Shown in pieces: positions 1 to 58,366 of a stretch of DNA of 58,366 bases (the stretch's first letter is position 1; each line of letters opens with the position of its first letter). A program made the translations under genes and the position numbers. The stretch is from the NCBI GenBank assembly GCA_020851995.1, contig JADZBO010000246.1, positions 1 to 58,366 of the forward strand. The letters are read 5' to 3'. The DNA comes from Burkholderiaceae bacterium. GTDB taxonomy: Bacteria; Pseudomonadota; Gammaproteobacteria; Burkholderiales; Burkholderiaceae_B. The notes under the pieces are model-generated. The model was not told where the DNA came from. It saw only the letters and a program-made list of their open reading frames with translations, and did not search any database.

Positions 1-30
1 CGTTTGCGTTTGCGTTTGCGTTTGCGTTTG
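1..30. repeat. Hexanucleotide tandem repeat (CGTTTG x5)
   Basis: Five perfect copies of CGTTTG, still in register at the window edge, so the array may be longer. On the minus strand it is CAAACG, read in frame as Gln-Thr repeats just after a signal peptide. The unit is six bases, so copy-number change would alter linker length without shifting the frame. Confidence 0.9.
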
Positions 31-138
31 CATCGGCATTTGCGTCTGCACTGGATCCTGCACCTGTGCCTGCCCGGGCGCGGCGATCAGCGGCGCAAGC
101 ACCGCTACCGCAACCGCCACTGCCCGCCGTGCTGACAT
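1..138 (-). CDS. Exported protein, N-terminal part (probable c-type cytochrome partner of IorAB)
   Basis: Only the first 46 codons lie in the window; the gene runs off its left edge. ATG at 138 gives a signal peptide (two Arg after MSA, then an Ala/Val/Leu core ending near APGQAQ), so the product is exported. After the signal come PVQTQMPM and then QT dipeptides encoded by a hexanucleotide repeat that reaches the window edge. It starts 5 bases after the IorB-like stop on the same strand, so it is almost certainly cotranscribed. In many proteobacterial ior clusters the third gene is a multi-haem cytochrome c that takes electrons from the Mo enzyme. That role is inferred from position; no CXXCH motif is visible in the part present. 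Confidence 0.6.
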   Translation of the reverse strand, partial: MSARRAVAVAVAVLAPLIAAPGQAQVQDPVQTQMPMQTQTQTQTQT

Positions 139-143
139 GCCAG

Positions 144-2342
144 TTACACGAGCTTGAGCCCGGCGTTCTTGAGCGGCACGTTGCGATAACGCTTGCCAGT
201 CGCCCGGTAAATTGCGTTGAGCACCGCCGGCGCAGCGACACAGATCGTCGGTTCGCCCACCCCGCCCCACTCCGTACCGCCACCCTCGATGATGATCGTC
301 TCGACCCTGGGCATCTGAGCGATGCGCATTGAGCCGAAATCATTGAAGTTGGTCTGCTGGATACGCCCGTCCTTGACCGTGCATTCCTGTTCGAACAAAG
401 CCGAGAGTCCGTATACGAACGAACCCGAGACCTGGCGCCGAATCTGCGCAGGGTTGACCGCGTAGGCGCAGTCCGTTGCCGCAATGATGCGGTGAATCTT
501 GACATCCGTGCCGTTCGCGACCGAAAGCTCGCATGCGGCAGCGACATAGCTGCCGAATGCCTTCATTTGCGAAACGCCCCTGAACACGCCTGCCGGTGCC
601 GGCTTGGTCCAGCCGATGGCATCTGCCACGGCATTCAGCGTCGCCAGATTGCGGGGGTACTTGGCCATGAACTTGCGGCGGAACTCGACGGCATCCACGC
701 CAGCGGCCTCGGCCAGTTCATCCATGAAACATTCCATGAAAATGGCGTTCTGGTTGGCATTGACGCCGCGCCAGAACCCCGGTGGCACGTGCGTGTTGCG
801 CATCGCATGGTCGATCAGCAGATTCGGAAATTCGTAGCCGATGCCATGCTCGCTGCCGTCGAAGACGCCCTGAAAGACGAGCGGATCGCGCCCCTTCTGC
901 TGTTCGACCACGGCAGGTCGCACGGCAGCCAGAATCGACTGACCCGACAGACGCATGTGCAATCCGGTCAGGTTCTTGTCTGCGTCAAAGGCACCGGTCA
1001 TTTTGCACATCATGACGGGGTGATAGCGACCCTGCGTCATGTCTTCTTCACGGGTCCAGATCAGCTTGACTGGCACACCCGGCACCTGCTTTGCAATATT
1101 GACGGCCTGCGTCGTGTAGTCCTGGAATGCGCCGCGACGCCCAAAGCCACCGCCGAGGTTGATCTTGTAGACGTCGCATTTTTCGGCAGGCAGCCCCGAT
1201 GCAGCGATGACTGCCGCTAGTGAGGTTTCTGCATCCTGCGTCGGCACCCAGGCCTCGCAACGATCCGCTGTCCAGCGCGCCGTTGCCGTCTGTGGCTCCA
1301 GCGTCGCATGGTTGAGAAAAGGATAGAAGAAAACGGCCTCGTGCTTTTTCGCGGCACCGGCAAGCGCCGCCTTGATATCGCCGCGCTGGTTGCCGACGAA
1401 CGCCTGTTCCGCCGCGAGGCCTTCCTCGAGCATCTTGTGGATCGCCTCGCTGGACACTTTGGCGTTTGGACCCTCATCCCAGACGATAGCGACATTGTCC
1501 AGGGCGGTCTTGGCCTGCCAGAAGGTATCCGCCACGGCCGCAACCGCCGTGTCGCCAACCTGCACGACCTTACGGACACCGGGCATCGCCAGGGCCTTGG
1601 TGGCGTCAAAGCTCTTGACCTTGCCGCCAAACACCGGACACTCGCGGATATTGGCCACCAGCATGCCGGGAAGCTTTAAATCGATCGCATAGATCTGCCG
1701 CCCCGTGACTTTGTCGGCAACACCGTCGATACGATTGAGCGGTTTGCCGATGACTTTCCAGTCTTTCGGGCTCTTGAGCACAATGTCCTTGGGCACATCG
1801 AGCTGCGACGCGGCTTGCGCGACTTCGCCAAAACGGAGCGTACGGCCACTGGGCTTGTGGGTGATCACGCTGTTAATCGCAACGCACTCGGTCGCCGGCA
1901 CGCCCCATTGTCTCGCGGCGGCTTCGACCAGCATGATGCGCGCTGCCGCGCCGCCCTTGCGAACATACTGCTCAGAGGTCCGGATTCCACGGCTGCCGCC
2001 GGTACTGAAGTCTCCCCAGATCCGCTTGCGCTTAAGGCTTTCACCCGGTGTCGGATATTCGGTCCTGACCTTGCTCCAGTCACACTCAAGCTCCTCGGCC
2101 ACCATTTGCGCGAGGCCGGTAATCGTCCCCTGCCCCATCTCGGAACGTACCACCCGCACAATGACGGTGTCATCGGGCTGGATCACGACCCAGGCACCAA
2201 TCTCAGGAGAAGCCAGGGGCGTTTGCGCCTCGGCGATTCGCGGAACCAGAGGCAACAGGATGCCAAGCGACAAACCCGCGCCAGTCGCGGCCGAGCCCAC
2301 GATGAACTGCCGGCGTGAGAGGTTCGGAATGCGTGCGTTCAT
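144..2342 (-). CDS. iorB: Isoquinoline 1-oxidoreductase beta-like molybdopterin subunit (xanthine dehydrogenase family), Tat-exported
   Basis: 732 aa. Large molybdenum-cofactor subunit of a xanthine-oxidase-family hydroxylase, of the IorB/aldehyde-dehydrogenase type that works with a 2Fe-2S subunit and no FAD subunit. The ATG at 2342 is chosen because GAGGGG lies just upstream and because the protein then begins with a twin-arginine signal (LSRRQFIVGS at residues 8-17) and an Ala/Gly/Leu hydrophobic core. The enzyme should therefore be folded with cofactor and exported to the periplasm. Family motifs include GGGFGRRG in the middle and GGVGEPTICVAAPA near the C-terminus, where the Glu matches the conserved base of the family. 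The iorA-like gene is 11 bases upstream and an exported protein follows 5 bases downstream. The substrate (aldehyde or N-heterocycle) cannot be decided. Confidence 0.88.
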   Translation of the reverse strand: MNARIPNLSRRQFIVGSAATGAGLSLGILLPLVPRIAEAQTPLASPEIGAWVVIQPDDTVIVRVVRSEMGQGTITGLAQMVAEELECDWSKVRTEYPTPGESLKRKRIWGDFSTGGSRGIRTSEQYVRKGGAAARIMLVEAAARQWGVPATECVAINSVITHKPSGRTLRFGEVAQAASQLDVPKDIVLKSPKDWKVIGKPLNRIDGVADKVTGRQIYAIDLKLPGMLVANIRECPVFGGKVKSFDATKALAMPGVRKVVQVGDTAVAAVADTFWQAKTALDNVAIVWDEGPNAKVSSEAIHKMLEEGLAAEQAFVGNQRGDIKAALAGAAKKHEAVFFYPFLNHATLEPQTATARWTADRCEAWVPTQDAETSLAAVIAASGLPAEKCDVYKINLGGGFGRRGAFQDYTTQAVNIAKQVPGVPVKLIWTREEDMTQGRYHPVMMCKMTGAFDADKNLTGLHMRLSGQSILAAVRPAVVEQQKGRDPLVFQGVFDGSEHGIGYEFPNLLIDHAMRNTHVPPGFWRGVNANQNAIFMECFMDELAEAAGVDAVEFRRKFMAKYPRNLATLNAVADAIGWTKPAPAGVFRGVSQMKAFGSYVAAACELSVANGTDVKIHRIIAATDCAYAVNPAQIRRQVSGSFVYGLSALFEQECTVKDGRIQQTNFNDFGSMRIAQMPRVETIIIEGGGTEWGGVGEPTICVAAPAVLNAIYRATGKRYRNVPLKNAGLKLV

Positions 2343-2353
2343 GGTGTTTCCCC

Positions 2354-2803
2354 TCAGGCCTTGGCAGCAGAATGGATTGCAGCACGAACTTCCTGGAAGG
2401 AACCGCAGCGGCAGATATTGGTGATTGCAGCGTCGATATCGGCATCCGTCGGCTGGGGCTTTTCGCGCAACAACGCGGTGGCCGCCATGACCATGCCGGA
2501 TTGGCAATACCCGCATTGGGGCGCCTGGTTTTCAACCCAGGCCTGCTGGACCTTGGTCAACTTTCCGTCAACGGCAAGGCCTTCAACCGTTTCAATCTTT
2601 TTACCTTCGACGCCGACGACCGGCATCGAACAGGATCGCAGTGGCATGCCATCCACCAACACGGTGCACGCGCCGCAAGTGCCGATGCCGCAGCCATACT
2701 TGGCACCGGTCAGCCCGAGGTGATCACGAAGCACCCAGAGAAGCGGCGTCTGAGGATCAACATCTACGCTGAGTGGTTTACCGTTGACGGTCAGTTGGGT
2801 CAT
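2354..2803 (-). CDS. iorA: Isoquinoline 1-oxidoreductase alpha-like 2Fe-2S subunit
   Basis: 149 aa, the usual length for the small iron-sulfur subunit of xanthine-oxidase-family hydroxylases. Residues 1-75 form the plant-ferredoxin-like domain with C38, C43, C46 and C58. The C-terminal helical domain has C97, C100, C131 and C133 (CGYCQSG and CRCG) for the second cluster. The start at 2803 is preferred over an in-frame ATG at 2854: it has CGGAGAC at ribosome-binding distance and gives the normal MTQLTVNG opening. It has no signal of its own and is expected to ride through Tat with IorB, encoded 11 bases downstream. First gene of the small operon. Confidence 0.9.
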   Translation of the reverse strand: MTQLTVNGKPLSVDVDPQTPLLWVLRDHLGLTGAKYGCGIGTCGACTVLVDGMPLRSCSMPVVGVEGKKIETVEGLAVDGKLTKVQQAWVENQAPQCGYCQSGMVMAATALLREKPQPTDADIDAAITNICRCGSFQEVRAAIHSAAKA

Positions 2804-2959
2804 GGAAAGTCTCCGCAGGGGCCCGGAAATTTTGATTGGTATTCGGGCATTCATTATGAAGGCTGTTGTTAAGTTGCGTTACATTTACCTGCCCTTCATC
2901 AAGGAAATCATTGCTCAGGGTTTTCCCTGAATGGATTCAACTCATACAGGCTCAAGTGC

Positions 2960-4192
2960 ATGCCACACACAGTGACGAGTGCGCGCGCGATTTCCTTGCG
3001 CATCTTCCTGAGTTTTGCTGGCGCTTATTTCATTTCTTATGCGTTGCGCTCGGTCAACGCGGCACTTGCGCCGTTGCTGGCCGAAGATCTGCATCTTTCG
3101 GCAGGAAGTCTGGGTTGGCTGACGTCTGCGTTTTTTCTGGCCTTTGCCTCAATGCAGATACCGCTTGGCATCGCGCTGGACAAATTCGGCGCTCGTCGAA
3201 CTGAATCGGCCTTACTGATCGTGGGAGCCGGCGGTGCGCTGATCGTCGCGCTCGCGCACTCGCTTCTGACGATTTCGGTGGGTCGTCTGCTGATCGGCGT
3301 GGGGGTATCTGGCTGCCTGATGGCGCCTTACGCGTACTTCCGCCGCTGTTTTCCGACCGAACGTCAATCACAACTGGCTCTCTGGATGCTGATTTCCGGC
3401 ACCCTCGGCGCACTCGCCGCGACCCAGCCGACTTTGGCGCTGGCGCAATGGATCGGCTGGCGAGGAGTCTTCGTCACCGCAGCCGGGTTGCTGGCGCTGG
3501 GGTCTCTGGCGATTTTCACACTGACCGGCGACCAGGACCGGTATGCCGCGCGAGCCCCGGACGGTGCGGCCCCGCCTGGCTTCCTCCGTTTGATCCGTCA
3601 TCCCACGATGCTGAGGGTCATTCCGACGACCATCTTTTATTCGGGTGGCCTGACGGCAGTGCAAACCCTGTGGGCTGGCCCCTGGCTCACTGAGGTGATC
3701 GGACTGTCGACGATGGAGGCCGGCGATGCACTACTGGCTTTCAATTCTGCATTGCTCGCCAGCTATCTCGCGATGAGCCTCTTCAGTCCGCGCGCGGAAC
3801 GCCTCGGTCTGCCACTGGCGCGCCAGTCGCTGGTCGGATTCGTCTGGGTTGTATCCTGCCTCTGTCTGATCGTTTTTTGGCGTACCCGCGATGCCTGGAT
3901 GCTCTGGTTGTTACTCGCACCGGGCATTCCGGCGGTTGTCCTGATGCAAACCCAGACCGCGACCGCCTTTCCCCGTCACCTCGCGGGTCGGGTTCTGACC
4001 ACCTTCAACCTGGTGACCTTCACCGGTGCCTTCGCCGTCCAATGGGGAATCGGCCTGCTGGTCGATGTACTCATGAGCCTTGGATACCCGCGTGACGCCT
4101 CCCTGACCGGAGCCTTCCTTTGCCTCGTCACGCTGCAGGGTTTGAGCCTGCTCTGGTTTGTGCTGCGCCGCCCTGTGTTGTCATCGCTTTAA
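2960..4192 (+). CDS. MFS transporter
   Basis: 410 aa and about 12 hydrophobic segments, typical of major facilitator superfamily permeases. Between segments 2 and 3 the motif-A region reads GIALDKFGARRTE, close to the canonical GxLaDrfGrR pattern. The RPTE-like loop after segment 4 (FRRCFPTERQSQLA) is also typical. The substrate is not predictable. It is divergent from iorAB across a 156-base spacer, so it may share regulation with that operon, but nothing in the sequence proves it. The weak CAGG upstream gives modest support for the ATG at 2960. Confidence 0.85.
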   Translation: MPHTVTSARAISLRIFLSFAGAYFISYALRSVNAALAPLLAEDLHLSAGSLGWLTSAFFLAFASMQIPLGIALDKFGARRTESALLIVGAGGALIVALAHSLLTISVGRLLIGVGVSGCLMAPYAYFRRCFPTERQSQLALWMLISGTLGALAATQPTLALAQWIGWRGVFVTAAGLLALGSLAIFTLTGDQDRYAARAPDGAAPPGFLRLIRHPTMLRVIPTTIFYSGGLTAVQTLWAGPWLTEVIGLSTMEAGDALLAFNSALLASYLAMSLFSPRAERLGLPLARQSLVGFVWVVSCLCLIVFWRTRDAWMLWLLLAPGIPAVVLMQTQTATAFPRHLAGRVLTTFNLVTFTGAFAVQWGIGLLVDVLMSLGYPRDASLTGAFLCLVTLQGLSLLWFVLRRPVLSSL

Positions 4193-4249
4193 GTTAAATT
4201 AGAGCCAAGCGCGCCCGAGTGTGTGCCGGCGCGGGATTCCAGGTGCAAC

Positions 4250-4891
4250 ATGGATCAATCCGTTCTCGACGCCATCGCGCGCTGGCCCAACGTGCCTGCC
4301 GTGACAGGATGGCTATCACTTGACTGCCGGGGTTTGTGGCGCCTGCATCCCATGGGGGACGCCACCACTGGCGGCGTGGGCGAAACCATCACCAATGAGC
4401 AGATCCTGAGATTCATCGACCGCAACTACAGCCATGATGCGCGCGGTGCGTGGTACTTCCAGAATGGACCTCAGCGCGTCTACACCCGCCTGGACGCCTG
4501 CCCTTACATTCTGCGCTATGACCCTGCGGCGGCGGCGATCACCACTCATAACGGGCTGACGGTGACTCGCATAACCCACTGGATCGCCGACGATGCCGGC
4601 AATCTCTATGCGAGCACCGATCTGGGGCCAGGTCGCATTGACGACCGGGATTTGGCGGCACTCGCCGACGTGCTGGTTGATGCTCAGGCAAATACGCTGC
4701 TCGAGCTTCTGGAGGACCTTTCATTGATCACCGGGCCCGGCGTGGCGAAGCCTCAGTTGCACGCCCAAGTCACCCCGCACGGCGCCGTCGGCTCGCCAGT
4801 GGCGCAGGCCGCGCCGCTGTCTCTCTGCGCCTTGGCCGACGTCCCCGGGCGCATGGGATTCATCGCAAACCCGACCGCCGATGATGTCTGA
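4250..4891 (+). CDS. Conserved protein of unknown function (betaproteobacterial DUF family)
   Basis: 213 aa, soluble, no signal peptide. The start at 4250 is preferred to an ATG nine codons upstream because CCAGGTG sits before it and the family begins with a short stretch leading into ARWPNVPAVTGWLSLD. Other conserved-looking parts are the RNYSHDARGAWYFQNGPQRV block (about residues 60-80) and a THNGL segment. I recognise this as a family widespread in Burkholderiales and annotated only by a DUF number (DUF2944 or DUF2946, which I cannot separate from memory). No catalytic motif is visible. It overlaps the next MFS gene by 11 bases, so the two are probably translated together. Confidence 0.75.
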   Translation: MDQSVLDAIARWPNVPAVTGWLSLDCRGLWRLHPMGDATTGGVGETITNEQILRFIDRNYSHDARGAWYFQNGPQRVYTRLDACPYILRYDPAAAAITTHNGLTVTRITHWIADDAGNLYASTDLGPGRIDDRDLAALADVLVDAQANTLLELLEDLSLITGPGVAKPQLHAQVTPHGAVGSPVAQAAPLSLCALADVPGRMGFIANPTADDV

Positions 4892-6110
4892 CCGTCGGGC
4901 AGCCACGTCACCGATCGCCGTTGCCCTCGCGCTGTCTCTGGGTGCCGCCGTGTCGCTGGGCATTACGCGGTTTGCCTACGGATTGCTGCTGCCCCCCATG
5001 CGCGCCGACCTTGGCTGGTCGTATGCAGTGGCAGGCGCCATGAACACCGCAAACGCAGCAGGCTATTTTGTCGGCGCTCTGATGACGCCGCTGCTGTTTG
5101 CCCGAATGCCCGCGGCGACCCTCTTCCTTTGCGGTGCCCTGGTCGCCGCGCTGTTCATGATGCTGTCCGGATTCGCGACCGACACCCTGCTGCTGATTGG
5201 CCAGCGTTTGATTGCCGGAATCGCCAGCGCCTGGACTTTCGTTGCCGGCGGGGTGCTGGCCGCGCGCTGGGGTGCGCTGCACCCGGGGCGGGCGGGGCTG
5301 CTGCTCGGCATCTACTACGGCGGCGCGGGTATTGGCATCGTGCTCTGCGCGCTTGGCGTTCCCCTGGTGCTGAATCTTGCCGGGCATGCGGGACTGCCAC
5401 ACGCCTGGCAACTGGCATGGATCGCGCTCGGTATGGCGTGCGTCGCGGCGGCCTGGTTCATGCGAGACGCCCGCCGCGTGCCTCAGGCACCCACCACACA
5501 CACGCACTCCAGGCCCGTCGCGCTCAAAAGCATGGCCGCAGGCCTCGCCGCCTACGTCATGTTTGGCATGGGCTACATCGGCTACATGACCTTCGTGGTC
5601 GCGCGTCTGGGCGAGCTCGGCCTGTCTGGAGGCGCAATCACCGCTTTTTACGCATTGCTCGGAATGGGAGTCATCGCCTCATCCGCGCTCTGGGCGCGAA
5701 TGCTGGATCACTTCAAAGGCGGGGAATCGTTGGCCATACTCAACGGACTCTGCGCAATCGCAACGCTAATCCCCGCCGTGGTTCCGGCAAGCCCCATGGG
5801 CGTGATCGCCATCTTCGCCTCGGGATTGCTCTTTGGATCGGTATTTCTGTCTGTGGTCGCGTCAACCACGATGCTGGTACGGCACAATCTTCCACCACAA
5901 TCCTGGGCGCGCGGTATTTCAGCCTTCACCACGATCTTCGCGGCGGGACAGATCATCGGCCCCACCATCGTCGGCTGGATTTCCGACGGCCCTGGCGGTT
6001 TGAGGCTTGGATTGATGATCTCGGCCGGCATGCTTTTGCTCGGTGCCCTGTTCGCGACGAGGCAGAGAGCCTTTGGTCTTCCACACGACGCTGCGGGTTC
6101 GTCCGCCTGA
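4881..6110 (+). CDS. MFS transporter, YbfB/YjiJ-like
   Basis: 409 aa with about 12 hydrophobic segments. The N-terminal ITRFAYGLLLPPMRADLGWS followed by a Gly/Ala-rich second helix is the hallmark of the YbfB/YjiJ subgroup of MFS permeases. ATG at 4881 is followed directly by a second ATG at 4884, and either could be used. The start lies inside the end of the upstream DUF gene (11-base overlap), which suggests coupling. The substrate is unknown, and members of this subgroup are mostly uncharacterised. The protein is clearly different from the MFS permease at 2960-4192, so the two are not a recent duplication. Confidence 0.85.
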   Translation: MMSDRRAATSPIAVALALSLGAAVSLGITRFAYGLLLPPMRADLGWSYAVAGAMNTANAAGYFVGALMTPLLFARMPAATLFLCGALVAALFMMLSGFATDTLLLIGQRLIAGIASAWTFVAGGVLAARWGALHPGRAGLLLGIYYGGAGIGIVLCALGVPLVLNLAGHAGLPHAWQLAWIALGMACVAAAWFMRDARRVPQAPTTHTHSRPVALKSMAAGLAAYVMFGMGYIGYMTFVVARLGELGLSGGAITAFYALLGMGVIASSALWARMLDHFKGGESLAILNGLCAIATLIPAVVPASPMGVIAIFASGLLFGSVFLSVVASTTMLVRHNLPPQSWARGISAFTTIFAAGQIIGPTIVGWISDGPGGLRLGLMISAGMLLLGALFATRQRAFGLPHDAAGSSA

Positions 6111-6136
6111 CACGAACTACCTTTAAAATACTGCAC

Positions 6137-6724
6137 ATGAATAACGATCCGGATTTCTTCTTCCCCGCCCCGCGCCTTCAGAACTATTGTGGCCAATGCG
6201 GATCCCCGATCACACGCCGGATTCCGCCGGGCGACAACCGTGAGCGCGATCTGTGCGAAAAGTGCGGTGCCATCCACTACCAGAACCCGCGTCTGGTGGT
6301 CGGCACGTTACCTGTCTGGCAGGGCAAGGTGCTGCTGTGTCTGCGTGCGATTGAACCGCGTGTAAACACCTGGACGTTACCCGCGGGCTTCATGGAACTC
6401 GCGGAAACCATTTCGCAAGGCGCGGAACGCGAAACCGCCGAGGAAGCCGGCGTGCGCATTCAGCTCGGCCATATGTACACGGTGATCGACATCCCGCACG
6501 TCGACCAGGTGCACGTCTTTTTCCTCGCCGAGGCGCTTGGACCAGAGATGGATCCGGGGCCCGAGACAATCGAGGCGCGGTGGTACGGCCTGGATGAAAT
6601 CCCCTGGGACAATCTGTCGTTCCGATCGGTGTCGACCACACTGCGGCACTACCTCCGGGATCTGGAGTCGGGCAAGTTCGGGCCGCATCATTACGCCCTG
6701 ACGGTCAATCATCACAAGCCCTGA
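6137..6724 (+). CDS. NUDIX hydrolase with N-terminal zinc ribbon
   Basis: 195 aa. An N-terminal zinc ribbon uses C18, C21, C40 and C43 (YCGQCG and LCEKCG). The Nudix fold follows, with a Nudix box starting at GFMELAE and running to RETAEEAG, matching Gx5Ex7RExxEExG. The layout resembles NudC-type and ADP-ribose-type pyrophosphatases; the SQPWPxPxS motif of true NudC is not seen, so NAD-cap activity is unlikely. The true start is the ATG at 6137; open frame upstream of it overlaps the MFS gene and has no coding character. First of a block NUDIX-aat-bpt-pyrD whose order is conserved in Bordetella-like genomes. Confidence 0.85.
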   Translation: MNNDPDFFFPAPRLQNYCGQCGSPITRRIPPGDNRERDLCEKCGAIHYQNPRLVVGTLPVWQGKVLLCLRAIEPRVNTWTLPAGFMELAETISQGAERETAEEAGVRIQLGHMYTVIDIPHVDQVHVFFLAEALGPEMDPGPETIEARWYGLDEIPWDNLSFRSVSTTLRHYLRDLESGKFGPHHYALTVNHHKP

Positions 6725-6745
6725 CGCGAAGCAGGCGCGGGCATC

Positions 6746-7492
6746 GTGCAACTGGTCTGGCTCGATGGCACGGCGCCGTTTCCGCCGGCCGCCTGCGCAC
6801 TGGACGATCCGCCGGGATTGCTGGCTGCGGGCGGTGACCTCTCTCTCGCACGTCTGCGAGCCGCGTATACGCAAGGCATCTTTCCCTGGTACTCGGACGG
6901 ACAACCCATTCTCTGGTGGTCGCCGGATCCGCGCATGGTGCTGCGCGTGGAAGATTTTCATCCATCGCACAGCCTGCGCAAGCGGTTGCGGCAAATTGAA
7001 AACGCCCAAAAGCGTGGTGACTTCAGCATCACGGTCAGGGTGAATTGCGCCTTTCCCGAGGTCATGCGCTCCTGCGCGCGCAAGGGCGCCGGTGATCAGC
7101 CCGGAACCTGGATCACTACGGAGATGATCGCGGCCTATGAGCGCTGGCATCGCGCGGGGCAGGCGCATAGCATCGAGACCTGGATCGATGGACAACTGGC
7201 CGGCGGACTCTACGGCATCAGTCTTGGGCGCATGTTCTTCGGTGAATCGATGTTCTCGCGATCCCGCGATGCGTCCAAAATTTCACTCGCGCACCTGGTG
7301 CGCTTTCTGGGCCGGCAAAATGCCCCCTGGATCGACTGTCAAATGGAAACCGCTCACCTCGCAAGCCTTGGAGCAAGGCCGGTCGCACGCGACGCATTTC
7401 TCGGACATATCCGGCGCGCAACCAGTCTGCCGCCAATTGACTGGGCGCGCGGATGGCTCGACCAACAGGGCGTTATCCACCCCGACGCCTGA
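6746..7492 (+). CDS. aat: Leucyl/phenylalanyl-tRNA--protein transferase
   Basis: 248 aa. Aat moves Leu or Phe from its tRNA onto proteins with N-terminal Lys or Arg, marking them for ClpS/ClpAP degradation (bacterial N-end rule, cytoplasm). Family blocks are clear: GLLAAGGDLS near residue 29, YTQGIFPWYS, PILWWSPDPRMVL, and SIETWIDGQLAGGLYGI in the GNAT-like domain, followed by GESMFSR. The start is GTG at 6746, 22 bases after the NUDIX stop, and fits the family's N-terminus. Together with bpt downstream, both bacterial N-degron transferases are encoded side by side. Confidence 0.95.
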   Translation: MQLVWLDGTAPFPPAACALDDPPGLLAAGGDLSLARLRAAYTQGIFPWYSDGQPILWWSPDPRMVLRVEDFHPSHSLRKRLRQIENAQKRGDFSITVRVNCAFPEVMRSCARKGAGDQPGTWITTEMIAAYERWHRAGQAHSIETWIDGQLAGGLYGISLGRMFFGESMFSRSRDASKISLAHLVRFLGRQNAPWIDCQMETAHLASLGARPVARDAFLGHIRRATSLPPIDWARGWLDQQGVIHPDA

Positions 7493-7666
7493 ACACGTGG
7501 CCGTTGCCGGACAGACGGCCCGTCGGACCTCCTCGCTCGCCCGGCGCGAGCGGTCGGCAAGAACGTTCGCGCGTTTTGGTAAGATCGCCAGACGGTCACC
7601 GTTAAGAGCCCAAAGGCCTGACAGCGGCCAGCATTCTGAAAGCCGACGACCTCACGACAATCCCCG

Positions 7667-8419
7667 ATGAGCCGAATCCAGGAACTCCCCTTTTCCGCAC
7701 TGCAGTTCTATGCAACGGCTCCGTATCCCTGCAGCTACCTGCCCGATCGGCAGGCCCGCTCGCAAGTCGCGGCACCCGGACATCTGATCAACACCGACAC
7801 CTATTCGGAGTTGATCGACAGGGGCTTTCGCCGCAGCGGCTTGTTTACCTACCGGCCGCACTGCGATGCCTGCCGCGCCTGCGTACCGGTGCGGGTCGAC
7901 GCCGCAGAGTTCACTGCCAGCCGCAGCCAGCGCCGCGCCTGGACGCGTCACGCAGACCTGCGCGCGCTGGTGACCGGGCTGGACTGGTCACCGGAACACT
8001 ACGCGCTTTATGCCCGCTACCAACGAGAACGCCATCCGGGCGGCGGCATGGACGAAGACAGCCGTACTCAGTACAGCCAGTTCCTGCTGGCGAGCCGTGT
8101 CAACACACGCCTGGTGGAGTTTCGCGACGCCGATGGCGCGTTGCGCATGGTGTCGATCGTCGACATGCTCGAACGGGGTCTTTCGTCGGTCTACACCTTT
8201 TACGATCCGGACGTGCGCGGTAGCCTGGGTACTTACAGCATCCTCTGGCAATTGCGGCAATGTCAGCAGCTGAAACTGCCCTGGCTGTACCTCGGATACT
8301 GGATTCAGGACAGTGCCAAAATGGCCTACAAGGCCGCGTTCAGACCGGCGCAATATCGTGTCGACGGTCACTGGCGCAATGCACCCCCAAGCGATTTCCC
8401 TCAATCCATTCACCCCTGA
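7667..8419 (+). CDS. bpt: Aspartate/glutamate leucyltransferase (ATE family)
   Basis: 250 aa. Bpt attaches Leu to N-terminal Asp or Glu of proteins, feeding the same ClpS pathway as Aat. Diagnostic features are the N-terminal [13 protein letters not shown], the Cys pair in [12 protein letters not shown], and the C-terminal [20 protein letters not shown] that is near invariant in ATE-family enzymes. Start is ATG at 7667; no strong Shine-Dalgarno is visible. A 174-base spacer separates it from aat, with a GC-rich hairpin around 7540-7560 but no T-tract, so readthrough is possible. pyrD begins 11 bases after the stop. Confidence 0.93.
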
Positions 8420-8430
8420 CGCGGCCCAGC

Positions 8431-9480
8431 ATGTCGATTCTTTTTCAAGCCTACCCCCTCGCGCGTGGCATCCTGTTTTCGATGGATCCCGAACGTGCGC
8501 ATGAAGTGACGCTGGGGACACTGCAGCGGGCCTACGATTTCGCGCCGACCCGCGCCCTGATGCACAGCGCGATTGCAGACCCCGTGACGCTCATGGGGTT
8601 GCGCCTGACCAACCCGGTCGGGTTGGCTGCCGGGTTGGACAAGAATGGCGCCCACATTGACGCGCTGGGTAATCTGGGCTTCGGGTTCGTCGAAGTTGGC
8701 ACCGTCACCCCGCGACCGCAGACAGGCAATCCGAAACCGCGGCTCTTCCGTATCCCGCAAGCGCAGGGTCTGATCAACCGGTTTGGCTTCAACAATCTCG
8801 GCCTCGACGCCTTCGTCGCCAACGTCCAGCGCAGCACCTGGCACAAGACCGGCGGCGTGCTCGGCCTGAACATTGGCAAGAACGCTGATACGCCGATCGA
8901 GCGGGCAGTCGATGATTACCTGATCGGACTGGATGCCGTCTATCCGCACGCCGACTACGTGACAGTCAACATTTCATCGCCCAATACCAAGAATCTTCGG
9001 GCCCTGCAGGGCGAGCATGAACTTGGCGAATTGCTCGGACAATTGCAGCAACGCCGACTGGCGCTTGCAGATCGATACGGTCGTCGCGTGCCGCTGGTCA
9101 TCAAGATCGCACCCGACCTCGACGAAGCGCAGATCGATGTGATTTCGGATGTCGTGACCCGCCACGGTATCGACGGAATCATCGCGACCAACACCACGCT
9201 TGACCGCAGCGGTGTGGACGGCTTGCCTCATGCCTCGGAGGCCGGCGGCCTGTCAGGCGCGCCGGTGCGGGCGAAGGCGGTCGGCGTGATTGCGCGTTTG
9301 CGCCAGCGCGTGGGACCCGGGATGGCCATCATCGGCGCCGGCGGTACCATGTGCGGCGCAGACGCGGTGGAGAAAATTCGCGCCGGCGCCAACGCGGTGC
9401 AACTTTACAGCGGCCTGATCTACCGGGGGCCGGCGTTGGTGAACGAATGCGTCAAGGCAATCCGCGCGGCGCGATCCTGA
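8431..9480 (+). CDS. pyrD: Dihydroorotate dehydrogenase (quinone), class 2
   Basis: 349 aa. Oxidises dihydroorotate to orotate in pyrimidine synthesis, passing electrons through FMN to the membrane quinone pool. The N-terminal segment ([21 protein letters not shown]) is the membrane-associated quinone-channel helix pair that marks class 2. Motifs include [29 protein letters not shown], the catalytic-Ser region [12 protein letters not shown], and ATNTTLDR. The ATG at 8431 gives the normal length; upstream in-frame codons overlap bpt and are not family-like. It ends the aat-bpt-pyrD unit and is followed by a strong terminator. Confidence 0.97.
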
Positions 9481-9550
9481 TCCCGCGGACCGCCAACTCC
9501 TGCGAATCGCCGGTGAGGCACTGTGAGCGGGCTGGCATGAGCACAACGCA

Positions 9551-9576
9551 CAAAAGCCACCCGAAGGTGGCTTTTG
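9551..9576. terminator. Bidirectional rho-independent terminator
   Basis: Perfect 11-bp stem CAAAAGCCACC / GGTGGCTTTTG with a CGAA tetraloop. The stem has a T run on one side and an A run on the other, so it can work for both converging units: pyrD (plus) and the phasin gene (minus). Confidence 0.9.
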
Positions 9577-9625
9577 TCCTGCACCGGCGAAACCTGCCCG
9601 GCGTCAGGCGCTACGCAGTCGCCAA

Positions 9626-10201
9626 TTAAGCGGCGCGACGGGCGCGCGTCACCGACTTGGCAGCGTCAGCGGCATCGCTGGCGGCCTTGTACGTGGCGCT
9701 GGCAGCAGCGGTCAGGTTCTGTTCGGCGGTTTCCGCAGCTTGCTTGGCAGCCTTGGTCACTTGATCGTAGGCCGTGTTGGCTTGAGCCATCGACGACTTG
9801 ATCATCGCGACAACACTTTCCGAACCAGCCGGTGCGTTCTTCGAAAACTGCTCGATTGCGTCGCTGACGTTCTTCTTGCCTTCGGCAAGGTGGGTTTCGC
9901 TCAGCTTTGCCAGATCGGCCTGGACCGAAGCGACGATGTCATAAACATGCTTGCTGTAGGCCATTGCTTTTTCGGCAGCGGGCTGGAGCAGGTTCGAGGA
10001 CATGGCGACGGCTTCCTGGGCATCTTTGATGCCAACAGCCTTTTGCGACTTTTCCGACACTTCGTCGAGGGTAGCCTTCATGACTTTCAGGTTGAGGTCA
10101 ACCAGCTTTTCGAAACCGCTGAAAACGGAACCCTGCACGGCGACGAGCGCCTCGACAGCAGCTTTCTGGCTATTGATTACTTGTTGGGGGATGGCGGACA
10201 T
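9626..10201 (-). CDS. phaP: Phasin (polyhydroxyalkanoate granule-associated protein)
   Basis: 191 aa, Ala/Lys-rich, almost wholly helical and free of Cys and Trp, as phasins are. The phasin_2-type core spans roughly residues 5-110 (SQKAAVEALVAVQGSVFSGFEKLVDLN and following), and the C-terminus is a low-complexity Ala/Lys/Thr tail ending in RARRAA. Phasins coat PHA granules, control their size and can activate depolymerisation. ATG at 10201 has an ideal CAGGAGAAC upstream. The gene has its own strong promoter and two PhaR-like sites, described separately, which fits repression when no PHA is present. No PHA synthase gene lies in the window. Confidence 0.93.
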   Translation of the reverse strand: MSAIPQQVINSQKAAVEALVAVQGSVFSGFEKLVDLNLKVMKATLDEVSEKSQKAVGIKDAQEAVAMSSNLLQPAAEKAMAYSKHVYDIVASVQADLAKLSETHLAEGKKNVSDAIEQFSKNAPAGSESVVAMIKSSMAQANTAYDQVTKAAKQAAETAEQNLTAAASATYKAASDAADAAKSVTRARRAA

Positions 10202-10245
10202 GGTGTTCTCCTGAGTTTGGAAACTGGCGGCGAAATCACCGCGGC

Positions 10246-10257
10246 TGTATTTGTTGC
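10246..10257 (-). promoter_or_regulatory. PhaR-like operator, downstream site of phasin promoter
   Basis: The minus strand reads GCAACAAATACA, which fits the degenerate consensus GCAMMAAWTMMD that I recall for PhaR sites at the Ralstonia eutropha phasin promoter. It lies around +10 to +20 of the predicted phasin transcript, a place where a repressor would block transcription. Next to it, TGCACTGCA (10255-10263) is a small palindrome. Confidence 0.5.
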
Positions 10258-10271
10258 ACTGCACAATTCAT

Positions 10272-10299
10272 ATTGTAGGGGCAGATAATCCAATGTCAA
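10272..10299 (-). promoter_or_regulatory. Sigma-70 promoter of the phasin gene
   Basis: On the minus strand, a perfect -35 TTGACA (10299-10294), a 16-base spacer and a -10 TACAAT (10277-10272; one mismatch to TATAAT). It sits 71-98 bases upstream of the phasin start and predicts transcription from about 10265. Confidence 0.75.
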
Positions 10300-10301
10300 T
10301 A

Positions 10302-10313
10302 CTTTTTTGTTGC
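10302..10313 (-). promoter_or_regulatory. PhaR-like operator, upstream site of phasin promoter
   Basis: The minus strand reads GCAACAAAAAAG, one mismatch (A for T at position 9) from the recalled consensus GCAMMAAWTMMD. It lies immediately upstream of the -35 box, so the two sites bracket the promoter. Confidence 0.4.
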
Positions 10314-10436
10314 GTCGCACAAAAAAAACAACAACACCCTGTCCGACAAAGTTTGCCTCGTCCCCGTTAAACTTTCGTGACACTCGGCAAGATGGCACTT
10401 TGGCGGGGTACCAATCCATTCATCCGGAGACCTTCA

Positions 10437-11441
10437 ATGCGGACTGCGCACACCAACCCCATACGCCGTACCCTCGCCAGACTGGGGTCCCTGATTGCAG
10501 TCTGCTCCGCCTTCGGCCCACTCGCCGTTCAGGCGGAAACCGCAGCCCAATACCCGACCAGACCCGTGAAGATCGTGGTTGGCTTCGCGCCAGGCGGCGG
10601 CTCGGATTTTATCGCCCGCATCGTCGCCCAGAAGCTGACACAAAAGCTCGGTCAGACGGTCTTCGTCGAAAACCGGCCTGGCGCAGGCGGCAATCTGGGC
10701 GCCGAAATTGCGCTGAAGTCGCCGGGAGATGGTTACACGCTGTTTCTTGCCGCGACAAGCTACACGGTCAATGCCAATCTCTACAAGTTGCCCTTCGATC
10801 CGGTCAGGGACATCACGCCCGTCGCTCGATTGGCCAGCGGGCCGTTCATCGTAGCGGCCAATCCCAAGACCGATCTCAAAAGCCTCAAGGATTTTGTCAG
10901 TCTTGCAAAAAAGGAACCGGGCAAACTGACCTATGCCTCTGCCGGAAGCGGCAGCATCACGCACGTCGCATCCGAATACTTCATGTCCACCGCCGGCATC
11001 GAAGTACTGCACGTGCCCTACAAGGGAACTTCCCCTGCGCTTACGGACACGATCTCAGGGCAAGTCCAGATTGTCTTCGGCACGGTGGCGTCAACGCTGC
11101 CCCACGTGAAGTCCGGCAAGTTGAACGCACTCGCGGTCACAACCGGCAAGCGGCTTGCTGCGCTGCCGGATGTACCTACTGTGATGGAGTCGGGCTACCC
11201 GACGTTTGACGTCGCCGTGTGGCACGGGCTCATTGGCCCTAAAGGTATACCGAGCGACATCGTGGACAAAATCAACAAGGCCGCGCGCGAGGCCCTCGGA
11301 ACACCGGAAATGGCGGAGCAACTGGCTTCTGACGGACTGACGGCCGCCGGCGACACACCTGCCGAATTCGGCGCCCTGATCGCTGAGGAGGTCACCCGCT
11401 GGGGTCATCTCGTCAAGGCAAGAAACATTACGCTGAAATAG
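10437..11441 (+). CDS. Bug-family (TctC) periplasmic tricarboxylate-transporter substrate-binding protein
   Basis: 334 aa. Residues 1-32 are a signal peptide ending at VQAE. The mature protein begins with YPTRPVKIVVGFAPGGGSDFIARIVAQ, the Bug signature in which the backbone after FAPGG grips a carboxylate of the ligand. Further family motifs are ENRPGAGGNLGAE and LNALAVTTGKRLAALPDVPTV. ATG at 10437 is preferred because CCGGAGACC precedes it and it gives a compact signal; an upstream in-frame ATG at 10377 adds non-signal residues. No TctA/TctB membrane genes are nearby, the usual orphan state of this large family in Burkholderiales. The ligand is unknown. Confidence 0.93.
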   Translation: MRTAHTNPIRRTLARLGSLIAVCSAFGPLAVQAETAAQYPTRPVKIVVGFAPGGGSDFIARIVAQKLTQKLGQTVFVENRPGAGGNLGAEIALKSPGDGYTLFLAATSYTVNANLYKLPFDPVRDITPVARLASGPFIVAANPKTDLKSLKDFVSLAKKEPGKLTYASAGSGSITHVASEYFMSTAGIEVLHVPYKGTSPALTDTISGQVQIVFGTVASTLPHVKSGKLNALAVTTGKRLAALPDVPTVMESGYPTFDVAVWHGLIGPKGIPSDIVDKINKAAREALGTPEMAEQLASDGLTAAGDTPAEFGALIAEEVTRWGHLVKARNITLK

Positions 11442-11469
11442 CCGTCCCCATCAGGCGGACACAGCTTAT

Positions 11470-11538
11470 CCGATCAGTCGGATAGGGCCCTTCCGATCAG
11501 TCGGACAGGGCCTTTCCGATCAGGCTGGAAGGGCCTGG
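11470..11538. repeat. 23-bp tandem repeat, three copies, containing a palindrome
   Basis: Copies start at 11470, 11493 and 11516, each opening with CCGATCAG and ending in GGGCC plus 2-3 bases. Copies one and two are nearly identical; copy three is more diverged and covers the end of the IclR gene. Copy one contains TATCCGA-TCAG-TCGGATA (from 11468), a 7-bp stem with a 4-base loop. The array lies between the converging Bug and IclR genes and may act as a terminator, but there is no T-tract. Confidence 0.85.
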
Positions 11539-12359
11539 TCCTGGCTTTGCACCGGGGCCTCATAGCCAAGCGCTTCCGAAATGCCGCGGGCGGTGGATAC
11601 CAGTTGGGATATCCACTCGTCCTGCAAGCGCTCAGCAGGCGCCGAGATCGACAATCCGGCCACCAGTTTGCCCGTGTCATCGTAAATTCCGGCCGCGATG
11701 CAGCGAACCCCCACCTCAAGCTCTTCGTTGTCACGCGCGTAACCGTGGCGACGCACCAGCGCAAGCTCTCGCTCGAGCTTATCGAACTGGGTAATGCTGT
11801 TACGCGTGTTTCCGGCAAGGCCGGTGCGCGTGGCGTAGGCCCGCACCTGGCGCGGATCCGCGGCACACAGAAAAAGCTTGCCCGTTGAAGTCAGGTGCAA
11901 CGGCGCACGGCCGCCGATCGCCCGAACGACTTGCATGCCGGAGCGCTCGCTCCAGGCACGGTCGATATAGACAATTTCGTCACCCTGTTGCACCGACAGG
12001 TTGACCGTCTGCCCGGTCAGTTTGTGGAGGCCGCGCATCGCGTCAATGGCCGCCTCGCGCACGTTCAGACGACCCTTGACGAGCGAACCGAGTTCCAGCA
12101 AGCGCATGCCGAGCTGATAGAGTCCGTTGTCGACCCGCTCCACATAGCGACCGACCACCATGTCGTTCAGAATGCGATGCGCCGTCGACGGATGCAGGCC
12201 CGTCGTGTGCGAAAGTTGCTTCAGTGTGACTGGCTCGGCCTGCGCAGCCAACGCGTCAAGCAGGTTGGTGGCGCGCTCGAGCACTTGAATAGCCATGCCG
12301 GAACTTGCGGACTCTGTCGCGGCGGTGCCAGACGAATCGGGATCGGATAGACGTGACAT
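11520..12359 (-). CDS. IclR-family transcriptional regulator
   Basis: 279 aa. The N-terminal winged helix (about residues 25-85) contains VTLKQLSHTTGLHPSTAHRIL, with the helix-turn-helix in the usual IclR place. The C-terminal effector domain follows (about 100-270), with GGRAPLHLTSTGKLFL and the conserved Cys/Gly pattern near VGVRCIAAGI. IclR proteins usually sense small organic acids or aromatics. The start at 12359 is the family-length choice, but the first 20 residues are poorly ordered and a later start is possible. A long inverted repeat upstream suggests self-regulation. The convergent Bug gene or other unlinked genes could be targets. Confidence 0.9.
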   Translation of the reverse strand: MSRLSDPDSSGTAATESASSGMAIQVLERATNLLDALAAQAEPVTLKQLSHTTGLHPSTAHRILNDMVVGRYVERVDNGLYQLGMRLLELGSLVKGRLNVREAAIDAMRGLHKLTGQTVNLSVQQGDEIVYIDRAWSERSGMQVVRAIGGRAPLHLTSTGKLFLCAADPRQVRAYATRTGLAGNTRNSITQFDKLERELALVRRHGYARDNEELEVGVRCIAAGIYDDTGKLVAGLSISAPAERLQDEWISQLVSTARGISEALGYEAPVQSQDQALPA

Positions 12360-12377
12360 GGGATCTGGAACTCAGTG

Positions 12378-12414
12378 AGAATCTGATTTGCCGCATTGCA
12401 GCAAATGAGATTCT
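12378..12414. promoter_or_regulatory. Long inverted repeat upstream of the iclR-type gene (probable operator)
   Basis: Arms AGAATCTGATTTGC (12378-12391) and GCAAATGAGATTCT (12401-12414) are inverted copies matching at 13 of 14 positions around a 9-base spacer. The element is 19 bases upstream of the IclR start and overlaps the likely -10 region (TAGAAT on the minus strand). This is a normal arrangement for IclR autorepression. Confidence 0.6.
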
Positions 12415-12451
12415 ATCCCATATTATGAAATTACAAAGGCAGGGTATTCCC

Positions 12452-13267
12452 TTACTTCCCGGGTGATTCAAACTGAGCGCCGAGGCGCAGCGCCTCCGAG
12501 CGCAGAAATTCAAGTGCCTGGGCACAGGCACCTGCATCTTCGCCTTTTACGCCAAGCTCGATATGCGGACTGGCACCATCCTCCCCCACTGAAGGCAGGC
12601 TGAAGGCCTTCACGCCAGGCCATTTCTGCTCAAGCGCCTCCAGCGCCGGCGTGATTCGCGATTCAGGCATCGCATACACAATGAAGGAATGCTCAATGTG
12701 CTCGGTCGTGTGATGCAGGTGCCTGTAACGGGTATCAAGTGTCCATTCGAGCATCGGCCATGCCATGACCGGGAATCCCGGCACGAACGTGTGGCGTTCG
12801 ACAAAAAAACCGGGAATCCGGTTGTAGGGATTCGGAACAATTTCACAGCCCGTCGGCAACACGCCCATCTGCAGGCGTTGCTGATTTTCGGGGGTGCTCA
12901 TATCGGGCGACCCCACACCCTTGGCCACCTGGTCCATGACACGCAGGCGAATCTGCTCCGCTGCCTCTGGATGCAAAACCATCGGGCGGCCGAGCGCTGC
13001 CGCTGCAGCCTGCCGCGTGTGATCGTCGGGGGTTGCGCCAATGCCGCCGCAACTGAAAACGATATCACCGCTGGCAAAGCTGCGTTGCAGCGCTTGCGTG
13101 AGCGCATCGCGATCGTCGGAAAGAAACTGCGCCCACGAAAGTTGCAGCCCGCGGGCGCTGAGCATCTCGATGACTTTGGAAAAATGCTTGTCCTGGCGGC
13201 GGCCAGAGAGAATCTCGTCGCCGACGATGATCAGGCCGAAGCGGGCATTGACCTGGGGTGAAGTCAT
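12452..13267 (-). CDS. CinA-like molybdopterin-binding domain protein
   Basis: 271 aa. The first 170 residues are the MoaB/MogA-type (MoCF_biosynth) domain found at the N-terminus of CinA: LIIVGDEILSGRRQDKHF, DIVFSCGGIGATPDDHTRQ and GFPVMAWPML. The C-terminal nicotinamide-nucleotide amidase domain of full CinA is absent, which is the normal stand-alone form in betaproteobacteria. Its role is unproven; related domains bind molybdopterin or hydrolyse ADP-ribose. Start ATG at 13267. The IclR gene lies 92 bases downstream on the same strand with its own promoter features, so the two need not be an operon. Confidence 0.88.
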   Translation of the reverse strand: MTSPQVNARFGLIIVGDEILSGRRQDKHFSKVIEMLSARGLQLSWAQFLSDDRDALTQALQRSFASGDIVFSCGGIGATPDDHTRQAAAAALGRPMVLHPEAAEQIRLRVMDQVAKGVGSPDMSTPENQQRLQMGVLPTGCEIVPNPYNRIPGFFVERHTFVPGFPVMAWPMLEWTLDTRYRHLHHTTEHIEHSFIVYAMPESRITPALEALEQKWPGVKAFSLPSVGEDGASPHIELGVKGEDAGACAQALEFLRSEALRLGAQFESPGK

Positions 13268-13358
13268 GTGAAATCCAGAAAACGAAAGTTGTACAAGCGC
13301 GAAGCCGCCATTTCAGCACAAAATCCGGACGCCAGCCTCCGTGCCTGACGCCAGGCGC

Positions 13359-14177
13359 TCAGGCACTCCCGTGCTGCTGCGCTCTCAGACGTGCCAGGGC
13401 TCCAAGACCGAAGTGCGTATAGACAAGGCCTGAAAATACCGGCAGAAAAATCCACGCGGGCGGAATCAGGTTGATCAGCGCACAGATCAGCCCGATCATC
13501 CAGAAGGCCGTTCCGTGACGCTCCAGCAGGAGTTTCCGTTCTGCCGGACTGGCATGTTCGACGATGGCATCAATGCGCATCATGCGCGAAAAGGCGAACG
13601 TCCACCAGAAGACGGACACAAACAACCCAAGGGGCGGCACAAGCCACAGTGGCAGAGTCACCAGCCAGCCCAGCGTGAACAGAATACTGACCCAGACCGC
13701 GTTCCAGAGACTCACCACGAAACTGTTGCGCCCTTCTCGCCTGAGACCCGCGTAGGTCGTGGACGAAAGGTGTGAAATGACGATCGGCATCACGCAGACT
13801 GCGGCGACGGCAAGCCCGAGTATGCCGGACACCGGCAACAGGATGACCACCGAGGTGATCGGCAGAATCCACACCTTCAGGCTGAGCAGCGAGAACAATC
13901 CGAGCGATACCAGCCACTGATCCGCCTGAAGCACCAAAGCCGATTCGGTCAGTTGCTGATCCAGCCACGTCGTCAGGGGCCCGAGCGCGACCAGCAACAA
14001 CACGATCGCGCCGACGAACATAATCAGAAAAGGCAGCAGCATCGCGAACAGCATGCGCGGGTGCAACTGCGACTTCACGGCTCGCCCAAAAGCTTGTGTT
14101 ACGCCGTCAAGCCCGAGGGAATTCGAGACAGGGGCGTTCCCGGGGATTGGGGCGGCAACAGGAGGAAATTCACGCAT
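13359..14177 (-). CDS. EI24-domain (CysZ-like) integral membrane protein
   Basis: 272 aa. Several long hydrophobic segments lie at about residues 45-75, 95-150, 180-215 and 230-260. The pattern and the sequence NAVWVSILFTLGWLVTLPLW match the EI24/CysZ family. CysZ itself imports sulfate, but betaproteobacterial EI24 proteins without cys-gene neighbours have no proven function. The ATG at 14177 is preferred over a TTG at 14204 because it gives a normal start codon; neither has a convincing Shine-Dalgarno. Divergent from the thioredoxin-like gene across 66 bases. Confidence 0.82.
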   Translation of the reverse strand: MREFPPVAAPIPGNAPVSNSLGLDGVTQAFGRAVKSQLHPRMLFAMLLPFLIMFVGAIVLLLVALGPLTTWLDQQLTESALVLQADQWLVSLGLFSLLSLKVWILPITSVVILLPVSGILGLAVAAVCVMPIVISHLSSTTYAGLRREGRNSFVVSLWNAVWVSILFTLGWLVTLPLWLVPPLGLFVSVFWWTFAFSRMMRIDAIVEHASPAERKLLLERHGTAFWMIGLICALINLIPPAWIFLPVFSGLVYTHFGLGALARLRAQQHGSA

Positions 14178-14243
14178 CTGAGCGCATCCATGCGAGGGAA
14201 CCAAGAGCAGCTATCATAGACAAACCTGACTGATTCTGCCGAT

Positions 14244-14633
14244 ATGACCACGTTCAAACCCGGAGCACGCGAATTGGCCGACCGACTTCGGCCACAAGAC
14301 GCAACGCTTGTCATCTGCTTTTGCGCCGCTTGGTGCGACACCTGCAAACAGTACGAACCCAGGATGGACGCGCTCTCGTCGCGCCATCCGGACATCAGCT
14401 TTGTCTGGGCCGATATTGAAGATTATCCGGACCTGGTGGGCGACGAAGATATTGAAAATTTTCCCACGATCCTGATTCAGCATGGCGATACGGTTCGGTT
14501 CCTGGGTACGGTGCTACCGCATCCGGAGCATCTGGACAGGCTGATTGAAGCGATGCGATCCCCCGGCAAACCTCAGCAAACCGCATTGCCGGATGTACGG
14601 GGACTGCTGCGGGAAATGGCGCAAGCGGATTGA
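14244..14633 (+). CDS. Thioredoxin-family protein
   Basis: 129 aa, cytoplasmic, no signal peptide. Thioredoxin fold with the redox motif WCDTC (C31 and C34) and the cis-Pro in NFPTIL. The classical thioredoxin motif is WCGPC, so the active site differs and the reduction potential may too. DIEDYPDLVGDEDIENFPT matches the beta3-alpha3 part of the fold. A stand-alone gene divergent from EI24. It is not trxA, which would be shorter with WCGPC; a disulfide reductase or monitoring role is inferred. Confidence 0.85.
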   Translation: MTTFKPGARELADRLRPQDATLVICFCAAWCDTCKQYEPRMDALSSRHPDISFVWADIEDYPDLVGDEDIENFPTILIQHGDTVRFLGTVLPHPEHLDRLIEAMRSPGKPQQTALPDVRGLLREMAQAD

Positions 14634-14777
14634 TACGCCGCCAGGCAATCGGCGCGCAACCGACGGCGCAGCGACACCGCGTGTCGGGCCGGCGCAGGGG
14701 CGGCGCAACAGCACACCAGACGCGGCCATGACATCCACGCGACCTCTTTGAGGGCCACGCAGTGTGCAGGATAGACC

Positions 14778-16235
14778 TCAGTCCGGTTTTTTGGTCTGCC
14801 CGCCGAGCAAAAGCCCAACGCCGCGCCGAGCTGCCGCGGGTTTCGGGGCCCCGGGCGCCTGCGGTGCGGGCGCGTTCGCAGCCTGGGGCTCGTAGGGTTT
14901 GAGAAAAAATTCATCGACCGGCTTCGAAGGTGCCGTGTAACGGCTGGGACGCACGGCACGTTCCGGACGGGGTTCGTGACGATCATGACGCTCGCGGCTA
15001 TGTTCCCGGCGCGCGCGTGGGTCGTCAAGCTCATGCGTGCGCGCGATCAACTCGCCGGGCACTTGCAGGGTCTCCCGCGGAATCGGTTTGCGGGTGAGCT
15101 TCTCGATGTCCTCCAGGTAGCGCTCTTCAGCGGGCGAAAACAGCGAGATCGCCTCGCCGGATGCGCCGGCGCGCCCGGTGCGCCCGATCCGGTGCACATA
15201 ATCTTCGGCGTTGTGGGGCAGATCGTAGTTGATGACACAGGGAATGCCCGCAACATCCAGCCCGCGCGCTGCGACGTCAGTCGCCACCAGTACCTCAAGC
15301 TCTCCCGCCTTGAAGGCATCAAGCGCCTTCATGCGGTCTGCCTGGCTCTTGTCACCGTGGATCGACTCCGCGCGAACACCATCGCGCTCAAGCTGGCGGG
15401 CAAGCCGCCCAGTGCCGATTTTGGTATTGGAAAATACGATCACCTGATTCAGACCGCGCGACTTGACCAGATGCACCACGGCCGCACGCTTGGCATCGCC
15501 GGACATCTGATAAGCCACCTGTGTCACCGTCTCGGCGGTTGCATTGCGCCTCGCAACTTCGACCTCGATCGGGTCCTTCAGATAGGTGCGCGCCAACTTG
15601 CGGATTTCGTTACTGAAGGTCGCAGAAAACAGCAGCGTCTGCCGTTGCTGCGGCAATAGACGCATGATGCGGTCGAGATCGGGCAAAAATCCCATATCGA
15701 GCATGCGATCGGCTTCGTCAAGGACCAGAATACCCACCTGACCAAGGTTGACGTTACGTTGTTCGACGTGATCGAGCAGTCGCCCCGGCGTCGCGATCAG
15801 GACTTCGCAACCCGTGCGCAGCGCTTCCTTCTGGGGGCCGATGTCGATACCGCCAAACACGACTGCCGAACGGAGTGGCGTGAGCTTGCCGTAGCGCTTG
15901 ACGCTTTCTGCCACCTGATCCGCAAGTTCGCGCGTGGGCGTGAGGATCAGTGCGCGCACAGGATGGCGAGCCGGCGATGCGCTGGAGTTGGCCACCGGCA
16001 TCAGACGATGCAGGATCGGCAGCGTGAAGGCCGCGGTTTTGCCTGTACCGGTCTGGGCCGCGCCCATCACATCCCTGCCCTGCATGATCAGTGGCACGGC
16101 CTGAGCCTGAATCGGCGTCGGTATGGTGTAGCCCGTATCAATGACGGCCTGCAGCAGTTGCGGGTGCAGTTCGATCTCGGCGAATGTGGTCGGACCGGCC
16201 AGGGGGCTTTCAGTAGTTTGAGTGTTTGAAGTCAT
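14778..16235 (-). CDS. rhlE: DEAD-box ATP-dependent RNA helicase RhlE-like
   Basis: 485 aa. All helicase motifs are present in order: Q motif (FAEIELHPQLLQAVIDTGY with PIQAQAVP), motif I AQTGTGKTAAF, Ia PTRELADQV, Ib TPGRLLDHV, II VLDEADRML, III SATFS, IV VIFSNTK, V ATDVAARGLD, and VI HRIGRTGRAG. The tail from about residue 385 is Arg/His/Pro-rich and disordered, as in RhlE proteins that help ribosome assembly and RNA turnover. Start ATG at 16235. It stands alone, and 144 bases of GC-rich sequence without a clear terminator follow it toward the thioredoxin gene. Confidence 0.93.
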   Translation of the reverse strand: MTSNTQTTESPLAGPTTFAEIELHPQLLQAVIDTGYTIPTPIQAQAVPLIMQGRDVMGAAQTGTGKTAAFTLPILHRLMPVANSSASPARHPVRALILTPTRELADQVAESVKRYGKLTPLRSAVVFGGIDIGPQKEALRTGCEVLIATPGRLLDHVEQRNVNLGQVGILVLDEADRMLDMGFLPDLDRIMRLLPQQRQTLLFSATFSNEIRKLARTYLKDPIEVEVARRNATAETVTQVAYQMSGDAKRAAVVHLVKSRGLNQVIVFSNTKIGTGRLARQLERDGVRAESIHGDKSQADRMKALDAFKAGELEVLVATDVAARGLDVAGIPCVINYDLPHNAEDYVHRIGRTGRAGASGEAISLFSPAEERYLEDIEKLTRKPIPRETLQVPGELIARTHELDDPRARREHSRERHDRHEPRPERAVRPSRYTAPSKPVDEFFLKPYEPQAANAPAPQAPGAPKPAAARRGVGLLLGGQTKKPD

Positions 16236-16323
16236 TGAAATGTTTGATAATTCAGCCCCAAGTGTACCGCAGGACCGCGATTAGGCTAGGGATTGCCCTA
16301 GGCAGGCGTGGCCGGCGATCCGG

Positions 16324-16653
16324 CTAACCGTTTGCAATCCATTGCAGAGCCCAGAGGGTCAGCATGCCACTTGCGATCAGCAAAACTGCGTTGCGGCGGT
16401 ACTGAAACACAACAATTGCAACAGCCGCGGCGATGAGTTTGGGGTCGAATTCGGGCGTTTGGGGATAGTTCCAGGGCAGGATTTCGGGCACGATGATTGC
16501 AGTCAGCGCCGCCAGCGGCGCAAAGCGCAGAGCCTGGCGCACACGGTCGGGAAACGGGATGTGATGGCCAAGCAGAAAATAGCCCGCGCGGGTGATCAGG
16601 CTGCAAAGCGACAGCAACAGGATACCGGCATAGACGTACAGATCGTCGGTCAT
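16324..16653 (-). CDS. azlD: AzlD-family branched-chain amino acid export subunit
   Basis: 109 aa with four predicted membrane segments. The sequence ITRAGYFLLG near the N-terminus and the ALRFAPLAALTAIIVPEIL block are typical of the small AzlD subunit that partners AzlC in branched-chain amino acid export (BrnFE-like). ATG at 16653 overlaps the azlC stop in an ATGA, a clear sign of coupled translation. Confidence 0.9.
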   Translation of the reverse strand: MTDDLYVYAGILLLSLCSLITRAGYFLLGHHIPFPDRVRQALRFAPLAALTAIIVPEILPWNYPQTPEFDPKLIAAAVAIVVFQYRRNAVLLIASGMLTLWALQWIANG

Positions 16654-17399
16654 GGCCGCCCCCTCGAATCGCTGGCCTGCTCGGCCCACATGCCGACGCC
16701 GATCCCGGCAACGACGGCTGCCAGCAGCCCCAGGCGCAAGGGCAATGGTTGCGCGATCCAGGCAACCACAGCGGCGGCCATCACTGAAAGCAGCATCGGT
16801 CGGGCACGCACATGCGGCAACACCATTGCGGTGAGCGCCAGCGTTGCTGCGAACCCGAGCGACCAGCTTGGCGGAACCCGCGCGCCCAGCGCGATACCCG
16901 TCACGGAAGTGACCTGCCAGACGATCCAGGAAGGCACAATCGTGCCGAGGTAATACCAGCGCTGCTCTCGGGTTCCCTTGACCTGGGCGTCGGCGTAGCG
17001 GGGCATGAAGACGACAAAGGCGACGTCGACCGTGAGGAACCCGAGCAGCAGGCGCTTGGGCCATGACAAGGCGCGGAAGAAGGGATGCAGGGCGGCACCG
17101 AAAATCACGAACCTCAGGTTGACCACGAAACCGGCGACAAAAATAAGCCAGAGCGGCGCGCCGGCCATAATCAGCGGCAGCGCCGTCAACTGCGCGGAGC
17201 CAGCATAGACCAGCAGCGACATGGTGACCGCGGCACTTTGCGTCAGGCCGCCGTTGACCATGGCCACGCCCGTGACGAGCCCCCAGACCGAAAGTGCGAC
17301 CAGGCCCGGCGCAACCGCTTTAAGACCGCGTACGAAGGCCTCGCGTTGCTCGGCCCGCACGTCGGTGGAGACAGCAGAATCAGGGCGCAATCCGGACAA
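16650..17399 (-). CDS. azlC: AzlC-family branched-chain amino acid permease
   Basis: 249 aa, about seven membrane segments. The N-terminal GLKAVAPGLVALSVWGLVTG and YAGSAQLTALPLI are conserved AzlC features. Together with AzlD it forms an exporter for branched-chain or related amino acids. The start is uncertain: TTG at 17399 is the only start codon after the in-frame stop apart from a GTG thirteen codons on, and neither has a strong ribosome-binding site. Residues 1-20 are hydrophilic and not conserved. The downstream azlD overlaps by four bases. Confidence 0.88.
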   Translation of the reverse strand: MSGLRPDSAVSTDVRAEQREAFVRGLKAVAPGLVALSVWGLVTGVAMVNGGLTQSAAVTMSLLVYAGSAQLTALPLIMAGAPLWLIFVAGFVVNLRFVIFGAALHPFFRALSWPKRLLLGFLTVDVAFVVFMPRYADAQVKGTREQRWYYLGTIVPSWIVWQVTSVTGIALGARVPPSWSLGFAATLALTAMVLPHVRARPMLLSVMAAAVVAWIAQPLPLRLGLLAAVVAGIGVGMWAEQASDSRGRP

Positions 17400-17557
17400 A
17401 GCCGCACCCGTGGATCAATGAAACCAGCACTTCGACACCCGATCGACGGCAACGGTGATGTTCCGGCGCACGATAGCAAGGAAAAATTAATACGCGCCAT
17501 TGTAGACTGCCCTCAGGATACAATGCCCCACCGACATTCACACCTCAGAGACTCACC

Positions 17558-17773
17558 ATGAATGCTGCAGCAACAGGCGAAAACGGCAACGACCAGACCA
17601 GCGTCCAGGTCGATGCAGGCGACCTTCCCCTGCACTGCCCTGGCGCGCGCGCGCCGCTCTGGAGCATGCACCCGCGCGTCTACCTTGACGTCGCAAAAAC
17701 CGGGTCGGTCAGTTGCCCGTATTGCGGTACGCAATACAAGCTCGCTGCAGGCACCGTCGTGCATGGTCACTGA
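17558..17773 (+). CDS. CHCC zinc-finger protein (NDUFS6-like)
   Basis: 71 aa. The C-terminal half holds the CHCC zinc site with C27, H38, C53 and C56 (LHCPG, SMHPRVYL and SCPYCGTQY). This matches the small zinc-finger family related to the NDUFS6 subunit of complex I that is common in alpha- and betaproteobacteria. No complex I genes are in the window and the function of stand-alone members is not settled. Start ATG at 17558. It precedes an NTF2-like gene by eight bases and the YheT gene beyond it, and the three probably form an operon. Confidence 0.85.
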   Translation: MNAAATGENGNDQTSVQVDAGDLPLHCPGARAPLWSMHPRVYLDVAKTGSVSCPYCGTQYKLAAGTVVHGH

Positions 17774-17781
17774 CGCTTCGC

Positions 17782-18213
17782 ATGCCGACAATGTTTGCAA
17801 CGGTCGACGAGGCCGAACGCGCTTTCTACGACGCGCTTGAACGTGCCGACGTCAACCGCCTCGCGCAGGTCTGGGCCGATGACGAAGAAATCGTCTGCGT
17901 TCATCCCGGCGGGCTGCGCGTCGTTGGTCATCATGCCGTGCTGGAATCCTGGCACACGATACTTTCCGGTGGTGGGTTGCACATCCGGCCCACGAGACTG
18001 GTGAGCCTGCACAGCATGATGAGTGCGGTCCACTCCCTGATCGAAATGATTTCGGTTGGCACCCCCGGCGAGGCCGAAGTGGCCCACTGCTACGCGACCA
18101 ACGTCTATCACAAGGGCCCGACAGGCTGGCGCCTTGTGATGCACCACGCCTCAGCCGCTCCGGTCGATGCCGGGATGCTCGACCTGAATGACGTGCCCGG
18201 TCTGCTGCACTGA
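17782..18213 (+). CDS. NTF2-like/SnoaL-type small protein
   Basis: 143 aa. FATVDEAERAFYDALERADVNRLAQVWADDEEIVCVHPGG is the typical opening of DUF4440/SnoaL-like proteins of the NTF2 superfamily, a cone fold with a hydrophobic pocket. The region LHIRPTRLVSLHSMMSAVHSLIE continues the curved sheet. ATG at 17782 or at 17791 could be used; neither has a clear ribosome-binding site. The role is unknown. Its position between the CHCC protein and the YheT hydrolase is seen in other Burkholderiales, to my recollection. Confidence 0.8.
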   Translation: MPTMFATVDEAERAFYDALERADVNRLAQVWADDEEIVCVHPGGLRVVGHHAVLESWHTILSGGGLHIRPTRLVSLHSMMSAVHSLIEMISVGTPGEAEVAHCYATNVYHKGPTGWRLVMHHASAAPVDAGMLDLNDVPGLLH

Positions 18214-18224
18214 GCCGGCCTATC

Positions 18225-19310
18225 GTGACCGCCACGCTTGATACGACGCCATGCCCGGTGCCCGGCTGGCTCCCGGACCGCCAATCCCAAACGCTGTATG
18301 GCGCACTCTTCGCGACCACACGCAGGCCCTGTTTCGTGCGCGAACGGGTCGACACCCCGGATGGCGACTTCCTCGATTTCGACTGGTCAATCCAGGGCCT
18401 GGCGACGCCTGCAGCGGGGCAGGCAGGGCCTGCCGATCCGGCACTCGCCGCCGGAGGCGCAACACGCTGGATGACGCCTGAGGACGAAGGCTACCGGGCC
18501 AGTCTGGGCGCAACCCAGGCGCTCATCCTGTTTCACGGGCTCGAGGGAAGCAGCCGCAGCCGCTACTCACAGTCAGTCGCCGAGCACTTCCGCGCCCGCG
18601 GATGGGCCGTGGTGATCGCGCACTTCCGCGGCTGCTCGGGTGCGCCAAACCGGCTCGCGCGCGCCTACTACTCCGGTGATTCCGATGAAGTGAGTTTCAT
18701 GCTGGCTACCGTTAAAGCCCGCCTGCCGGCGGCACGATGGCATGCGGTCGGCGTCTCGCTGGGCGGAAATGCCCTGCTGAAGTTTCTGGGCGAACACCCG
18801 GCATCCGCACCGTGGCTGGCGGGCGCCGCCGGCGTCTCAGTGCCCCTGGATCTGGTTGCTGCCGGGCAACACTTATGCACAGATCCGTTTAATCGGCACG
18901 TCTACTCCAGATACTTCCTTAATTCACTCAAGCCGAAGGTGATTGAAAAAGCGAACCGGTTCCCGGGCACCATCGACGTGTTCCGTATCGCACAGGCACA
19001 GGATTTGAGGGATTTCGACGATGCCTATACCGCGCCGATGCACGGATTTCGGGATGCGCTCGACTACTGGACGCACTGCGCAAGCAAACCGTGGCTGCCC
19101 TACATCGCCACGCCGACGCTGGTGCTGAACGCACGCAACGACCCCTTCATGCCAGAACCCGCGCTTCCCGGGCCGGATCAGGCATCCGCGCAGGTCGTGA
19201 TCCACCAGCCTGCGCAAGGAGGACATGTCGGGTTCGTCACAGGGCCCTTTCCCGGTCACCTTGGCTGGTTGCCATCACGACTGGAGCGGTTTTTCTCCGG
19301 CCAGGGATAG
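18225..19310 (+). CDS. YheT-family alpha/beta hydrolase
   Basis: 361 aa, the usual length of YheT. The oxyanion strand HGLEGSSRSRY, the nucleophile elbow VGVSLGGNALLKFLGE (Ser in GVSLGG), the Asp in LNARNDPFMP and the His in PAQGGHVGF make a complete catalytic triad in the right order. YheT relatives are carboxylesterases of unknown physiological substrate. The start is GTG at 18225, 11 bases after the NTF2-like stop. A GCCCGGCCGGGC palindrome follows at about 19355-19366 between this gene and the converging M48 gene. Confidence 0.9.
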   Translation: MTATLDTTPCPVPGWLPDRQSQTLYGALFATTRRPCFVRERVDTPDGDFLDFDWSIQGLATPAAGQAGPADPALAAGGATRWMTPEDEGYRASLGATQALILFHGLEGSSRSRYSQSVAEHFRARGWAVVIAHFRGCSGAPNRLARAYYSGDSDEVSFMLATVKARLPAARWHAVGVSLGGNALLKFLGEHPASAPWLAGAAGVSVPLDLVAAGQHLCTDPFNRHVYSRYFLNSLKPKVIEKANRFPGTIDVFRIAQAQDLRDFDDAYTAPMHGFRDALDYWTHCASKPWLPYIATPTLVLNARNDPFMPEPALPGPDQASAQVVIHQPAQGGHVGFVTGPFPGHLGWLPSRLERFFSGQG

Positions 19311-19367
19311 CCCGCGCCCTCCAGCCGGTCTGGCTGCGCGCCAACAAGCAACACGCCCGGCCGGGCA

Positions 19368-20891
19368 TCAGGATTTAAAGCGCTCAAGCAGGCGGCGGTC
19401 TTCATCGATGCGTGCCCGGATCGACCGGATCTCGACATCAAGCTGAGACTGTATGTAAAAATCCTGAGTGAGGGTGCGCGCCTGCGTCAGCTGGGCCAGG
19501 GCCGCCGGCAGCATGCCCATCATGGAATAGTAAGTGGCCATGGTCTGGCGGGCAACGACGGTCTCGCCAACGCGCTCCTGGCTTTTGGCGAGCATTTGAA
19601 ACAGCACAGGCTCGCTGCCCATCCAGCGTTTGGTCTGCTCCTGGAGAAAAGCGATTGCCTCCTTATCCTTGCCCAGCGCCTGCAGCGCCTGAGCCTGACG
19701 AAGCACAAAGGAGCGCCGGCCTGGCCAACGTTTGATTCCGGCCTGTGAATCGGTCAGCGCCCGGGCGTAATCCCGGGCTGCCAGCGCGATATCAATGCGC
19801 TGCACGTCCAGATACGGCGAGGGTGGCGACCCCGCTTCAGCGCGCTGCAACGCACGATTTGCCTCCTTGAGGTCCCTGCGCTCGAGCGCAGCATAGGAGA
19901 TGCCAAACCACGCCGCCGACCGTCGGATGGTGGCCGCCGAACCTGTGTCGGTGGTTCGGGTTTCCTCCTGCATTTGATCCACGGCCTGGCGCAGCGCCTT
20001 CGGGTCGGTTGCCTGAATCACGCGGGACTTGGCACGCACGAACCAGTACTCGTCCGACTCCCGATAGGAAGCCGGGGGAAGTTGACGGATGCGGTTCTGC
20101 ATGTCGCTCATGCGCTGGATACTCAGCGGATGGGTCGAGACATAAATCCCGCCGCCCGCGCCCTCATTGAGGTTGGCGGCCTTGGCAAGCTGGCCGAACA
20201 TCTGAGCCATTCCGTTCGGATCGTACTCGGACTTGCGCAGGATTTCGAAACCCATGCGATCCGCTTCCTGTTCGGCATCGCGGGAAAATCCGAGTTGCTG
20301 CTCCATGACGGCGGCCTGCCCGAATGCGGCTGCGCCCGCCGCGAGGTTGCCCGCGCCTGGAATCAGCGCCGCAGCCACGGCGGCGGCGAGGGTCGCAAGC
20401 AGCAGATGACTGGATTTGGTCTGCTGTGTCAGTCCGCGTGCGATGTGCCGCTGCGTGACATGGGAAATTTCGTGAGCCACCACGCCAGCCAGTTCGGATT
20501 CCGCCGCGGTTCCGACGATCAAACCTGTATTGACGCCGATAAACCCGCCCGGCATGGCAAACGCGTTCAGCACCGGATCGCGCACACCGAAAATCTCGAT
20601 TTCGGGTGCGCCGCCCGGGGCGTTGGCGGCCATCCGCCTACCCATCGCGTTGAGATATTGGGAAATGTCCGGGTCACTGATGTAAGCGGGATCACGTCGG
20701 CCATCGACCATGATCGCCTCGCCCAGACGCCGCTCGAGCGCCGGGGATAAATCGACCGCGGAGGCCGGCCCCAGGGAGGGGGCGCCAACCGGTTGACCCC
20801 AGGCTGGCGCAAGGGCCAAAGCAGGAATCAGCAAGCACACAAGGCACCTGCTCGCAGCCGTTCGCAAGGTTGTCAAATTGAAAATCCGCAT
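19368..20891 (-). CDS. bepA: M48-family periplasmic metalloprotease with TPR domain (BepA/YfgC-like)
   Basis: 507 aa. Residues 1-32 are a signal peptide. The M48 protease domain holds the zinc motif HEISH at 140-144 and a downstream Glu in FSRDAEQEADRMGFEIL. The C-terminal 200 residues are TPR-like helices (TQARTLTQDFYIQSQLDVE at the end). This is the layout of BepA, which helps assemble or degrade outer-membrane proteins such as LptD and BAM clients in the periplasm. BepA is 487 aa in E. coli, so the length fits. Divergent from galU over 68 bases. Confidence 0.88.
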   Translation of the reverse strand: MRIFNLTTLRTAASRCLVCLLIPALALAPAWGQPVGAPSLGPASAVDLSPALERRLGEAIMVDGRRDPAYISDPDISQYLNAMGRRMAANAPGGAPEIEIFGVRDPVLNAFAMPGGFIGVNTGLIVGTAAESELAGVVAHEISHVTQRHIARGLTQQTKSSHLLLATLAAAVAAALIPGAGNLAAGAAAFGQAAVMEQQLGFSRDAEQEADRMGFEILRKSEYDPNGMAQMFGQLAKAANLNEGAGGGIYVSTHPLSIQRMSDMQNRIRQLPPASYRESDEYWFVRAKSRVIQATDPKALRQAVDQMQEETRTTDTGSAATIRRSAAWFGISYAALERRDLKEANRALQRAEAGSPPSPYLDVQRIDIALAARDYARALTDSQAGIKRWPGRRSFVLRQAQALQALGKDKEAIAFLQEQTKRWMGSEPVLFQMLAKSQERVGETVVARQTMATYYSMMGMLPAALAQLTQARTLTQDFYIQSQLDVEIRSIRARIDEDRRLLERFKS

Positions 20892-20959
20892 AAGCTTATG
20901 ATAGCGTTAGTTGGAATTTGTTCCGCACTTCCTCGCCATCCGAATCAGAAGGATAAAAA

Positions 20960-21796
20960 ATGCGCCCCGTTCGTAAAGCAGTGTTCCCAGTCGCCGGCCT
21001 GGGTACCCGTTTTCTGCCGGCCACCAAGGCCATGCCCAAGGAAATGCTTCCCGTGGTCGACAAGCCGCTGATCCAGTATGCCGTCGAAGAAGCGGTCGCC
21101 GCGGGCATCACGGATCTGATCTTCGTGACGGGTCGCAACAAACGGGCGATCGAAGATCATTTTGATTCCGCTCCGGAACTCGAAAACGAACTCGCACGCA
21201 AGAACAAGGACATGCTGCTGGCGCTGGTGCAGGACATCCTGCCCTCGAACGTGTCGTGCATCTATATCCGTCAATCGGCACCGCTCGGCCTTGGCCACGC
21301 CGTTCTGACCGCTGCGCCGGTGGTGGGCGACGAGCCCTTCGCCGTGCTGCTCGCCGACGATCTGATCGATGCCGATCGTCCAGTCATGGGGCAGCTGATT
21401 GACGCCGCACTGACGCATCAGGGCAGCATTCTGGGTGTTCAGGAGGTACCGCGCAGCGAGACCGATCGCTACGGCATTGTCGCGACCGAACCGGTCGGCC
21501 CGCGCACGGATCGTGTTCGGCTGATTGTCGAAAAGCCGAAACCCGATGTCGCTCCGTCAACGCTTGCCGTGGTCGGTCGCTACGTGCTGGACGCCCGTAT
21601 TTTTGCGCACTTGCGCCAGACGCAGGCAGGCGCCGGCGGCGAAATTCAGCTGACCGACGGTATCGCATCGCTGATGAAGGAACAGCCCGTGTTCGCCCAC
21701 CGCTACGAAGGAATTCGCTACGATTGCGGCAACAAGGAAGGGATGTTCAGGGCTACCGTGGCGCTGGGTGGCAAGTACCACAATCTGCTGCCCTGA
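20960..21796 (+). CDS. galU: UTP--glucose-1-phosphate uridylyltransferase
   Basis: 278 aa. Makes UDP-glucose from UTP and glucose-1-phosphate for surface polysaccharide and osmoprotectant glucan. Shows the nucleotidyltransferase signature [25 protein letters not shown] with the catalytic Lys, then [20 protein letters not shown] and [13 protein letters not shown] at 20960 has GAAGGATAAA upstream. It ends 20 bases from the converging ctaG gene, with a 7-bp hairpin at 21808-21825 between them. Confidence 0.96.
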
Positions 21797-21815
21797 CCAG
21801 AGAGGGTTGCCGGCG

Positions 21816-22655
21816 TTAGCCGGCAGCCGGCTTCTTCCTGAGACGGGGACCGCCCCAGCGCCCCCTGGCAGAAAGCCGCATCAGCGTGCGCAGTGCGACC
21901 AACAGGCCAATCACCTCCGTCATCGCGGCGGGTATCCACATCGTCAGACCGCCGATCATCTGGTCCGTCAGTGCGGACATCTCGATAGCACGCCCGCACA
22001 GATCGAAAAGCGGATAAAGATCGCGTTCGGTGAACGCGATCACGGCACCAGCCACCATCTGAGGCGCCATGGTGACGATCGGCGAGACTACCCGTCCGCC
22101 GGGGGTCATTGCAGACGGCGGGCATGGGCGACGGTCAAGGATGAGGTTCCAGTACATGAACCCCGTAATCACGACCGACCAGTTCATCAGGCGATACAAC
22201 CGCCAGTCGAGCATCGAATAAAACTGCACGGACGGGATCAGCCAGATCACCACCAGAAAGACGAACAGGGCGGGGACGAAGATCGGGTTGGTGAGCAGTG
22301 CGATCAACGCACGTCCGGCCAGGCTGCGGTTGAAATCACGCAGACGCACCCGCCATGAAAGCGGAAGACCGGCACGCATGACCGATCCGGGATAGGACGC
22401 CATGACCACCAGCGGCCCAAGATGATGCAACACGAGATGCTGGATGCGATGCATGAAAAACATCCGCTCTGCGTAGTAATCGAGCATCGTGTGCAGTGAC
22501 AGGTACAACAGGATGAGACCGAGCCAGAACAGTACCTTGCGCGCGCGCGTCACCCGGTGCACGCGTTGCCCACGCACGAACAACCACGCGCTGACGGCAA
22601 AGAGCGTCATCAGGGTGGGAGACATTTCCCAGGGCTTCAACCATTCAATGATCAT
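21816..22655 (-). CDS. ctaG: CtaG-type cytochrome c oxidase assembly membrane protein
   Basis: 279 aa, about seven membrane helices. The sequence RMFFMHRIQHLVLHHLGPLVVM, with its cluster of His residues, and LTNPIFVPALFVFLVVIWLIP are typical of the caa3_CtaG family. These proteins help insert copper into haem-copper oxidases in Bacillus and are common in betaproteobacteria. This is not Cox11, which also carries the name CtaG. ATG at 22655 has AAGGCG upstream; an upstream in-frame start at 22733 adds a non-conserved basic stretch. No oxidase genes are adjacent. Confidence 0.85.
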   Translation of the reverse strand: MIIEWLKPWEMSPTLMTLFAVSAWLFVRGQRVHRVTRARKVLFWLGLILLYLSLHTMLDYYAERMFFMHRIQHLVLHHLGPLVVMASYPGSVMRAGLPLSWRVRLRDFNRSLAGRALIALLTNPIFVPALFVFLVVIWLIPSVQFYSMLDWRLYRLMNWSVVITGFMYWNLILDRRPCPPSAMTPGGRVVSPIVTMAPQMVAGAVIAFTERDLYPLFDLCGRAIEMSALTDQMIGGLTMWIPAAMTEVIGLLVALRTLMRLSARGRWGGPRLRKKPAAG

Positions 22656-22765
22656 CGTTCGCCTTGCACGATCCGCCCGCAAGCCGGCGCGGCGCAGCGA
22701 TTGTAGTATGTTGAGGCCTTCGGGACCTTCCACCCACTCGCCGACGCCCGATTGCGAATCAAACC

Positions 22766-24127
22766 ATGACGATGACAGATCTCCACACTGGTGACTCTCC
22801 TTTCGCGAGGCGACGACGCCTGCTGCTCGACTGGATGCGCAGTCAGGGGGGCGGAGTCGCCGTACTAGCCACCGCGCCGGAGCGCGCGCGCAACCGCGAC
22901 AATCAGTACGCCTACCGGCACGACAGCGATTTTTATTACCTGACTGGCTTCAGCGAGCCCGGGGCGTGGCTGATCCTGGTGGCGGGTGCTCAAGACCGCG
23001 CAATCCTGTGTTGCATGGGCAAACATCCCGAGCGTGAAATCTGGGATGGGGTGCGCTGGGGTCCGGAAGCCGCCGCCACGCATTTCGGCTTTGACGAGGC
23101 GCACGACAGCGAGCGCCTGGATGACCTGTTGCCAGGGCTCCTGGTGGGCGCCGAGCGGGTGTTCGCTGTCCTCTCGGGTGCGCAGGGCACCGACCTGGCG
23201 CCCCGGCTGCAACGGTGGACCGCGGCCGCAGCCGGCCTGTCGAGAGGCGCCCGCGCACTGCCAGTGCACTGGACAGACCTTTCCGAAATCATTGCGGAAA
23301 TGCGTCTGTTCAAGGATGTGGCCGAACTCGACACCATGCGGCGGGCGGCCGCGATCTCCGCCAGAGGTCACGTACGCGCGATGCAGGCAGCCTACCCCGG
23401 GTGTCACGAGTATGAACTTGAAGCCGAATTGCTCTACACCTTCCGCAAGAGCGGGGCGCAGTCGGTGGCCTATGACAGCATTGTCGCGGCAGGCGCCAAT
23501 GCCTGCGTGTTGCATCACCGCGCCGGTCATGCCGTTGCCCGTGACGGCGATCTGATCCTCATTGATGCCGGCTGCGAACTTGACGGTTATGCATCCGACA
23601 TTACCCGCACATTCCCGGTCAATGGCCGGTTTACCGGCCCGCAGCGGGCGCTTTATGACATCGTACTGGAGGCACAGCGGGAAGCCGCCCTGCGCGCGAC
23701 GCCCGCCTTTGACTTCAACGCAGGCCACGACGCGGCTGTGCGCATACTCACGCAGGGGATGCTTGACCTGGGCCTGATTGCCGGCACACTCGACAACGCG
23801 ATCGAACGCGGTGCATACCAGCGTTTCTACATGCATCGCACCGGTCATTGGCTCGGAATGGATGTTCACGACGTGGGCGCATACCGGGAAGCCGCCGCGA
23901 AGATTGGCCAGAGACCCTGGCGAAAGCTTGCGCCAGGGATGGTGCTCACCATCGAGCCCGGCATCTACGTCAGACCATCCGAAGACGTGCGGGAGGAATT
24001 CTGGAATATCGGCATCCGCATTGAGGACGACGCGATCGTCACCGACGCAGGGGCCGAACTCATCACCCGGGGCGTGCCAGTCGATCCGCAGGCCATCGAA
24101 GCGCTCATGCAGGAAGCCGCTGGCTGA
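22766..24127 (+). CDS. pepP: Xaa-Pro aminopeptidase
   Basis: 453 aa. Removes N-terminal residues that precede Pro, in the cytoplasm. The N-terminal creatinase-like domain (about 1-170) includes RDNQYAYRHDSDFYYLTGF. The C-terminal pita-bread domain carries the metal ligands in LIDAGCELDGYASDITRTFP (two Asp), RTGHWLGMDVHD (His), TIEPGIYV (Glu) and IGIRIEDDA (Glu). It sits near the ubiH gene, as pepP and ubiH do in E. coli, though here a TM2-like gene on the other strand lies between them. A GC-rich, imperfectly repeated stretch (24160-24210) follows the stop. Confidence 0.94.
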   Translation: MTMTDLHTGDSPFARRRRLLLDWMRSQGGGVAVLATAPERARNRDNQYAYRHDSDFYYLTGFSEPGAWLILVAGAQDRAILCCMGKHPEREIWDGVRWGPEAAATHFGFDEAHDSERLDDLLPGLLVGAERVFAVLSGAQGTDLAPRLQRWTAAAAGLSRGARALPVHWTDLSEIIAEMRLFKDVAELDTMRRAAAISARGHVRAMQAAYPGCHEYELEAELLYTFRKSGAQSVAYDSIVAAGANACVLHHRAGHAVARDGDLILIDAGCELDGYASDITRTFPVNGRFTGPQRALYDIVLEAQREAALRATPAFDFNAGHDAAVRILTQGMLDLGLIAGTLDNAIERGAYQRFYMHRTGHWLGMDVHDVGAYREAAAKIGQRPWRKLAPGMVLTIEPGIYVRPSEDVREEFWNIGIRIEDDAIVTDAGAELITRGVPVDPQAIEALMQEAAG

Positions 24128-24214
24128 AGCACGGGAGCCGCAGGGTCAAGCGCCCCAGCGGGGCCGGGGTCCGGCGTTGGTCGGCCGCGTTGGCCGCGCT
24201 GGCCGCCCACCGCC

Positions 24215-24685
24215 CTAGTCAGAATTCAGATCGAATCCGTCGAGCCAGCCAAGTTGTGTCCAGACGTAGATGACAATCATCGCCAATCCGAACATCAGGG
24301 CCACTGTGCCAATCAGCAGCGTGAACGCGGCAACCAGCACCGGTCCCCAACCGCTGGGGCTCTCGCGAACCAGGCCGGGGTTGTAGCGGGCGTCGAAACG
24401 CGCGTCGCTCATGAGGCACAGCACGATGGCCTCGATCAACCCGTCAAGCGCCGGAATAAAAAGTAGAAAGAACGCCGGATTTTCCCACCAGACGTCCGCG
24501 CGACTGCTGAGCAGGACCATCACCGCTGCGTAGGCGGTCACCAGCCAGGCACGGCGCCGGCCCAGATACCACCAATGTGCACCGGCCCAGCCCAGCAGCG
24601 CGGCCAGCAGACCAACGGTCACTTTGCTGCGGAATTTTGCGCCAGACGCGGACTGAACCGCGCTGGCGGGGGTTGAACTCGACAT
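24215..24685 (-). CDS. TM2-like small membrane protein
   Basis: 156 aa. After a short hydrophilic lead there are about four hydrophobic segments. KVTVGLLAALLGWAGAHWWYLGRRRAWLVT resembles the TM2 domain (Lys, then helix, Gly-x-His, Tyr-Leu-Gly, helix), whose members have no agreed function. ATG at 24685 is preferred over an in-frame start at 24724 because it gives a typical Ser/Thr-rich opening. Divergent from ubiH over 85 bases. Confidence 0.72.
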   Translation of the reverse strand: MSSSTPASAVQSASGAKFRSKVTVGLLAALLGWAGAHWWYLGRRRAWLVTAYAAVMVLLSSRADVWWENPAFFLLFIPALDGLIEAIVLCLMSDARFDARYNPGLVRESPSGWGPVLVAAFTLLIGTVALMFGLAMIVIYVWTQLGWLDGFDLNSD

Positions 24686-24770
24686 TAGGCGTGCCTCAAA
24701 ACCGGGAAAAGAAAATCCGGCCAATTGTAATCATTCGCGGTGAGGAATCCGCACGGGATAAAATGGCGGG

Positions 24771-25931
24771 ATGCCAAATCACGACTTCGATATCGCCATA
24801 CTGGGCGGAGGCCCTGCGGGGTCGGCGCTCGCTTTGCTGCTCGCGCGCCAGACCCGGCGACCGGAGCGCATCGCCTTATTGCAGTCGGACGCCAACACCC
24901 TGTACGGCCACGCCCCGGACGTCGATCCACGCGTTCTGGCGCTCAATCAGGGTAGCCGCGTCATGCTGGAAGCGGTGGGCGGATGGCCGGACGAGGCTGC
25001 GCCAATCCGGACGATTCATGTGTCACAACGCGGGCGACTCGGCCGAGCGGTCATTCAAAACACCGATTTCAGCGTACCTCAACTTGGGTCCGTCGTGCGC
25101 TATGCGGGTCTGCACGCCAGCCTGGCACACGCGGTGGCCGCGAGCGGCGTGCGGGTGATGACCGGCCCCGCGGCGCGAATCGACGGCCAGGACTCTCAGG
25201 GCGTGGATCTGGCTCAGGGTGATCTGGTGCTGCGCGCCCGCGTCGCTGTTCAGGCGGACGGCAGTCCGACCGGCCCCGCCCTGCGGGAATACCAGCAAGT
25301 GGCACTGATCACGACCGCGCGTGCCAGCCAGCCGCGCGAGGGCTGGGCCTTTGAACGGTTCACCCGGGAAGGCCCGCTTGCCATTCTGCCGCATCCGGGC
25401 GGCGCTGGACTGCAGTCGGTTGTCTGGTGCAGTGCGCCCGAACGCGCTCAGGCGCTCAAGGCGCTGACTCCGGTCGCACTCTCCGAGGCCCTCACAGAGG
25501 CCTTCGGCACACGACTCGGCTCGCTGACGATCCAGGCCCCGGTTGCCGCATTCCCCCTCACCCTGAATCTGCGCAAGGACATTACCGTCGGGCGCACGGT
25601 CGCGATTGGGAATGCGCTGCAAACACTGCATCCGGTCGCGGGCCAGGGACTGAATCTCGGACTGCGCGACACCGCCATGCTGGCGGCCGCGCTGCGGCAG
25701 TGGCAGACGGATCCCAATGCGGATCCTTCCGGTGCGCTGGTGCAATTTGCGCGCCTGCGTCGTCCCGACCGCACCCTTACGGCCGCCCTGACCGACCTTT
25801 TGTCGCGGGGGTTTGCCACCCGCTGCAGCGCCGTCGATCACTTAGGCGGCCTGGCGCTGCTGGCACTGGATCTTTCCCCTTCCCTGCGTGCCCCGCTCGC
25901 GCGCCACCTGCTACAGGGCCTTCGGTTCTAA
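24771..25931 (+). CDS. ubiH: UbiH/COQ6-family FAD-dependent ubiquinone-biosynthesis hydroxylase
   Basis: 386 aa. Class A flavin monooxygenase. The Rossmann motif is FDIAILGGGPAGSALALLLA at residues 5-24, the DG-type motif is VQADGS, and the second FAD motif region AIGNALQTLHPVAGQGLNLGLRD is the UbiH-family signature. Enzymes of this family hydroxylate ubiquinone precursors on the aromatic ring. UbiH, UbiI, UbiF and UbiM cannot be separated safely by eye; the symbol rests on nearness to pepP. The dusB gene begins 17 bases downstream and the whole block to ruvA reads in one direction with short gaps. Confidence 0.85.
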   Translation: MPNHDFDIAILGGGPAGSALALLLARQTRRPERIALLQSDANTLYGHAPDVDPRVLALNQGSRVMLEAVGGWPDEAAPIRTIHVSQRGRLGRAVIQNTDFSVPQLGSVVRYAGLHASLAHAVAASGVRVMTGPAARIDGQDSQGVDLAQGDLVLRARVAVQADGSPTGPALREYQQVALITTARASQPREGWAFERFTREGPLAILPHPGGAGLQSVVWCSAPERAQALKALTPVALSEALTEAFGTRLGSLTIQAPVAAFPLTLNLRKDITVGRTVAIGNALQTLHPVAGQGLNLGLRDTAMLAAALRQWQTDPNADPSGALVQFARLRRPDRTLTAALTDLLSRGFATRCSAVDHLGGLALLALDLSPSLRAPLARHLLQGLRF

Positions 25932-25947
25932 AGATTACAATTCTGCC

Positions 25948-26991
25948 ATGTTGATCGGCTCGTGGTCCCTTCCCAACAATGTGTTTGTCGCGCCCATGGC
26001 TGGCGTAACGGACCGTCCTTTCCGTCAGCTCTGCAGACGGTTGGGTGCGGGGCACGCGGTGTCGGAAATGGCCGCAAGCAATCCCCAGCTCTGGAAAACC
26101 GTGAAGTCCTCCCGCCGCCTCAATCATGAGGGCGAGAGCGAGCCGGTGACCGTGCAAATCGCCGGCGCTGACCCGGCGATGATGGCGCAGGCGGCTGTAT
26201 TCAACATCGGCAAGGGTGCGCGCATCATCGACATCAACATGGGCTGTCCGGTCAAAAAGGTATGCAATGTGGCGTCCGGTTCGGCGCTGCTGCGCGACGA
26301 GGACCTCATCGCCCGCATTCTGGATGCCGTCGTCAAGGCCTGTGCTCCGCTCGGCGTGCCGGTCACGCTCAAGACGCGCACCGGCTGGAGCCGATCACAG
26401 CGCAACGCCCTGCGCGTCGCGCGCATCGCCCAGGATTGCGGGATCGCCGCCCTGACGCTGCATGGACGCACCCGCGAAGACCACTACGACGGACAGGCCG
26501 AATACGACACCATCCGCGAGGTCAAATCGATCCTTGCGATTCCCGTGATTGCGAACGGCGATATCGACAGCCCGAAAAAAGCGCGCGCGGTGCTCGCGGC
26601 AACAGGCGCGGACGCCATCATGATCGGTCGCGCCGCGCTTGGACGTCCATGGATTTTCCGCGAGATCGCGCACGATCTGCGCACCGGCGAAGCGCTGCCG
26701 GGCCCGTCCTGGGGCGAACTGCGTGCGCTCCTGCTCGAACACCTGGACGACCATTACAGTTTCTACGGCGAACTTGCCGGTGTGCGCACAGCGCGCAAAC
26801 ACATCGGCTGGTATGTGGCGGGGTTACCCGGCGGGCGCGAATTTGCCGGCCAGATCAACTGCCTGGAATCAACCGAACAGCAATCGCGCATGTTGGGGGA
26901 CTGGCTCACCTCTCAGGCAGGCAAGTACGCAGAGCCGTTCACAACCTGCGACAATTCAAAACAACACGACCGCGGCCTGCTGGCTGCATGA
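25948..26991 (+). CDS. dusB: tRNA-dihydrouridine synthase B
   Basis: 347 aa. Reduces uridine in the tRNA D-loop using FMN and NADPH. Motifs: APMAGVTDRPFRQLCRRLGAG at the FMN phosphate end, INMGCPVKKVC with the catalytic Cys in GCP, LTLHGRTREDHYDG, and NGDIDSPKKA. ATG at 25948 matches the family N-terminus. Directly followed by fis (17 bases), the classic dusB-fis arrangement in which the two are cotranscribed. Confidence 0.95.
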   Translation: MLIGSWSLPNNVFVAPMAGVTDRPFRQLCRRLGAGHAVSEMAASNPQLWKTVKSSRRLNHEGESEPVTVQIAGADPAMMAQAAVFNIGKGARIIDINMGCPVKKVCNVASGSALLRDEDLIARILDAVVKACAPLGVPVTLKTRTGWSRSQRNALRVARIAQDCGIAALTLHGRTREDHYDGQAEYDTIREVKSILAIPVIANGDIDSPKKARAVLAATGADAIMIGRAALGRPWIFREIAHDLRTGEALPGPSWGELRALLLEHLDDHYSFYGELAGVRTARKHIGWYVAGLPGGREFAGQINCLESTEQQSRMLGDWLTSQAGKYAEPFTTCDNSKQHDRGLLAA

Positions 26992-27007
26992 CCAGGATCC
27001 AGTCGCA

Positions 27008-27250
27008 ATGAAGAAGAAGACCGATCTCGCGCAATGTGTGCGCGAAAGCCTGGTGCAGTACCTGGCCGATCTGGGGGACGCCAGGCCGGCGAACCTTTAC
27101 GACATGGTGATCGATTTCGTCGAGCGTCCCATCCTCGAAGTCGTGATGGCACGCGCCCAGGGAAACCAGTCGCTGGCTGCGCAGATGCTGGGCATGACCC
27201 GCAACACTCTGCGCAAAAAGCTGCTCGCGCACAAAATGCTCGACCAATAA
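27008..27250 (+). CDS. fis: Fis-family nucleoid-associated DNA-binding protein
   Basis: 80 aa. The C-terminal half is the Fis helix-turn-helix (GNQSLAAQMLGMTRNTLRKKL), and the N-terminal half forms the dimer core (RPILEVVMARAQ). At 80 aa it is shorter than enteric Fis (98 aa) and lacks most of the N-terminal beta-hairpin arms that contact Hin and Gin invertases, as is usual in betaproteobacteria. ATG at 27008 follows dusB. It likely shapes nucleoid structure and growth-phase transcription. Confidence 0.93.
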   Translation: MKKKTDLAQCVRESLVQYLADLGDARPANLYDMVIDFVERPILEVVMARAQGNQSLAAQMLGMTRNTLRKKLLAHKMLDQ

Positions 27251-27277
27251 TTCAATCAAACAACCTTCCGTCCCCAC

Positions 27278-28867
27278 ATGAAAATCGAAACAGCGCTTCT
27301 CTCGGTCTCCGACAAAACCGGCATCGTTGAATTTGCCCGCGCCCTCGTGTCGCGCGGAGTCAGACTGCTGTCGACGGGAGGCACGGCACGCCTGCTGGCC
27401 GATGCCGGCCTCGCCGTGACCGAAGTTGCCGCCCACACCAGCTCACCCGAAATCCTGGACGGACGCGTCAAGACGCTGCACCCGAAAATCCACGGGGGCC
27501 TGCTCGCGCGGCGCGACAGCCCGGACCACCTGCAAACGATCGCCGAACATGGCATCGATCGCATTGATCTGCTCGTGGTCAACCTTTATCCATTTCGTGA
27601 AACCGTCGCCAAGCCGGATTGCACTTTCGCGGATGCGGTTGAAAACATCGATATCGGTGGCCCGGCCATGTTGCGTGCGGCGGCAAAAAATCACGGAACG
27701 CAAGCGGGCGGAGTCACGGTGGTGATCGATCCGGCAGATTATCCGCGGGTACTTGCCGAAATCGATGCACACGGCTCGACGACTTACGGCACGCGCCTGG
27801 CACTGGCCACCAAGGTCTATGCGCACACCAGCGCTTACGACGGGGCGATCGCCGCCTGGCTGAGCAGCCTCGCTGAAGCCGAACCCGCTCAGGATGAGGC
27901 GCCAGCCCGTCAAACCTGGCCGGGCATCCTGACGCTCCAGATACACGAGCGTCAGGTCCTCCGTTACGGCGAGAACGCGCAGCAGCGCGCTGCCTTTTAC
28001 GCGGATCCAACCCCTCCCGCGGGCACGCTGGCCAACTTTGTGCAGTTGCAGGGTAAAGAGCTCTCCTATAACAACATCGCGGACGCCGACGCAGCCTGGG
28101 ATTGCGTGCGCAGCTTCGATGCCCCGGCCTGCGTGATCGTCAAGCATGCCAATCCCTGCGGGGTCGCGGTGGCCGAGGACGGCCTGCGGGCTTACCGCAA
28201 AGCGTTCAAGACCGATCCCACCTCGGCGTTTGGCGGCATCATCGCGTTCAATCGCAAGGTCGACCTGGCCGCGGCCCGCGCAGTCAGCGCCCAGTTTGTC
28301 GAGGTGCTGCTCGCGCCCGACTACGAGGCCGACGCACTTGCGTTGCTGGCCGCGAAAAAGAACGTGCGCGTCCTTAAGGTACCGGGTGGCGAAGGACAGA
28401 ACGACATCGACGTCAAACGGGTCGGTGGCGGCTGGCTTGTGCAAACTCCCGACTCGGACACGGTCCTTGCGCAAGACCTGCGCGTGGTCACGCGCAAGAA
28501 GCCGACGACCGCCCAGATGCGCGACCTGATGTTCGCCTGGAAAGTGGCAAAGTTCGTCAAATCCAATGCAATCGTCTTCTGCGGCAACAACATGACTTTG
28601 GGCGTTGGCGCAGGGCAAATGAGCCGCATCGACTCGGCCCGAATCGCGTCGATCAAGGCCCGGAACGCAGGCTTGACGCTGAAGGGTTCTGCTGTCGCGT
28701 CCGATGCATTCTTCCCGTTCCGCGACGGGCTCGATGTGGTTGTCGACGCCGGTGCGTCCAGCGTCATTCAGCCGGGTGGCAGCGTGCGCGACGACGAGGT
28801 GATCGCGGCGGCGGACGAGCGCGGAATCGCGATGGTCCTGACTGGCATGCGTCACTTCCGCCACTAA
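27278..28867 (+). CDS. purH: Bifunctional AICAR transformylase/IMP cyclohydrolase
   Basis: 529 aa. Carries out the last two steps of IMP synthesis. The N-terminal MGS-like IMP cyclohydrolase domain (about 1-200) opens with [18 protein letters not shown] and has [16 protein letters not shown]. The C-terminal transformylase domain shows the catalytic KHANPCG and [11 protein letters not shown] and ends in GMRHFRH. The length matches the family. It starts 27 bases after fis and ends 15 bases before ruvC. Confidence 0.97.
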
Positions 28868-28882
28868 GGCAACGGACACCCC

Positions 28883-29434
28883 ATGCGCATTCTTGGCGTC
28901 GATCCTGGCCTTCGCCGCACCGGCTTTGGCGTGATCGATGTCGAGGGCCCACGCATGCGCTATGTCGCCAGCGGCACGATCGTGATCCCGACAGCGATCC
29001 CGCTGCCCCAGCGCCTCAAAGTCATACTGGACAATCTGCGCGAGGTCGTGGAAAACACCCGCCCGGATATCGCCGCGCTTGAAATTGTCTTCATGAACAC
29101 CAACGCCGCATCGACGCTGCTGCTCGGGCAAGCCCGTGGCGCCGCACTTTGCGCTCTGGCCGACCGCGGCCTGGAAGTGCATGAGTACAGCGCGCTGCAG
29201 ATCAAGAAATCGGTGGTCGGCGCCGGACGGGCGGCCAAGGAGCAGGTACAGACCATGGTGCAGCGGCTACTCTCGCTCAATGGCATCCCGGCGCCCGACT
29301 CTGCCGATGCACTCGCATGCGCGATCTGCCATGCTCACTTTTCTCCGCTGGCAGATCGGCTGGGCGGCAGCGACTCGACCGCCAGGACATGGCGCGGTCG
29401 AACGCGCGTCCGCGCCGGCAGGTTGCTGGGTTAA
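28883..29434 (+). CDS. ruvC: Holliday junction resolvase RuvC
   Basis: 183 aa. Endonuclease that cuts Holliday junctions moved by RuvAB. The four metal-binding acidic residues are visible: D7 in [13 protein letters not shown]67 in ALEIVF, and D139 and D142 in PDSADALA. The last 20 residues are a basic, non-conserved tail. It lies between purH and ruvA with gaps of 15 and 18 bases, clearly one transcription unit. Confidence 0.97.
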
Positions 29435-29452
29435 CTCACACGGAACCACGCA

Positions 29453-30025
29453 ATGATTGGACGCCTGACCGGCACACTCTACGACAAATCTCCGCCTCGC
29501 ATCGGACTGGAAGTTCAAGGCGTTGGTTACGAGGTAGACGTATCGATGACGACGTTCTGCGCACTGCCGGAAATCGGTCACCAGGTTACGCTGCTCACGC
29601 ACCTGACCGTGCGCGAGGATGCGCACATTCTCTTCGGCTTTGCGACTTCACAGGAACGATCGACGTTTCGGGAACTGATCAAGGTCACTGGCATCGGTGC
29701 GCGCACGGCTCTGGCAGTGCTGTCGGGGATGTCGACGGCCGACCTTGCACAGGCGGTTACGCTGCAGGAACCTGCACGCCTGACGCGCGTGCCCGGCATT
29801 GGCAAGAAAACCGCCGAGCGCCTGATTCTGGAGCTCAAGGGCAAACTCGGCGCGGATCTCGGCAGCGCGGCGACGGCGGTGGCGAGTGGCCAAAACGACA
29901 TCCTTCACGCGCTCACCGCTCTCGGTTATTCGGATCGGGAGTCACTCACCGCACTGAAAGCGCTACCCGAAGGCGTCGGCGTATCAGACGGCATCAGGCT
30001 TGCACTCAAGGCGCTGTCCCGGTGA
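29453..30025 (+). CDS. ruvA: Holliday junction DNA helicase subunit RuvA
   Basis: 190 aa. A tetramer that binds the four-way junction and loads RuvB. Domain I is an OB fold ([28 protein letters not shown]), domain II has the paired helix-hairpin-helix motifs ([18 protein letters not shown] and [19 protein letters not shown]), and domain III at the C-terminus contacts RuvB ([19 protein letters not shown]). Unlike the usual ruvC-ruvA-ruvB order, ruvB does not follow: three minus-strand genes lie between. Confidence 0.97.
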
Positions 30026-30043
30026 CGCTGCCGCTGCGTCATT

Positions 30044-30064
30044 GAACCCGATCAAGTCGGGTTC
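30044..30064. terminator. Hairpin between converging ruvA and epimerase genes
   Basis: Perfect 8-bp stem GAACCCGA / TCGGGTTC with loop TCAAG, in the 48-base gap after the ruvA stop. No T run follows on either strand, so termination is plausible but not secure. Confidence 0.4.
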
Positions 30065-30073
30065 GGCGGCGCG

Positions 30074-31096
30074 TCACTTGCCTTCCTGCTGCTCCCGCCA
30101 GGCCAGCAGACGGTGTACGCCTTCTTTCATGTGGACGAGCGGCTTCCACCCCAGGACTTCGCCGGCCTTGTCGTGGGGGATGTGGAATGCGCCACCCGAC
30201 GTCAAACGCACCTTGCCGGGAGGATCTGGCCGGATTTCGGGTCGCAGACTGCTCTTGCAATACTCCAGCACCAACTCGACCAGTTCCCCGGTCGTGATCG
30301 GCTCCGGGCCGGACACATTGACCGCCACGTCCGTCGCTGCGCTCTGCAGGGCAGCGACGTTAGCCCGGGCGACATCCGACACATGCACGAAATGCTTGGT
30401 GTCCTTGCCATCTCCCGGCAAGACAGGGGCTTGCCCTTTGCGCACGAGGTCGTAGGTTTCCATGATGTAGAGCGAGTTCGCCGCACGGTAATGCTGACGC
30501 TCGCCGTAGACCGTCGAATACCGCAAGACCACGTAGTCCTGGCCAAAATTCTGGTGATACTGCCGGCAAAGCTGCTCGCCCATGATTTTCGAAGCGCCGT
30601 AGAGAATCGCAGCGGGCGGCGCGCCCTCCGAGTAGAAGGGGATCGACTCGGAGAGCGCCCCTTTGATCCCGGGTCCATAGCCGTAGACCGCGTTGGAGGA
30701 AGCGAAGACGATCTTGCCCACCTTGTTGACCCGGCAGGCCTCCAGCATATTCTGCGCACCACGGATATTGACATCCACAGCGTTCCAGGGCGTCTGGGAA
30801 AAACCCAGCGTCATGTAGGCGGCAAGATGCACGACTCCGTCGACACCTTCAGTTGCCATCAGCAGATCAGGCAGTCGCGTCAGATCGGCGCGTACGATGC
30901 GCACGCGCGGATTATCCTGCAGGTGCGCGATGGCATCCATCGATCCGAAGGAAAAATTGTCGAGCAGGATGACCTCGCGCACCCCCTGTTCAAGCAAGAG
31001 ATCCGCGGTGTGCGAACCGACCAGGCTGGCCGCTCCGGCAATGAGGATGCGGGATTCACGGATATTGAGGGCCTTGCCCTGTTTGATGGTTGCCAT
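30074..31096 (-). CDS. NAD-dependent epimerase/dehydratase (extended SDR)
   Basis: 340 aa. N-terminal Rossmann segment RILIAGAASLVGSHTADLLLEQG: the usual GxxGxxG reads GAASLVG, so the middle Gly is Ser, a variation tolerated in some extended SDRs. The acidic residue LLDNFSFG after beta-2 favours NAD. The active site is the Ser region VFASSNAVYG plus YGASK. The C-terminal part (GKDTKHFVHVSDVARA) resembles UDP-glucose 4-epimerase-like enzymes. The substrate is unknown; no glycosyltransferases are nearby. First of three opposite-strand genes inserted between ruvA and ruvB. Confidence 0.87.
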   Translation of the reverse strand: MATIKQGKALNIRESRILIAGAASLVGSHTADLLLEQGVREVILLDNFSFGSMDAIAHLQDNPRVRIVRADLTRLPDLLMATEGVDGVVHLAAYMTLGFSQTPWNAVDVNIRGAQNMLEACRVNKVGKIVFASSNAVYGYGPGIKGALSESIPFYSEGAPPAAILYGASKIMGEQLCRQYHQNFGQDYVVLRYSTVYGERQHYRAANSLYIMETYDLVRKGQAPVLPGDGKDTKHFVHVSDVARANVAALQSAATDVAVNVSGPEPITTGELVELVLEYCKSSLRPEIRPDPPGKVRLTSGGAFHIPHDKAGEVLGWKPLVHMKEGVHRLLAWREQQEGK

Positions 31097-31180
31097 GTCT
31101 CTTTGTTGTGATGCTGTGGTGTAGGGATTGATCGGTTTGGTGACGGGTGTGAGCAGAACCTGATCCGCTGTGACGCCAGT

Positions 31181-32110
31181 TCAGCCATTGTGCTTTTTAG
31201 GGCCGAGATACGAGGGTGCAATCGACTCCAGGGGCGTTGGCATCACGCCAAGAGCCGCATCCATCGGCGCATCCGAAACGTTATCGACCGAGAGTGAAGC
31301 GAGATTGTCGCGCGAAAGCAGCGGCTCGCCCGGCAGGCACTCGAACAGCATCGCCTGCAATCGTCCCAGAGGCATTGGCATCTCGATGACCGGGCGCGGG
31401 TGACCGCTCCAGGATGCCGCCAGACGAACAAGCTCGCCGAGCGTATACACGGTGGGCCCCGCCAGGTCGTAGACCTGCCCTGCGGTGGCGGGATTGGCGA
31501 GCGCATTGACCATCGCGCTCGCGACATCACCGACGTAGACCGGTTGCATGCGCGCACGAGCGCCTGCAATCGGCAGCAACGGAGCAAAACGCGCCAGCCG
31601 CGCAAACATATTCATGAAATTGTCCTGCGGGCCGAATACCACCGAAGCGCGGAAAATTGTGACCGCGCCGTCATCCCAGCCGGCGAACGCCTCCAGGATG
31701 CGTTGCTCGCCTGCTCCCTTTGAGCGCAGGTAGCCGCTGGGCCCACCGATGTCGGCTCCCAGCGCGCTCATGTGCAGCAGGCGTCGCACCCCCAGGGCCC
31801 GGCAGGCAGACGCGATACGCGCCGGCAACTGCACATGCGCCCGATCGAAATCCGGCCCCCACGGTTCGCCGCCCGCACTGTGCAGGATGCCAACCAGATT
31901 GATCACTGCGCCGCACCCGTCGATTGCGCGCTCGAGGGCGGACTGATCGTGGACGTCACACTCGACCACACTGACCCCGGGATAGACGCGCAGTTCGCGG
32001 CCGCGCGCCGCGCGTCGGCTGGGGACCCGCACTTCATGTCCCTGCGAGACGAGGCGACCGACGACCTGTCGGCCGATGAACCCGGTCCCACCAATCACGA
32101 GAACCCGCAT
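31181..32110 (-). CDS. NDUFA9-like NAD(P)-binding atypical SDR
   Basis: 309 aa. MRVLVIGGTGFIGRQVVGRLVSQGHEVRVPSRR is the Rossmann start with a basic residue after beta-2, favouring NADP. The rest (VINLVGILHSAGG, VRRLLHMSALGAD, GYLRSKGAGEQRIL, TIFRASVVFGPQDNFMNMFARLARFAPLLPI) matches the complex I NDUFA9-like family common in betaproteobacteria. The catalytic Tyr-x3-Lys is YLRSK. Function in bacteria is unproven; a quinone-linked or sugar role has been guessed. It starts 16 bases downstream of the dehydratase gene and is likely cotranscribed with it. Confidence 0.87.
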   Translation of the reverse strand: MRVLVIGGTGFIGRQVVGRLVSQGHEVRVPSRRAARGRELRVYPGVSVVECDVHDQSALERAIDGCGAVINLVGILHSAGGEPWGPDFDRAHVQLPARIASACRALGVRRLLHMSALGADIGGPSGYLRSKGAGEQRILEAFAGWDDGAVTIFRASVVFGPQDNFMNMFARLARFAPLLPIAGARARMQPVYVGDVASAMVNALANPATAGQVYDLAGPTVYTLGELVRLAASWSGHPRPVIEMPMPLGRLQAMLFECLPGEPLLSRDNLASLSVDNVSDAPMDAALGVMPTPLESIAPSYLGPKKHNG

Positions 32111-32126
32111 GGTTGCCTCCTAAAAC

Positions 32127-33098
32127 TCAGGGTTGTGTCAGAAAGCCAGCGTAAGCGGCCAGATCGACATTTCCGCCGCTGAGGATCACGCCGACCCGCG
32201 CGCCCTCGGGAAACGCCAGTGTGCCTTGCAGCGCCGCAGCGGCCCCCAGGCAACCGGTCGGTTCGACCACCAGCTTGAGTCGTTCCGCAAAAAACTTCAT
32301 CGTTGCGACCAGTTGGGGATCGGTTACGGTCAGGATATCAGTGACACGCTGGCGGATCACACCAAACGTCAGCTGACCCAGATACGGTGTCAGGGCGCCA
32401 TCGGCGATGGATCGGGGCGGAGCGATCGTCACGACCTCCCCCTTACGCAACGACTGCTGGCCATCGTTGCCGGCTTCGGGCTCGACACCAAACACCTTGC
32501 ACGACGGGCTGAGTGCGCCGGCCGCCAGCGCGCTGCCCGCGAGCAGACCGCCGCCGCCGAGGCACACCAACAGATAGTCAAGCTCGCCAACGTCTTCAAA
32601 GAGTTCCATCGCGGCGGTTCCCTGCCCGGCGATCACGTGCAGGTGATCGTAGGGCGGAATCAGCGTCATTCCGGTTTCCTGCTGCATCCTTCGGCCAATG
32701 GCGTCACGATCCTCGGTGTAGCGGTCGTAATTCACGATGGTTGCGCCGTAGCCCTGCGTTGCGGCCTTTTTGGCGGCCGGGGCATCCAGCGGCATGATGA
32801 TGGTGGTCTTGACGCCGAGCAGCTTGCCAGCGAGCGCGATGGCCTGCGCATGATTGCCGGATGAAAATGTGAGGACCCCGTTGCGGCGCTCGTCGGGCGT
32901 CAGATTCGAAATCGCGTTGAAGGCGCCCCGGAACTTGAAAGCGCCCATGCGCTGAAGATTTTCGCACTTGAAATACAGCCTGGCCCGCGTGGCGCGATCG
33001 GCCGTCGCAGACGTCACGACAGGCGTCCGGTGGGCGATCCCCTTGAGGGTCGCCGCTGCCGAAACCACATCGGCATAAGTGGGAAGCACAAGTGACAT
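32127..33098 (-). CDS. Threonine/serine dehydratase or serine racemase-like PLP enzyme
   Basis: 323 aa, fold-type II PLP enzyme. The PLP-lysine motif is MGAFKFRGAFNA, with the substrate loop SSGNHAQAIALAGKLLG and the phosphate-binding glycine loop CLGGGGLLAGSALAA. It lacks the C-terminal ACT-like regulatory domain of biosynthetic IlvA (about 500 aa), so it is the short catabolic/TdcB-like or serine-racemase-like class and should not be feedback-regulated by Ile. ATG at 33098. It is divergent from ruvB over only 49 bases, so both promoters must overlap there. Confidence 0.88.
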   Translation of the reverse strand: MSLVLPTYADVVSAAATLKGIAHRTPVVTSATADRATRARLYFKCENLQRMGAFKFRGAFNAISNLTPDERRNGVLTFSSGNHAQAIALAGKLLGVKTTIIMPLDAPAAKKAATQGYGATIVNYDRYTEDRDAIGRRMQQETGMTLIPPYDHLHVIAGQGTAAMELFEDVGELDYLLVCLGGGGLLAGSALAAGALSPSCKVFGVEPEAGNDGQQSLRKGEVVTIAPPRSIADGALTPYLGQLTFGVIRQRVTDILTVTDPQLVATMKFFAERLKLVVEPTGCLGAAAALQGTLAFPEGARVGVILSGGNVDLAAYAGFLTQP

Positions 33099-33147
33099 GA
33101 CGTGGATTCCGATAAAGTCAGGGTAAAGGATAGTGTACGATTATCCG

Positions 33148-34218
33148 ATGGCAATCCAGTCAGATTCCCTCTCGTCGCAGGCCGACGCCTCGCGCATCGT
33201 GACGCCGCGCGCCGCGTCGCCCAACGAAGACACCATCGACCGCGCGCTGCGTCCCCGCGCACTCGGGGACTACGTCGGTCAGCAGCGCGTGCGCGAACAA
33301 CTCAAGATCTTCATTGAGGCCGCACGCAACCGCGGCGAATCGCTCGATCATGTTCTGTTGCATGGCCCGCCCGGACTGGGCAAGACAACGCTCGCGCACA
33401 TCATCGCACACGAGATGGGCGTGAACCTGCGCCAGACTTCCGGTCCCGTGCTCGAACGCGCCGGAGATCTCGCCGCGCTCTTGACGAGCCTCGAACGTAA
33501 CGACGTCCTCTTTATCGACGAAATCCACCGACTGTCGCCAGTGGTCGAGGAAATCCTCTATCCGGCGCTTGAAGACTTCCAGATCGACATCATGATTGGC
33601 GAGGGTCCGGCCGCACGCAGCGTCAAGCTTGATCTGCAACCTTTTACCCTGGTCGGGGCGACGACACGCGCGGGCATGCTGACCAATCCGCTGCGCGAAC
33701 GCTTCGGCATTCCCGCCCGGCTCGATTTTTACACCCCGGAGGAACTCACGCGGATCGTGACGCGCAGCGCTGGCCTGCTGGCTGTCCCTGTCACGCCTGA
33801 AGGCGCGATTGAGATGGCCCGCCGATCGCGCGGCACGCCCCGAATCGCCAACCGCCTCTTGCGTCGGGTACGCGATTTTGCCCAGGTCAAAGCCAATGGA
33901 ACCATCGATGCGGTCGTCGCCGGCGCCGCGCTTGAAATGCTGGAGGTCGACCCGCAAGGGCTCGATCTCATGGATCGAAAGCTCCTTGAGGCAATCATCC
34001 ACAGATTCGACGGCGGCCCCGTCGGAATCGACAGCCTGGCCGCTGCCATCGGTGAAGAGCGCGACACGATCGAAGATGTCATCGAGCCCTACCTGATTCA
34101 GCATGGCTACCTGCAACGCACACCGCGCGGGCGGATGGCCACGCAGACCACCTGGCGACATCTCGGCCTGGTCGCGCCCACTGCATCGGGCGCTCCGGCA
34201 GGTGGCCTGTTCGACTAG
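33148..34218 (+). CDS. ruvB: Holliday junction branch-migration ATPase RuvB
   Basis: 356 aa. AAA+ motor of RuvAB. Shows [21 protein letters not shown], Walker [14 protein letters not shown], Walker [10 protein letters not shown], sensor-1 [18 protein letters not shown], the arginine-finger region, and the C-terminal winged helix ending in [19 protein letters not shown] at 33148 gives MAIQSDSL, the family start; an upstream GTG at 33133 is unlikely. It must have its own promoter because it is cut off from ruvCA by three minus-strand genes. Confidence 0.97.
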
Positions 34219-34281
34219 CCGCACAACGCCCGAGGATGCCCGAGCGGGCTTGCCGAGCCGCACACAGCGCCCGGGGTTCGC

Positions 34282-36129
34282 TTAAGCTGGCTGGCTGAGC
34301 CGAACAACGCCCGTGTCAAGTGCAGCAAGACGTTCGAGGATCAGACGCCCGTAGGATTCGAGCTTCTTGGCCCCGACTCCGCTGACACGCGACAACGCTG
34401 AAAGGCTATCCGGGCGTGCAATGGCGATTTCGCGCAGCGTCGCATTCTGGAAGATCACGTAGGCGGGCACACCATGGCTGCGCGCAACCTCGGATCGCCA
34501 TTCACGCAATGCGTCGAAGGCAATTTGCGCGACGCTGTCAAGTTCCGGATCGGCCAACCGGGTTCTGGATGTTGCGCGGGTGGCCGGACGATCCGCTTCG
34601 CGACGCAACATCAGCGTGCGCTCGCCGCGCAACACCGCGCGGCTTGCCTCCGTCAGCGCCAGGGTGCCATAACCCTCCTGGTCAACCATCACCAGGCCAT
34701 GTGCCAGCAACTGGCGCAGCACGCCTCGCCAGGCCTGCTCGGATAGATCCTTGCCCACGCCAAACACGCTGAGGCTGTCATGGCCGTTGTCCGAAACCCG
34801 GGCCGTCTGCTTGCCGCGCAGGATATCGATCAGATGTCCGGCCCCGTAGCGCTGGCCCCGTTCTTTCCAGAGACGATAAATCGCTGACAACATTTTCTGC
34901 GCCGCGACTGTGCCATCCCAGGCCTGCGGCGGCTGCAGACAATTGTCGCAATTGCCGCAAGGTGCGATCGCCTGCCCGAAGTACTGCAACAAGCGCTGGC
35001 GGCGGCATGTGATGGTTTCGCACAATCCCAGCATGGCATCGAGTTGCGCGCCAAGCTGACGACGGAAAGCGTCATCACCGGTGGATTCATCGATCATGCG
35101 CCGTTGCTGGACGACGTCCGCCAATCCGTAGGCGAGCCAGGCGGTCGCCGGCAGACCGTCGCGCCCGGCACGACCGGTCTCCTGGTAGTACCCCTCAATC
35201 GACTTGGGCAGATCAATATGGGCGACGAAACGAACATCGGGCTTGTCGATTCCCATCCCGAACGCGATGGTGGCGACCATGACCACGCCGTCCTCGCGCA
35301 GAAAGCGCGACTGGTTCTGTGCCCGCAGGGCAGATCCCAGACCCGCGTGGTAAGGCAGCGCATCGATGCCGTTGGCGCGCAGGAACTCGGCAGTTTCCTC
35401 AACCTTGTTGCGCGACAGGCAGTAGACAATCCCGGCATCGCCGTCGTGCTCCTGCCGCAACAGCGTCAGCAACTGGCGCCGCACATCGCTTTTCTCGACG
35501 ATGTGATAGCGGATGTTGGGTCGATCAAAGCTTGCGACAAACTGGCGCGCCTCGCCCAGCGCGAGGCGTTCAGCGATCTCGCGGCGGGTCGTTTGCGTGG
35601 CGGTCGCCGTCAGCGCAATGCGCGGCACATCCGGCCAGCGTTCATGCAGCATCGACAGGCCGAGGTACTCGGGTCGAAAATCGTGACCCCACTGGGAAAC
35701 ACAATGCGCCTCGTCGATGGCAAACAGTGCGATGCGACCGCGCTCCAGTAACTGGATGCAGCGATCGGTCAGCAGGCGCTCGGGGGCAACATACAACAGA
35801 TCGATTTCACCCTGAAGGAAGGCCCGCTCGACATCCCGCGCGCCTTGCCAGTCCTGGGTGGAATTCAGAAACGCTGCGCGCACGCCAAGTTCGGTCAGGG
35901 CGTCGACCTGATCCTGCATGAGTGCAATCAGCGGCGACACGACCACCCCCACGCCCTCACGCACCAGTGCAGGCACCTGGTAGCAGAGCGACTTGCCCGC
36001 CCCGGTGGGCATCAGTACCAGCGCGTCGCCCCCGGCAATGACGTGTTCGACGATCGATTGTTGTTCGGCGCGAAAAGTCTCGTAGCCGAACACCCGCTGC
36101 AAAACTGCCAGCGCTGGCGAATCAGTCAT
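34282..36129 (-). CDS. recQ: ATP-dependent DNA helicase RecQ
   Basis: 615 aa, close to E. coli RecQ (609 aa). Motif 0 [17 protein letters not shown], Walker [20 protein letters not shown] box [20 protein letters not shown], aromatic-rich loop included, and motif [12 protein letters not shown]. The zinc-binding RecQ-C region has the Cys set in [16 protein letters not shown] and CGNCDNC. The C-terminal HRDC domain begins near [16 protein letters not shown]. The true start is ATG at 36129; the longer open frame to 36468 is non-coding. Acts in recombination and fork repair. Confidence 0.96.
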
Positions 36130-36214
36130 GAAACCCCGGATCAAAAGAAAATGTATCAACCATGGGGTGGGATTGTAGAGTGCCGGGACGCCCGGGATCA
36201 CTCGGGCAACACGA

Positions 36215-37279
36215 TCAGCGTGACCAGAGGATCCCGACGGCATCGATCGGTACCGAAATCTGAAGCCGCACTGCGTAGCTCCCCGAGGCGAGATCGCGAT
36301 CGGCGCCCATCTGCAGCCCCAGATCCCGCGAAACGGCCCAGTGATGCGTGACGCCGATCCGCTGGCCTGTGGTGATGCCGCCTGTACGGAGCGACTGGTA
36401 GGTGGATTCCAGCGCGTGATCCTCCCAACGCACCTGCATGCCCAGACCGGAACTAAGCGCGGGCGCATCGGCTTCCTGGGTCTGGGTCGCGCCTAGCCGA
36501 ACCGTTCCCCAGTCGGACAACGCGTAGGTGCCACCAAAACCCGCTGAGGTGTGCTCGGGCCCGGCCAGCATACGGCTTTCGATGGTCAGATCAGGCGTGA
36601 GTCCGTACATGAAACGGCTGGTCCCCACCGGCAAACCGAATGCAAGTCGTTTTGAGGGGGTCGGACCGGACATATCCTGCATTGCGGTCAATCCGAGTGT
36701 CGTGCTCATGCCGAAAGCGCCGGGCAACAGGGTGCCGCGACTGGTTTGCGTTGGCAGGCGTGCAAGTTGCACGCCACCCAGACGAGGCGTGGCACCCCAG
36801 AACGTCGCTGGATCGGCGACCTGGCCAATCGTGACACTGGCCAGATCGCCCTGATGGCGGGTAAAGTTGCCGACCCCTGCCAGCCAGGCGGGTGGCACTG
36901 CGGCAGGCCCCAACCGCGCGGGTGTTTCAGGCGATGCGCGCAAGCGCAGGCCGGCACCCGGGTCGCGGTCAGCGCGCCCGCCATCGACACCTGGACGATA
37001 AAGCAGGTCGGCCGCATCCACCGGCGGTTGCGCATCAGGTTGGGCCACGAGGGGATCGTCGTCGATTGCGTCCAGGGCGCGCTCCGGAACCGAACCACCG
37101 GTGGAATCCGGCGCGAGGGGAAACGACTGCGCGGGAGCGAGGACTGATATTCCGGGACGGTCGGCGCTGACTGTCGTGGGCACCCCCTGCGCGAGTGCGC
37201 AGGATGAGGCAGCCGCGGTGGCGACAAGAACCAGACATGAACGGCGCCCGGGGCGGATGATTGTCACCAATTTCTTCAC
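36215..37279 (-). CDS. Exported protein with a beta-barrel-like, fimbrial-usher-like C-terminal half
   Basis: 354 aa, GTG start at 37279. Residues 1-30 are a signal peptide ([12 protein letters not shown], hydrophobic core, cut after ALAQ). Residues 30-115 are Pro/Asp-rich and probably disordered. From about residue 120 the sequence alternates polar and aromatic residues as in beta-strands: [47 protein letters not shown] and so on. That pattern (GLTPDLTIE with ALSDWGTV) resembles barrel repeats of fimbrial ushers, but plug, N- and C-terminal usher domains are missing and no chaperone or pilin genes are close. I cannot assign a function. Divergent from an OmpR-like regulator. Confidence 0.6.
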
Positions 37280-37313
37280 TGCGGCAGTTTAGCCGCCAGC
37301 CAGGGTCTGGCGG

Positions 37314-37330
37314 TTTCAATTCATTTCAAT
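37314..37330. promoter_or_regulatory. Direct repeat with 10-bp spacing, possible OmpR-family half-sites
   Basis: TTTCAAT occurs at 37314-37320 and again at 37324-37330, exactly one helical turn apart. It lies in the 91-base region between the exported barrel-like gene (minus) and the OmpR-like regulator gene (plus). OmpR/PhoB-type regulators bind tandem half-sites at 10-11 bp spacing. Just upstream, at 37293-37313, is a 7-bp hairpin (CCGCCAG / CTGGCGG). Confidence 0.35.
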
Positions 37331-37370
37331 CAGTTGCTCCGGGCCCCGGTTCGTTGCACACTTTAACCAA

Positions 37371-38069
37371 ATGACTAATCGAACCAAACTCTTGGTCGTC
37401 GACGACGACCCTGCATTGCGCCAGTTGCTGGCCGACTACCTGAACAAGCACGGCTATGACACCTTGCTTGCGCCGGATGCGCGAGACCTCGCAGCCCGAA
37501 TCGCAAGGTTCTCTCCGGATCTCATTGTGCTCGACCGCATGATGCCGGGAGGTGACGGCGCAGAGGCCTGCCGGGCTCTGCGCGCGCAAGGTGAGGACAT
37601 CCCCGTGATCCTGTTGACCGCGCGCGACGAAACGGTCGATCGCATTATCGGACTCGAAGCTGGCGCGGACGATTACCTCGGCAAACCCTTCGACCCGCGC
37701 GAACTCCTTGCCCGTATTGAGGCCGTGTTGCGCCGCAAGAGCGGTGCGTCGGCGCTGACCAAGGATGCGCCCGTGCATTTCGGAAATTTTGTCTTTGATC
37801 CCGTCACGCGCCAGTTGATGCGCGGTAGTGAGGTCGTCAAACTCACGGGAGGCGAAATCAATCTGCTCGAAGCGCTGGTCCGTAACGCCGGCAAACCCCT
37901 GTCCCGCGAGCGGCTGCTCACGCTTGCGCGGGACGATGAAAGCGGCGAGCGGAACGACCGCGCGATCGATATTGCCATCCTGCGCCTTCGCCGGGTGATC
38001 GAAGACGATGCGAAGCAACCGCGCTGGATCCAGACTGTCTGGGGTACGGGGTACCGGTTCTCCCCATGA
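37371..38069 (+). CDS. OmpR-like two-component response regulator
   Basis: 232 aa. Receiver domain 1-120 with the acidic pocket LVVDDDP (residues 8-14), phosphoacceptor D55 in LDRMMPG, Thr in LLTARD and Lys in GKPFDPREL. The C-terminal winged helix of OmpR type follows (about 135-230: LTGGEINLLEALVRNAGKPLSRERLL and ending in VWGTGYRF). Very close to OmpR in layout, so ompR is possible, but regulation of porins cannot be shown. It overlaps the kinase gene by four bases (ATGA), so the pair is translationally coupled. Confidence 0.92.
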   Translation: MTNRTKLLVVDDDPALRQLLADYLNKHGYDTLLAPDARDLAARIARFSPDLIVLDRMMPGGDGAEACRALRAQGEDIPVILLTARDETVDRIIGLEAGADDYLGKPFDPRELLARIEAVLRRKSGASALTKDAPVHFGNFVFDPVTRQLMRGSEVVKLTGGEINLLEALVRNAGKPLSRERLLTLARDDESGERNDRAIDIAILRLRRVIEDDAKQPRWIQTVWGTGYRFSP

Positions 38070-39709
38070 AATGGCTCAGATTCCTGTGGCCCCGGTCGCT
38101 GCGAACCCGGCTGATCCTGCTGGTGCTACTGACTCTCGCCGCCGCGCAGACAGCCACCCTCTACTCAATCTCCGTCTACCAGCGCAACCACGCCGAAGCG
38201 GTCTCAATCAACCTGATCGCCACCACGATCCGGACCCTGCACCAATCGATCGACAACATTCCACCGGAGGATCGTGCTGAATTTGTGAGGCAGGCCTCCG
38301 GAGGGCAATGGCGACTCTGGTCACGCGCATTGCCGGATGACGCGCGCGTGCAACGCCGGCCGGCCTGGCGCGATGGGTCAAATGCCCGCACACCGCAGGG
38401 AGGGCGTCCCGGCGCCGGATCGCCCGGCGCGAGGCCTGACGCCGCCATCGGCAACAGTGCATCCCGACCAGACGGCACCCTCCCACCGGCCGGCGCTCCG
38501 CGCGGGCCATACGGTGGCCCCGCTGGGGGGCCTGCCGGCGACCCTCAGGCAGGCACGCCTGGCGGGCAACCCGCACGACCGTCCACAACAGCGGGGCGCG
38601 GCCTCGGCAGCGCGGATGACGCTGCGCCGGATGAAGTGCGTCGCAGCCTGGGCACGGTGGTCGATCAGCTCAACGCGCAACTCGGACGCGATGCGCGCGT
38701 CGCGCTCTCACGGGGTGCAAAACCGGAAATTTTCATTTCGTTCGCACCCAGCATGTATCAGGGTAAGCAAGGGCCACGCGAGTGGCTGGTCATCCCCATC
38801 GAACGCATCGACCCACCCGTTTCCGGCGTGCTGGTGGCCGGGTGGCTCGCTGGATTACTGTTGGTCATTGCGGTCGCCATCTGGTTTTCGTGGCACATCA
38901 CGCGGCCGATCACCCGGCTGGTGCAAGCGACCGATCAGCTCGCGGCCGGGAATCCGGAACGCGTGACGCCAGCCGGGCCGACGGAAACCCGAATGCTCGG
39001 AGAGCGTTTCAACGCAATGATCGAAGCGCTTGCGGAGGCCGAGTCCACACGTCGCACCCTGCTGGCAGGACTGCCCCACGACCTCAAGGGGCCGTTGTCG
39101 CGGATGTGGCTGCGCATCGAAATGACGGACGACAAGACGCTCCAGGACGGTATGCGCAGCGACTTGCATGATATGCAGCGCATGGTGGACCAATTCATCG
39201 GATACTTGCGCGGCACAGACATCGCAACCTATCGGTTCGAACCCATCGCGCTGGACGAGTGGGTGCGCGAACGCATCGCCAGCTGGACGGGAGCCAAAAG
39301 CGACATCCGGCTTCTCGGCAAGCCGGTGCCGGCACAGGTCAACGGAGATACCGTGGCGCTCGCAAGGCTGCTGGACAACCTGGTGAGCAACGCATTGCAT
39401 CATGGCGCGCCGCCTGTCCACGTTTCTCTCAATGTTCAGGACCACTGGGCGGTGCTGCGCGTCAGCGACCATGGCGATGGGATTCCGGTGGATCAGCGGG
39501 CAGATGCCGTCAGACCCTTTGTGCGGCTCGACGCCGCGCGCACGCGCAGCGGCAATGTCGGTCTTGGCCTTGCGGTTGCCGACGTGATTGCCCGGGCTCA
39601 CGGCGGTTCACTCTCGCTCGGTCAGGGTTCAGAGGGTGGGCTGCAAGTCGAGGTGCGGCTTCCGATTCACTCTGCCGCCGGCCAGGATCAGGCACCCGAT
39701 CCGGCCTGA
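38066..39709 (+). CDS. EnvZ-like sensor histidine kinase with a Gly/Pro-rich periplasmic insert
   Basis: 547 aa. Membrane segment 1 at about 16-36, periplasmic domain 37-253, membrane segment 2 at about 254-276, HAMP to about 330. In the DHp helix the phospho-accepting H338 lies in GLPHDLKGPLSRM, similar to EnvZ. N-box LLDNLVSNALHHG at 435-447, G1 SDHGDGIP and G2 NVGLGLAV. The periplasmic part has a low-complexity stretch (about 97-185) made mostly of Gly, Pro, Ala and Arg that is not typical of EnvZ and makes the protein about 90 residues longer than usual. Coupled to the regulator gene upstream by an ATGA overlap. Confidence 0.9.
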   Translation: MKWLRFLWPRSLRTRLILLVLLTLAAAQTATLYSISVYQRNHAEAVSINLIATTIRTLHQSIDNIPPEDRAEFVRQASGGQWRLWSRALPDDARVQRRPAWRDGSNARTPQGGRPGAGSPGARPDAAIGNSASRPDGTLPPAGAPRGPYGGPAGGPAGDPQAGTPGGQPARPSTTAGRGLGSADDAAPDEVRRSLGTVVDQLNAQLGRDARVALSRGAKPEIFISFAPSMYQGKQGPREWLVIPIERIDPPVSGVLVAGWLAGLLLVIAVAIWFSWHITRPITRLVQATDQLAAGNPERVTPAGPTETRMLGERFNAMIEALAEAESTRRTLLAGLPHDLKGPLSRMWLRIEMTDDKTLQDGMRSDLHDMQRMVDQFIGYLRGTDIATYRFEPIALDEWVRERIASWTGAKSDIRLLGKPVPAQVNGDTVALARLLDNLVSNALHHGAPPVHVSLNVQDHWAVLRVSDHGDGIPVDQRADAVRPFVRLDAARTRSGNVGLGLAVADVIARAHGGSLSLGQGSEGGLQVEVRLPIHSAAGQDQAPDPA

Positions 39710-39720
39710 TCCGGTACCCG

Positions 39721-39857
39721 ACACCCCGACACCCCGACACCCCGACACCCCGGCACCTGGCACCTGGCACCTCGCACTTGGCACTTGGCACTTGGCACCT
39801 GGCACCTGGCACCTGGCATTTGGCACCCGGCAGCCCGCAGCCGGCACCCCGTCACCC
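39721..39857. repeat. Short-unit satellite: 8-bp unit x4 followed by 7-bp unit x about 15
   Basis: Four perfect ACACCCCG units at 39721-39752, then GCACCTG-type heptamers from 39753 to 39857. The heptamers run three GCACCT(G/C), three GCACTTG, three GCACCTG, then GCATTTG and decaying variants (GCACCCG, GCAGCCC, GCACCCC, GTCACCC). The grouped variants imply duplication of blocks of units. It lies between the stops of the converging kinase and cydB genes, so it changes no protein. Confidence 0.93.
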
Positions 39858-39894
39858 GTCAAGCCCCGTCCTTGGAGTCGGAATGCCCGTCGTA

Positions 39895-40920
39895 TCAGCG
39901 GGCCCGGCCAAACATGTTCCGGTACCCCAGCAGGTTGAAGACAATCATCACGGGGACCGCAACGAGGGTCGCTGCGAGCACCAGTCTGAGCGACCCCATT
40001 GCGGCAGCCGCGTCCCAGATCGTCAGGTCGTCCAGGATTACGAACGGGAACATGCTGTAGACCAGCCCGCACAGCATCAGCGTGAAAAGCGTGGCAGCGA
40101 GCGCAAAAGGCAGCCAGGCGAGGCCACGATACTTCGGCTGGATGACGCGGGGCAGCGCCATGTCGATGCCCACCATGCAGAACAGCATGATGAACCAGAG
40201 TGGTGCCGCGAGCGCGAGCCGCGTGGCGCTGCTCCAGCGATAGAAGATTGCCGGATTGGCCAGCCCCAGCGCGATCGACACGGCCACCATGCCGGCCGCT
40301 GACCAGCGAATCGCGTGGCGCGCCCAGCCGACTGCAAGCACCTGAATTTGCCCCTCCAGGCGCATCACCAGCCAGGTCGAGCCCAGCAGGGCGTATGACG
40401 CAATCGCGCAAAGCGCGATGAACAGGTTGAACCACAACGCTGGCGCGTCCGCCTCGTAGGCTGTCACGATCGCCGCCAGAAGCATGCCGTGACCCGCGGC
40501 CGTGAGGCCCGATCCGATCCAGAACAAAGCGATCCAGGCCCAACGGTCCTCGGTTGCCGCGCGAATACGGAATTCGAAGGCCACGCTGCGCAACATCACG
40601 CCGACCATCGTGAACGCCAGAGGGATATAGAGGTGCGACAACATCGCGCTCCAGGCAAAGGGAAAGGCCGCCATGAACAGTCCTATGGCCAGCAACGCCC
40701 AGAACTCGTTGGCGTCCCGCCATGGGCTGAGCGCAACCATCAGCGCAGGGCGCGCAGCCAGCGGCGCTGACGGCAACAGCAAGCCGACCCCGATGTCGAA
40801 TCCGTCAAACAGAATCGCACCGAGCAGCAGCAACAGCAGCAGCGTCATCAGCAACAGCGGCATCCAGAACGCGGGATCCGTGACCGACAGCCCCATCGAG
40901 GCGGCAAGAGCAGCAATCAT
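39895..40920 (-). CDS. cydB: Cytochrome bd-type oxidase subunit II (divergent system)
   Basis: 341 aa, about eight to nine membrane helices. The CydB signature GAILFDGFDIGVGLLLP is present near residue 36, and SPWRDANEFWAL corresponds to the GPVWDGNETWL block, recognisable but altered. CydB forms the pseudo-symmetric partner of CydA in the membrane. ATG at 40920 overlaps the cydA stop in an ATGA. No cydX-like small gene follows; the 185 bases downstream hold the satellite repeat. See the cydA entry for why quinol oxidation may not be its role. Confidence 0.85.
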   Translation of the reverse strand: MIAALAASMGLSVTDPAFWMPLLLMTLLLLLLLGAILFDGFDIGVGLLLPSAPLAARPALMVALSPWRDANEFWALLAIGLFMAAFPFAWSAMLSHLYIPLAFTMVGVMLRSVAFEFRIRAATEDRWAWIALFWIGSGLTAAGHGMLLAAIVTAYEADAPALWFNLFIALCAIASYALLGSTWLVMRLEGQIQVLAVGWARHAIRWSAAGMVAVSIALGLANPAIFYRWSSATRLALAAPLWFIMLFCMVGIDMALPRVIQPKYRGLAWLPFALAATLFTLMLCGLVYSMFPFVILDDLTIWDAAAAMGSLRLVLAATLVAVPVMIVFNLLGYRNMFGRAR

Positions 40921-42254
40921 GCCTTCACCCCCGCCTTGCGCACGGGCACGACACCGTAGCGAGCGGCGTGATAAGCCATTCGGAAAAACCCGCCAAGCAG
41001 GATCGCATAGACCAGAGCAGTCGCGGCCAACCCGATCGTGAGCGCGCCGGGGGCGGACTCTGTCACCACGTCACCCTGCAGCAGCAGGCCCGCCACCAGA
41101 AACGGCGATTGACCGAGTTCGATCAGGTTCCAGCAGAGCAACCAGGAGAAGGCGCCCAAAAAGGTGCCCCCAGCCAGCACTCTCAGAAGAAACCGGGGCT
41201 GAGCGACCGGATCCCCGCCCCGAACCACCATCACGGCGCAACAGGACAATGCCAGAGCCGCCATCACGGCCCAGAGCGTCATCACAATGCGCACCAGCCA
41301 GTAAAGGACGCCAACTGGCGGCAACCGCGATGGCGCAAAGTCAGCCGGACCGATGACGGCCCCCTGCGCGTTGCGTCCGAGCCAGCGCGCCATGGGTACC
41401 AACGCCGGCCGCGGGAGGTCAGCGTCAGCGCCAGACGACACATCCGCGCTACCGCCAGTCGGCTGGTCGCTGGTCACCCCATAACCGACCATCGCCGCGG
41501 CCGCCGCCGGTGCAAACTGCGCCTGAAGGCGCGCAATGCCGTCGAGAATGCACACCTGCGCGACCAACGCTGCGACCACCACGCCGACCCCAATGCGAAA
41601 ACTCAGACGCTCACCGTCGACGAGCGGTCGCCGGCACGCCTGCCACGCTGAAATGCCGCTCATCAGGAATCCGCCCGTCAGTGCACCGCCACAGGCGAAC
41701 AGCGCCAGATACCAGCCAAGACCCGGGTTGAGGATGATTTCACCCCAGTCGACGACTTGAAACCGCCCGTCGATCAGGGCGATGCCCTCCGGCGCGTGAG
41801 TCCACGACTGCAAGGCCACGCCCCAGAACGCGGTGGCGGTCAAACCGAGCGCCACCATGAAAACGGAAATCAGGTGGGCCGACGCCGAAACGCGCCGTTG
41901 TCCAAACAGCATCACCCCCATGAAAACGGACTTCGTGACAAACAGGGTGGTAATGCCGAAGGCAAGCAGGGGACCCGCCACATTGCCGATGCGCGCCATG
42001 AGCGGTGGCCAGAGAATGCCGATTTCGGCCAGAAGGGGTATCGCCGAGGCAAAAGCCAGGAAAAACGACAGTGCGAAAAACCGCCCCCAGAACCGGTAGG
42101 CGCCAAGCGCAGCCGGAGTGGGATTGCGCCATTGCGCCAGGCGCAAAAAGAACAGCAGCCACCCCAGAAACACAGCAAGGGCGGCAAACAGCACGTGGAA
42201 GTTCAGGCTTAGCGCGAACTGCGCCCGGGCCAGCCAAAGCGCGGTAATTTCCAT
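40917..42254 (-). CDS. cydA: Divergent cytochrome bd-type oxidase subunit I
   Basis: 445 aa, against about 520 in E. coli. The N-terminal RAQFALSLNFHVLF keeps the His (H20) that matches the high-spin haem ligand H19. By eye alignment, the haem b558 ligand H186 becomes Ala (A184 in GWYLALFACGG), and the haem-side glutamates E99 and E107 become G100 and K108. The MEFQFG block reads LLAEIGI, M393 aligns to V324 (M325 is next to it), and GRQP becomes GQSP at 381-384. The Q-loop (about 210-310) is short. The product is clearly in the bd superfamily but probably not a standard quinol oxidase. ATG at 42254 is the family start. First gene of the cydAB pair, divergent from glnS. Confidence 0.8.
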   Translation of the reverse strand: MEITALWLARAQFALSLNFHVLFAALAVFLGWLLFFLRLAQWRNPTPAALGAYRFWGRFFALSFFLAFASAIPLLAEIGILWPPLMARIGNVAGPLLAFGITTLFVTKSVFMGVMLFGQRRVSASAHLISVFMVALGLTATAFWGVALQSWTHAPEGIALIDGRFQVVDWGEIILNPGLGWYLALFACGGALTGGFLMSGISAWQACRRPLVDGERLSFRIGVGVVVAALVAQVCILDGIARLQAQFAPAAAAAMVGYGVTSDQPTGGSADVSSGADADLPRPALVPMARWLGRNAQGAVIGPADFAPSRLPPVGVLYWLVRIVMTLWAVMAALALSCCAVMVVRGGDPVAQPRFLLRVLAGGTFLGAFSWLLCWNLIELGQSPFLVAGLLLQGDVVTESAPGALTIGLAATALVYAILLGGFFRMAYHAARYGVVPVRKAGVKA

Positions 42255-42327
42255 GATTCGGCTTAGTGTAGACGCAACGTGGCAAAATGTACGTTTGTCG
42301 GTTCCTTCCGATTGCCAAACAGCCCGT

Positions 42328-44094
42328 ATGACCCTCGAATCCCCGTTACCTGTCACCACCAATTTTCTGCGCAACATCATCGAGTCGGATCTGGCCTCGG
42401 GCCGGTTCCAGGGCAAGCGCTGGGCGGGCGCCCCCGGCCCGGCAAGCGCACTGACCAGCGCCGGCGGCGATCCGGCCCGCATCCGTACGCGGTTTCCCCC
42501 GGAGCCCAACGGCTATCTGCACATCGGCCATGCCAAGAGCATCTGCCTGAACTTCGGCCTCGCGCGCGACTACGGTGGCATCTGTCACCTGCGATTCGAC
42601 GACACCAATCCTGAAAAGGAAGAGCAGGAATACGTCGATTCGATCATCGAGGCCGTGAAATGGCTGGGATTCGACTGGACGGTCGGTCAGACCGAGCACC
42701 TGTATTTCGCCAGCGACTATTTCGGCATCATGTACGACTTTGCCCAGGCGCTGATCCGGGCCGGACACGCTTACGTCGACGAGCAGAGCCCGGAAACCAT
42801 GCGCGCCATGCGCGGCACCCTCACGGAGCCCGGCAAAAATTCTCCCTGGCGCGACCGCCCGGCCGAGGAATCGCTGCGCTTGCTGCAGGAAATGCGCGAA
42901 GGGCTGCACCCCGATGGCAGCATGGCCCTGCGCGCTCGCATCGACATGGGCTCCCCGAACATCAATCTGCGCGATCCGGTGCTTTACCGCATCCGGCACG
43001 CCACGCATCACCGAACCGGCAATGACTGGTGCATTTATCCAATGTACGCCTGGGCGCACCCGGTCGAAGATGCCCTGGAGGGCATTACTCACAGCATCTG
43101 CACGCTTGAGTTCGAAGATCAGCGCCCCTTTTACGACTGGACACTCGAGCGTCTGCGCGACCTGGGCCAACTCGCTGATCCGTTACCCCACCAGTATGAA
43201 TTCGCCCGGCTCAACCTCAGCTACGTCGTCACCAGCAAACGCAAACTGCTGCAACTGGTCAAGGACGGATATGTCGACGGCTGGGACGACCCCCGCATGC
43301 CGACTCTTGCCGGTTTGCGCCGGCGGGGCTATACGCCCGGGTCATTGCGCCTGTTCTGCGAACGAACCGGGGTCTCCAAATCCAACTCGCGCATCGATTA
43401 CAGCCTGCTCGAACAGGCCCTGCGCGAAGATCAGGATCCGGTTGCCCAGCGGTCGGTGGCAATCCTCGACCCTGTCAAACTCGTCATCACAAACTTTCCG
43501 GCCGACCAGACCGAACCGTGTCAGGCACCGCGGAATCCTCACGACCCCGACGCCGGCAATCGCAATTTTCCGTTCACCCGCGAACTCTGGATCGAGCGCG
43601 AGGACTTCACCGAAAACCCGCCCAAGAAATACTTCCGTCTGTTCCCCGGCAACAAAGTGCGCCTCAAGTACGGCTATGTCGTCACCTGCACCGGCTGCGT
43701 CAAGGATGCTGACGGCCGCGTGACCGAGGTCCACGCCGAATACGATCCAGCCACCAAAAGTGGCACGGACGGCGCCAATCTGGTCAAGGTCAAGGGCACC
43801 ATCACCTGGGTCAGCGCGGCACATGCGGTGCAGGCCGAAATTCGCCTCTACGATCGCCTGTTCTCGCAACCCTTCCCCGATGCGGGCGACGCGGATTTCC
43901 TCGCCAGCCTGAACCCGGAATCCCGCCAGGTCGTGCAAGGCTGGCTCGAACCGGGAACAGTTGCGCAGAAAAACTCTGTCTGGCAGTTTGAACGCCTGGG
44001 GTACTTCGTGCCTGACCTGATCGATGGCACCCCGGACAACCCGGTCTTCAACCGCACAACGACCCTGAAAGATACCTGGGCTCCTGGGGTATGA
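42328..44094 (+). CDS. glnS: Glutaminyl-tRNA synthetase
   Basis: 588 aa. Class I synthetase of the GlnRS/GluRS group. The opening TNFLRNIIESDLASGR, the HIGH motif in PNGYLHIGHAKSICLNFGLA, DDTNPEKEEQEYVDSI, and the KMSKS equivalent VTSKRKL are all GlnRS-specific. The C-terminal anticodon-binding beta-barrels contain NPPKKYFRLFPGNKVRLKYGYVV. ATG at 42328 is the family start; the open frame continues upstream into cydA without coding character. It ends nine bases before minC. Confidence 0.97.
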   Translation: MTLESPLPVTTNFLRNIIESDLASGRFQGKRWAGAPGPASALTSAGGDPARIRTRFPPEPNGYLHIGHAKSICLNFGLARDYGGICHLRFDDTNPEKEEQEYVDSIIEAVKWLGFDWTVGQTEHLYFASDYFGIMYDFAQALIRAGHAYVDEQSPETMRAMRGTLTEPGKNSPWRDRPAEESLRLLQEMREGLHPDGSMALRARIDMGSPNINLRDPVLYRIRHATHHRTGNDWCIYPMYAWAHPVEDALEGITHSICTLEFEDQRPFYDWTLERLRDLGQLADPLPHQYEFARLNLSYVVTSKRKLLQLVKDGYVDGWDDPRMPTLAGLRRRGYTPGSLRLFCERTGVSKSNSRIDYSLLEQALREDQDPVAQRSVAILDPVKLVITNFPADQTEPCQAPRNPHDPDAGNRNFPFTRELWIEREDFTENPPKKYFRLFPGNKVRLKYGYVVTCTGCVKDADGRVTEVHAEYDPATKSGTDGANLVKVKGTITWVSAAHAVQAEIRLYDRLFSQPFPDAGDADFLASLNPESRQVVQGWLEPGTVAQKNSVWQFERLGYFVPDLIDGTPDNPVFNRTTTLKDTWAPGV

Positions 44095-44103
44095 TCGACC
44101 GCC

Positions 44104-44937
44104 ATGACGACCGACACACCCAGCCTTGATTTCAAGAGCGCCACCCTCTACGCAATTCGAGTGGTGGTGCAGCACGCCGATACGACAGATCTCGTCACGG
44201 CACTGAACAAGCGAATGTCCGACGCAGGCTCGTTTTTTGAAAACGAACCCGTCGTCATTGACGCCACCCGTGTTGAGGGCGCCCTCGACTGGAAAACCCT
44301 CGTGAATGCACTGGCCGACCACAGCCTGCCAGTGATCGGCATTGTCGCTCATGGCGACAATCTCGCAGCGGCGCGGGATTGCGGACTTGTTCCGGTCGAA
44401 CTCTCGGCAAACGCGCCGCGCGGCGCGGGTGACGTCCCAACAGCAACTGCAGTCACGCCCGGGGTGCAACCGCAGGATGCAGCGCCCCAGTCTGCGCCAG
44501 ATCCAGCACCAGCACCCGCTGTGGCGTCCGTCCAGTCGCGCGCCGCACCCGCGCCGGATCCGGACGAGGCGGCCACTGCCGCATCGCCGGGCCGGGACAG
44601 TGCGCCGACCCTGGTGGTTCGCGGTCCGCTGCGCTCCGGCCAGCGGGTCTACGCGCGCAACGGCGACCTGATCGTCATCGGCGTCGTCAGCCAGGGCGCC
44701 GAGGTCATCGCCGACGGCAATATTCATGTGTACGGCCCGCTCCGCGGCAAGGCCATGGCGGGAGCCCGCGGCGACGCCGGGGCCCGCATCTTCACAACCG
44801 GCCTCGACGCTGAGCTGGTCGCCGTGGCGGGTGTGTATCGGGTCATTGATGCCAGGCTGCCCGACGATGTGCGGCAACGCCCCGCCGTGATTCAGCTCGA
44901 CGACCAGACCCTGCGGATACAGGCCCTCGAGCAATAA
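44104..44937 (+). CDS. minC: Septum site-determining protein MinC
   Basis: 277 aa. Inhibits FtsZ polymerisation away from midcell. N-terminal domain (about 1-105) binds FtsZ. A long Ala/Pro linker (about 110-170) follows, longer than in E. coli. The C-terminal beta-helix (170-270) shows [45 protein letters not shown] and binds MinD. It starts nine bases after glnS, and a 127-base gap separates it from minD. Confidence 0.96.
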
Positions 44938-45064
44938 GGAAGCAACGGGAGCGCGGCGGGTGTTTCGTACGATTTTTGCTTTACCATGCGGTTAAGACAA
45001 CTATGTTGCACGTCGAATCTGCGGCCCTGAAATAATTTGTTCACTCATTGAGGATTCGTCTGTC

Positions 45065-45880
45065 ATGACACGTATTGTGGTGGTGACTTCCGGCAAAGGC
45101 GGGGTGGGCAAAACCACCACCAGTGCCAGCTTTTCGTCCGGCCTGGCCATGCGCGGCTTCAAGACCGCGGTAATCGACTTCGACGTCGGCCTTCGCAACC
45201 TCGATCTCATCATGGGGTGCGAGCGCCGGGTCGTCTACGACTTCGTCAACGTCATTCAGGGTGAAGCCACGCTGAACCAGGCGCTGATCAAGGACAAGAA
45301 CCTCGAAAACCTGTTCGTGCTGCCCGCCTCGCAAACGCGGGACAAGGACGCGCTCTCCAAGGAAGGTGTCGAAAAGGTCATCAACGACCTCAAGGGCATG
45401 GGCTTTGACTACATTGTCTGCGATTCGCCCGCGGGAATCGAAACCGGTGCGTTGCTGGCGGCCTACTTCGCCGACGATGCCCTGATCGTCACCAACCCGG
45501 AAGTCTCCTCAGTGCGTGACTCCGATCGTATCCTCGGCATTCTCGCGTCAAAATCGCGTCGTGCTGTCGAGGGCGACGAACCCGTCAAGGAATTCCTGCT
45601 CCTGACCCGCTATAACCCGAAGCGCGTCGAGGATGGCGAGATGCTCTCGCTGCAGGATATCGAAGACATCCTGCGCATCAAACTGATCGGTGTGATCCCG
45701 GAATCCGAAGATGTGCTCCAGGCGTCTAACCAGGGCCTTCCTGCCATCCACATGAAGGGTAAGGATGTCGCCGAAGCCTACTCGGATGTCGTAGCCCGCT
45801 ACCTGGGCGAAGAACGCCCGCTGCGATTCACCGATTACTCGAAGCCCGGCCTCTTCAAACGGCTGTTCGGAGGCAAATAA
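45065..45880 (+). CDS. minD: Septum site-determining ATPase MinD
   Basis: 271 aa. Membrane-cycling ATPase. Deviant Walker [17 protein letters not shown] (both Lys present), switch [13 protein letters not shown], and the C-terminal amphipathic membrane-targeting helix [11 protein letters not shown]. The Asp in [10 protein letters not shown] is the usual switch I region. Stop and the minE start overlap as TAATG, so the two are coupled. Upstream spacer of 127 bases suggests its own promoter, though I could not mark convincing -35/-10 boxes. Confidence 0.97.
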
Positions 45881-46137
45881 TGTCTTTTCTGTCTTTTTTG
45901 CTCGGCCAGAAAAAAACCTCCGCCAACGTCGCCAAGGAACGGCTGCAAATCATTCTGGCCCATGAGCGCACAGGCGGCGTCAACACCTCGCCCGATTACC
46001 TGCCGCAATTGCAGCAGGAACTGGTTGCGGTGATCTCAAAATACGTCAAGATCAACCCGGAGGACATTAAAGTCCATCTGGAGCGTCAGGAAAACCTTGA
46101 AGTGCTTGAGGTCAAAATCGAGATGCCGCAACAGTAG
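45880..46137 (+). CDS. minE: Cell division topological specificity factor MinE
   Basis: 85 aa. N-terminal [30 protein letters not shown] carries the membrane-binding start and the MinD-contact helix. The C-terminal dimer domain follows ([23 protein letters not shown]). It drives MinD oscillation. Overlaps the minD stop by one base and is followed by a strong terminator. Confidence 0.97.
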
Positions 46138-46233
46138 CGCAGAATGCGTGCGAAGCGACCTGCAACGCACTTGACACGCCGACGGCGCGCTTGACGCACG
46201 CGCGAGCCACGTTCGAGCCACGCACCCACGTAG

Positions 46234-46270
46234 AAACGCCCCCGGGCCATTGCGCACCGGGGGCGTTTTT
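46234..46270 (+). terminator. Rho-independent terminator of the min operon
   Basis: 12-bp stem AAACGCCCCCGG (46234-46245) / CCGGGGGCGTTT (46257-46268) with an 11-base loop, ending in a run of five T. It is 97 bases after the minE stop. The A run on the other side may let it also serve the converging binding-protein gene. Confidence 0.88.
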
Positions 46271-46311
46271 CATTCAAGGAACCCGGATCGGCTTCACCCG
46301 GACCCCGACGC

Positions 46312-47526
46312 TTATTTCACCAGCGGACAGCCTCCCTTGTCGAGCGGGCGGAATGCTTTATCACCAGGGATCGTGGCAACGTACTTGTAGTAATCCCAGG
46401 GGTACTTCGACTCCGAAGGCTTTTTGACCTGGTAGACATACATGTCGTGCACCATGCGGCCATCGATGCGGATCTTGCCGTTCTTGGCAAACATGTCGTT
46501 GACCGGGGTTTCGCGCATCTTGGCCATCACCTTCGCGGTGTCGTCGGTTCCCGCGGCCTTCACGGCATTGAGGTAGTGCATCGTGGACGAATAGTTGCCG
46601 GCGTCCGACATGGTCGGCATGCGCTTGGTGCGCTCAAAGAACCGCTTGGACCACTTGCGCGTTTCGTCGTCCCGATCCCAATAGAAGCCGTTGGTCAGCG
46701 TCAGTCCCTGGGCAATATCGAGCCCCATGGCATCCACATCGGTCAGCCAGACCAGCAGGCCAGCGAGGGTTTGCTTGCCGGTTTTCGTCAGTCCGAATTC
46801 GTTGGCCGACTTCACCGCGTTGATAAACCCGGTACCCGAACCTGCGATCGCGACGACCTTGGCACCGGAGCCCTGCGCCTGCAGAAGGAACGAAGAGTGG
46901 TCAGCGGTGGCGATCGGATAGCGCACGCTGCCGATGACTTTGCCACCGTTGGCCTTGACGGCAGCGGTCGTATCGGCCTCGAGCGCGTGCCCGAAAGCGT
47001 AATCAGCGGTCAGGAAGAACCACGTATCGCCGCCCAGCCGGATGATTTCATTGCCAGTTCCATGAGCCAGTGCGTACGTATCGTAGGCATAGTGAATGCT
47101 GTTCGGAGTGCAAGCGTCCCCGGTAATGCGGGATGAACCAGAGCCGTTGACGATCGCGATACGATCCTTTTCTTTCGCCACGGTCATGACCGACAAGGCA
47201 ACGCCGGAATTGATCAGGTCGTTGATCATGCGCACATTCTGGGTGTCAAACCATTCACGCGCCTTGGCAGCGGCCACATCGGGTTTGTTCAGATGGTCGT
47301 TGACGAGCACCTCGATCGGCCGGTTCAGCACCTTGCCGCCCGCATCCTCAACGGCCATCCTGACCGCTTCGACGGCACCGGTGCCTGACTCGTGCGAAAA
47401 CTGGCCGGACAGGTCTGTCATGACCCCGATGCGCAGTGGTTCAGCGGTTTGGCCGCTCGCGGTGCCGGCGATCGCGGCAAGCGCCGCTGCCGCGACAAGA
47501 TGCACTGCTTTTTGACGTATTTTCAT
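46312..47526 (-). CDS. Liv-type ABC transporter substrate-binding protein
   Basis: 404 aa. Residues 1-26 are a signal peptide (KIRQKAVHLVAAAALAAIAGTASG). The mature part has the type I periplasmic binding fold of the branched-chain amino acid (LivJ/LivK) group: LRIGVMTDLSGQFSHESGTGAVEAVRMAVEDAGG, and WFFLTADYAFGHALEAD. Many Burkholderiales members bind aromatic or organic acids rather than amino acids. ATG at 47526 has GGAGTGAGA upstream. It follows the tandem-HxlR gene by 76 bases and is the last gene of the catabolic block. No livHMGF genes adjoin, so it must use a permease encoded elsewhere. Confidence 0.92.
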   Translation of the reverse strand: MKIRQKAVHLVAAAALAAIAGTASGQTAEPLRIGVMTDLSGQFSHESGTGAVEAVRMAVEDAGGKVLNRPIEVLVNDHLNKPDVAAAKAREWFDTQNVRMINDLINSGVALSVMTVAKEKDRIAIVNGSGSSRITGDACTPNSIHYAYDTYALAHGTGNEIIRLGGDTWFFLTADYAFGHALEADTTAAVKANGGKVIGSVRYPIATADHSSFLLQAQGSGAKVVAIAGSGTGFINAVKSANEFGLTKTGKQTLAGLLVWLTDVDAMGLDIAQGLTLTNGFYWDRDDETRKWSKRFFERTKRMPTMSDAGNYSSTMHYLNAVKAAGTDDTAKVMAKMRETPVNDMFAKNGKIRIDGRMVHDMYVYQVKKPSESKYPWDYYKYVATIPGDKAFRPLDKGGCPLVK

Positions 47527-47566
47527 TGTCTCACTCCATGGCCATATCGAATGGCAGTTGGTCATT

Positions 47567-47574
47567 GGGGGGGG
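47567..47574. repeat. Homopolymer G8 (C8 on the coding strand) upstream of the binding-protein gene
   Basis: Eight consecutive G, 41-48 bases upstream of the binding-protein start, in the spacer to the HxlR gene. This is the position of a leader or promoter, so a length change could alter expression. Confidence 0.8.
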
Positions 47575-47602
47575 TAATGCTCAATCCTTGATCAATAGAT
47601 CC

Positions 47603-48577
47603 TCAAACATCTTCCGTGGTTACAAGCGAATAACGTAGTTCGTACTGCATTTCCTTCGGGTCAAGCTCCTCGCGACACGCACTGCACACGACGCGAGCAA
47701 AAAAATCCTTTCCGCAGGGCTTATGCCTGAGCAGCAACGGAGGTTTGCCGCCGGAAAGCCAGCGGTCCCCCCATCGCATCATGACGATCATCGGGCCGTA
47801 CAGATCCAGTCCGCGCTCGGTGAAGCGGTATTCGAATCGCTCGGGCCGGCTCTGATATGCGTGTTTGCCGATGATTCCGTGCGCAGCCAGTCGCTGCAGT
47901 CGGTCGGTGAGGATATTGCTGGCAATCCCCATGTTGGCGGCAAACTCGTCAAATCGCCGTACGCCGAAAAACAACTCGCGAATCAGCAGGAACGTCCAGC
48001 GGTCGCCAATGATTTGCAATGACCGCGCCACCGAGCATGGCCGCACCCGTTCAAGGATGGCAGGATCCGACGCACGTCTGGATCGCTTGCGAACAGCGTC
48101 GCGTGTATCTTCGCCCGCGCCAGACCCCGGCCGGTAGTCGACATCGCGAGCCCCCACAGGCTGATCACATGCCGAACAGACGACGACCGGCGAACACCGC
48201 GCGCCACAGCCACGATGAATCAGTTGCAGCGGCAACGGTGCGCCCTGCCCCAGCCAGTCGTCACCAAAACGCAGCAGCGAGAGCATGGTCGGATACAGAT
48301 CCCGCCCCATCTCCGTGAGCCGATAATCGTAACGACTCGCACTGCTGGAATAACCCACCTTGTGCATCAGTCCAAGATTCGTCAGCTTGCGCAACCGCAC
48401 AATCAGCGTGTTGCGCGGCAGTTTCAGGACATGCTGAAACTGCTCGAACCGTCGTGCGCCGAAAAAGCTCTCGCGCAGCACAAGAAACATCCACGCATCC
48501 GAAAGGATTTCCACCGTGCGCGCGACCGAACAGGCTCGGTCCCGAGACGGCAGTGCGTGCGGAGGGCCCCCGGTCAT
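47603..48577 (-). CDS. Tandem HxlR-family regulator (two winged helices in one chain)
   Basis: 324 aa with two HxlR-type winged-helix units. Unit 1 (about 14-112) opens RACSVARTVEILSDAWMFLVLRE; unit 2 (about 179-277) opens RPCSVARSLQIIGDRWTFLLIRE. Each starts with the family's N-terminal Cys (C16, C181), which acts as a redox or thiol sensor in some relatives. Each unit is followed by a Cys-rich tail: C124, C128, C134 and C137, then C288, C298 and C301, which may bind zinc. HxlR proteins normally dimerise, so this chain looks like a covalent dimer. ATG at 48577 overlaps the upstream ligase stop (ATGA). It is likely the local regulator of the operon. Confidence 0.88.
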   Translation of the reverse strand: MTGGPPHALPSRDRACSVARTVEILSDAWMFLVLRESFFGARRFEQFQHVLKLPRNTLIVRLRKLTNLGLMHKVGYSSSASRYDYRLTEMGRDLYPTMLSLLRFGDDWLGQGAPLPLQLIHRGCGARCSPVVVCSACDQPVGARDVDYRPGSGAGEDTRDAVRKRSRRASDPAILERVRPCSVARSLQIIGDRWTFLLIRELFFGVRRFDEFAANMGIASNILTDRLQRLAAHGIIGKHAYQSRPERFEYRFTERGLDLYGPMIVMMRWGDRWLSGGKPPLLLRHKPCGKDFFARVVCSACREELDPKEMQYELRYSLVTTEDV

Positions 48578-50130
48578 CCCTGGTCGGCCTTGAGCGTGTC
48601 TTTCAATCTGAAGCGGACGATCTTGCCAGAGCCGGTGCGGGGAATTTCCGGCACCAGATGCACTGCCGCGGGCACCTTGTAGGCCGAAAGCCGTTCCCGG
48701 CAATGGGCGATCAGGGCGTCAGGCAACACCGTCATGCCGGGCCGGGCGACAACAAACACGACAGGCACTTCGCCAAGGTGCTCATGCGGTGCGCCCACCA
48801 CGGCACAATCCAGGACGGCAGCAAACGCGCAAACAGCCTCCTCGACTTCCGCCGGTGCAATGTTCTGACCACCACGGATCACCAGCTCCTTGAGTCGGCC
48901 TGTGATGGTCAGGAACCCATTGAGATCGCTGCGCGCAAGGTCGCCGGTGTAATACCAGCCGTCACGCAGGGCGGTTGCCGTCTCCGCCGGTTTGCGATGG
49001 TATCCCTTCATCACGTTGGGACCCCGCACAATAAGCTCGCCCTCCTGTCCCGGCTCGACATCCCGACCAGTGGCCGGATCGATCAGACGCACAGTCAGGC
49101 CGGGAACCGGCAAGCCGCAAGAACCCATGACGCGACCGCCTTCGAGCCAGTTCATCGTCACCATGGTCGACGTTTCCGTGATGCCGTAACCATCGAGCAG
49201 TTTGACGCCAAAACGCTGTTCGAACTCCTGATTGACCGGCGCCGGCATGATGGCGCCCGCTGAAATACAGGCACGCAATCCGGGGAACCGACAGTCCGGC
49301 GTATTGCGCGCGGCCTCAAGCAAGTAATGAAACATCGTCGGCACGCCTGGCATGAGCGTGAATTCGCCCGACTGCAGCAGAGTCATGACTTCGGAGGTGG
49401 AAAACTTTTCAAGAATACGTTCGCTCGCGCCAACCGCAAGAATGCTCAGCACCGACAGGTTGAGCGCATAAGAATGAAACAGCGGTAGCGGCGACAGCAC
49501 GCAGTCATGTTCAGACAGCCCGGCAACCGGCGTCCAGCAGGCCGCCGTCACCCAGAGCATTCCGCGCTGGGTCAGCAGCACACCCTTGGCGCGCCCGGTG
49601 GTACCCGACGTGTAGACAATAAAGGAGGTGTCGTCGATCGAGTCCGGATCGCGCGGCACAGAGCGGGCCTCGCGCGCGCGCAGGTCGGCGTAACGCAGGC
49701 CGACGCCGGGCGTATCGCCGCGCTCCAACAGGATGACCGTCGTCAACTGCGGATTGGCCTGCAGCAATTCGCGCACCATGGGGTAGCGTTCATCCGTGGT
49801 GACGATCACTTTGCACTGTGCATCCTCCAGCCGGTAGCCAACCTCATGCGCGGTGGAGTCATAACTGATCGGCACGCTGACGGCCCCGGCCCGCAATGTC
49901 GCGAAACAGGTCTCGACCCATTGCACCGAATTCGGCAGGAAGATCGCAACGCTGTCGCCGGCTTCGACACCGGCATCCTGCAAGTGTCCCGCCAGGTTGG
50001 CGGTCACCCGGGCAAGCTCACCATAAGTCACGCGGCCACGGCTGTCACTGTAGGCAACCTTGCCGGGGCGCGCCGTGGCATGCCGCGCGATCAGTTCACT
50101 GACCGGCACAATCAATTCCTGTCGAATCAT
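48574..50130 (-). CDS. Acyl-CoA synthetase (AMP-forming)
   Basis: 518 aa, ANL superfamily. Motifs: YTSGTTGRAKGV (P-loop), DGYGITETSTM, YYTGDLARSD, KELVIRGGQNIAPAEVEE, and the catalytic Lys in IPRTGSGKIVRF near the C-terminus. It activates a carboxylic acid to its CoA thioester, and overall style is that of long-chain or aromatic acyl-CoA ligases (FadD-like); specificity cannot be read by eye. Presence in the operon suggests the catabolic substrate is a carboxylate handled as a CoA ester. It begins 32 bases after the SDR stop and overlaps the regulator gene by four bases. Confidence 0.9.
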   Translation of the reverse strand: MIRQELIVPVSELIARHATARPGKVAYSDSRGRVTYGELARVTANLAGHLQDAGVEAGDSVAIFLPNSVQWVETCFATLRAGAVSVPISYDSTAHEVGYRLEDAQCKVIVTTDERYPMVRELLQANPQLTTVILLERGDTPGVGLRYADLRAREARSVPRDPDSIDDTSFIVYTSGTTGRAKGVLLTQRGMLWVTAACWTPVAGLSEHDCVLSPLPLFHSYALNLSVLSILAVGASERILEKFSTSEVMTLLQSGEFTLMPGVPTMFHYLLEAARNTPDCRFPGLRACISAGAIMPAPVNQEFEQRFGVKLLDGYGITETSTMVTMNWLEGGRVMGSCGLPVPGLTVRLIDPATGRDVEPGQEGELIVRGPNVMKGYHRKPAETATALRDGWYYTGDLARSDLNGFLTITGRLKELVIRGGQNIAPAEVEEAVCAFAAVLDCAVVGAPHEHLGEVPVVFVVARPGMTVLPDALIAHCRERLSAYKVPAAVHLVPEIPRTGSGKIVRFRLKDTLKADQG

Positions 50131-50162
50131 TTTATTGTCTCCCTTACCCCTAAGCCTAGGCG

Positions 50163-50918
50163 TCAGACCATGCAGAAACCGCCGTTGACGCTCAGCACCT
50201 GCCCGGTAATCCAGCTTGCCGCGTCCGACGACAGAAAGGCCACGGTCGGTGCGATATCGCCAGGCTTGCCGATGCGGCGCAGCGGATAGTTGCGCACAAT
50301 CTTTTCACGGTTGGCCGCGAGGAACTCGGCATCGGAATGCGAGGTCTCGATCAGACCAAGAGAAATCGCGTTGCAGGTCACGTTGGCGCGGCCGAGTTCT
50401 TTGGCCAGGGATTTCATCAGGGCGATGCCGCCGGCGCGCGCGGCGGCAGCGATCGCAATACCGTTCTCGCCCACGCGGGACGAATCGCCCGCCAGCGTAA
50501 TGATGCGACCGCCGTTCTGGCGCACCATGTGCGGTGCCACCGCGTGGCAGGTATGAATGGTGCCGTAGAGGTCGACGTCGATCTGGCGCGCCCATTGCTC
50601 TGGCGTGGAGTTGACGAATCGCTCGCCGATGACGACCCCGGCGTTGTTGATCAGGATGTCGATGCGACCGAAATCGGTCACGATTGAATCGACCATCGCG
50701 CGTACCGCCGCGTAGTCACCCACGTTGGCGCGATAGGCGCGCGCTTTGCCGCCGGCTTTGACGATCTCGTCCACGACGCCCTGCGCCTCTGCCGCCGAAT
50801 TGTTGTAGTTCACCGCGACGGTGGCACCGTCTTGCGCAAGCGCCAGCGCGATTTCGCGACCGACATCGCGACCGCCACCCGTCACGAGGGCCACTTTGCC
50901 GTTGAGTCCGAGGTTCAT
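50163..50918 (-). CDS. Short-chain dehydrogenase/reductase (FabG-like)
   Basis: 251 aa, classical SDR. Cofactor motif ALVTGGGRDVGREIALALAQDG, NNAG in ILINNAGVVIGE, Ser in TLAGDSSRVGENG. The usual catalytic YxxxK is not obvious: where Tyr is expected the sequence reads GIAIAAAARAGGIALMKSLAKELG, so the Tyr appears replaced by Ala while a Lys persists. If so it may be inactive or work by another residue. C-terminal WITGQVLSVNGGF is normal. It follows coxL-like gene after 137 bases holding a tandem repeat. Confidence 0.85.
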   Translation of the reverse strand: MNLGLNGKVALVTGGGRDVGREIALALAQDGATVAVNYNNSAAEAQGVVDEIVKAGGKARAYRANVGDYAAVRAMVDSIVTDFGRIDILINNAGVVIGERFVNSTPEQWARQIDVDLYGTIHTCHAVAPHMVRQNGGRIITLAGDSSRVGENGIAIAAAARAGGIALMKSLAKELGRANVTCNAISLGLIETSHSDAEFLAANREKIVRNYPLRRIGKPGDIAPTVAFLSSDAASWITGQVLSVNGGFCMV

Positions 50919-50970
50919 TCAATGCTCCTTGATGATGTTGTTATTGCAATGTCTCTGCTGTGGGTGTTTT

Positions 50971-51047
50971 GTATCTGTGACTGACGCGCTGTGTCTGTTG
51001 CTGATGCGACTGTCTGTTGCTGATGCGATTGTCTGTTGTTGATGCGA
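50971..51047. repeat. 19-bp tandem repeat, three good copies plus a degenerate one
   Basis: Copies at 50991-51009, 51010-51028 and 51029-51047, unit CTGTCTGTTGCTGATGCGA with one to two changes per copy. A decayed copy precedes them at 50971-50990. The array fills much of the 137-base gap between the CoxL-like stop and the SDR start. Confidence 0.9.
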
Positions 51048-51055
51048 TGTATCCG

Positions 51056-53440
51056 TTAGCTGCTGGCGCCGTGCATCAGTCGAAAAATGCGTTCGGGGCT
51101 CGCCGGCAACTCGGTGATCTCAATGCCCAGCGGTTGCAAGGCATCCGAAATCGCGTTGGCAATGGCAGCCGGCGCCCCGATCGTGCCACCCTCGCCCATC
51201 CCGCGGAACCCGCCCAGGGTGGCCGGAATAATCGATTCAATGTGCAGCACGTCAACGAAGGGAATCTCGGCCGCCGAAGGCGCCACGTAGTCCACCAGAC
51301 TCGCGGTCAGAAGCTGGCCGCGCTCGTCGTAAACGACTTCTTCAAACAGTGCCGCGCCGATGCCCTGCGCCACAGCGCCATGCACCTGCCCGTCGACAAT
51401 GAGCGGATTGATCATGCGGCCGCAATCTTCCGCGACCAGATAATCCTGCACCCGTACCATGCAGGTCTCGGGATCGACCTCCACCACCGCGATATGCGTC
51501 GCCGAACTGGTGGTTCCCCAGACCGGGTCGTACGAACGGGTCTCCTCAAGGACTTCGGCGACTTCCTTCGGAACGCGGCCCATCTGCGAATAGACGGCGT
51601 CGGCGATGTCCGCGATGGTGGTTATCGCGCCGTTGTCCATGGCCGTGACCACGCCATCGTGAATGTCAATGTAGGGCGGATGACTGTTGAGCAAATGCGC
51701 GGCAATGCGTGCCAGCTTTTCGCGCAGCGCGGCGCCCGCCTGCATGCCGGCGCCGCCCGCGAGAACCGCGCTGCGGCTTGCGTAGGTTCCGGTGCTGTGC
51801 GAGACAGCGGCGGTATCTCCGTGCACGACGGTGATGTCCTGCATCCGCGCGCCCAGCGCGTCCGCCACCACCTGCGCGAGTGAGGTCTCGAGCCCCTGCC
51901 CGTGGGAAGCAATGCCGAAGTACGCGGTAATCGTCCCGCTCGGGTCAATCTTGATGGTCGCGATCTCGGTGCCCGTATTGATCGGCATGCCGGGCGACGC
52001 CGAAATCCGTGACCCGATCCCTGAAAGCTCCGCATAGCAGGCCAGCCCGATACCGAGCAACTTCCCCTGCGCACGCGCGGCAGCCTGCCGTGCCCGCAAC
52101 GCGTCATACCCGATGCGCTCACAGCCGCCCTCGAGCGCCTCAAGAAAGCCTGACCGATCCCAGACGATTCCTGGCGCTGTCTTGTAGGGGAACTCCTCGG
52201 GCCGGATCAGATTACGCCGGCGGATTTCACGCGCATCGAGTCCGAGACGGTGCGCGGCCATGTCGATCAGACGCTCCATCACAAACGTCGAAGTGGGCCT
52301 GCCCACGCCCCGGTACGGTCCGGTTGGGGACTTGCAGGTGGCCACGCCGCGCACACGACCGTAGTAGACCGGCACACGGTACGGTCCCGGCATGAAACTG
52401 ATGACCTGCACGGGTTCGAGCCCCGCCGTCCAGGGATAGATCGAATAGGCGCCAACGTCCCCCACGACATCCGCGTGCAAGCCGAGGATATGCCCCTCGG
52501 CATCCACCGCGATCTGCGCATCGATGGTCTCGTCGAACGCCTGACTGGTCGCTGCCAGATCCTCCATGCGATCGCCTGTCCACTTGACAGGCTGAGCGAG
52601 CTCGCGCGCCAGGGCACACACCAGGATTTCCTCCGGGTAGAGCGATCCCTTGCCGCCGAAGCTGCCGCCCACATCCGGCGCAATCACGCGGACCCGATTG
52701 CCAGGGATCCCCAGAATTCGCACCAGCGCATCGCGCACGATGCCGGGACTTCCGGTGGTGGAATGCAAGGTCAACGCCCGGCGGCCGCCGTCATATTGCG
52801 CAAGATAGGCGCGGTTCTCGATCGCCATCGGGGTCTTGCGGTGAAAGCGCAGACGCGCACTGACCGTGACCGCCGCCTCGCGCAGCACCGCATCGATATC
52901 TCCGCGACGAAATTCACGCCGCACCAGCACGTTGGTGCCCGCCGCCTCGTGCAGCAGCGGGGCGCCCTCCTGCGCCGCCTCGATGGGATCCACCAGAGGC
53001 GTGAGCGGTGCGTACTCGATCTGCACCAGTTCGACGGCGTCCTCGGCGATGTAGCGGCTGTGCGCGACCACTGCCACGACGGCCTCGCCGACGAACCGCA
53101 CCTTGCCGCTGGCCAACGGCAGTATCGCCGTGGAGTGGTAGTCGGCCATGCGCGACACGGCATGAATCGGCTCTACCTTGCCCTCGAGATCGGCCGCGGT
53201 ATAGACGGCCACGACGCCGGGCAGCGCACGTGCCGCCTCGACATCAATCGCGAGGATGCTGGCATGGGCCTGATCACTGCGTCGCAATGCCACGTGCAAC
53301 AAGCCCTGCACCGGGATATCGTCGACATAGCGACCCAGTCCGCAGAGCAGGCGCGGATCCTCGGTGCGGAGAACGCGCGCGCCCACCAGCTTGGGTCTGT
53401 CGGGCGCCAGATTCGCCCCGCGGTCGGTTTCGTTGGCCAT
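51056..53440 (-). CDS. Molybdenum hydroxylase large subunit, CoxL-like form II
   Basis: 794 aa. Xanthine-oxidase-family molybdopterin subunit in the CoxLMS three-subunit arrangement. The cofactor motif is DVGGSFGGKGS, the active-site loop is GPYRGVGRP, GQG appears in SHGQGLETSLAQ, and the catalytic Glu lies in GGFRGMGEGGTIG. True CO dehydrogenases (form I) have AYxCSFR with a catalytic Cys in that loop. Here there is none, so CO oxidation is unlikely and hydroxylation of an organic substrate is expected. No signal peptide, so it is cytoplasmic. ATG at 53440 is two bases after the MBL gene stop. Confidence 0.92.
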   Translation of the reverse strand: MANETDRGANLAPDRPKLVGARVLRTEDPRLLCGLGRYVDDIPVQGLLHVALRRSDQAHASILAIDVEAARALPGVVAVYTAADLEGKVEPIHAVSRMADYHSTAILPLASGKVRFVGEAVVAVVAHSRYIAEDAVELVQIEYAPLTPLVDPIEAAQEGAPLLHEAAGTNVLVRREFRRGDIDAVLREAAVTVSARLRFHRKTPMAIENRAYLAQYDGGRRALTLHSTTGSPGIVRDALVRILGIPGNRVRVIAPDVGGSFGGKGSLYPEEILVCALARELAQPVKWTGDRMEDLAATSQAFDETIDAQIAVDAEGHILGLHADVVGDVGAYSIYPWTAGLEPVQVISFMPGPYRVPVYYGRVRGVATCKSPTGPYRGVGRPTSTFVMERLIDMAAHRLGLDAREIRRRNLIRPEEFPYKTAPGIVWDRSGFLEALEGGCERIGYDALRARQAAARAQGKLLGIGLACYAELSGIGSRISASPGMPINTGTEIATIKIDPSGTITAYFGIASHGQGLETSLAQVVADALGARMQDITVVHGDTAAVSHSTGTYASRSAVLAGGAGMQAGAALREKLARIAAHLLNSHPPYIDIHDGVVTAMDNGAITTIADIADAVYSQMGRVPKEVAEVLEETRSYDPVWGTTSSATHIAVVEVDPETCMVRVQDYLVAEDCGRMINPLIVDGQVHGAVAQGIGAALFEEVVYDERGQLLTASLVDYVAPSAAEIPFVDVLHIESIIPATLGGFRGMGEGGTIGAPAAIANAISDALQPLGIEITELPASPERIFRLMHGASS

Positions 53441-53442
53441 GG

Positions 53443-54204
53443 TCAGTCGTAATGCTCCTGGCCGCGGCGCAATGTCTGCCATTGTGCGTCGTCATGGCCA
53501 AACAGAACCGTCGCACCGCTCGCCTCGATTCGCCGCACTTCGGCCATCGAGCGGGTCGCCTGCTCGTGATCCCAGGTGTTGCGCGGGTTGCTGTCTGTCT
53601 CCAGGCTATGCCGCAGCGCCACCGCATCGGACGCCAGCAGATAAGCGCCAGACCGGTCAAGCGCCACCAGCGCGCCTGTCATGCCTGGCGTATGACCAGG
53701 CAGCGGTAACAGAACGATGCGCCCGTCATTGAACAGATCGCGCTCGCCATCAATCGTCTCCATCGGCATCGGCAGCTTCCAGTCGATCGCCAGGTAGCCG
53801 ACCCGGTCAGCGTCGGCCTGGCTGGCGGCCTCAAGTTCGTGCGCATGGCAAATAAAGGTTGCCTTGCGAAAGTAGGCATTGCAACCACAGTGATCCGTGT
53901 GAAAGTGCGAGTTCACGACCACGTCGATGTCGTCCGGCCGCAATCCCACCGACTCCAGATTGGTGATGAGGTTATCGCCCGGGCCGGACAACACCGTCAT
54001 CGCGCGCGACATCGTGCCCCAGCGGCCCTCCGGATCGGTCTCTGTCGAAGGATGACACCCGGTGTCAAACAGCACGTTGCCTTGCGGATGACGCAACAGA
54101 TAGCAGGCGACGGGCAAATCGATGGTTTCGTGCTTTTCAGCGCCAGCCACATAGACGCCACGGCGCATGCGAAGGCGACCACCGGACAGTACATGCATTT
54201 TCAT
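53443..54204 (-). CDS. Metallo-beta-lactamase-fold lactonase, AiiA/AttM-like
   Basis: 253 aa, close to AiiA (250 aa). Zinc ligands match in spacing: HFHTDH at 100-105, H171 in PGHTPGM, D193 in ASDAV and H237 in FGHDDA, the two-metal site of N-acyl homoserine lactonases. ATG at 54204 overlaps the coxS-like stop (ATGA), and the CoxL-like gene begins two bases after its stop, so it is embedded in the Mo-hydroxylase operon. Its job is more likely opening a lactone made in the pathway than quorum quenching, but that is inference. The region between residues 140 and 165 differs from AiiA. Confidence 0.88.
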
Positions 54205-54695
54205 TTTGCGCTCTCCTTGCCGCGGTCGCGCGTCACGCGCACCGCTTCGACGATATGGGTGTATCCAGTGCAACGGCACAGGTTGCCCGAAAGCCCTTCG
54301 CGAATCTGTGCGTCGTCGGCCAGCGGGTACTTCTGCAACATATCGGTTGCGGTCATCAGCATTCCCGGTGTGCAAAAGCCGCATTGCAGGCCGTGGCACT
54401 CGTGAAAAGCCTGCTGCAACGGATTGAGCGCCTCGGGGCTGCCCAGACCCTCGACGGTGCCGATCACACAGCCATCGGCCTGCACCGCCAGCATCAGGCA
54501 CGCGCGCACGCTGCTGCCGTCGACCATGATGGTGCATGCACCGCACACGCCGTGCTCACAGCCGACATGGGTTCCCGTCAGGCCGAGCGTATGACGCAGA
54601 AAATCCGACAGCAGCATCCGGGGCTCGACGCGCCGTGTATACGGCTGACCGTTTACGGTCAGCGTGATTTCAATTGTGGTTTCAGTTTCCAGCAT
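54201..54695 (-). CDS. Molybdenum hydroxylase 2Fe-2S subunit, CoxS-like
   Basis: 164 aa. Ferredoxin-like cluster ligands C46, C51, C54 and C66; second cluster C105, C108, C140 and C142 (CGFCTPG and CRCTGY). These carry electrons from the Mo site to the FAD subunit. The start at 54695 lies 14 bases inside the coxM-like gene, and the end overlaps the MBL gene by four bases, so all are coupled. Compared with the IorA-like protein at 2354-2803 it is a separate lineage (CTPGM versus CQSGM). Confidence 0.94.
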
Positions 54696-55569
54696 GCAGT
54701 GCTCCGGTTGCGCGGTTCCATGCGTCCTTCAGGGCGCGACGCACCAGCACACCGACCAGATGCCGGCGATAGTCGGCCGAGGCATGCAGATCGGTCGAGG
54801 GCTCCACGCCAGCCCGCACCGACGCCACCGCGTCGTCCAGCGTGCTCTCGTCACACGTCTGACCAAAGAGAATTGTTTCGGCTTCAAACATGCGTTGTGC
54901 AACGTCGCCCACGCCCATGACGCCCACCCGTGCCTCGACGACCCGCCCCGCATCGACGTGCAGCACGACACCGACTGCGGCCAGTGCGAAATCACCCGAG
55001 CGGCGCGCGACCTCCTCGAAAGCCCAGCCGGCGCCTTGCGGCAAACCCGGCAACCGGATCTGCGTCACGATCTCGTCCTCCTCGACCGCCGAAGTCAGGG
55101 GGCCGAGAAAAAACTCCTGCGCTTCAAGCTCGCGGGCGCCGCGCGACGACACCAGACTGATTTGCGCATCGAGCAACACCATCATCAGCGGAAGCTCCGC
55201 CGCCGGATCGGCGTGCGTGATACTGCCGCCAATCGTGCCGCGGTTGCGAATCGCCAGGTGCGCGACGTGCTGCATCGCCGCGTGCAGGACCGGAAACCGC
55301 TCGCGCACAATGTCCGCGGTTTCGAGCGTGTGATGGCGCGTCAGCGCGCCGATGTCCAGTCCGCCATCGGCACGAACGCGCACGAAATCCAGCTCCGCGA
55401 TCCGGTTGATGTCGATCAGAACTCCGGGGTTGAGCAGGCGGAAATTCAGCATCGGAATCAGACTCTGGCCACCCGCAATGACCTTGCCGTCGCCGTCGGC
55501 GGCGTGCAGCGCCTTGACGGCCTCGGCCAGGGTTTGCGGGCGCAGGTAAGCGAACTTGGGCGGTTTCAT
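54682..55569 (-). CDS. Molybdenum hydroxylase FAD subunit, CoxM-like
   Basis: 295 aa. FAD-binding motifs VIAGGQSLIPMLNFR and TIGGSITHADPAAELP are the typical pair in CoxM and related medium subunits. The C-terminal CO_deh_flav_C domain begins near FEEVARRSGDFALAAVGVVL. It moves electrons to the respiratory chain or NAD. ATG at 55569 is next to a 14-bp repeat that lies in the short gap to the preceding gene. Confidence 0.93.
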   Translation of the reverse strand: MKPPKFAYLRPQTLAEAVKALHAADGDGKVIAGGQSLIPMLNFRLLNPGVLIDINRIAELDFVRVRADGGLDIGALTRHHTLETADIVRERFPVLHAAMQHVAHLAIRNRGTIGGSITHADPAAELPLMMVLLDAQISLVSSRGARELEAQEFFLGPLTSAVEEDEIVTQIRLPGLPQGAGWAFEEVARRSGDFALAAVGVVLHVDAGRVVEARVGVMGVGDVAQRMFEAETILFGQTCDESTLDDAVASVRAGVEPSTDLHASADYRRHLVGVLVRRALKDAWNRATGALHAGN

Positions 55570-55572
55570 GCG

Positions 55573-55608
55573 TTGCTCATGATGGTTTGCTCATGATGGT
55601 TTGCTCAT
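55573..55608. repeat. 14-bp tandem repeat spanning a stop codon and the ribosome-binding region
   Basis: TTGCTCATGATGGT at 55573-55586 and 55587-55600, plus a third partial copy at 55601-55608. It covers the stop of the CoxG-crotonase gene and the 35 bases before the coxM-like start. On the coding strand each copy gives an ATGAGC, so extra potential start-stop signals precede the real ATG at 55569. Confidence 0.85.
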
Positions 55609-57059
55609 TTCCCGGTGAAGACCGGGGCGCGCTTTTCGACAAAGGCCTGACGGGCATCACGGTAGTCGTCACTGGCAACCGCCCGGTTCACCACCTCGTC
55701 GACGACCTGAGCGCTGAGGAGTCCCATGTCCATGGTCAGCCCGTTGAGCATGGTCTTTGTCCCTGCAATGGTGAGCGGTGCGTTGTCGGCCAGCCGCGCG
55801 GCATAGGCAAGCGCAGCTGCCATCGGCTGCTCGGCCACCCCATCGACGAACCCGATGCGTTGCGCCTGAGCCGCATCAAACACCGCCGCGCTGAACATGA
55901 TGTGCCGAGTCTGTGCAAGACCGACGAGCGCCAGCAGCCGCTGCACCCCGCGCACGCCGTAGACCACCGACAGTCGTGCCGCCGGAATGCCGAACCGCGC
56001 ATCGGTCCGGGCCCAGCGGAAGTCGCACGCCATGGCCAGATGACACGCGCCGCCCATGCAGTAGCCATCGATCACGGCCAGGGTGGGCTTGGGTGTTGCC
56101 GCAATTGCGTCGCAGCAAGCGTCAACCGCCCGCTCGTAGGCCTCCCCTTGCGCAACCGTTGCGCGCACTTCGCCAAATTCAGAGATGTCGGCACCGGCAC
56201 TGAAGCAGCCGCCCGCTCCCGTCAGGAAAATGGCACGGATCTCGGGACGCGCGCCCAGTTCGGTAAAGAGTGTGGCCAGATCGCGCCACATGGCGAGCGA
56301 GACGGCATTGCGCTGCGACGCACGATTCAGGGTCACGACCGCGGCCTTGTGACGTGTCACGGGGTCGGTTAAAACCCCGGTGCCCTGATTGCCTGCCGGA
56401 CGCGTGCCGGACGCCGGTCCGGAGTTCGGATCCTGCCCGCGACCAATCAGTCGGCTGAACCAACCACCCGCGCGCCCCGGGGCGGCCGCACCCGGGTCGC
56501 TTCCTGCCGGTTCGGCCAGGTCAATCAGGGTGACCACCAGGTGATCGCCGCTTGTCAGTCCAGAGGGCGATAGGGGCGTTGAATCAGCGGACGTGGCGTC
56601 CCCGGATTCATCCGCGGGCGGACAGAGGATTGCGTTGAATTTGGCAAAAAACTGCTCGGCCATCTTGCGCGCGGTCGAGTCAATCAACCGCGAGCCGAGT
56701 TGGGCGATCTTTCCGCCGATGTTGGCGGTGACGCCGTAACGCAACAGCGTGGCGCCTGAGCTGTCGGGCACCAGTTCGACCGTGATGTCGCTCTTGGCAA
56801 ACCCCGCGACGCCTCCCTGGCCTTCGCCAACCAGCCGATAGCTGCTGGGCGCGACGATATCGCACAGCGTGACCTTGCCGTTGAATTTGGCCTTGATCGG
56901 CCCGACCTTGACCACCACAAGCGACGTGAACTCGGTGTCCGAAACCCGCTCCAGGGTTTCGCACCCGGGGATGCAGGCCTTGAGGACCTCCGGATCGTTC
57001 AATGCGGCCCAGACGGCCTCGCGGGAGGCGTCCAGGCGGATTTCATCTTTGAGTTCCAT
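55605..57059 (-). CDS. CoxG (SRPBCC)-crotonase fusion protein
   Basis: 484 aa in one open frame. Residues 1-150 are a CoxG-type SRPBCC domain (LDASREAVWAALNDPEVLKACIPGCETLE; Gly-rich IGGKIAQLGSRLI). Residues 150-230 are a Pro/Gly/Ser-rich linker with WFSRLIGR, similar to the membrane-tail region of CoxG. Residues 232-484 are a crotonase domain with oxyanion-hole loops CFSAGADI and GYCMGGACHLA. The two catalytic Glu of enoyl-CoA hydratase map to H340 and A361, so it is probably not a hydratase. The start at 57059 gives the normal CoxG MELKDE opening. No start codon lies at the crotonase boundary, which supports a true fusion. Confidence 0.85.
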   Translation of the reverse strand: MELKDEIRLDASREAVWAALNDPEVLKACIPGCETLERVSDTEFTSLVVVKVGPIKAKFNGKVTLCDIVAPSSYRLVGEGQGGVAGFAKSDITVELVPDSSGATLLRYGVTANIGGKIAQLGSRLIDSTARKMAEQFFAKFNAILCPPADESGDATSADSTPLSPSGLTSGDHLVVTLIDLAEPAGSDPGAAAPGRAGGWFSRLIGRGQDPNSGPASGTRPAGNQGTGVLTDPVTRHKAAVVTLNRASQRNAVSLAMWRDLATLFTELGARPEIRAIFLTGAGGCFSAGADISEFGEVRATVAQGEAYERAVDACCDAIAATPKPTLAVIDGYCMGGACHLAMACDFRWARTDARFGIPAARLSVVYGVRGVQRLLALVGLAQTRHIMFSAAVFDAAQAQRIGFVDGVAEQPMAAALAYAARLADNAPLTIAGTKTMLNGLTMDMGLLSAQVVDEVVNRAVASDDYRDARQAFVEKRAPVFTGK

Positions 57060-57099
57060 GGGGCTTGAATCCGGTTGGGTGCAGTCCGATGCGCGGCAG

Positions 57100-57549
57100 T
57101 CAGGCAGCGGCGGCGGGCAGCGCGAGTTTTTTGAGCGCGCGCACCAGCGAGTCCGGCACCGGTACCGGCCGATTGGTCTCGCGATCGACGTAAACGTGCA
57201 CAAACTGCCCCTGGGCCGACGCCAGATCCTCGTCGTTGCGGAAAATGGCGATGTCGTAGCGCACGCTGCTGGAGCCCAGTTTCGCGAGGCGCAAGCCGAC
57301 GCTGATGCGGTCCGGGAAGGCGATCGAACTGAAATAGTTGCAATGGGTATTGACGACCAGACCTACGACCGGGGACTTCTCGATGTCGAGCACACCGCTT
57401 TCAATCAGGAAATGGGTCACCGCAGTGTCGAAATACGAGTAGTAGACGACGTTGTTGACATGCGCAAACACGTCGTTGTCCATCCAGCGGGTGGTGACCG
57501 GCAGGAAGTGCGCAAAGGCGGCACGGGATTCAGGGGCTGAACGGGTCAT
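57100..57549 (-). CDS. Acyl-CoA thioesterase, 4-hydroxybenzoyl-CoA thioesterase family
   Basis: 149 aa hot-dog fold. TTRWMDNDVFAHVNNVVYYSYFDTAV holds the catalytic Asp (in the D-x-FxHVNN motif), followed by the long helix. SSVRYDIAIFRNDEDLASAQGQFVHVYVD is the second half. It would release CoA from an acid product or scavenge stuck CoA. The ATG at 57549 has GAGGTTCTC upstream. First gene of the operon, 41 bases before the CoxG-crotonase start. Confidence 0.9.
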   Translation of the reverse strand: MTRSAPESRAAFAHFLPVTTRWMDNDVFAHVNNVVYYSYFDTAVTHFLIESGVLDIEKSPVVGLVVNTHCNYFSSIAFPDRISVGLRLAKLGSSSVRYDIAIFRNDEDLASAQGQFVHVYVDRETNRPVPVPDSLVRALKKLALPAAAA

Positions 57550-57683
57550 CAGAGAACCTCGGTGTTGAAGGGCAGGACGCGCGCAAGAACCAGCGAATTC
57601 GACCGGATACGCAGCTTATGAAACCGCGCGACCCGTGTGAACCCGGCGACGGGAATTCGACTTGCCTCATGCCTTCCCGATTA

Positions 57684-57729
57684 ACTTGCATAACTGAACT
57701 ATAAACGCATCCTCGTTTGAAATGCAAGT
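57684..57729. promoter_or_regulatory. Inverted repeat and possible promoter in the thioesterase-paaY divergent region
   Basis: Inverted arms ACTTGCAT (57684-57691) and ATGCAAGT (57722-57729), 38 bases centre to centre. Between them, on the minus strand, lies a -10-like TATAGT (57703-57698), with a weak -35-like TTGCAT 18 bases upstream of it. This would start the operon transcript near 57691, about 140 bases before the thioesterase. The arms are good candidates for a regulator such as the tandem-HxlR protein. Confidence 0.35.
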
Positions 57730-57829
57730 GCTGTGCGTTCCAAATACCGTGCGGTTTACCAAATCCGGATTTGTCCCTAGACTTACGGACTCCTTAAACA
57801 CTGCGAGCGCCAGGCGTCGCCCAATCCCC

Positions 57830-58366
57830 ATGACCAAGGTTTATTCCATCGACGGTGTGACTCCGGTCGTTCACCCGACCGCCTTCGTGCACCCCACCGC
57901 TGTGCTAATCGGCGATGTCGTCATCGGCCCGCGCTGTTACATCGGCCCGCTGGCCAGTCTGCGCGGAGATTTCGGCCGCATCATCATCCATGAAGGCGCC
58001 AATATCCAGGATAGTTGCGTGTTGCATGGATTTGCAGAGTGCGACACCGTCGTGGATGTCGACGGCCACATCGGCCATGGCGCGGTGCTGCACGGTTGCA
58101 AGATCGGCCGCAACGCACTTGTGGGCATGAACGCGATCGTGATGGACGATGCCGTTATCGGTGAATCGAGCATCATCGGCGCGGCATCCTTTGTGAAAGC
58201 AGGGGCGAACATTCCTCCCCGCAGCATGGTGATGGGCACACCCGCCAAAGTCATCCGCGAACTGCGCGACGAGGAAATCGAATGGAAAAGCAAGGGCACC
58301 GAGCAATACCACCATCTGACGGAGCGCTCCCTGCTGACCATGCGCGAAACCACCGCGCTGACGGAG
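57830..58366 (+). CDS. paaY: PaaY-like gamma-carbonic-anhydrase-fold hexapeptide protein (3' end cut off)
   Basis: 179 codons from ATG at 57830 to the window edge; the open frame continues, and the family is about 195-200 aa. Left-handed beta-helix hexapeptide repeats ([49 protein letters not shown]) and the three His positions of gamma-carbonic anhydrases are in place (HEG..., [10 protein letters not shown]). PaaY acts as a thioesterase that protects CoA in phenylacetate breakdown in E. coli. It is divergent from the Mo-hydroxylase operon, which strengthens the idea that the region handles CoA esters of an aromatic or cyclic acid. Confidence 0.92.

Follow-up and report, generated by a model that had tools for sequence, protein, structure and literature searches.

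Gene content and organization of the locus

The window, by which we mean the entire stretch of DNA analyzed, comprises 58,366 nt from Burkholderiaceae bacterium GCA_020851995.1 (contig JADZBO010000246.1, positions 1–58,366, forward strand). An ORF check combined with Pfam identified ten intact open reading frames between 46312 and 57549, all on the minus strand (Table 1), in agreement with the initial annotation, which had described ten co-directional genes with these domains and a divergent paaY. Its claim of many ATGA overlaps did not hold. ATGA occurs at just two of the nine junctions (CoxS/MBL and LIG/HxlR), CoxM and CoxS share a 14-base overlap, and the other six junctions are gaps of 2 to 137 bases. 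No terminator-like sites were found on the coding strand between the ten genes; nine such sites were detected in total, as expected by chance (10.1), and the two minus-strand ones lie inside genes. An alternative upstream ATG is possible for CoxL (53482), as is an earlier start for the PaaY-like gene (57722). The PaaY-like gene runs off the window end, and its product scored 302.8 bits against TIGR02287 (cut-off, 319.6). The gene is an occasional neighbor, seen near the gene set (hereafter the cassette) at 7 of 85 loci.

Table 1. Genes of the locus, with positions in the window and supporting matches
Feature	Position	Strand	Evidence or remark
TE, hot-dog (4HBT) acyl-CoA thioesterase, predicted	57100..57549	-	PF13279, E 2.4e-20
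CoxG (SRPBCC) and non-hydratase crotonase, fused through a long linker	55605..57059	-	PF06240, E 2.2e-35; PF00378, E 8.2e-39
CoxM, FAD subunit of molybdenum hydroxylase	54682..55569	-	PF00941, PF03450
CoxS, [2Fe-2S] subunit	54201..54695	-	PF01799, PF00111
MBL-fold lactonase-like hydrolase	53443..54204	-	PF00753; ATGA overlap with CoxS
CoxL-like molybdopterin large subunit	51056..53440	-	PF20256, PF02738, PF01315
SDR-family NAD(P) oxidoreductase	50163..50918	-	PF13561
LIG, AMP-binding acyl-CoA ligase, predicted	48574..50130	-	PF00501, E 7.4e-96
Tandem-HxlR regulator	47603..48577	-	PF01638 in two stretches
Liv/HAAT-type periplasmic binding protein	46312..47526	-	PF13458, E 2.5e-103
PaaY-like protein, cut by window end	57830..58366	+	61% identity to E. 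coli PaaY

The two halves of the tandem-HxlR regulator are 43% identical, and each carries an H-x2-C-x9-C-x2-C motif whose residues are kept in 44 or 45 of 45 sequences. The binding protein is 66–83% identical in other carriers and 95% identical in the nearest relative, with one distant match at 26%. Solved binding proteins gave no lead to the substrate; the closest chains, 3i09 and 3n0w, are named just as branched-chain amino-acid-type.

Conservation of the cassette among relatives

A class-wide search for CoxL at 1e-250 returned the window alone (1/369), and was followed by looser phylum and family searches. We retained 80 of the 204 confirmed loci. The comparison below rests on the 45 of these with at least 22 kb, thus excluding 35 shorter loci, four plasmid loci, locus L039 and the window. 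Near-identical records were counted separately (e.g., L114/L126 and L073/L075), and the pairs L051/L048, L052/L049 and L103/L047 were taken as the same records, with one per pair counted. As controls we used 20 of 92 CoxL-paralogue rows (window row excluded), picked because they scored high and had enough contig around them; their CoxLs are 36–40% identical, and 12 to 20 kb was examined around each.

The same gene set turns up in members of the alpha-, beta- and gammaproteobacteria. Among the 45 relatives, CoxL is accompanied at cassette-level similarity by SDR in 43, MBL in 36, crotonase in 32, the binding protein in 30, tandem HxlR in 28 and TE in 19, and none of these six reached that level at the 20 control loci. 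Homologues of MBL, TE, tandem HxlR, the binding protein and an iron-type alcohol dehydrogenase (FeADH) were absent from the controls altogether, which hold CoxG in 7, weaker SDR homologues in 7, a weak match to succinic semialdehyde dehydrogenase (SSADH) in 2, and LIG and a crotonase in 1 each. CoxG is unspecific, as all 7 of its control matches are at cassette level. Neighbors do not vary freely: the set is kept across relatives and is not found at the 20 other CoxL paralogues. Counts for ligase, FeADH and TE are low because several Rhizobium and Sinorhizobium loci end before these genes; plasmid L132 has them. Other members carry Liv-type permease and ATPase genes, FeADH and SSADH, which the window locus lacks. 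LivF, LivM and similar names are our own labels, backed by family search for plasmid L132 only. Complete sets lie on two Aminobacter plasmids, and a phenylpropanoid-type ligase/thiolase module adjoins the cassette in four loci.

It is highly improbable that two or more independent modules (transport and regulation, CoxLMS-SDR, and a late module) merely lie side by side. An alphaproteobacterial clade does carry CoxLMS-SDR without MBL, the arrangement is altered in Rhizobium and Afipia, and genome G141 has the late module, described below, without a nearby ligase and molybdenum enzyme. Nevertheless, the same parts are regrouped in other orders in distant taxa, including compact plasmid sets, and few of them occur at the control loci.

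The matches include Xanthobacter tagetidis and Burkholderia sp. IMCC1007. We considered reading the substrate from such named carriers and rejected this, as carriage by itself is no proof and no MBL, ligase or SDR is found at cassette level in the locus of X. tagetidis.

The molybdenum hydroxylase and the embedded MBL-fold protein

By Pfam, CoxLMS has the three-subunit architecture of the xanthine oxidase family, with Mo-binding, FAD and [2Fe-2S] domains. A C-terminal glutamate within G-E-G-G, which we take to be the active-site glutamate, is kept in 86/86 large subunits. At the position of the Y-R-C-S-F-R loop in the solved CO dehydrogenases (1ffu and 1n5w), the alignment places R-G-V-G-R-P in all 86, and scores of 601.4 and 522.1 bits fall far below the CO dehydrogenase NCBIfam cut-offs of 950 and 991.15. 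The enzyme is thus a non-CO hydroxylase, as first proposed, and CO oxidation is excluded. The role of 4-hydroxybenzoyl-CoA reductase was also rejected, all three subunits scoring under its family cut-offs. The top NCBIfam match of the large subunit is glyceraldehyde dehydrogenase alpha (619.2 bits, under the cut-off of 790). The nearest PDB sequence is quinoline 2-oxidoreductase (1t3q; 566 bits, versus 483 for the best CO dehydrogenase), which hydroxylates a heteroaromatic carbon on a free N-heterocycle.

In 53 of the 59 loci holding all three genes, MBL is flanked by CoxS and CoxL, and its metal-type residues (H100, H102, D104, H105, H171, D193 and H237) are kept in 54/54 proteins. AttM lactonase is the top NCBIfam match (140.3 bits, under the equivalog cut-off of 390), and the solved relatives with the best scores are N-acylhomoserine lactonases. 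For 24 of the 86 related large subunits the MBL gene is missing from the DNA examined, 14 of them on stretches shorter than 13.5 kb, and the presence/absence label switches 16 times on the tree. One MBL-less clade instead carries a second operon for a Mo-hydroxylase, along with an alpha/beta hydrolase and a RidA-like gene, a hint that hydroxylases of this family may also act on other rings, perhaps ones containing nitrogen.

These observations bear on whether the substrate of the cassette could be a nitrogen heteroaromatic acid, converted by the molybdenum enzyme to a lactam-type hydroxy compound, with MBL opening the ring amide or a later lactone. The kinship with quinoline 2-oxidoreductase would fit, as would RidA-like genes near five MBL-less relatives (with Pfam support for one) and HpaB-like monooxygenases adjoining a few members. 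We nonetheless regard this as quite unlikely, since the best-scoring solved relatives of MBL are N-acylhomoserine lactonases and no amidase, deaminase or hydantoinase-like family was found among the families recurring in at least 17 of 85 loci. In that count, antisense families overlapping known genes (e.g., c16, c18 and c20) were judged by eye to be shadow frames and left out.

A crotonase without the hydratase glutamates

CoxG and crotonase are fused in 13 of the 40 loci holding both. The AlphaFold2 model of the window fusion has a mean pLDDT of 71.0, with residues 149–170 and 184–235 below 50. Using PaaF E109 and E129 as reference, presumably the two catalytic glutamates of enoyl-CoA hydratase, we found the first replaced by His (47) or Asn (2) and the second by Ala (48) or Ser (1) in 49 crotonases. 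Plain enoyl-CoA hydration is thereby ruled out, and a hydratase annotation is contradicted by the active-site residues. The crotonase domain noted initially is confirmed, and it is not an ordinary hydratase. At the position of YgfG Y140 a Tyr occurs in 49/49; Y140 and H66 are, we assume, active-site residues of methylmalonyl-CoA decarboxylase YgfG/ScpB. Decarboxylation is not secured, because the H66 position is Ala in 49/49.

A neighboring operon has the order CoxL-CoxM-CoxS-ligase-crotonase, and its crotonase retains both glutamates in 6/6. In a neighboring operon of relatives, CoxG is fused to the large subunit itself.

Late genes and the proposed route to succinate

The one SSADH that was scored passed TIGR01780 (682.7 versus a cut-off of 646.35), although with 752.6 bits it stayed under the cut-off of 828 for NF008415, the NADP-type equivalog. 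The counterparts of GabD R165, R294, S446 and C289 are kept in 17/17 (16 loci and the copy in the window's own genome); we take the Arg/Arg/Ser set to serve in carboxylate binding. The SSADH of the window genome lies on another contig (64% identity), and no close FeADH was found in that genome (best, 36%). In genome G141, crotonase (58%), FeADH (63%) and SSADH (65%) are clustered with a CoA-transferase in a stretch where no homologue of the ligase or the Mo enzyme was found; we therefore read the cluster as a late module heading to succinic semialdehyde. Lactonase, alcohol dehydrogenase and SSADH occur together in one locus in relatives, not at the window locus.

Recurrent FeADH and SSADH, along with top NCBIfam matches to glyceraldehyde dehydrogenase alpha and AttM, could alternatively point to a blcABC/attKLM-like cassette degrading gamma-lactones and 4-hydroxyacids, in which the molybdenum enzyme would be an aldehyde oxidoreductase and the CoA chemistry would handle a side chain. 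This is very unlikely: SSADH already oxidizes the aldehyde, the ligase indicates an acid substrate, and both scores are far below equivalog cut-offs.

A further alternative is an hmf-type 2-furoate pathway. It would run through 2-furoyl-CoA, C5 hydroxylation, lactone opening and 2-oxoglutaroyl-CoA to 2-oxoglutarate, with FeADH and ALDH acting upstream on furfuryl alcohol and furfural and MBL as the lactonase missing from hmfABCDE. Ligase, CoxLMS-type hydroxylase and crotonase-type gene are enzyme kinds shared with hmf, and the chemistry is described in PMC6678421 and PMC6604932. The ALDH, however, is SSADH-type with the Arg/Arg/Ser set throughout, unexpected for a furfural dehydrogenase, and an end product of 2-oxoglutarate would presumably need neither SDR nor SSADH. 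We consider this reading unlikely.

A proposed pathway for furan-type acids

From the parts, their conservation, their residues and their linkage, all observed, we infer the reactions that follow and their order. Judged from sequence, we give about an even chance to a cassette that degrades a CoA-activated acid on an oxygen-heteroaromatic (furan-type) ring. In its favor, the families recurring in at least 17 of 85 loci include no ring dioxygenase, amidase or deaminase. The ten genes belong to a set, common to many soil, water and root-nodule bacteria, that probably imports a ring acid and takes it through a lactone to central metabolism. The Liv-type binding protein, with permease and ATPase genes known from other members, would import the acid, and LIG would convert it to the CoA thioester. 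CoxLMS would then introduce a water-derived hydroxyl at the ring carbon beside the ring oxygen, the electrons going through FAD towards the quinone pool. CoxG, described as a membrane tether in PMC11962113 and PMC4240915, would anchor the enzyme at the membrane; its fusions with the downstream enzyme or with a large subunit suggest channelling there. The hydroxy-heteroaromatic would tautomerize to an enol lactone, and this lactone could be hydrolyzed by MBL. The ring-opened CoA ester would pass to the non-hydratase crotonase, most likely a decarboxylase or hydrolase and tied to CoxG in the window. SDR, the thioesterase (by CoA release) and FeADH (encoded elsewhere) may lead to 4-hydroxybutyrate or succinic semialdehyde, from which SSADH would yield succinate.

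Our single best guess for the substrate of this furan-type pathway is 3-furoate. Opening of its C2-lactone would give a malonyl-type CoA ester, and the crotonase could decarboxylate this to 4-oxobutanoyl-CoA. We offer only as speculation that no genetic system for 3-furoate-type (beta-furan) acids precedes this cassette, which would combine C2 hydroxylation of the 3-furoyl-CoA ring, MBL opening, decarboxylation by a new kind of crotonase with a His/Ala/Tyr site and fused to CoxG, and succinate as product. If true, rhizobia and other proteobacteria would share a widespread trait for plant-derived furans, carried partly on conjugative plasmids.

Comparison with known systems

Mo-Cu CO dehydrogenase (coxMSL, coxG) has the same subunit types and CoxG; the cassette differs in lacking the Cys of the YRCSFR loop and in the CoA-ester enzymes around CoxLMS. 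Many CoxL-like genes lack an assigned function; in a sponge-symbiont survey (PMC8941161), this applied to 720 of the 867 sequences of the largest CoxL-type cluster. The cassette links one widespread CoxL-like clade to defined partner enzymes and hence to a testable pathway. For quinoline 2-oxidoreductase, the nearest solved large subunit by sequence, we know of no comparable partner set. 4-Hydroxybenzoyl-CoA reductase, a xanthine-oxidase-family enzyme acting on aroyl-CoA, belongs to the same family as CoxLMS, but its cut-offs are missed in all three subunits. The blcABC/attKLM system converts gamma-butyrolactone to succinate, and complete cassette members resemble it in bringing together MBL lactonase, alcohol dehydrogenase and SSADH kinds; beyond it they have CoA ligase, Mo hydroxylase, crotonase and thioesterase, and their MBL is far under the AttM cut-off.

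Compared by kinds of enzyme, the closest described pathway is hmfABCDE, in which HmfE has the crotonase fold. The initial annotation knew of no named pathway with exactly this set, and its reading of a possible CoA-ester catabolic cluster is supported by the present analysis. We found no description of the cassette in the open-licence PMC papers searched, but its kind is not wholly new given the closeness of hmfABCDE. According to PMC6678421 and PMC6604932, that system (Cupriavidus basilensis HMF14; Pseudomonas pseudoalcaligenes CECT 5344) comprises a ligase, a three-subunit Mo hydroxylase acting on the ring acyl-CoA, and a lactone intermediate; the published scheme ends at 2-oxoglutarate, and the lactone-opening gene is without assignment in PMC6678421. 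By kind of enzyme, the CoA ligase, Mo hydroxylase and crotonase-type gene are shared. Unlike hmfABCDE, the cassette has an embedded putative MBL lactonase, SDR, hot-dog thioesterase, FeADH/SSADH, Liv-type uptake and tandem HxlR, and for lactone opening, the step of CoA-dependent furan degradation without an assigned gene, its MBL protein is a candidate.

The cassette and its distribution

Ten co-directional genes, all intact by open reading frames and Pfam matches, lie where the initial annotation had placed them. They code for a 4HBT thioesterase (TE), a CoxG-crotonase fusion, the FAD subunit (CoxM) and [2Fe-2S] subunit (CoxS) of a Mo hydroxylase, a lactonase-like protein of the metallo-beta-lactamase fold (MBL), the hydroxylase large subunit (CoxL), an SDR, an AMP-binding acyl-CoA ligase (LIG), a tandem-HxlR regulator and a Liv-type binding protein (SBP). 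The gene read as a divergent paaY is indeed PaaY-like, with 61% identity to E. coli PaaY. Of the many ATGA overlaps reported, those at CoxS/MBL and LIG/HxlR were found and the rest were not, leaving two in nine junctions. CoxM and CoxS overlap by 14 bases, and no terminator-like sites occur on the coding strand between cassette genes. Each half of the HxlR protein carries H-x2-C-x9-C-x2-C, whose residues recur in 44 or 45 of the 45 copies compared and resemble those of a metal-binding or thiol-sensing site. The window is one contig (C246) of a 3.9 Mb genome in 290 contigs. Outside the cassette it encodes a second molybdopterin-binding protein, a separate xanthine-oxidase-type protein with Pfam MoCoBD_1 and MoCoBD_2 and a TAT_signal score (22.1) just below the 22.7 cut-off.

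Coordinates of the features discussed
Feature	Sequence	Position	Strand
Ten-gene cassette	window	46312-57549	minus
Tandem HxlR	window	47603-48577	minus
Second molybdopterin-binding protein	window	144-2516	minus
HpaB/HpaC-like pair and DUF2848 gene	L039 (cassette locus of relative G108)	746-3613	
Late-module genes	L040 (locus of relative G141)	3930-12181	
Second N-acyl homoserine lactonase family gene (annotation)	L131 (Bradyrhizobium elkanii plasmid)	37881-38729	

The cassette is real, conserved and widespread. A search for the same gene order, as had been proposed, recovered it in G108, which repeats TE, CoxG-crotonase, CoxM, CoxS, MBL, CoxL, SDR and LIG at 44-75% identity. Among the matches listed from 399 genomes of the order, G108 and the window's genome were the two with CoxG and crotonase in one frame. 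CoxL was found at E <= 1e-170 in 3 of 268 genomes of the family, all from the window's genus, and in 3 of 398 genomes of a phylum sample, the window's own being counted both times. In the phylum sample, G1008 has a rearranged cassette with crotonase and the usual ligase absent from the 20 kb examined, and G1019 (44% identity) has the Mo-hydroxylase subunits only. Scanning 84,980 species genomes yielded 204 confirmed loci. The best 80 of these, with large subunits at least 59% identical, were analysed and include Paucimonas, Noviherbaspirillum, Cupriavidus, Afipia, Bradyrhizobium, Bosea, Xanthobacter, Rhizobium, Sinorhizobium, Agrobacterium and others. Cultured strains with all or nearly all of the genes include Paucimonas lemoignei DSM 7445, Cupriavidus numazuensis LMG 26411 and Pseudorhodoferax soli DSM 21634. 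Large-subunit matches at E <= 1e-150 were also present in 20 plasmid records, 16 of them typed conjugative; 19 belong to Rhizobium, Bradyrhizobium, Sinorhizobium, Agrobacterium or Aminobacter, and the remaining one is a 43.5% relative from Thermomicrobium. A B. elkanii plasmid with the cassette has, within a sugar-type cluster close by, a second gene annotated as N-acyl homoserine lactonase family.

Recurring partners of the hydroxylase

As controls we used 20 other CoxL paralogues from the same order (36-40% identity), each examined over 12-20 kb. No MBL, TE, iron-type alcohol dehydrogenase (FeADH), tandem HxlR or SBP homologue lies beside any of them. Weaker homologues of SDR (7), succinate-semialdehyde dehydrogenase (SSADH; 2), LIG (1) and crotonase (1) were seen, none at the similarity found among cassette members; CoxG reached that level beside 7 of the 20 and is therefore not discriminating. 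Among 45 member loci of at least 22 kb, cassette-level matches numbered 43 for SDR, 36 for MBL, 32 for crotonase, 31 for CoxG, 30 for SBP, 28 for HxlR, 20 for LIG, 19 for TE, 15 for FeADH and 13 for SSADH. Some of these counts are too low because loci stop early; on a Sinorhizobium plasmid, SDR, LIG, FeADH and TE lie just past the point where shorter loci stop.

All-against-all ORF clustering of 85 loci (the 80 scan loci, four plasmid loci and L039), with antisense shadow frames excluded, placed CoxL, CoxM, SDR, MBL, crotonase, HxlR, CoxS, LIG, SBP, CoxG, FeADH, TE, SSADH and four Liv-type transporter genes in at least 17 loci each, and PaaY in 7. No ring-cleaving dioxygenase, amidase or deaminase was among the families recurring in at least 17 loci; rarer flanking genes were annotated in part. 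Two Aminobacter plasmids hold complete compact cassettes, comprising Liv-type genes, SBP, CoxG, crotonase, CoxM, CoxS, MBL, CoxL, SDR, LIG, FeADH, TE, SSADH and an HTH gene. The nearest relative has FeADH between PaaY and TE. The window has none there, nor does a close FeADH occur elsewhere in its genome (best match 36%); a 64% identical SSADH is on another contig. Adjacent to the G108 cassette lie a DUF2848 gene and two genes for an HpaB/HpaC-like flavin monooxygenase; HpaB-like genes also neighbour L089, L097, L124 and a Bradyrhizobium plasmid copy.

The hydroxylase and the lactonase-like protein

Quinoline 2-oxidoreductase (566 bits) is the solved chain nearest to the large subunit, with CO dehydrogenase (483) next, and the subunit scores below all NCBIfam cut-offs reported for it. 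The YRCSFR loop of 1ffu and 1n5w aligns with YRGVGR in the window protein, and R-G-V-G-R-P is invariant in 86 large-subunit rows. The MBL protein scores best against N-acylhomoserine lactonases, then 4-pyridoxolactonase and, weakly, beta-lactamases; its seven metal-type residues are invariant (54/54). Its gene lies in the order CoxS-MBL-CoxL in 53 of the 59 loci holding all three, and mainly because of this placement we infer a lactone as the product of the hydroxylase, and thus an oxygen heterocycle as its substrate.

On a FastTree phylogeny of the large subunit, rooted with a distant paralogue, MBL is present on the deep branches. It is missing from the stretch examined in 24 rows, 19 of them in one largely alphaproteobacterial clade; since 14 of the 24 stretches are shorter than 13.5 kb, some absences may reflect cut contigs. 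MBL presence switches 16 times along the tree; with shuffled labels the mean is 24.2. Six MBL-less loci (L061, L067, L071, L081, L082, L086) adjoin a second operon with CoxM, CoxS, a ligase and a crotonase of the Glu/Glu type, which in four of the six includes an open frame of about 1000 residues matching CoxL and CoxG. In L061 this frame has 1003 residues, with Mo-binding and COXG domains by Pfam, and is a separate fusion, again tying CoxG to Mo enzymes. A RidA-like gene is near five of the six (Pfam in L082).

The crotonase and the late steps

At the position of E. coli PaaF glutamate 109, 47 of 49 crotonase orthologues have His and 2 Asn; at that of glutamate 129, 48 have Ala and 1 Ser. Because both glutamates are replaced in 49/49, while a neighbouring-operon crotonase of some relatives keeps both (6/6), an ordinary enoyl-CoA hydratase is ruled out. 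All 49 have Tyr at the YgfG Tyr140 position and Ala at that of His66, and the enzyme may be a decarboxylase, a hydrolase or an isomerase. Where CoxG and crotonase are both present (40 loci), they are fused in 13, adjacent but separate in 7 and apart in 20. The predicted structure of the fusion (mean pLDDT 71.0) has two domains and a low-confidence linker; the 50 Foldseek matches listed appear to be crotonase-fold entries, with none aligned to the CoxG domain alone.

The one SSADH-type protein scored was above the TIGR01780 cut-off, and equivalents of GabD R165, R294, S446 and C289 are kept in 17/17 SSADHs, including the window genome's copy. We take the Arg/Arg/Ser set to bind the carboxylate of succinate semialdehyde. 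G141 has clustered homologues of the crotonase (58%), FeADH (63%) and SSADH (65%). Between FeADH and SSADH lie an SDR-like gene and an MFS-type transporter, and beyond the cluster come a class III CoA-transferase and an alpha/beta hydrolase. This stretch yielded no homologue of the Mo enzyme or the ligase, so the late steps form a module of their own; judged from gene content, the same route would here be entered in another way. At L103, L113, L114 and L126 the cassette adjoins a PRK12582-type ligase, presumably feruloyl-CoA-synthetase-like, and a BktB-like thiolase; three of these loci also have a 3-hydroxyacyl-CoA dehydrogenase on the stretch examined (Pfam for two). The arrangement suggests that side-chain beta-oxidation feeds the cassette.

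A proposed route and its relation to 2-furoate degradation

Of the schemes considered, we infer that one starting from 3-furoate is the sole one to use every part. 3-Furoate would be converted to 3-furoyl-CoA and hydroxylated at C2 to 2-oxo-2,3-dihydrofuran-3-carbonyl-CoA, whose ring MBL would open to 2-carboxy-4-oxobutanoyl-CoA. Decarboxylation by the crotonase would give 4-oxobutanoyl-CoA, from which SDR, TE and FeADH could produce 4-hydroxybutyrate or succinic semialdehyde, and SSADH would yield succinate.

The cassette is apparently so far undescribed, no published description having been found in the open-licence PMC literature. In the published 2-furoate pathway, HmfD carries out activation, HmfABC hydroxylation and HmfE the last CoA hydrolysis, and lactone hydrolysis is without an assigned gene (PMC6678421; PMC6604932). 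PMC6678421 quotes GenBank ADE20399, ADE20402 and ADE20403 for HmfA, HmfD and HmfE, respectively. Compared by these descriptions, the cassette would work similarly, though its gene set differs from that of hmf and its product probably does too. Our verdict is that it represents a new, variant form of CoA-dependent heteroaromatic degradation.
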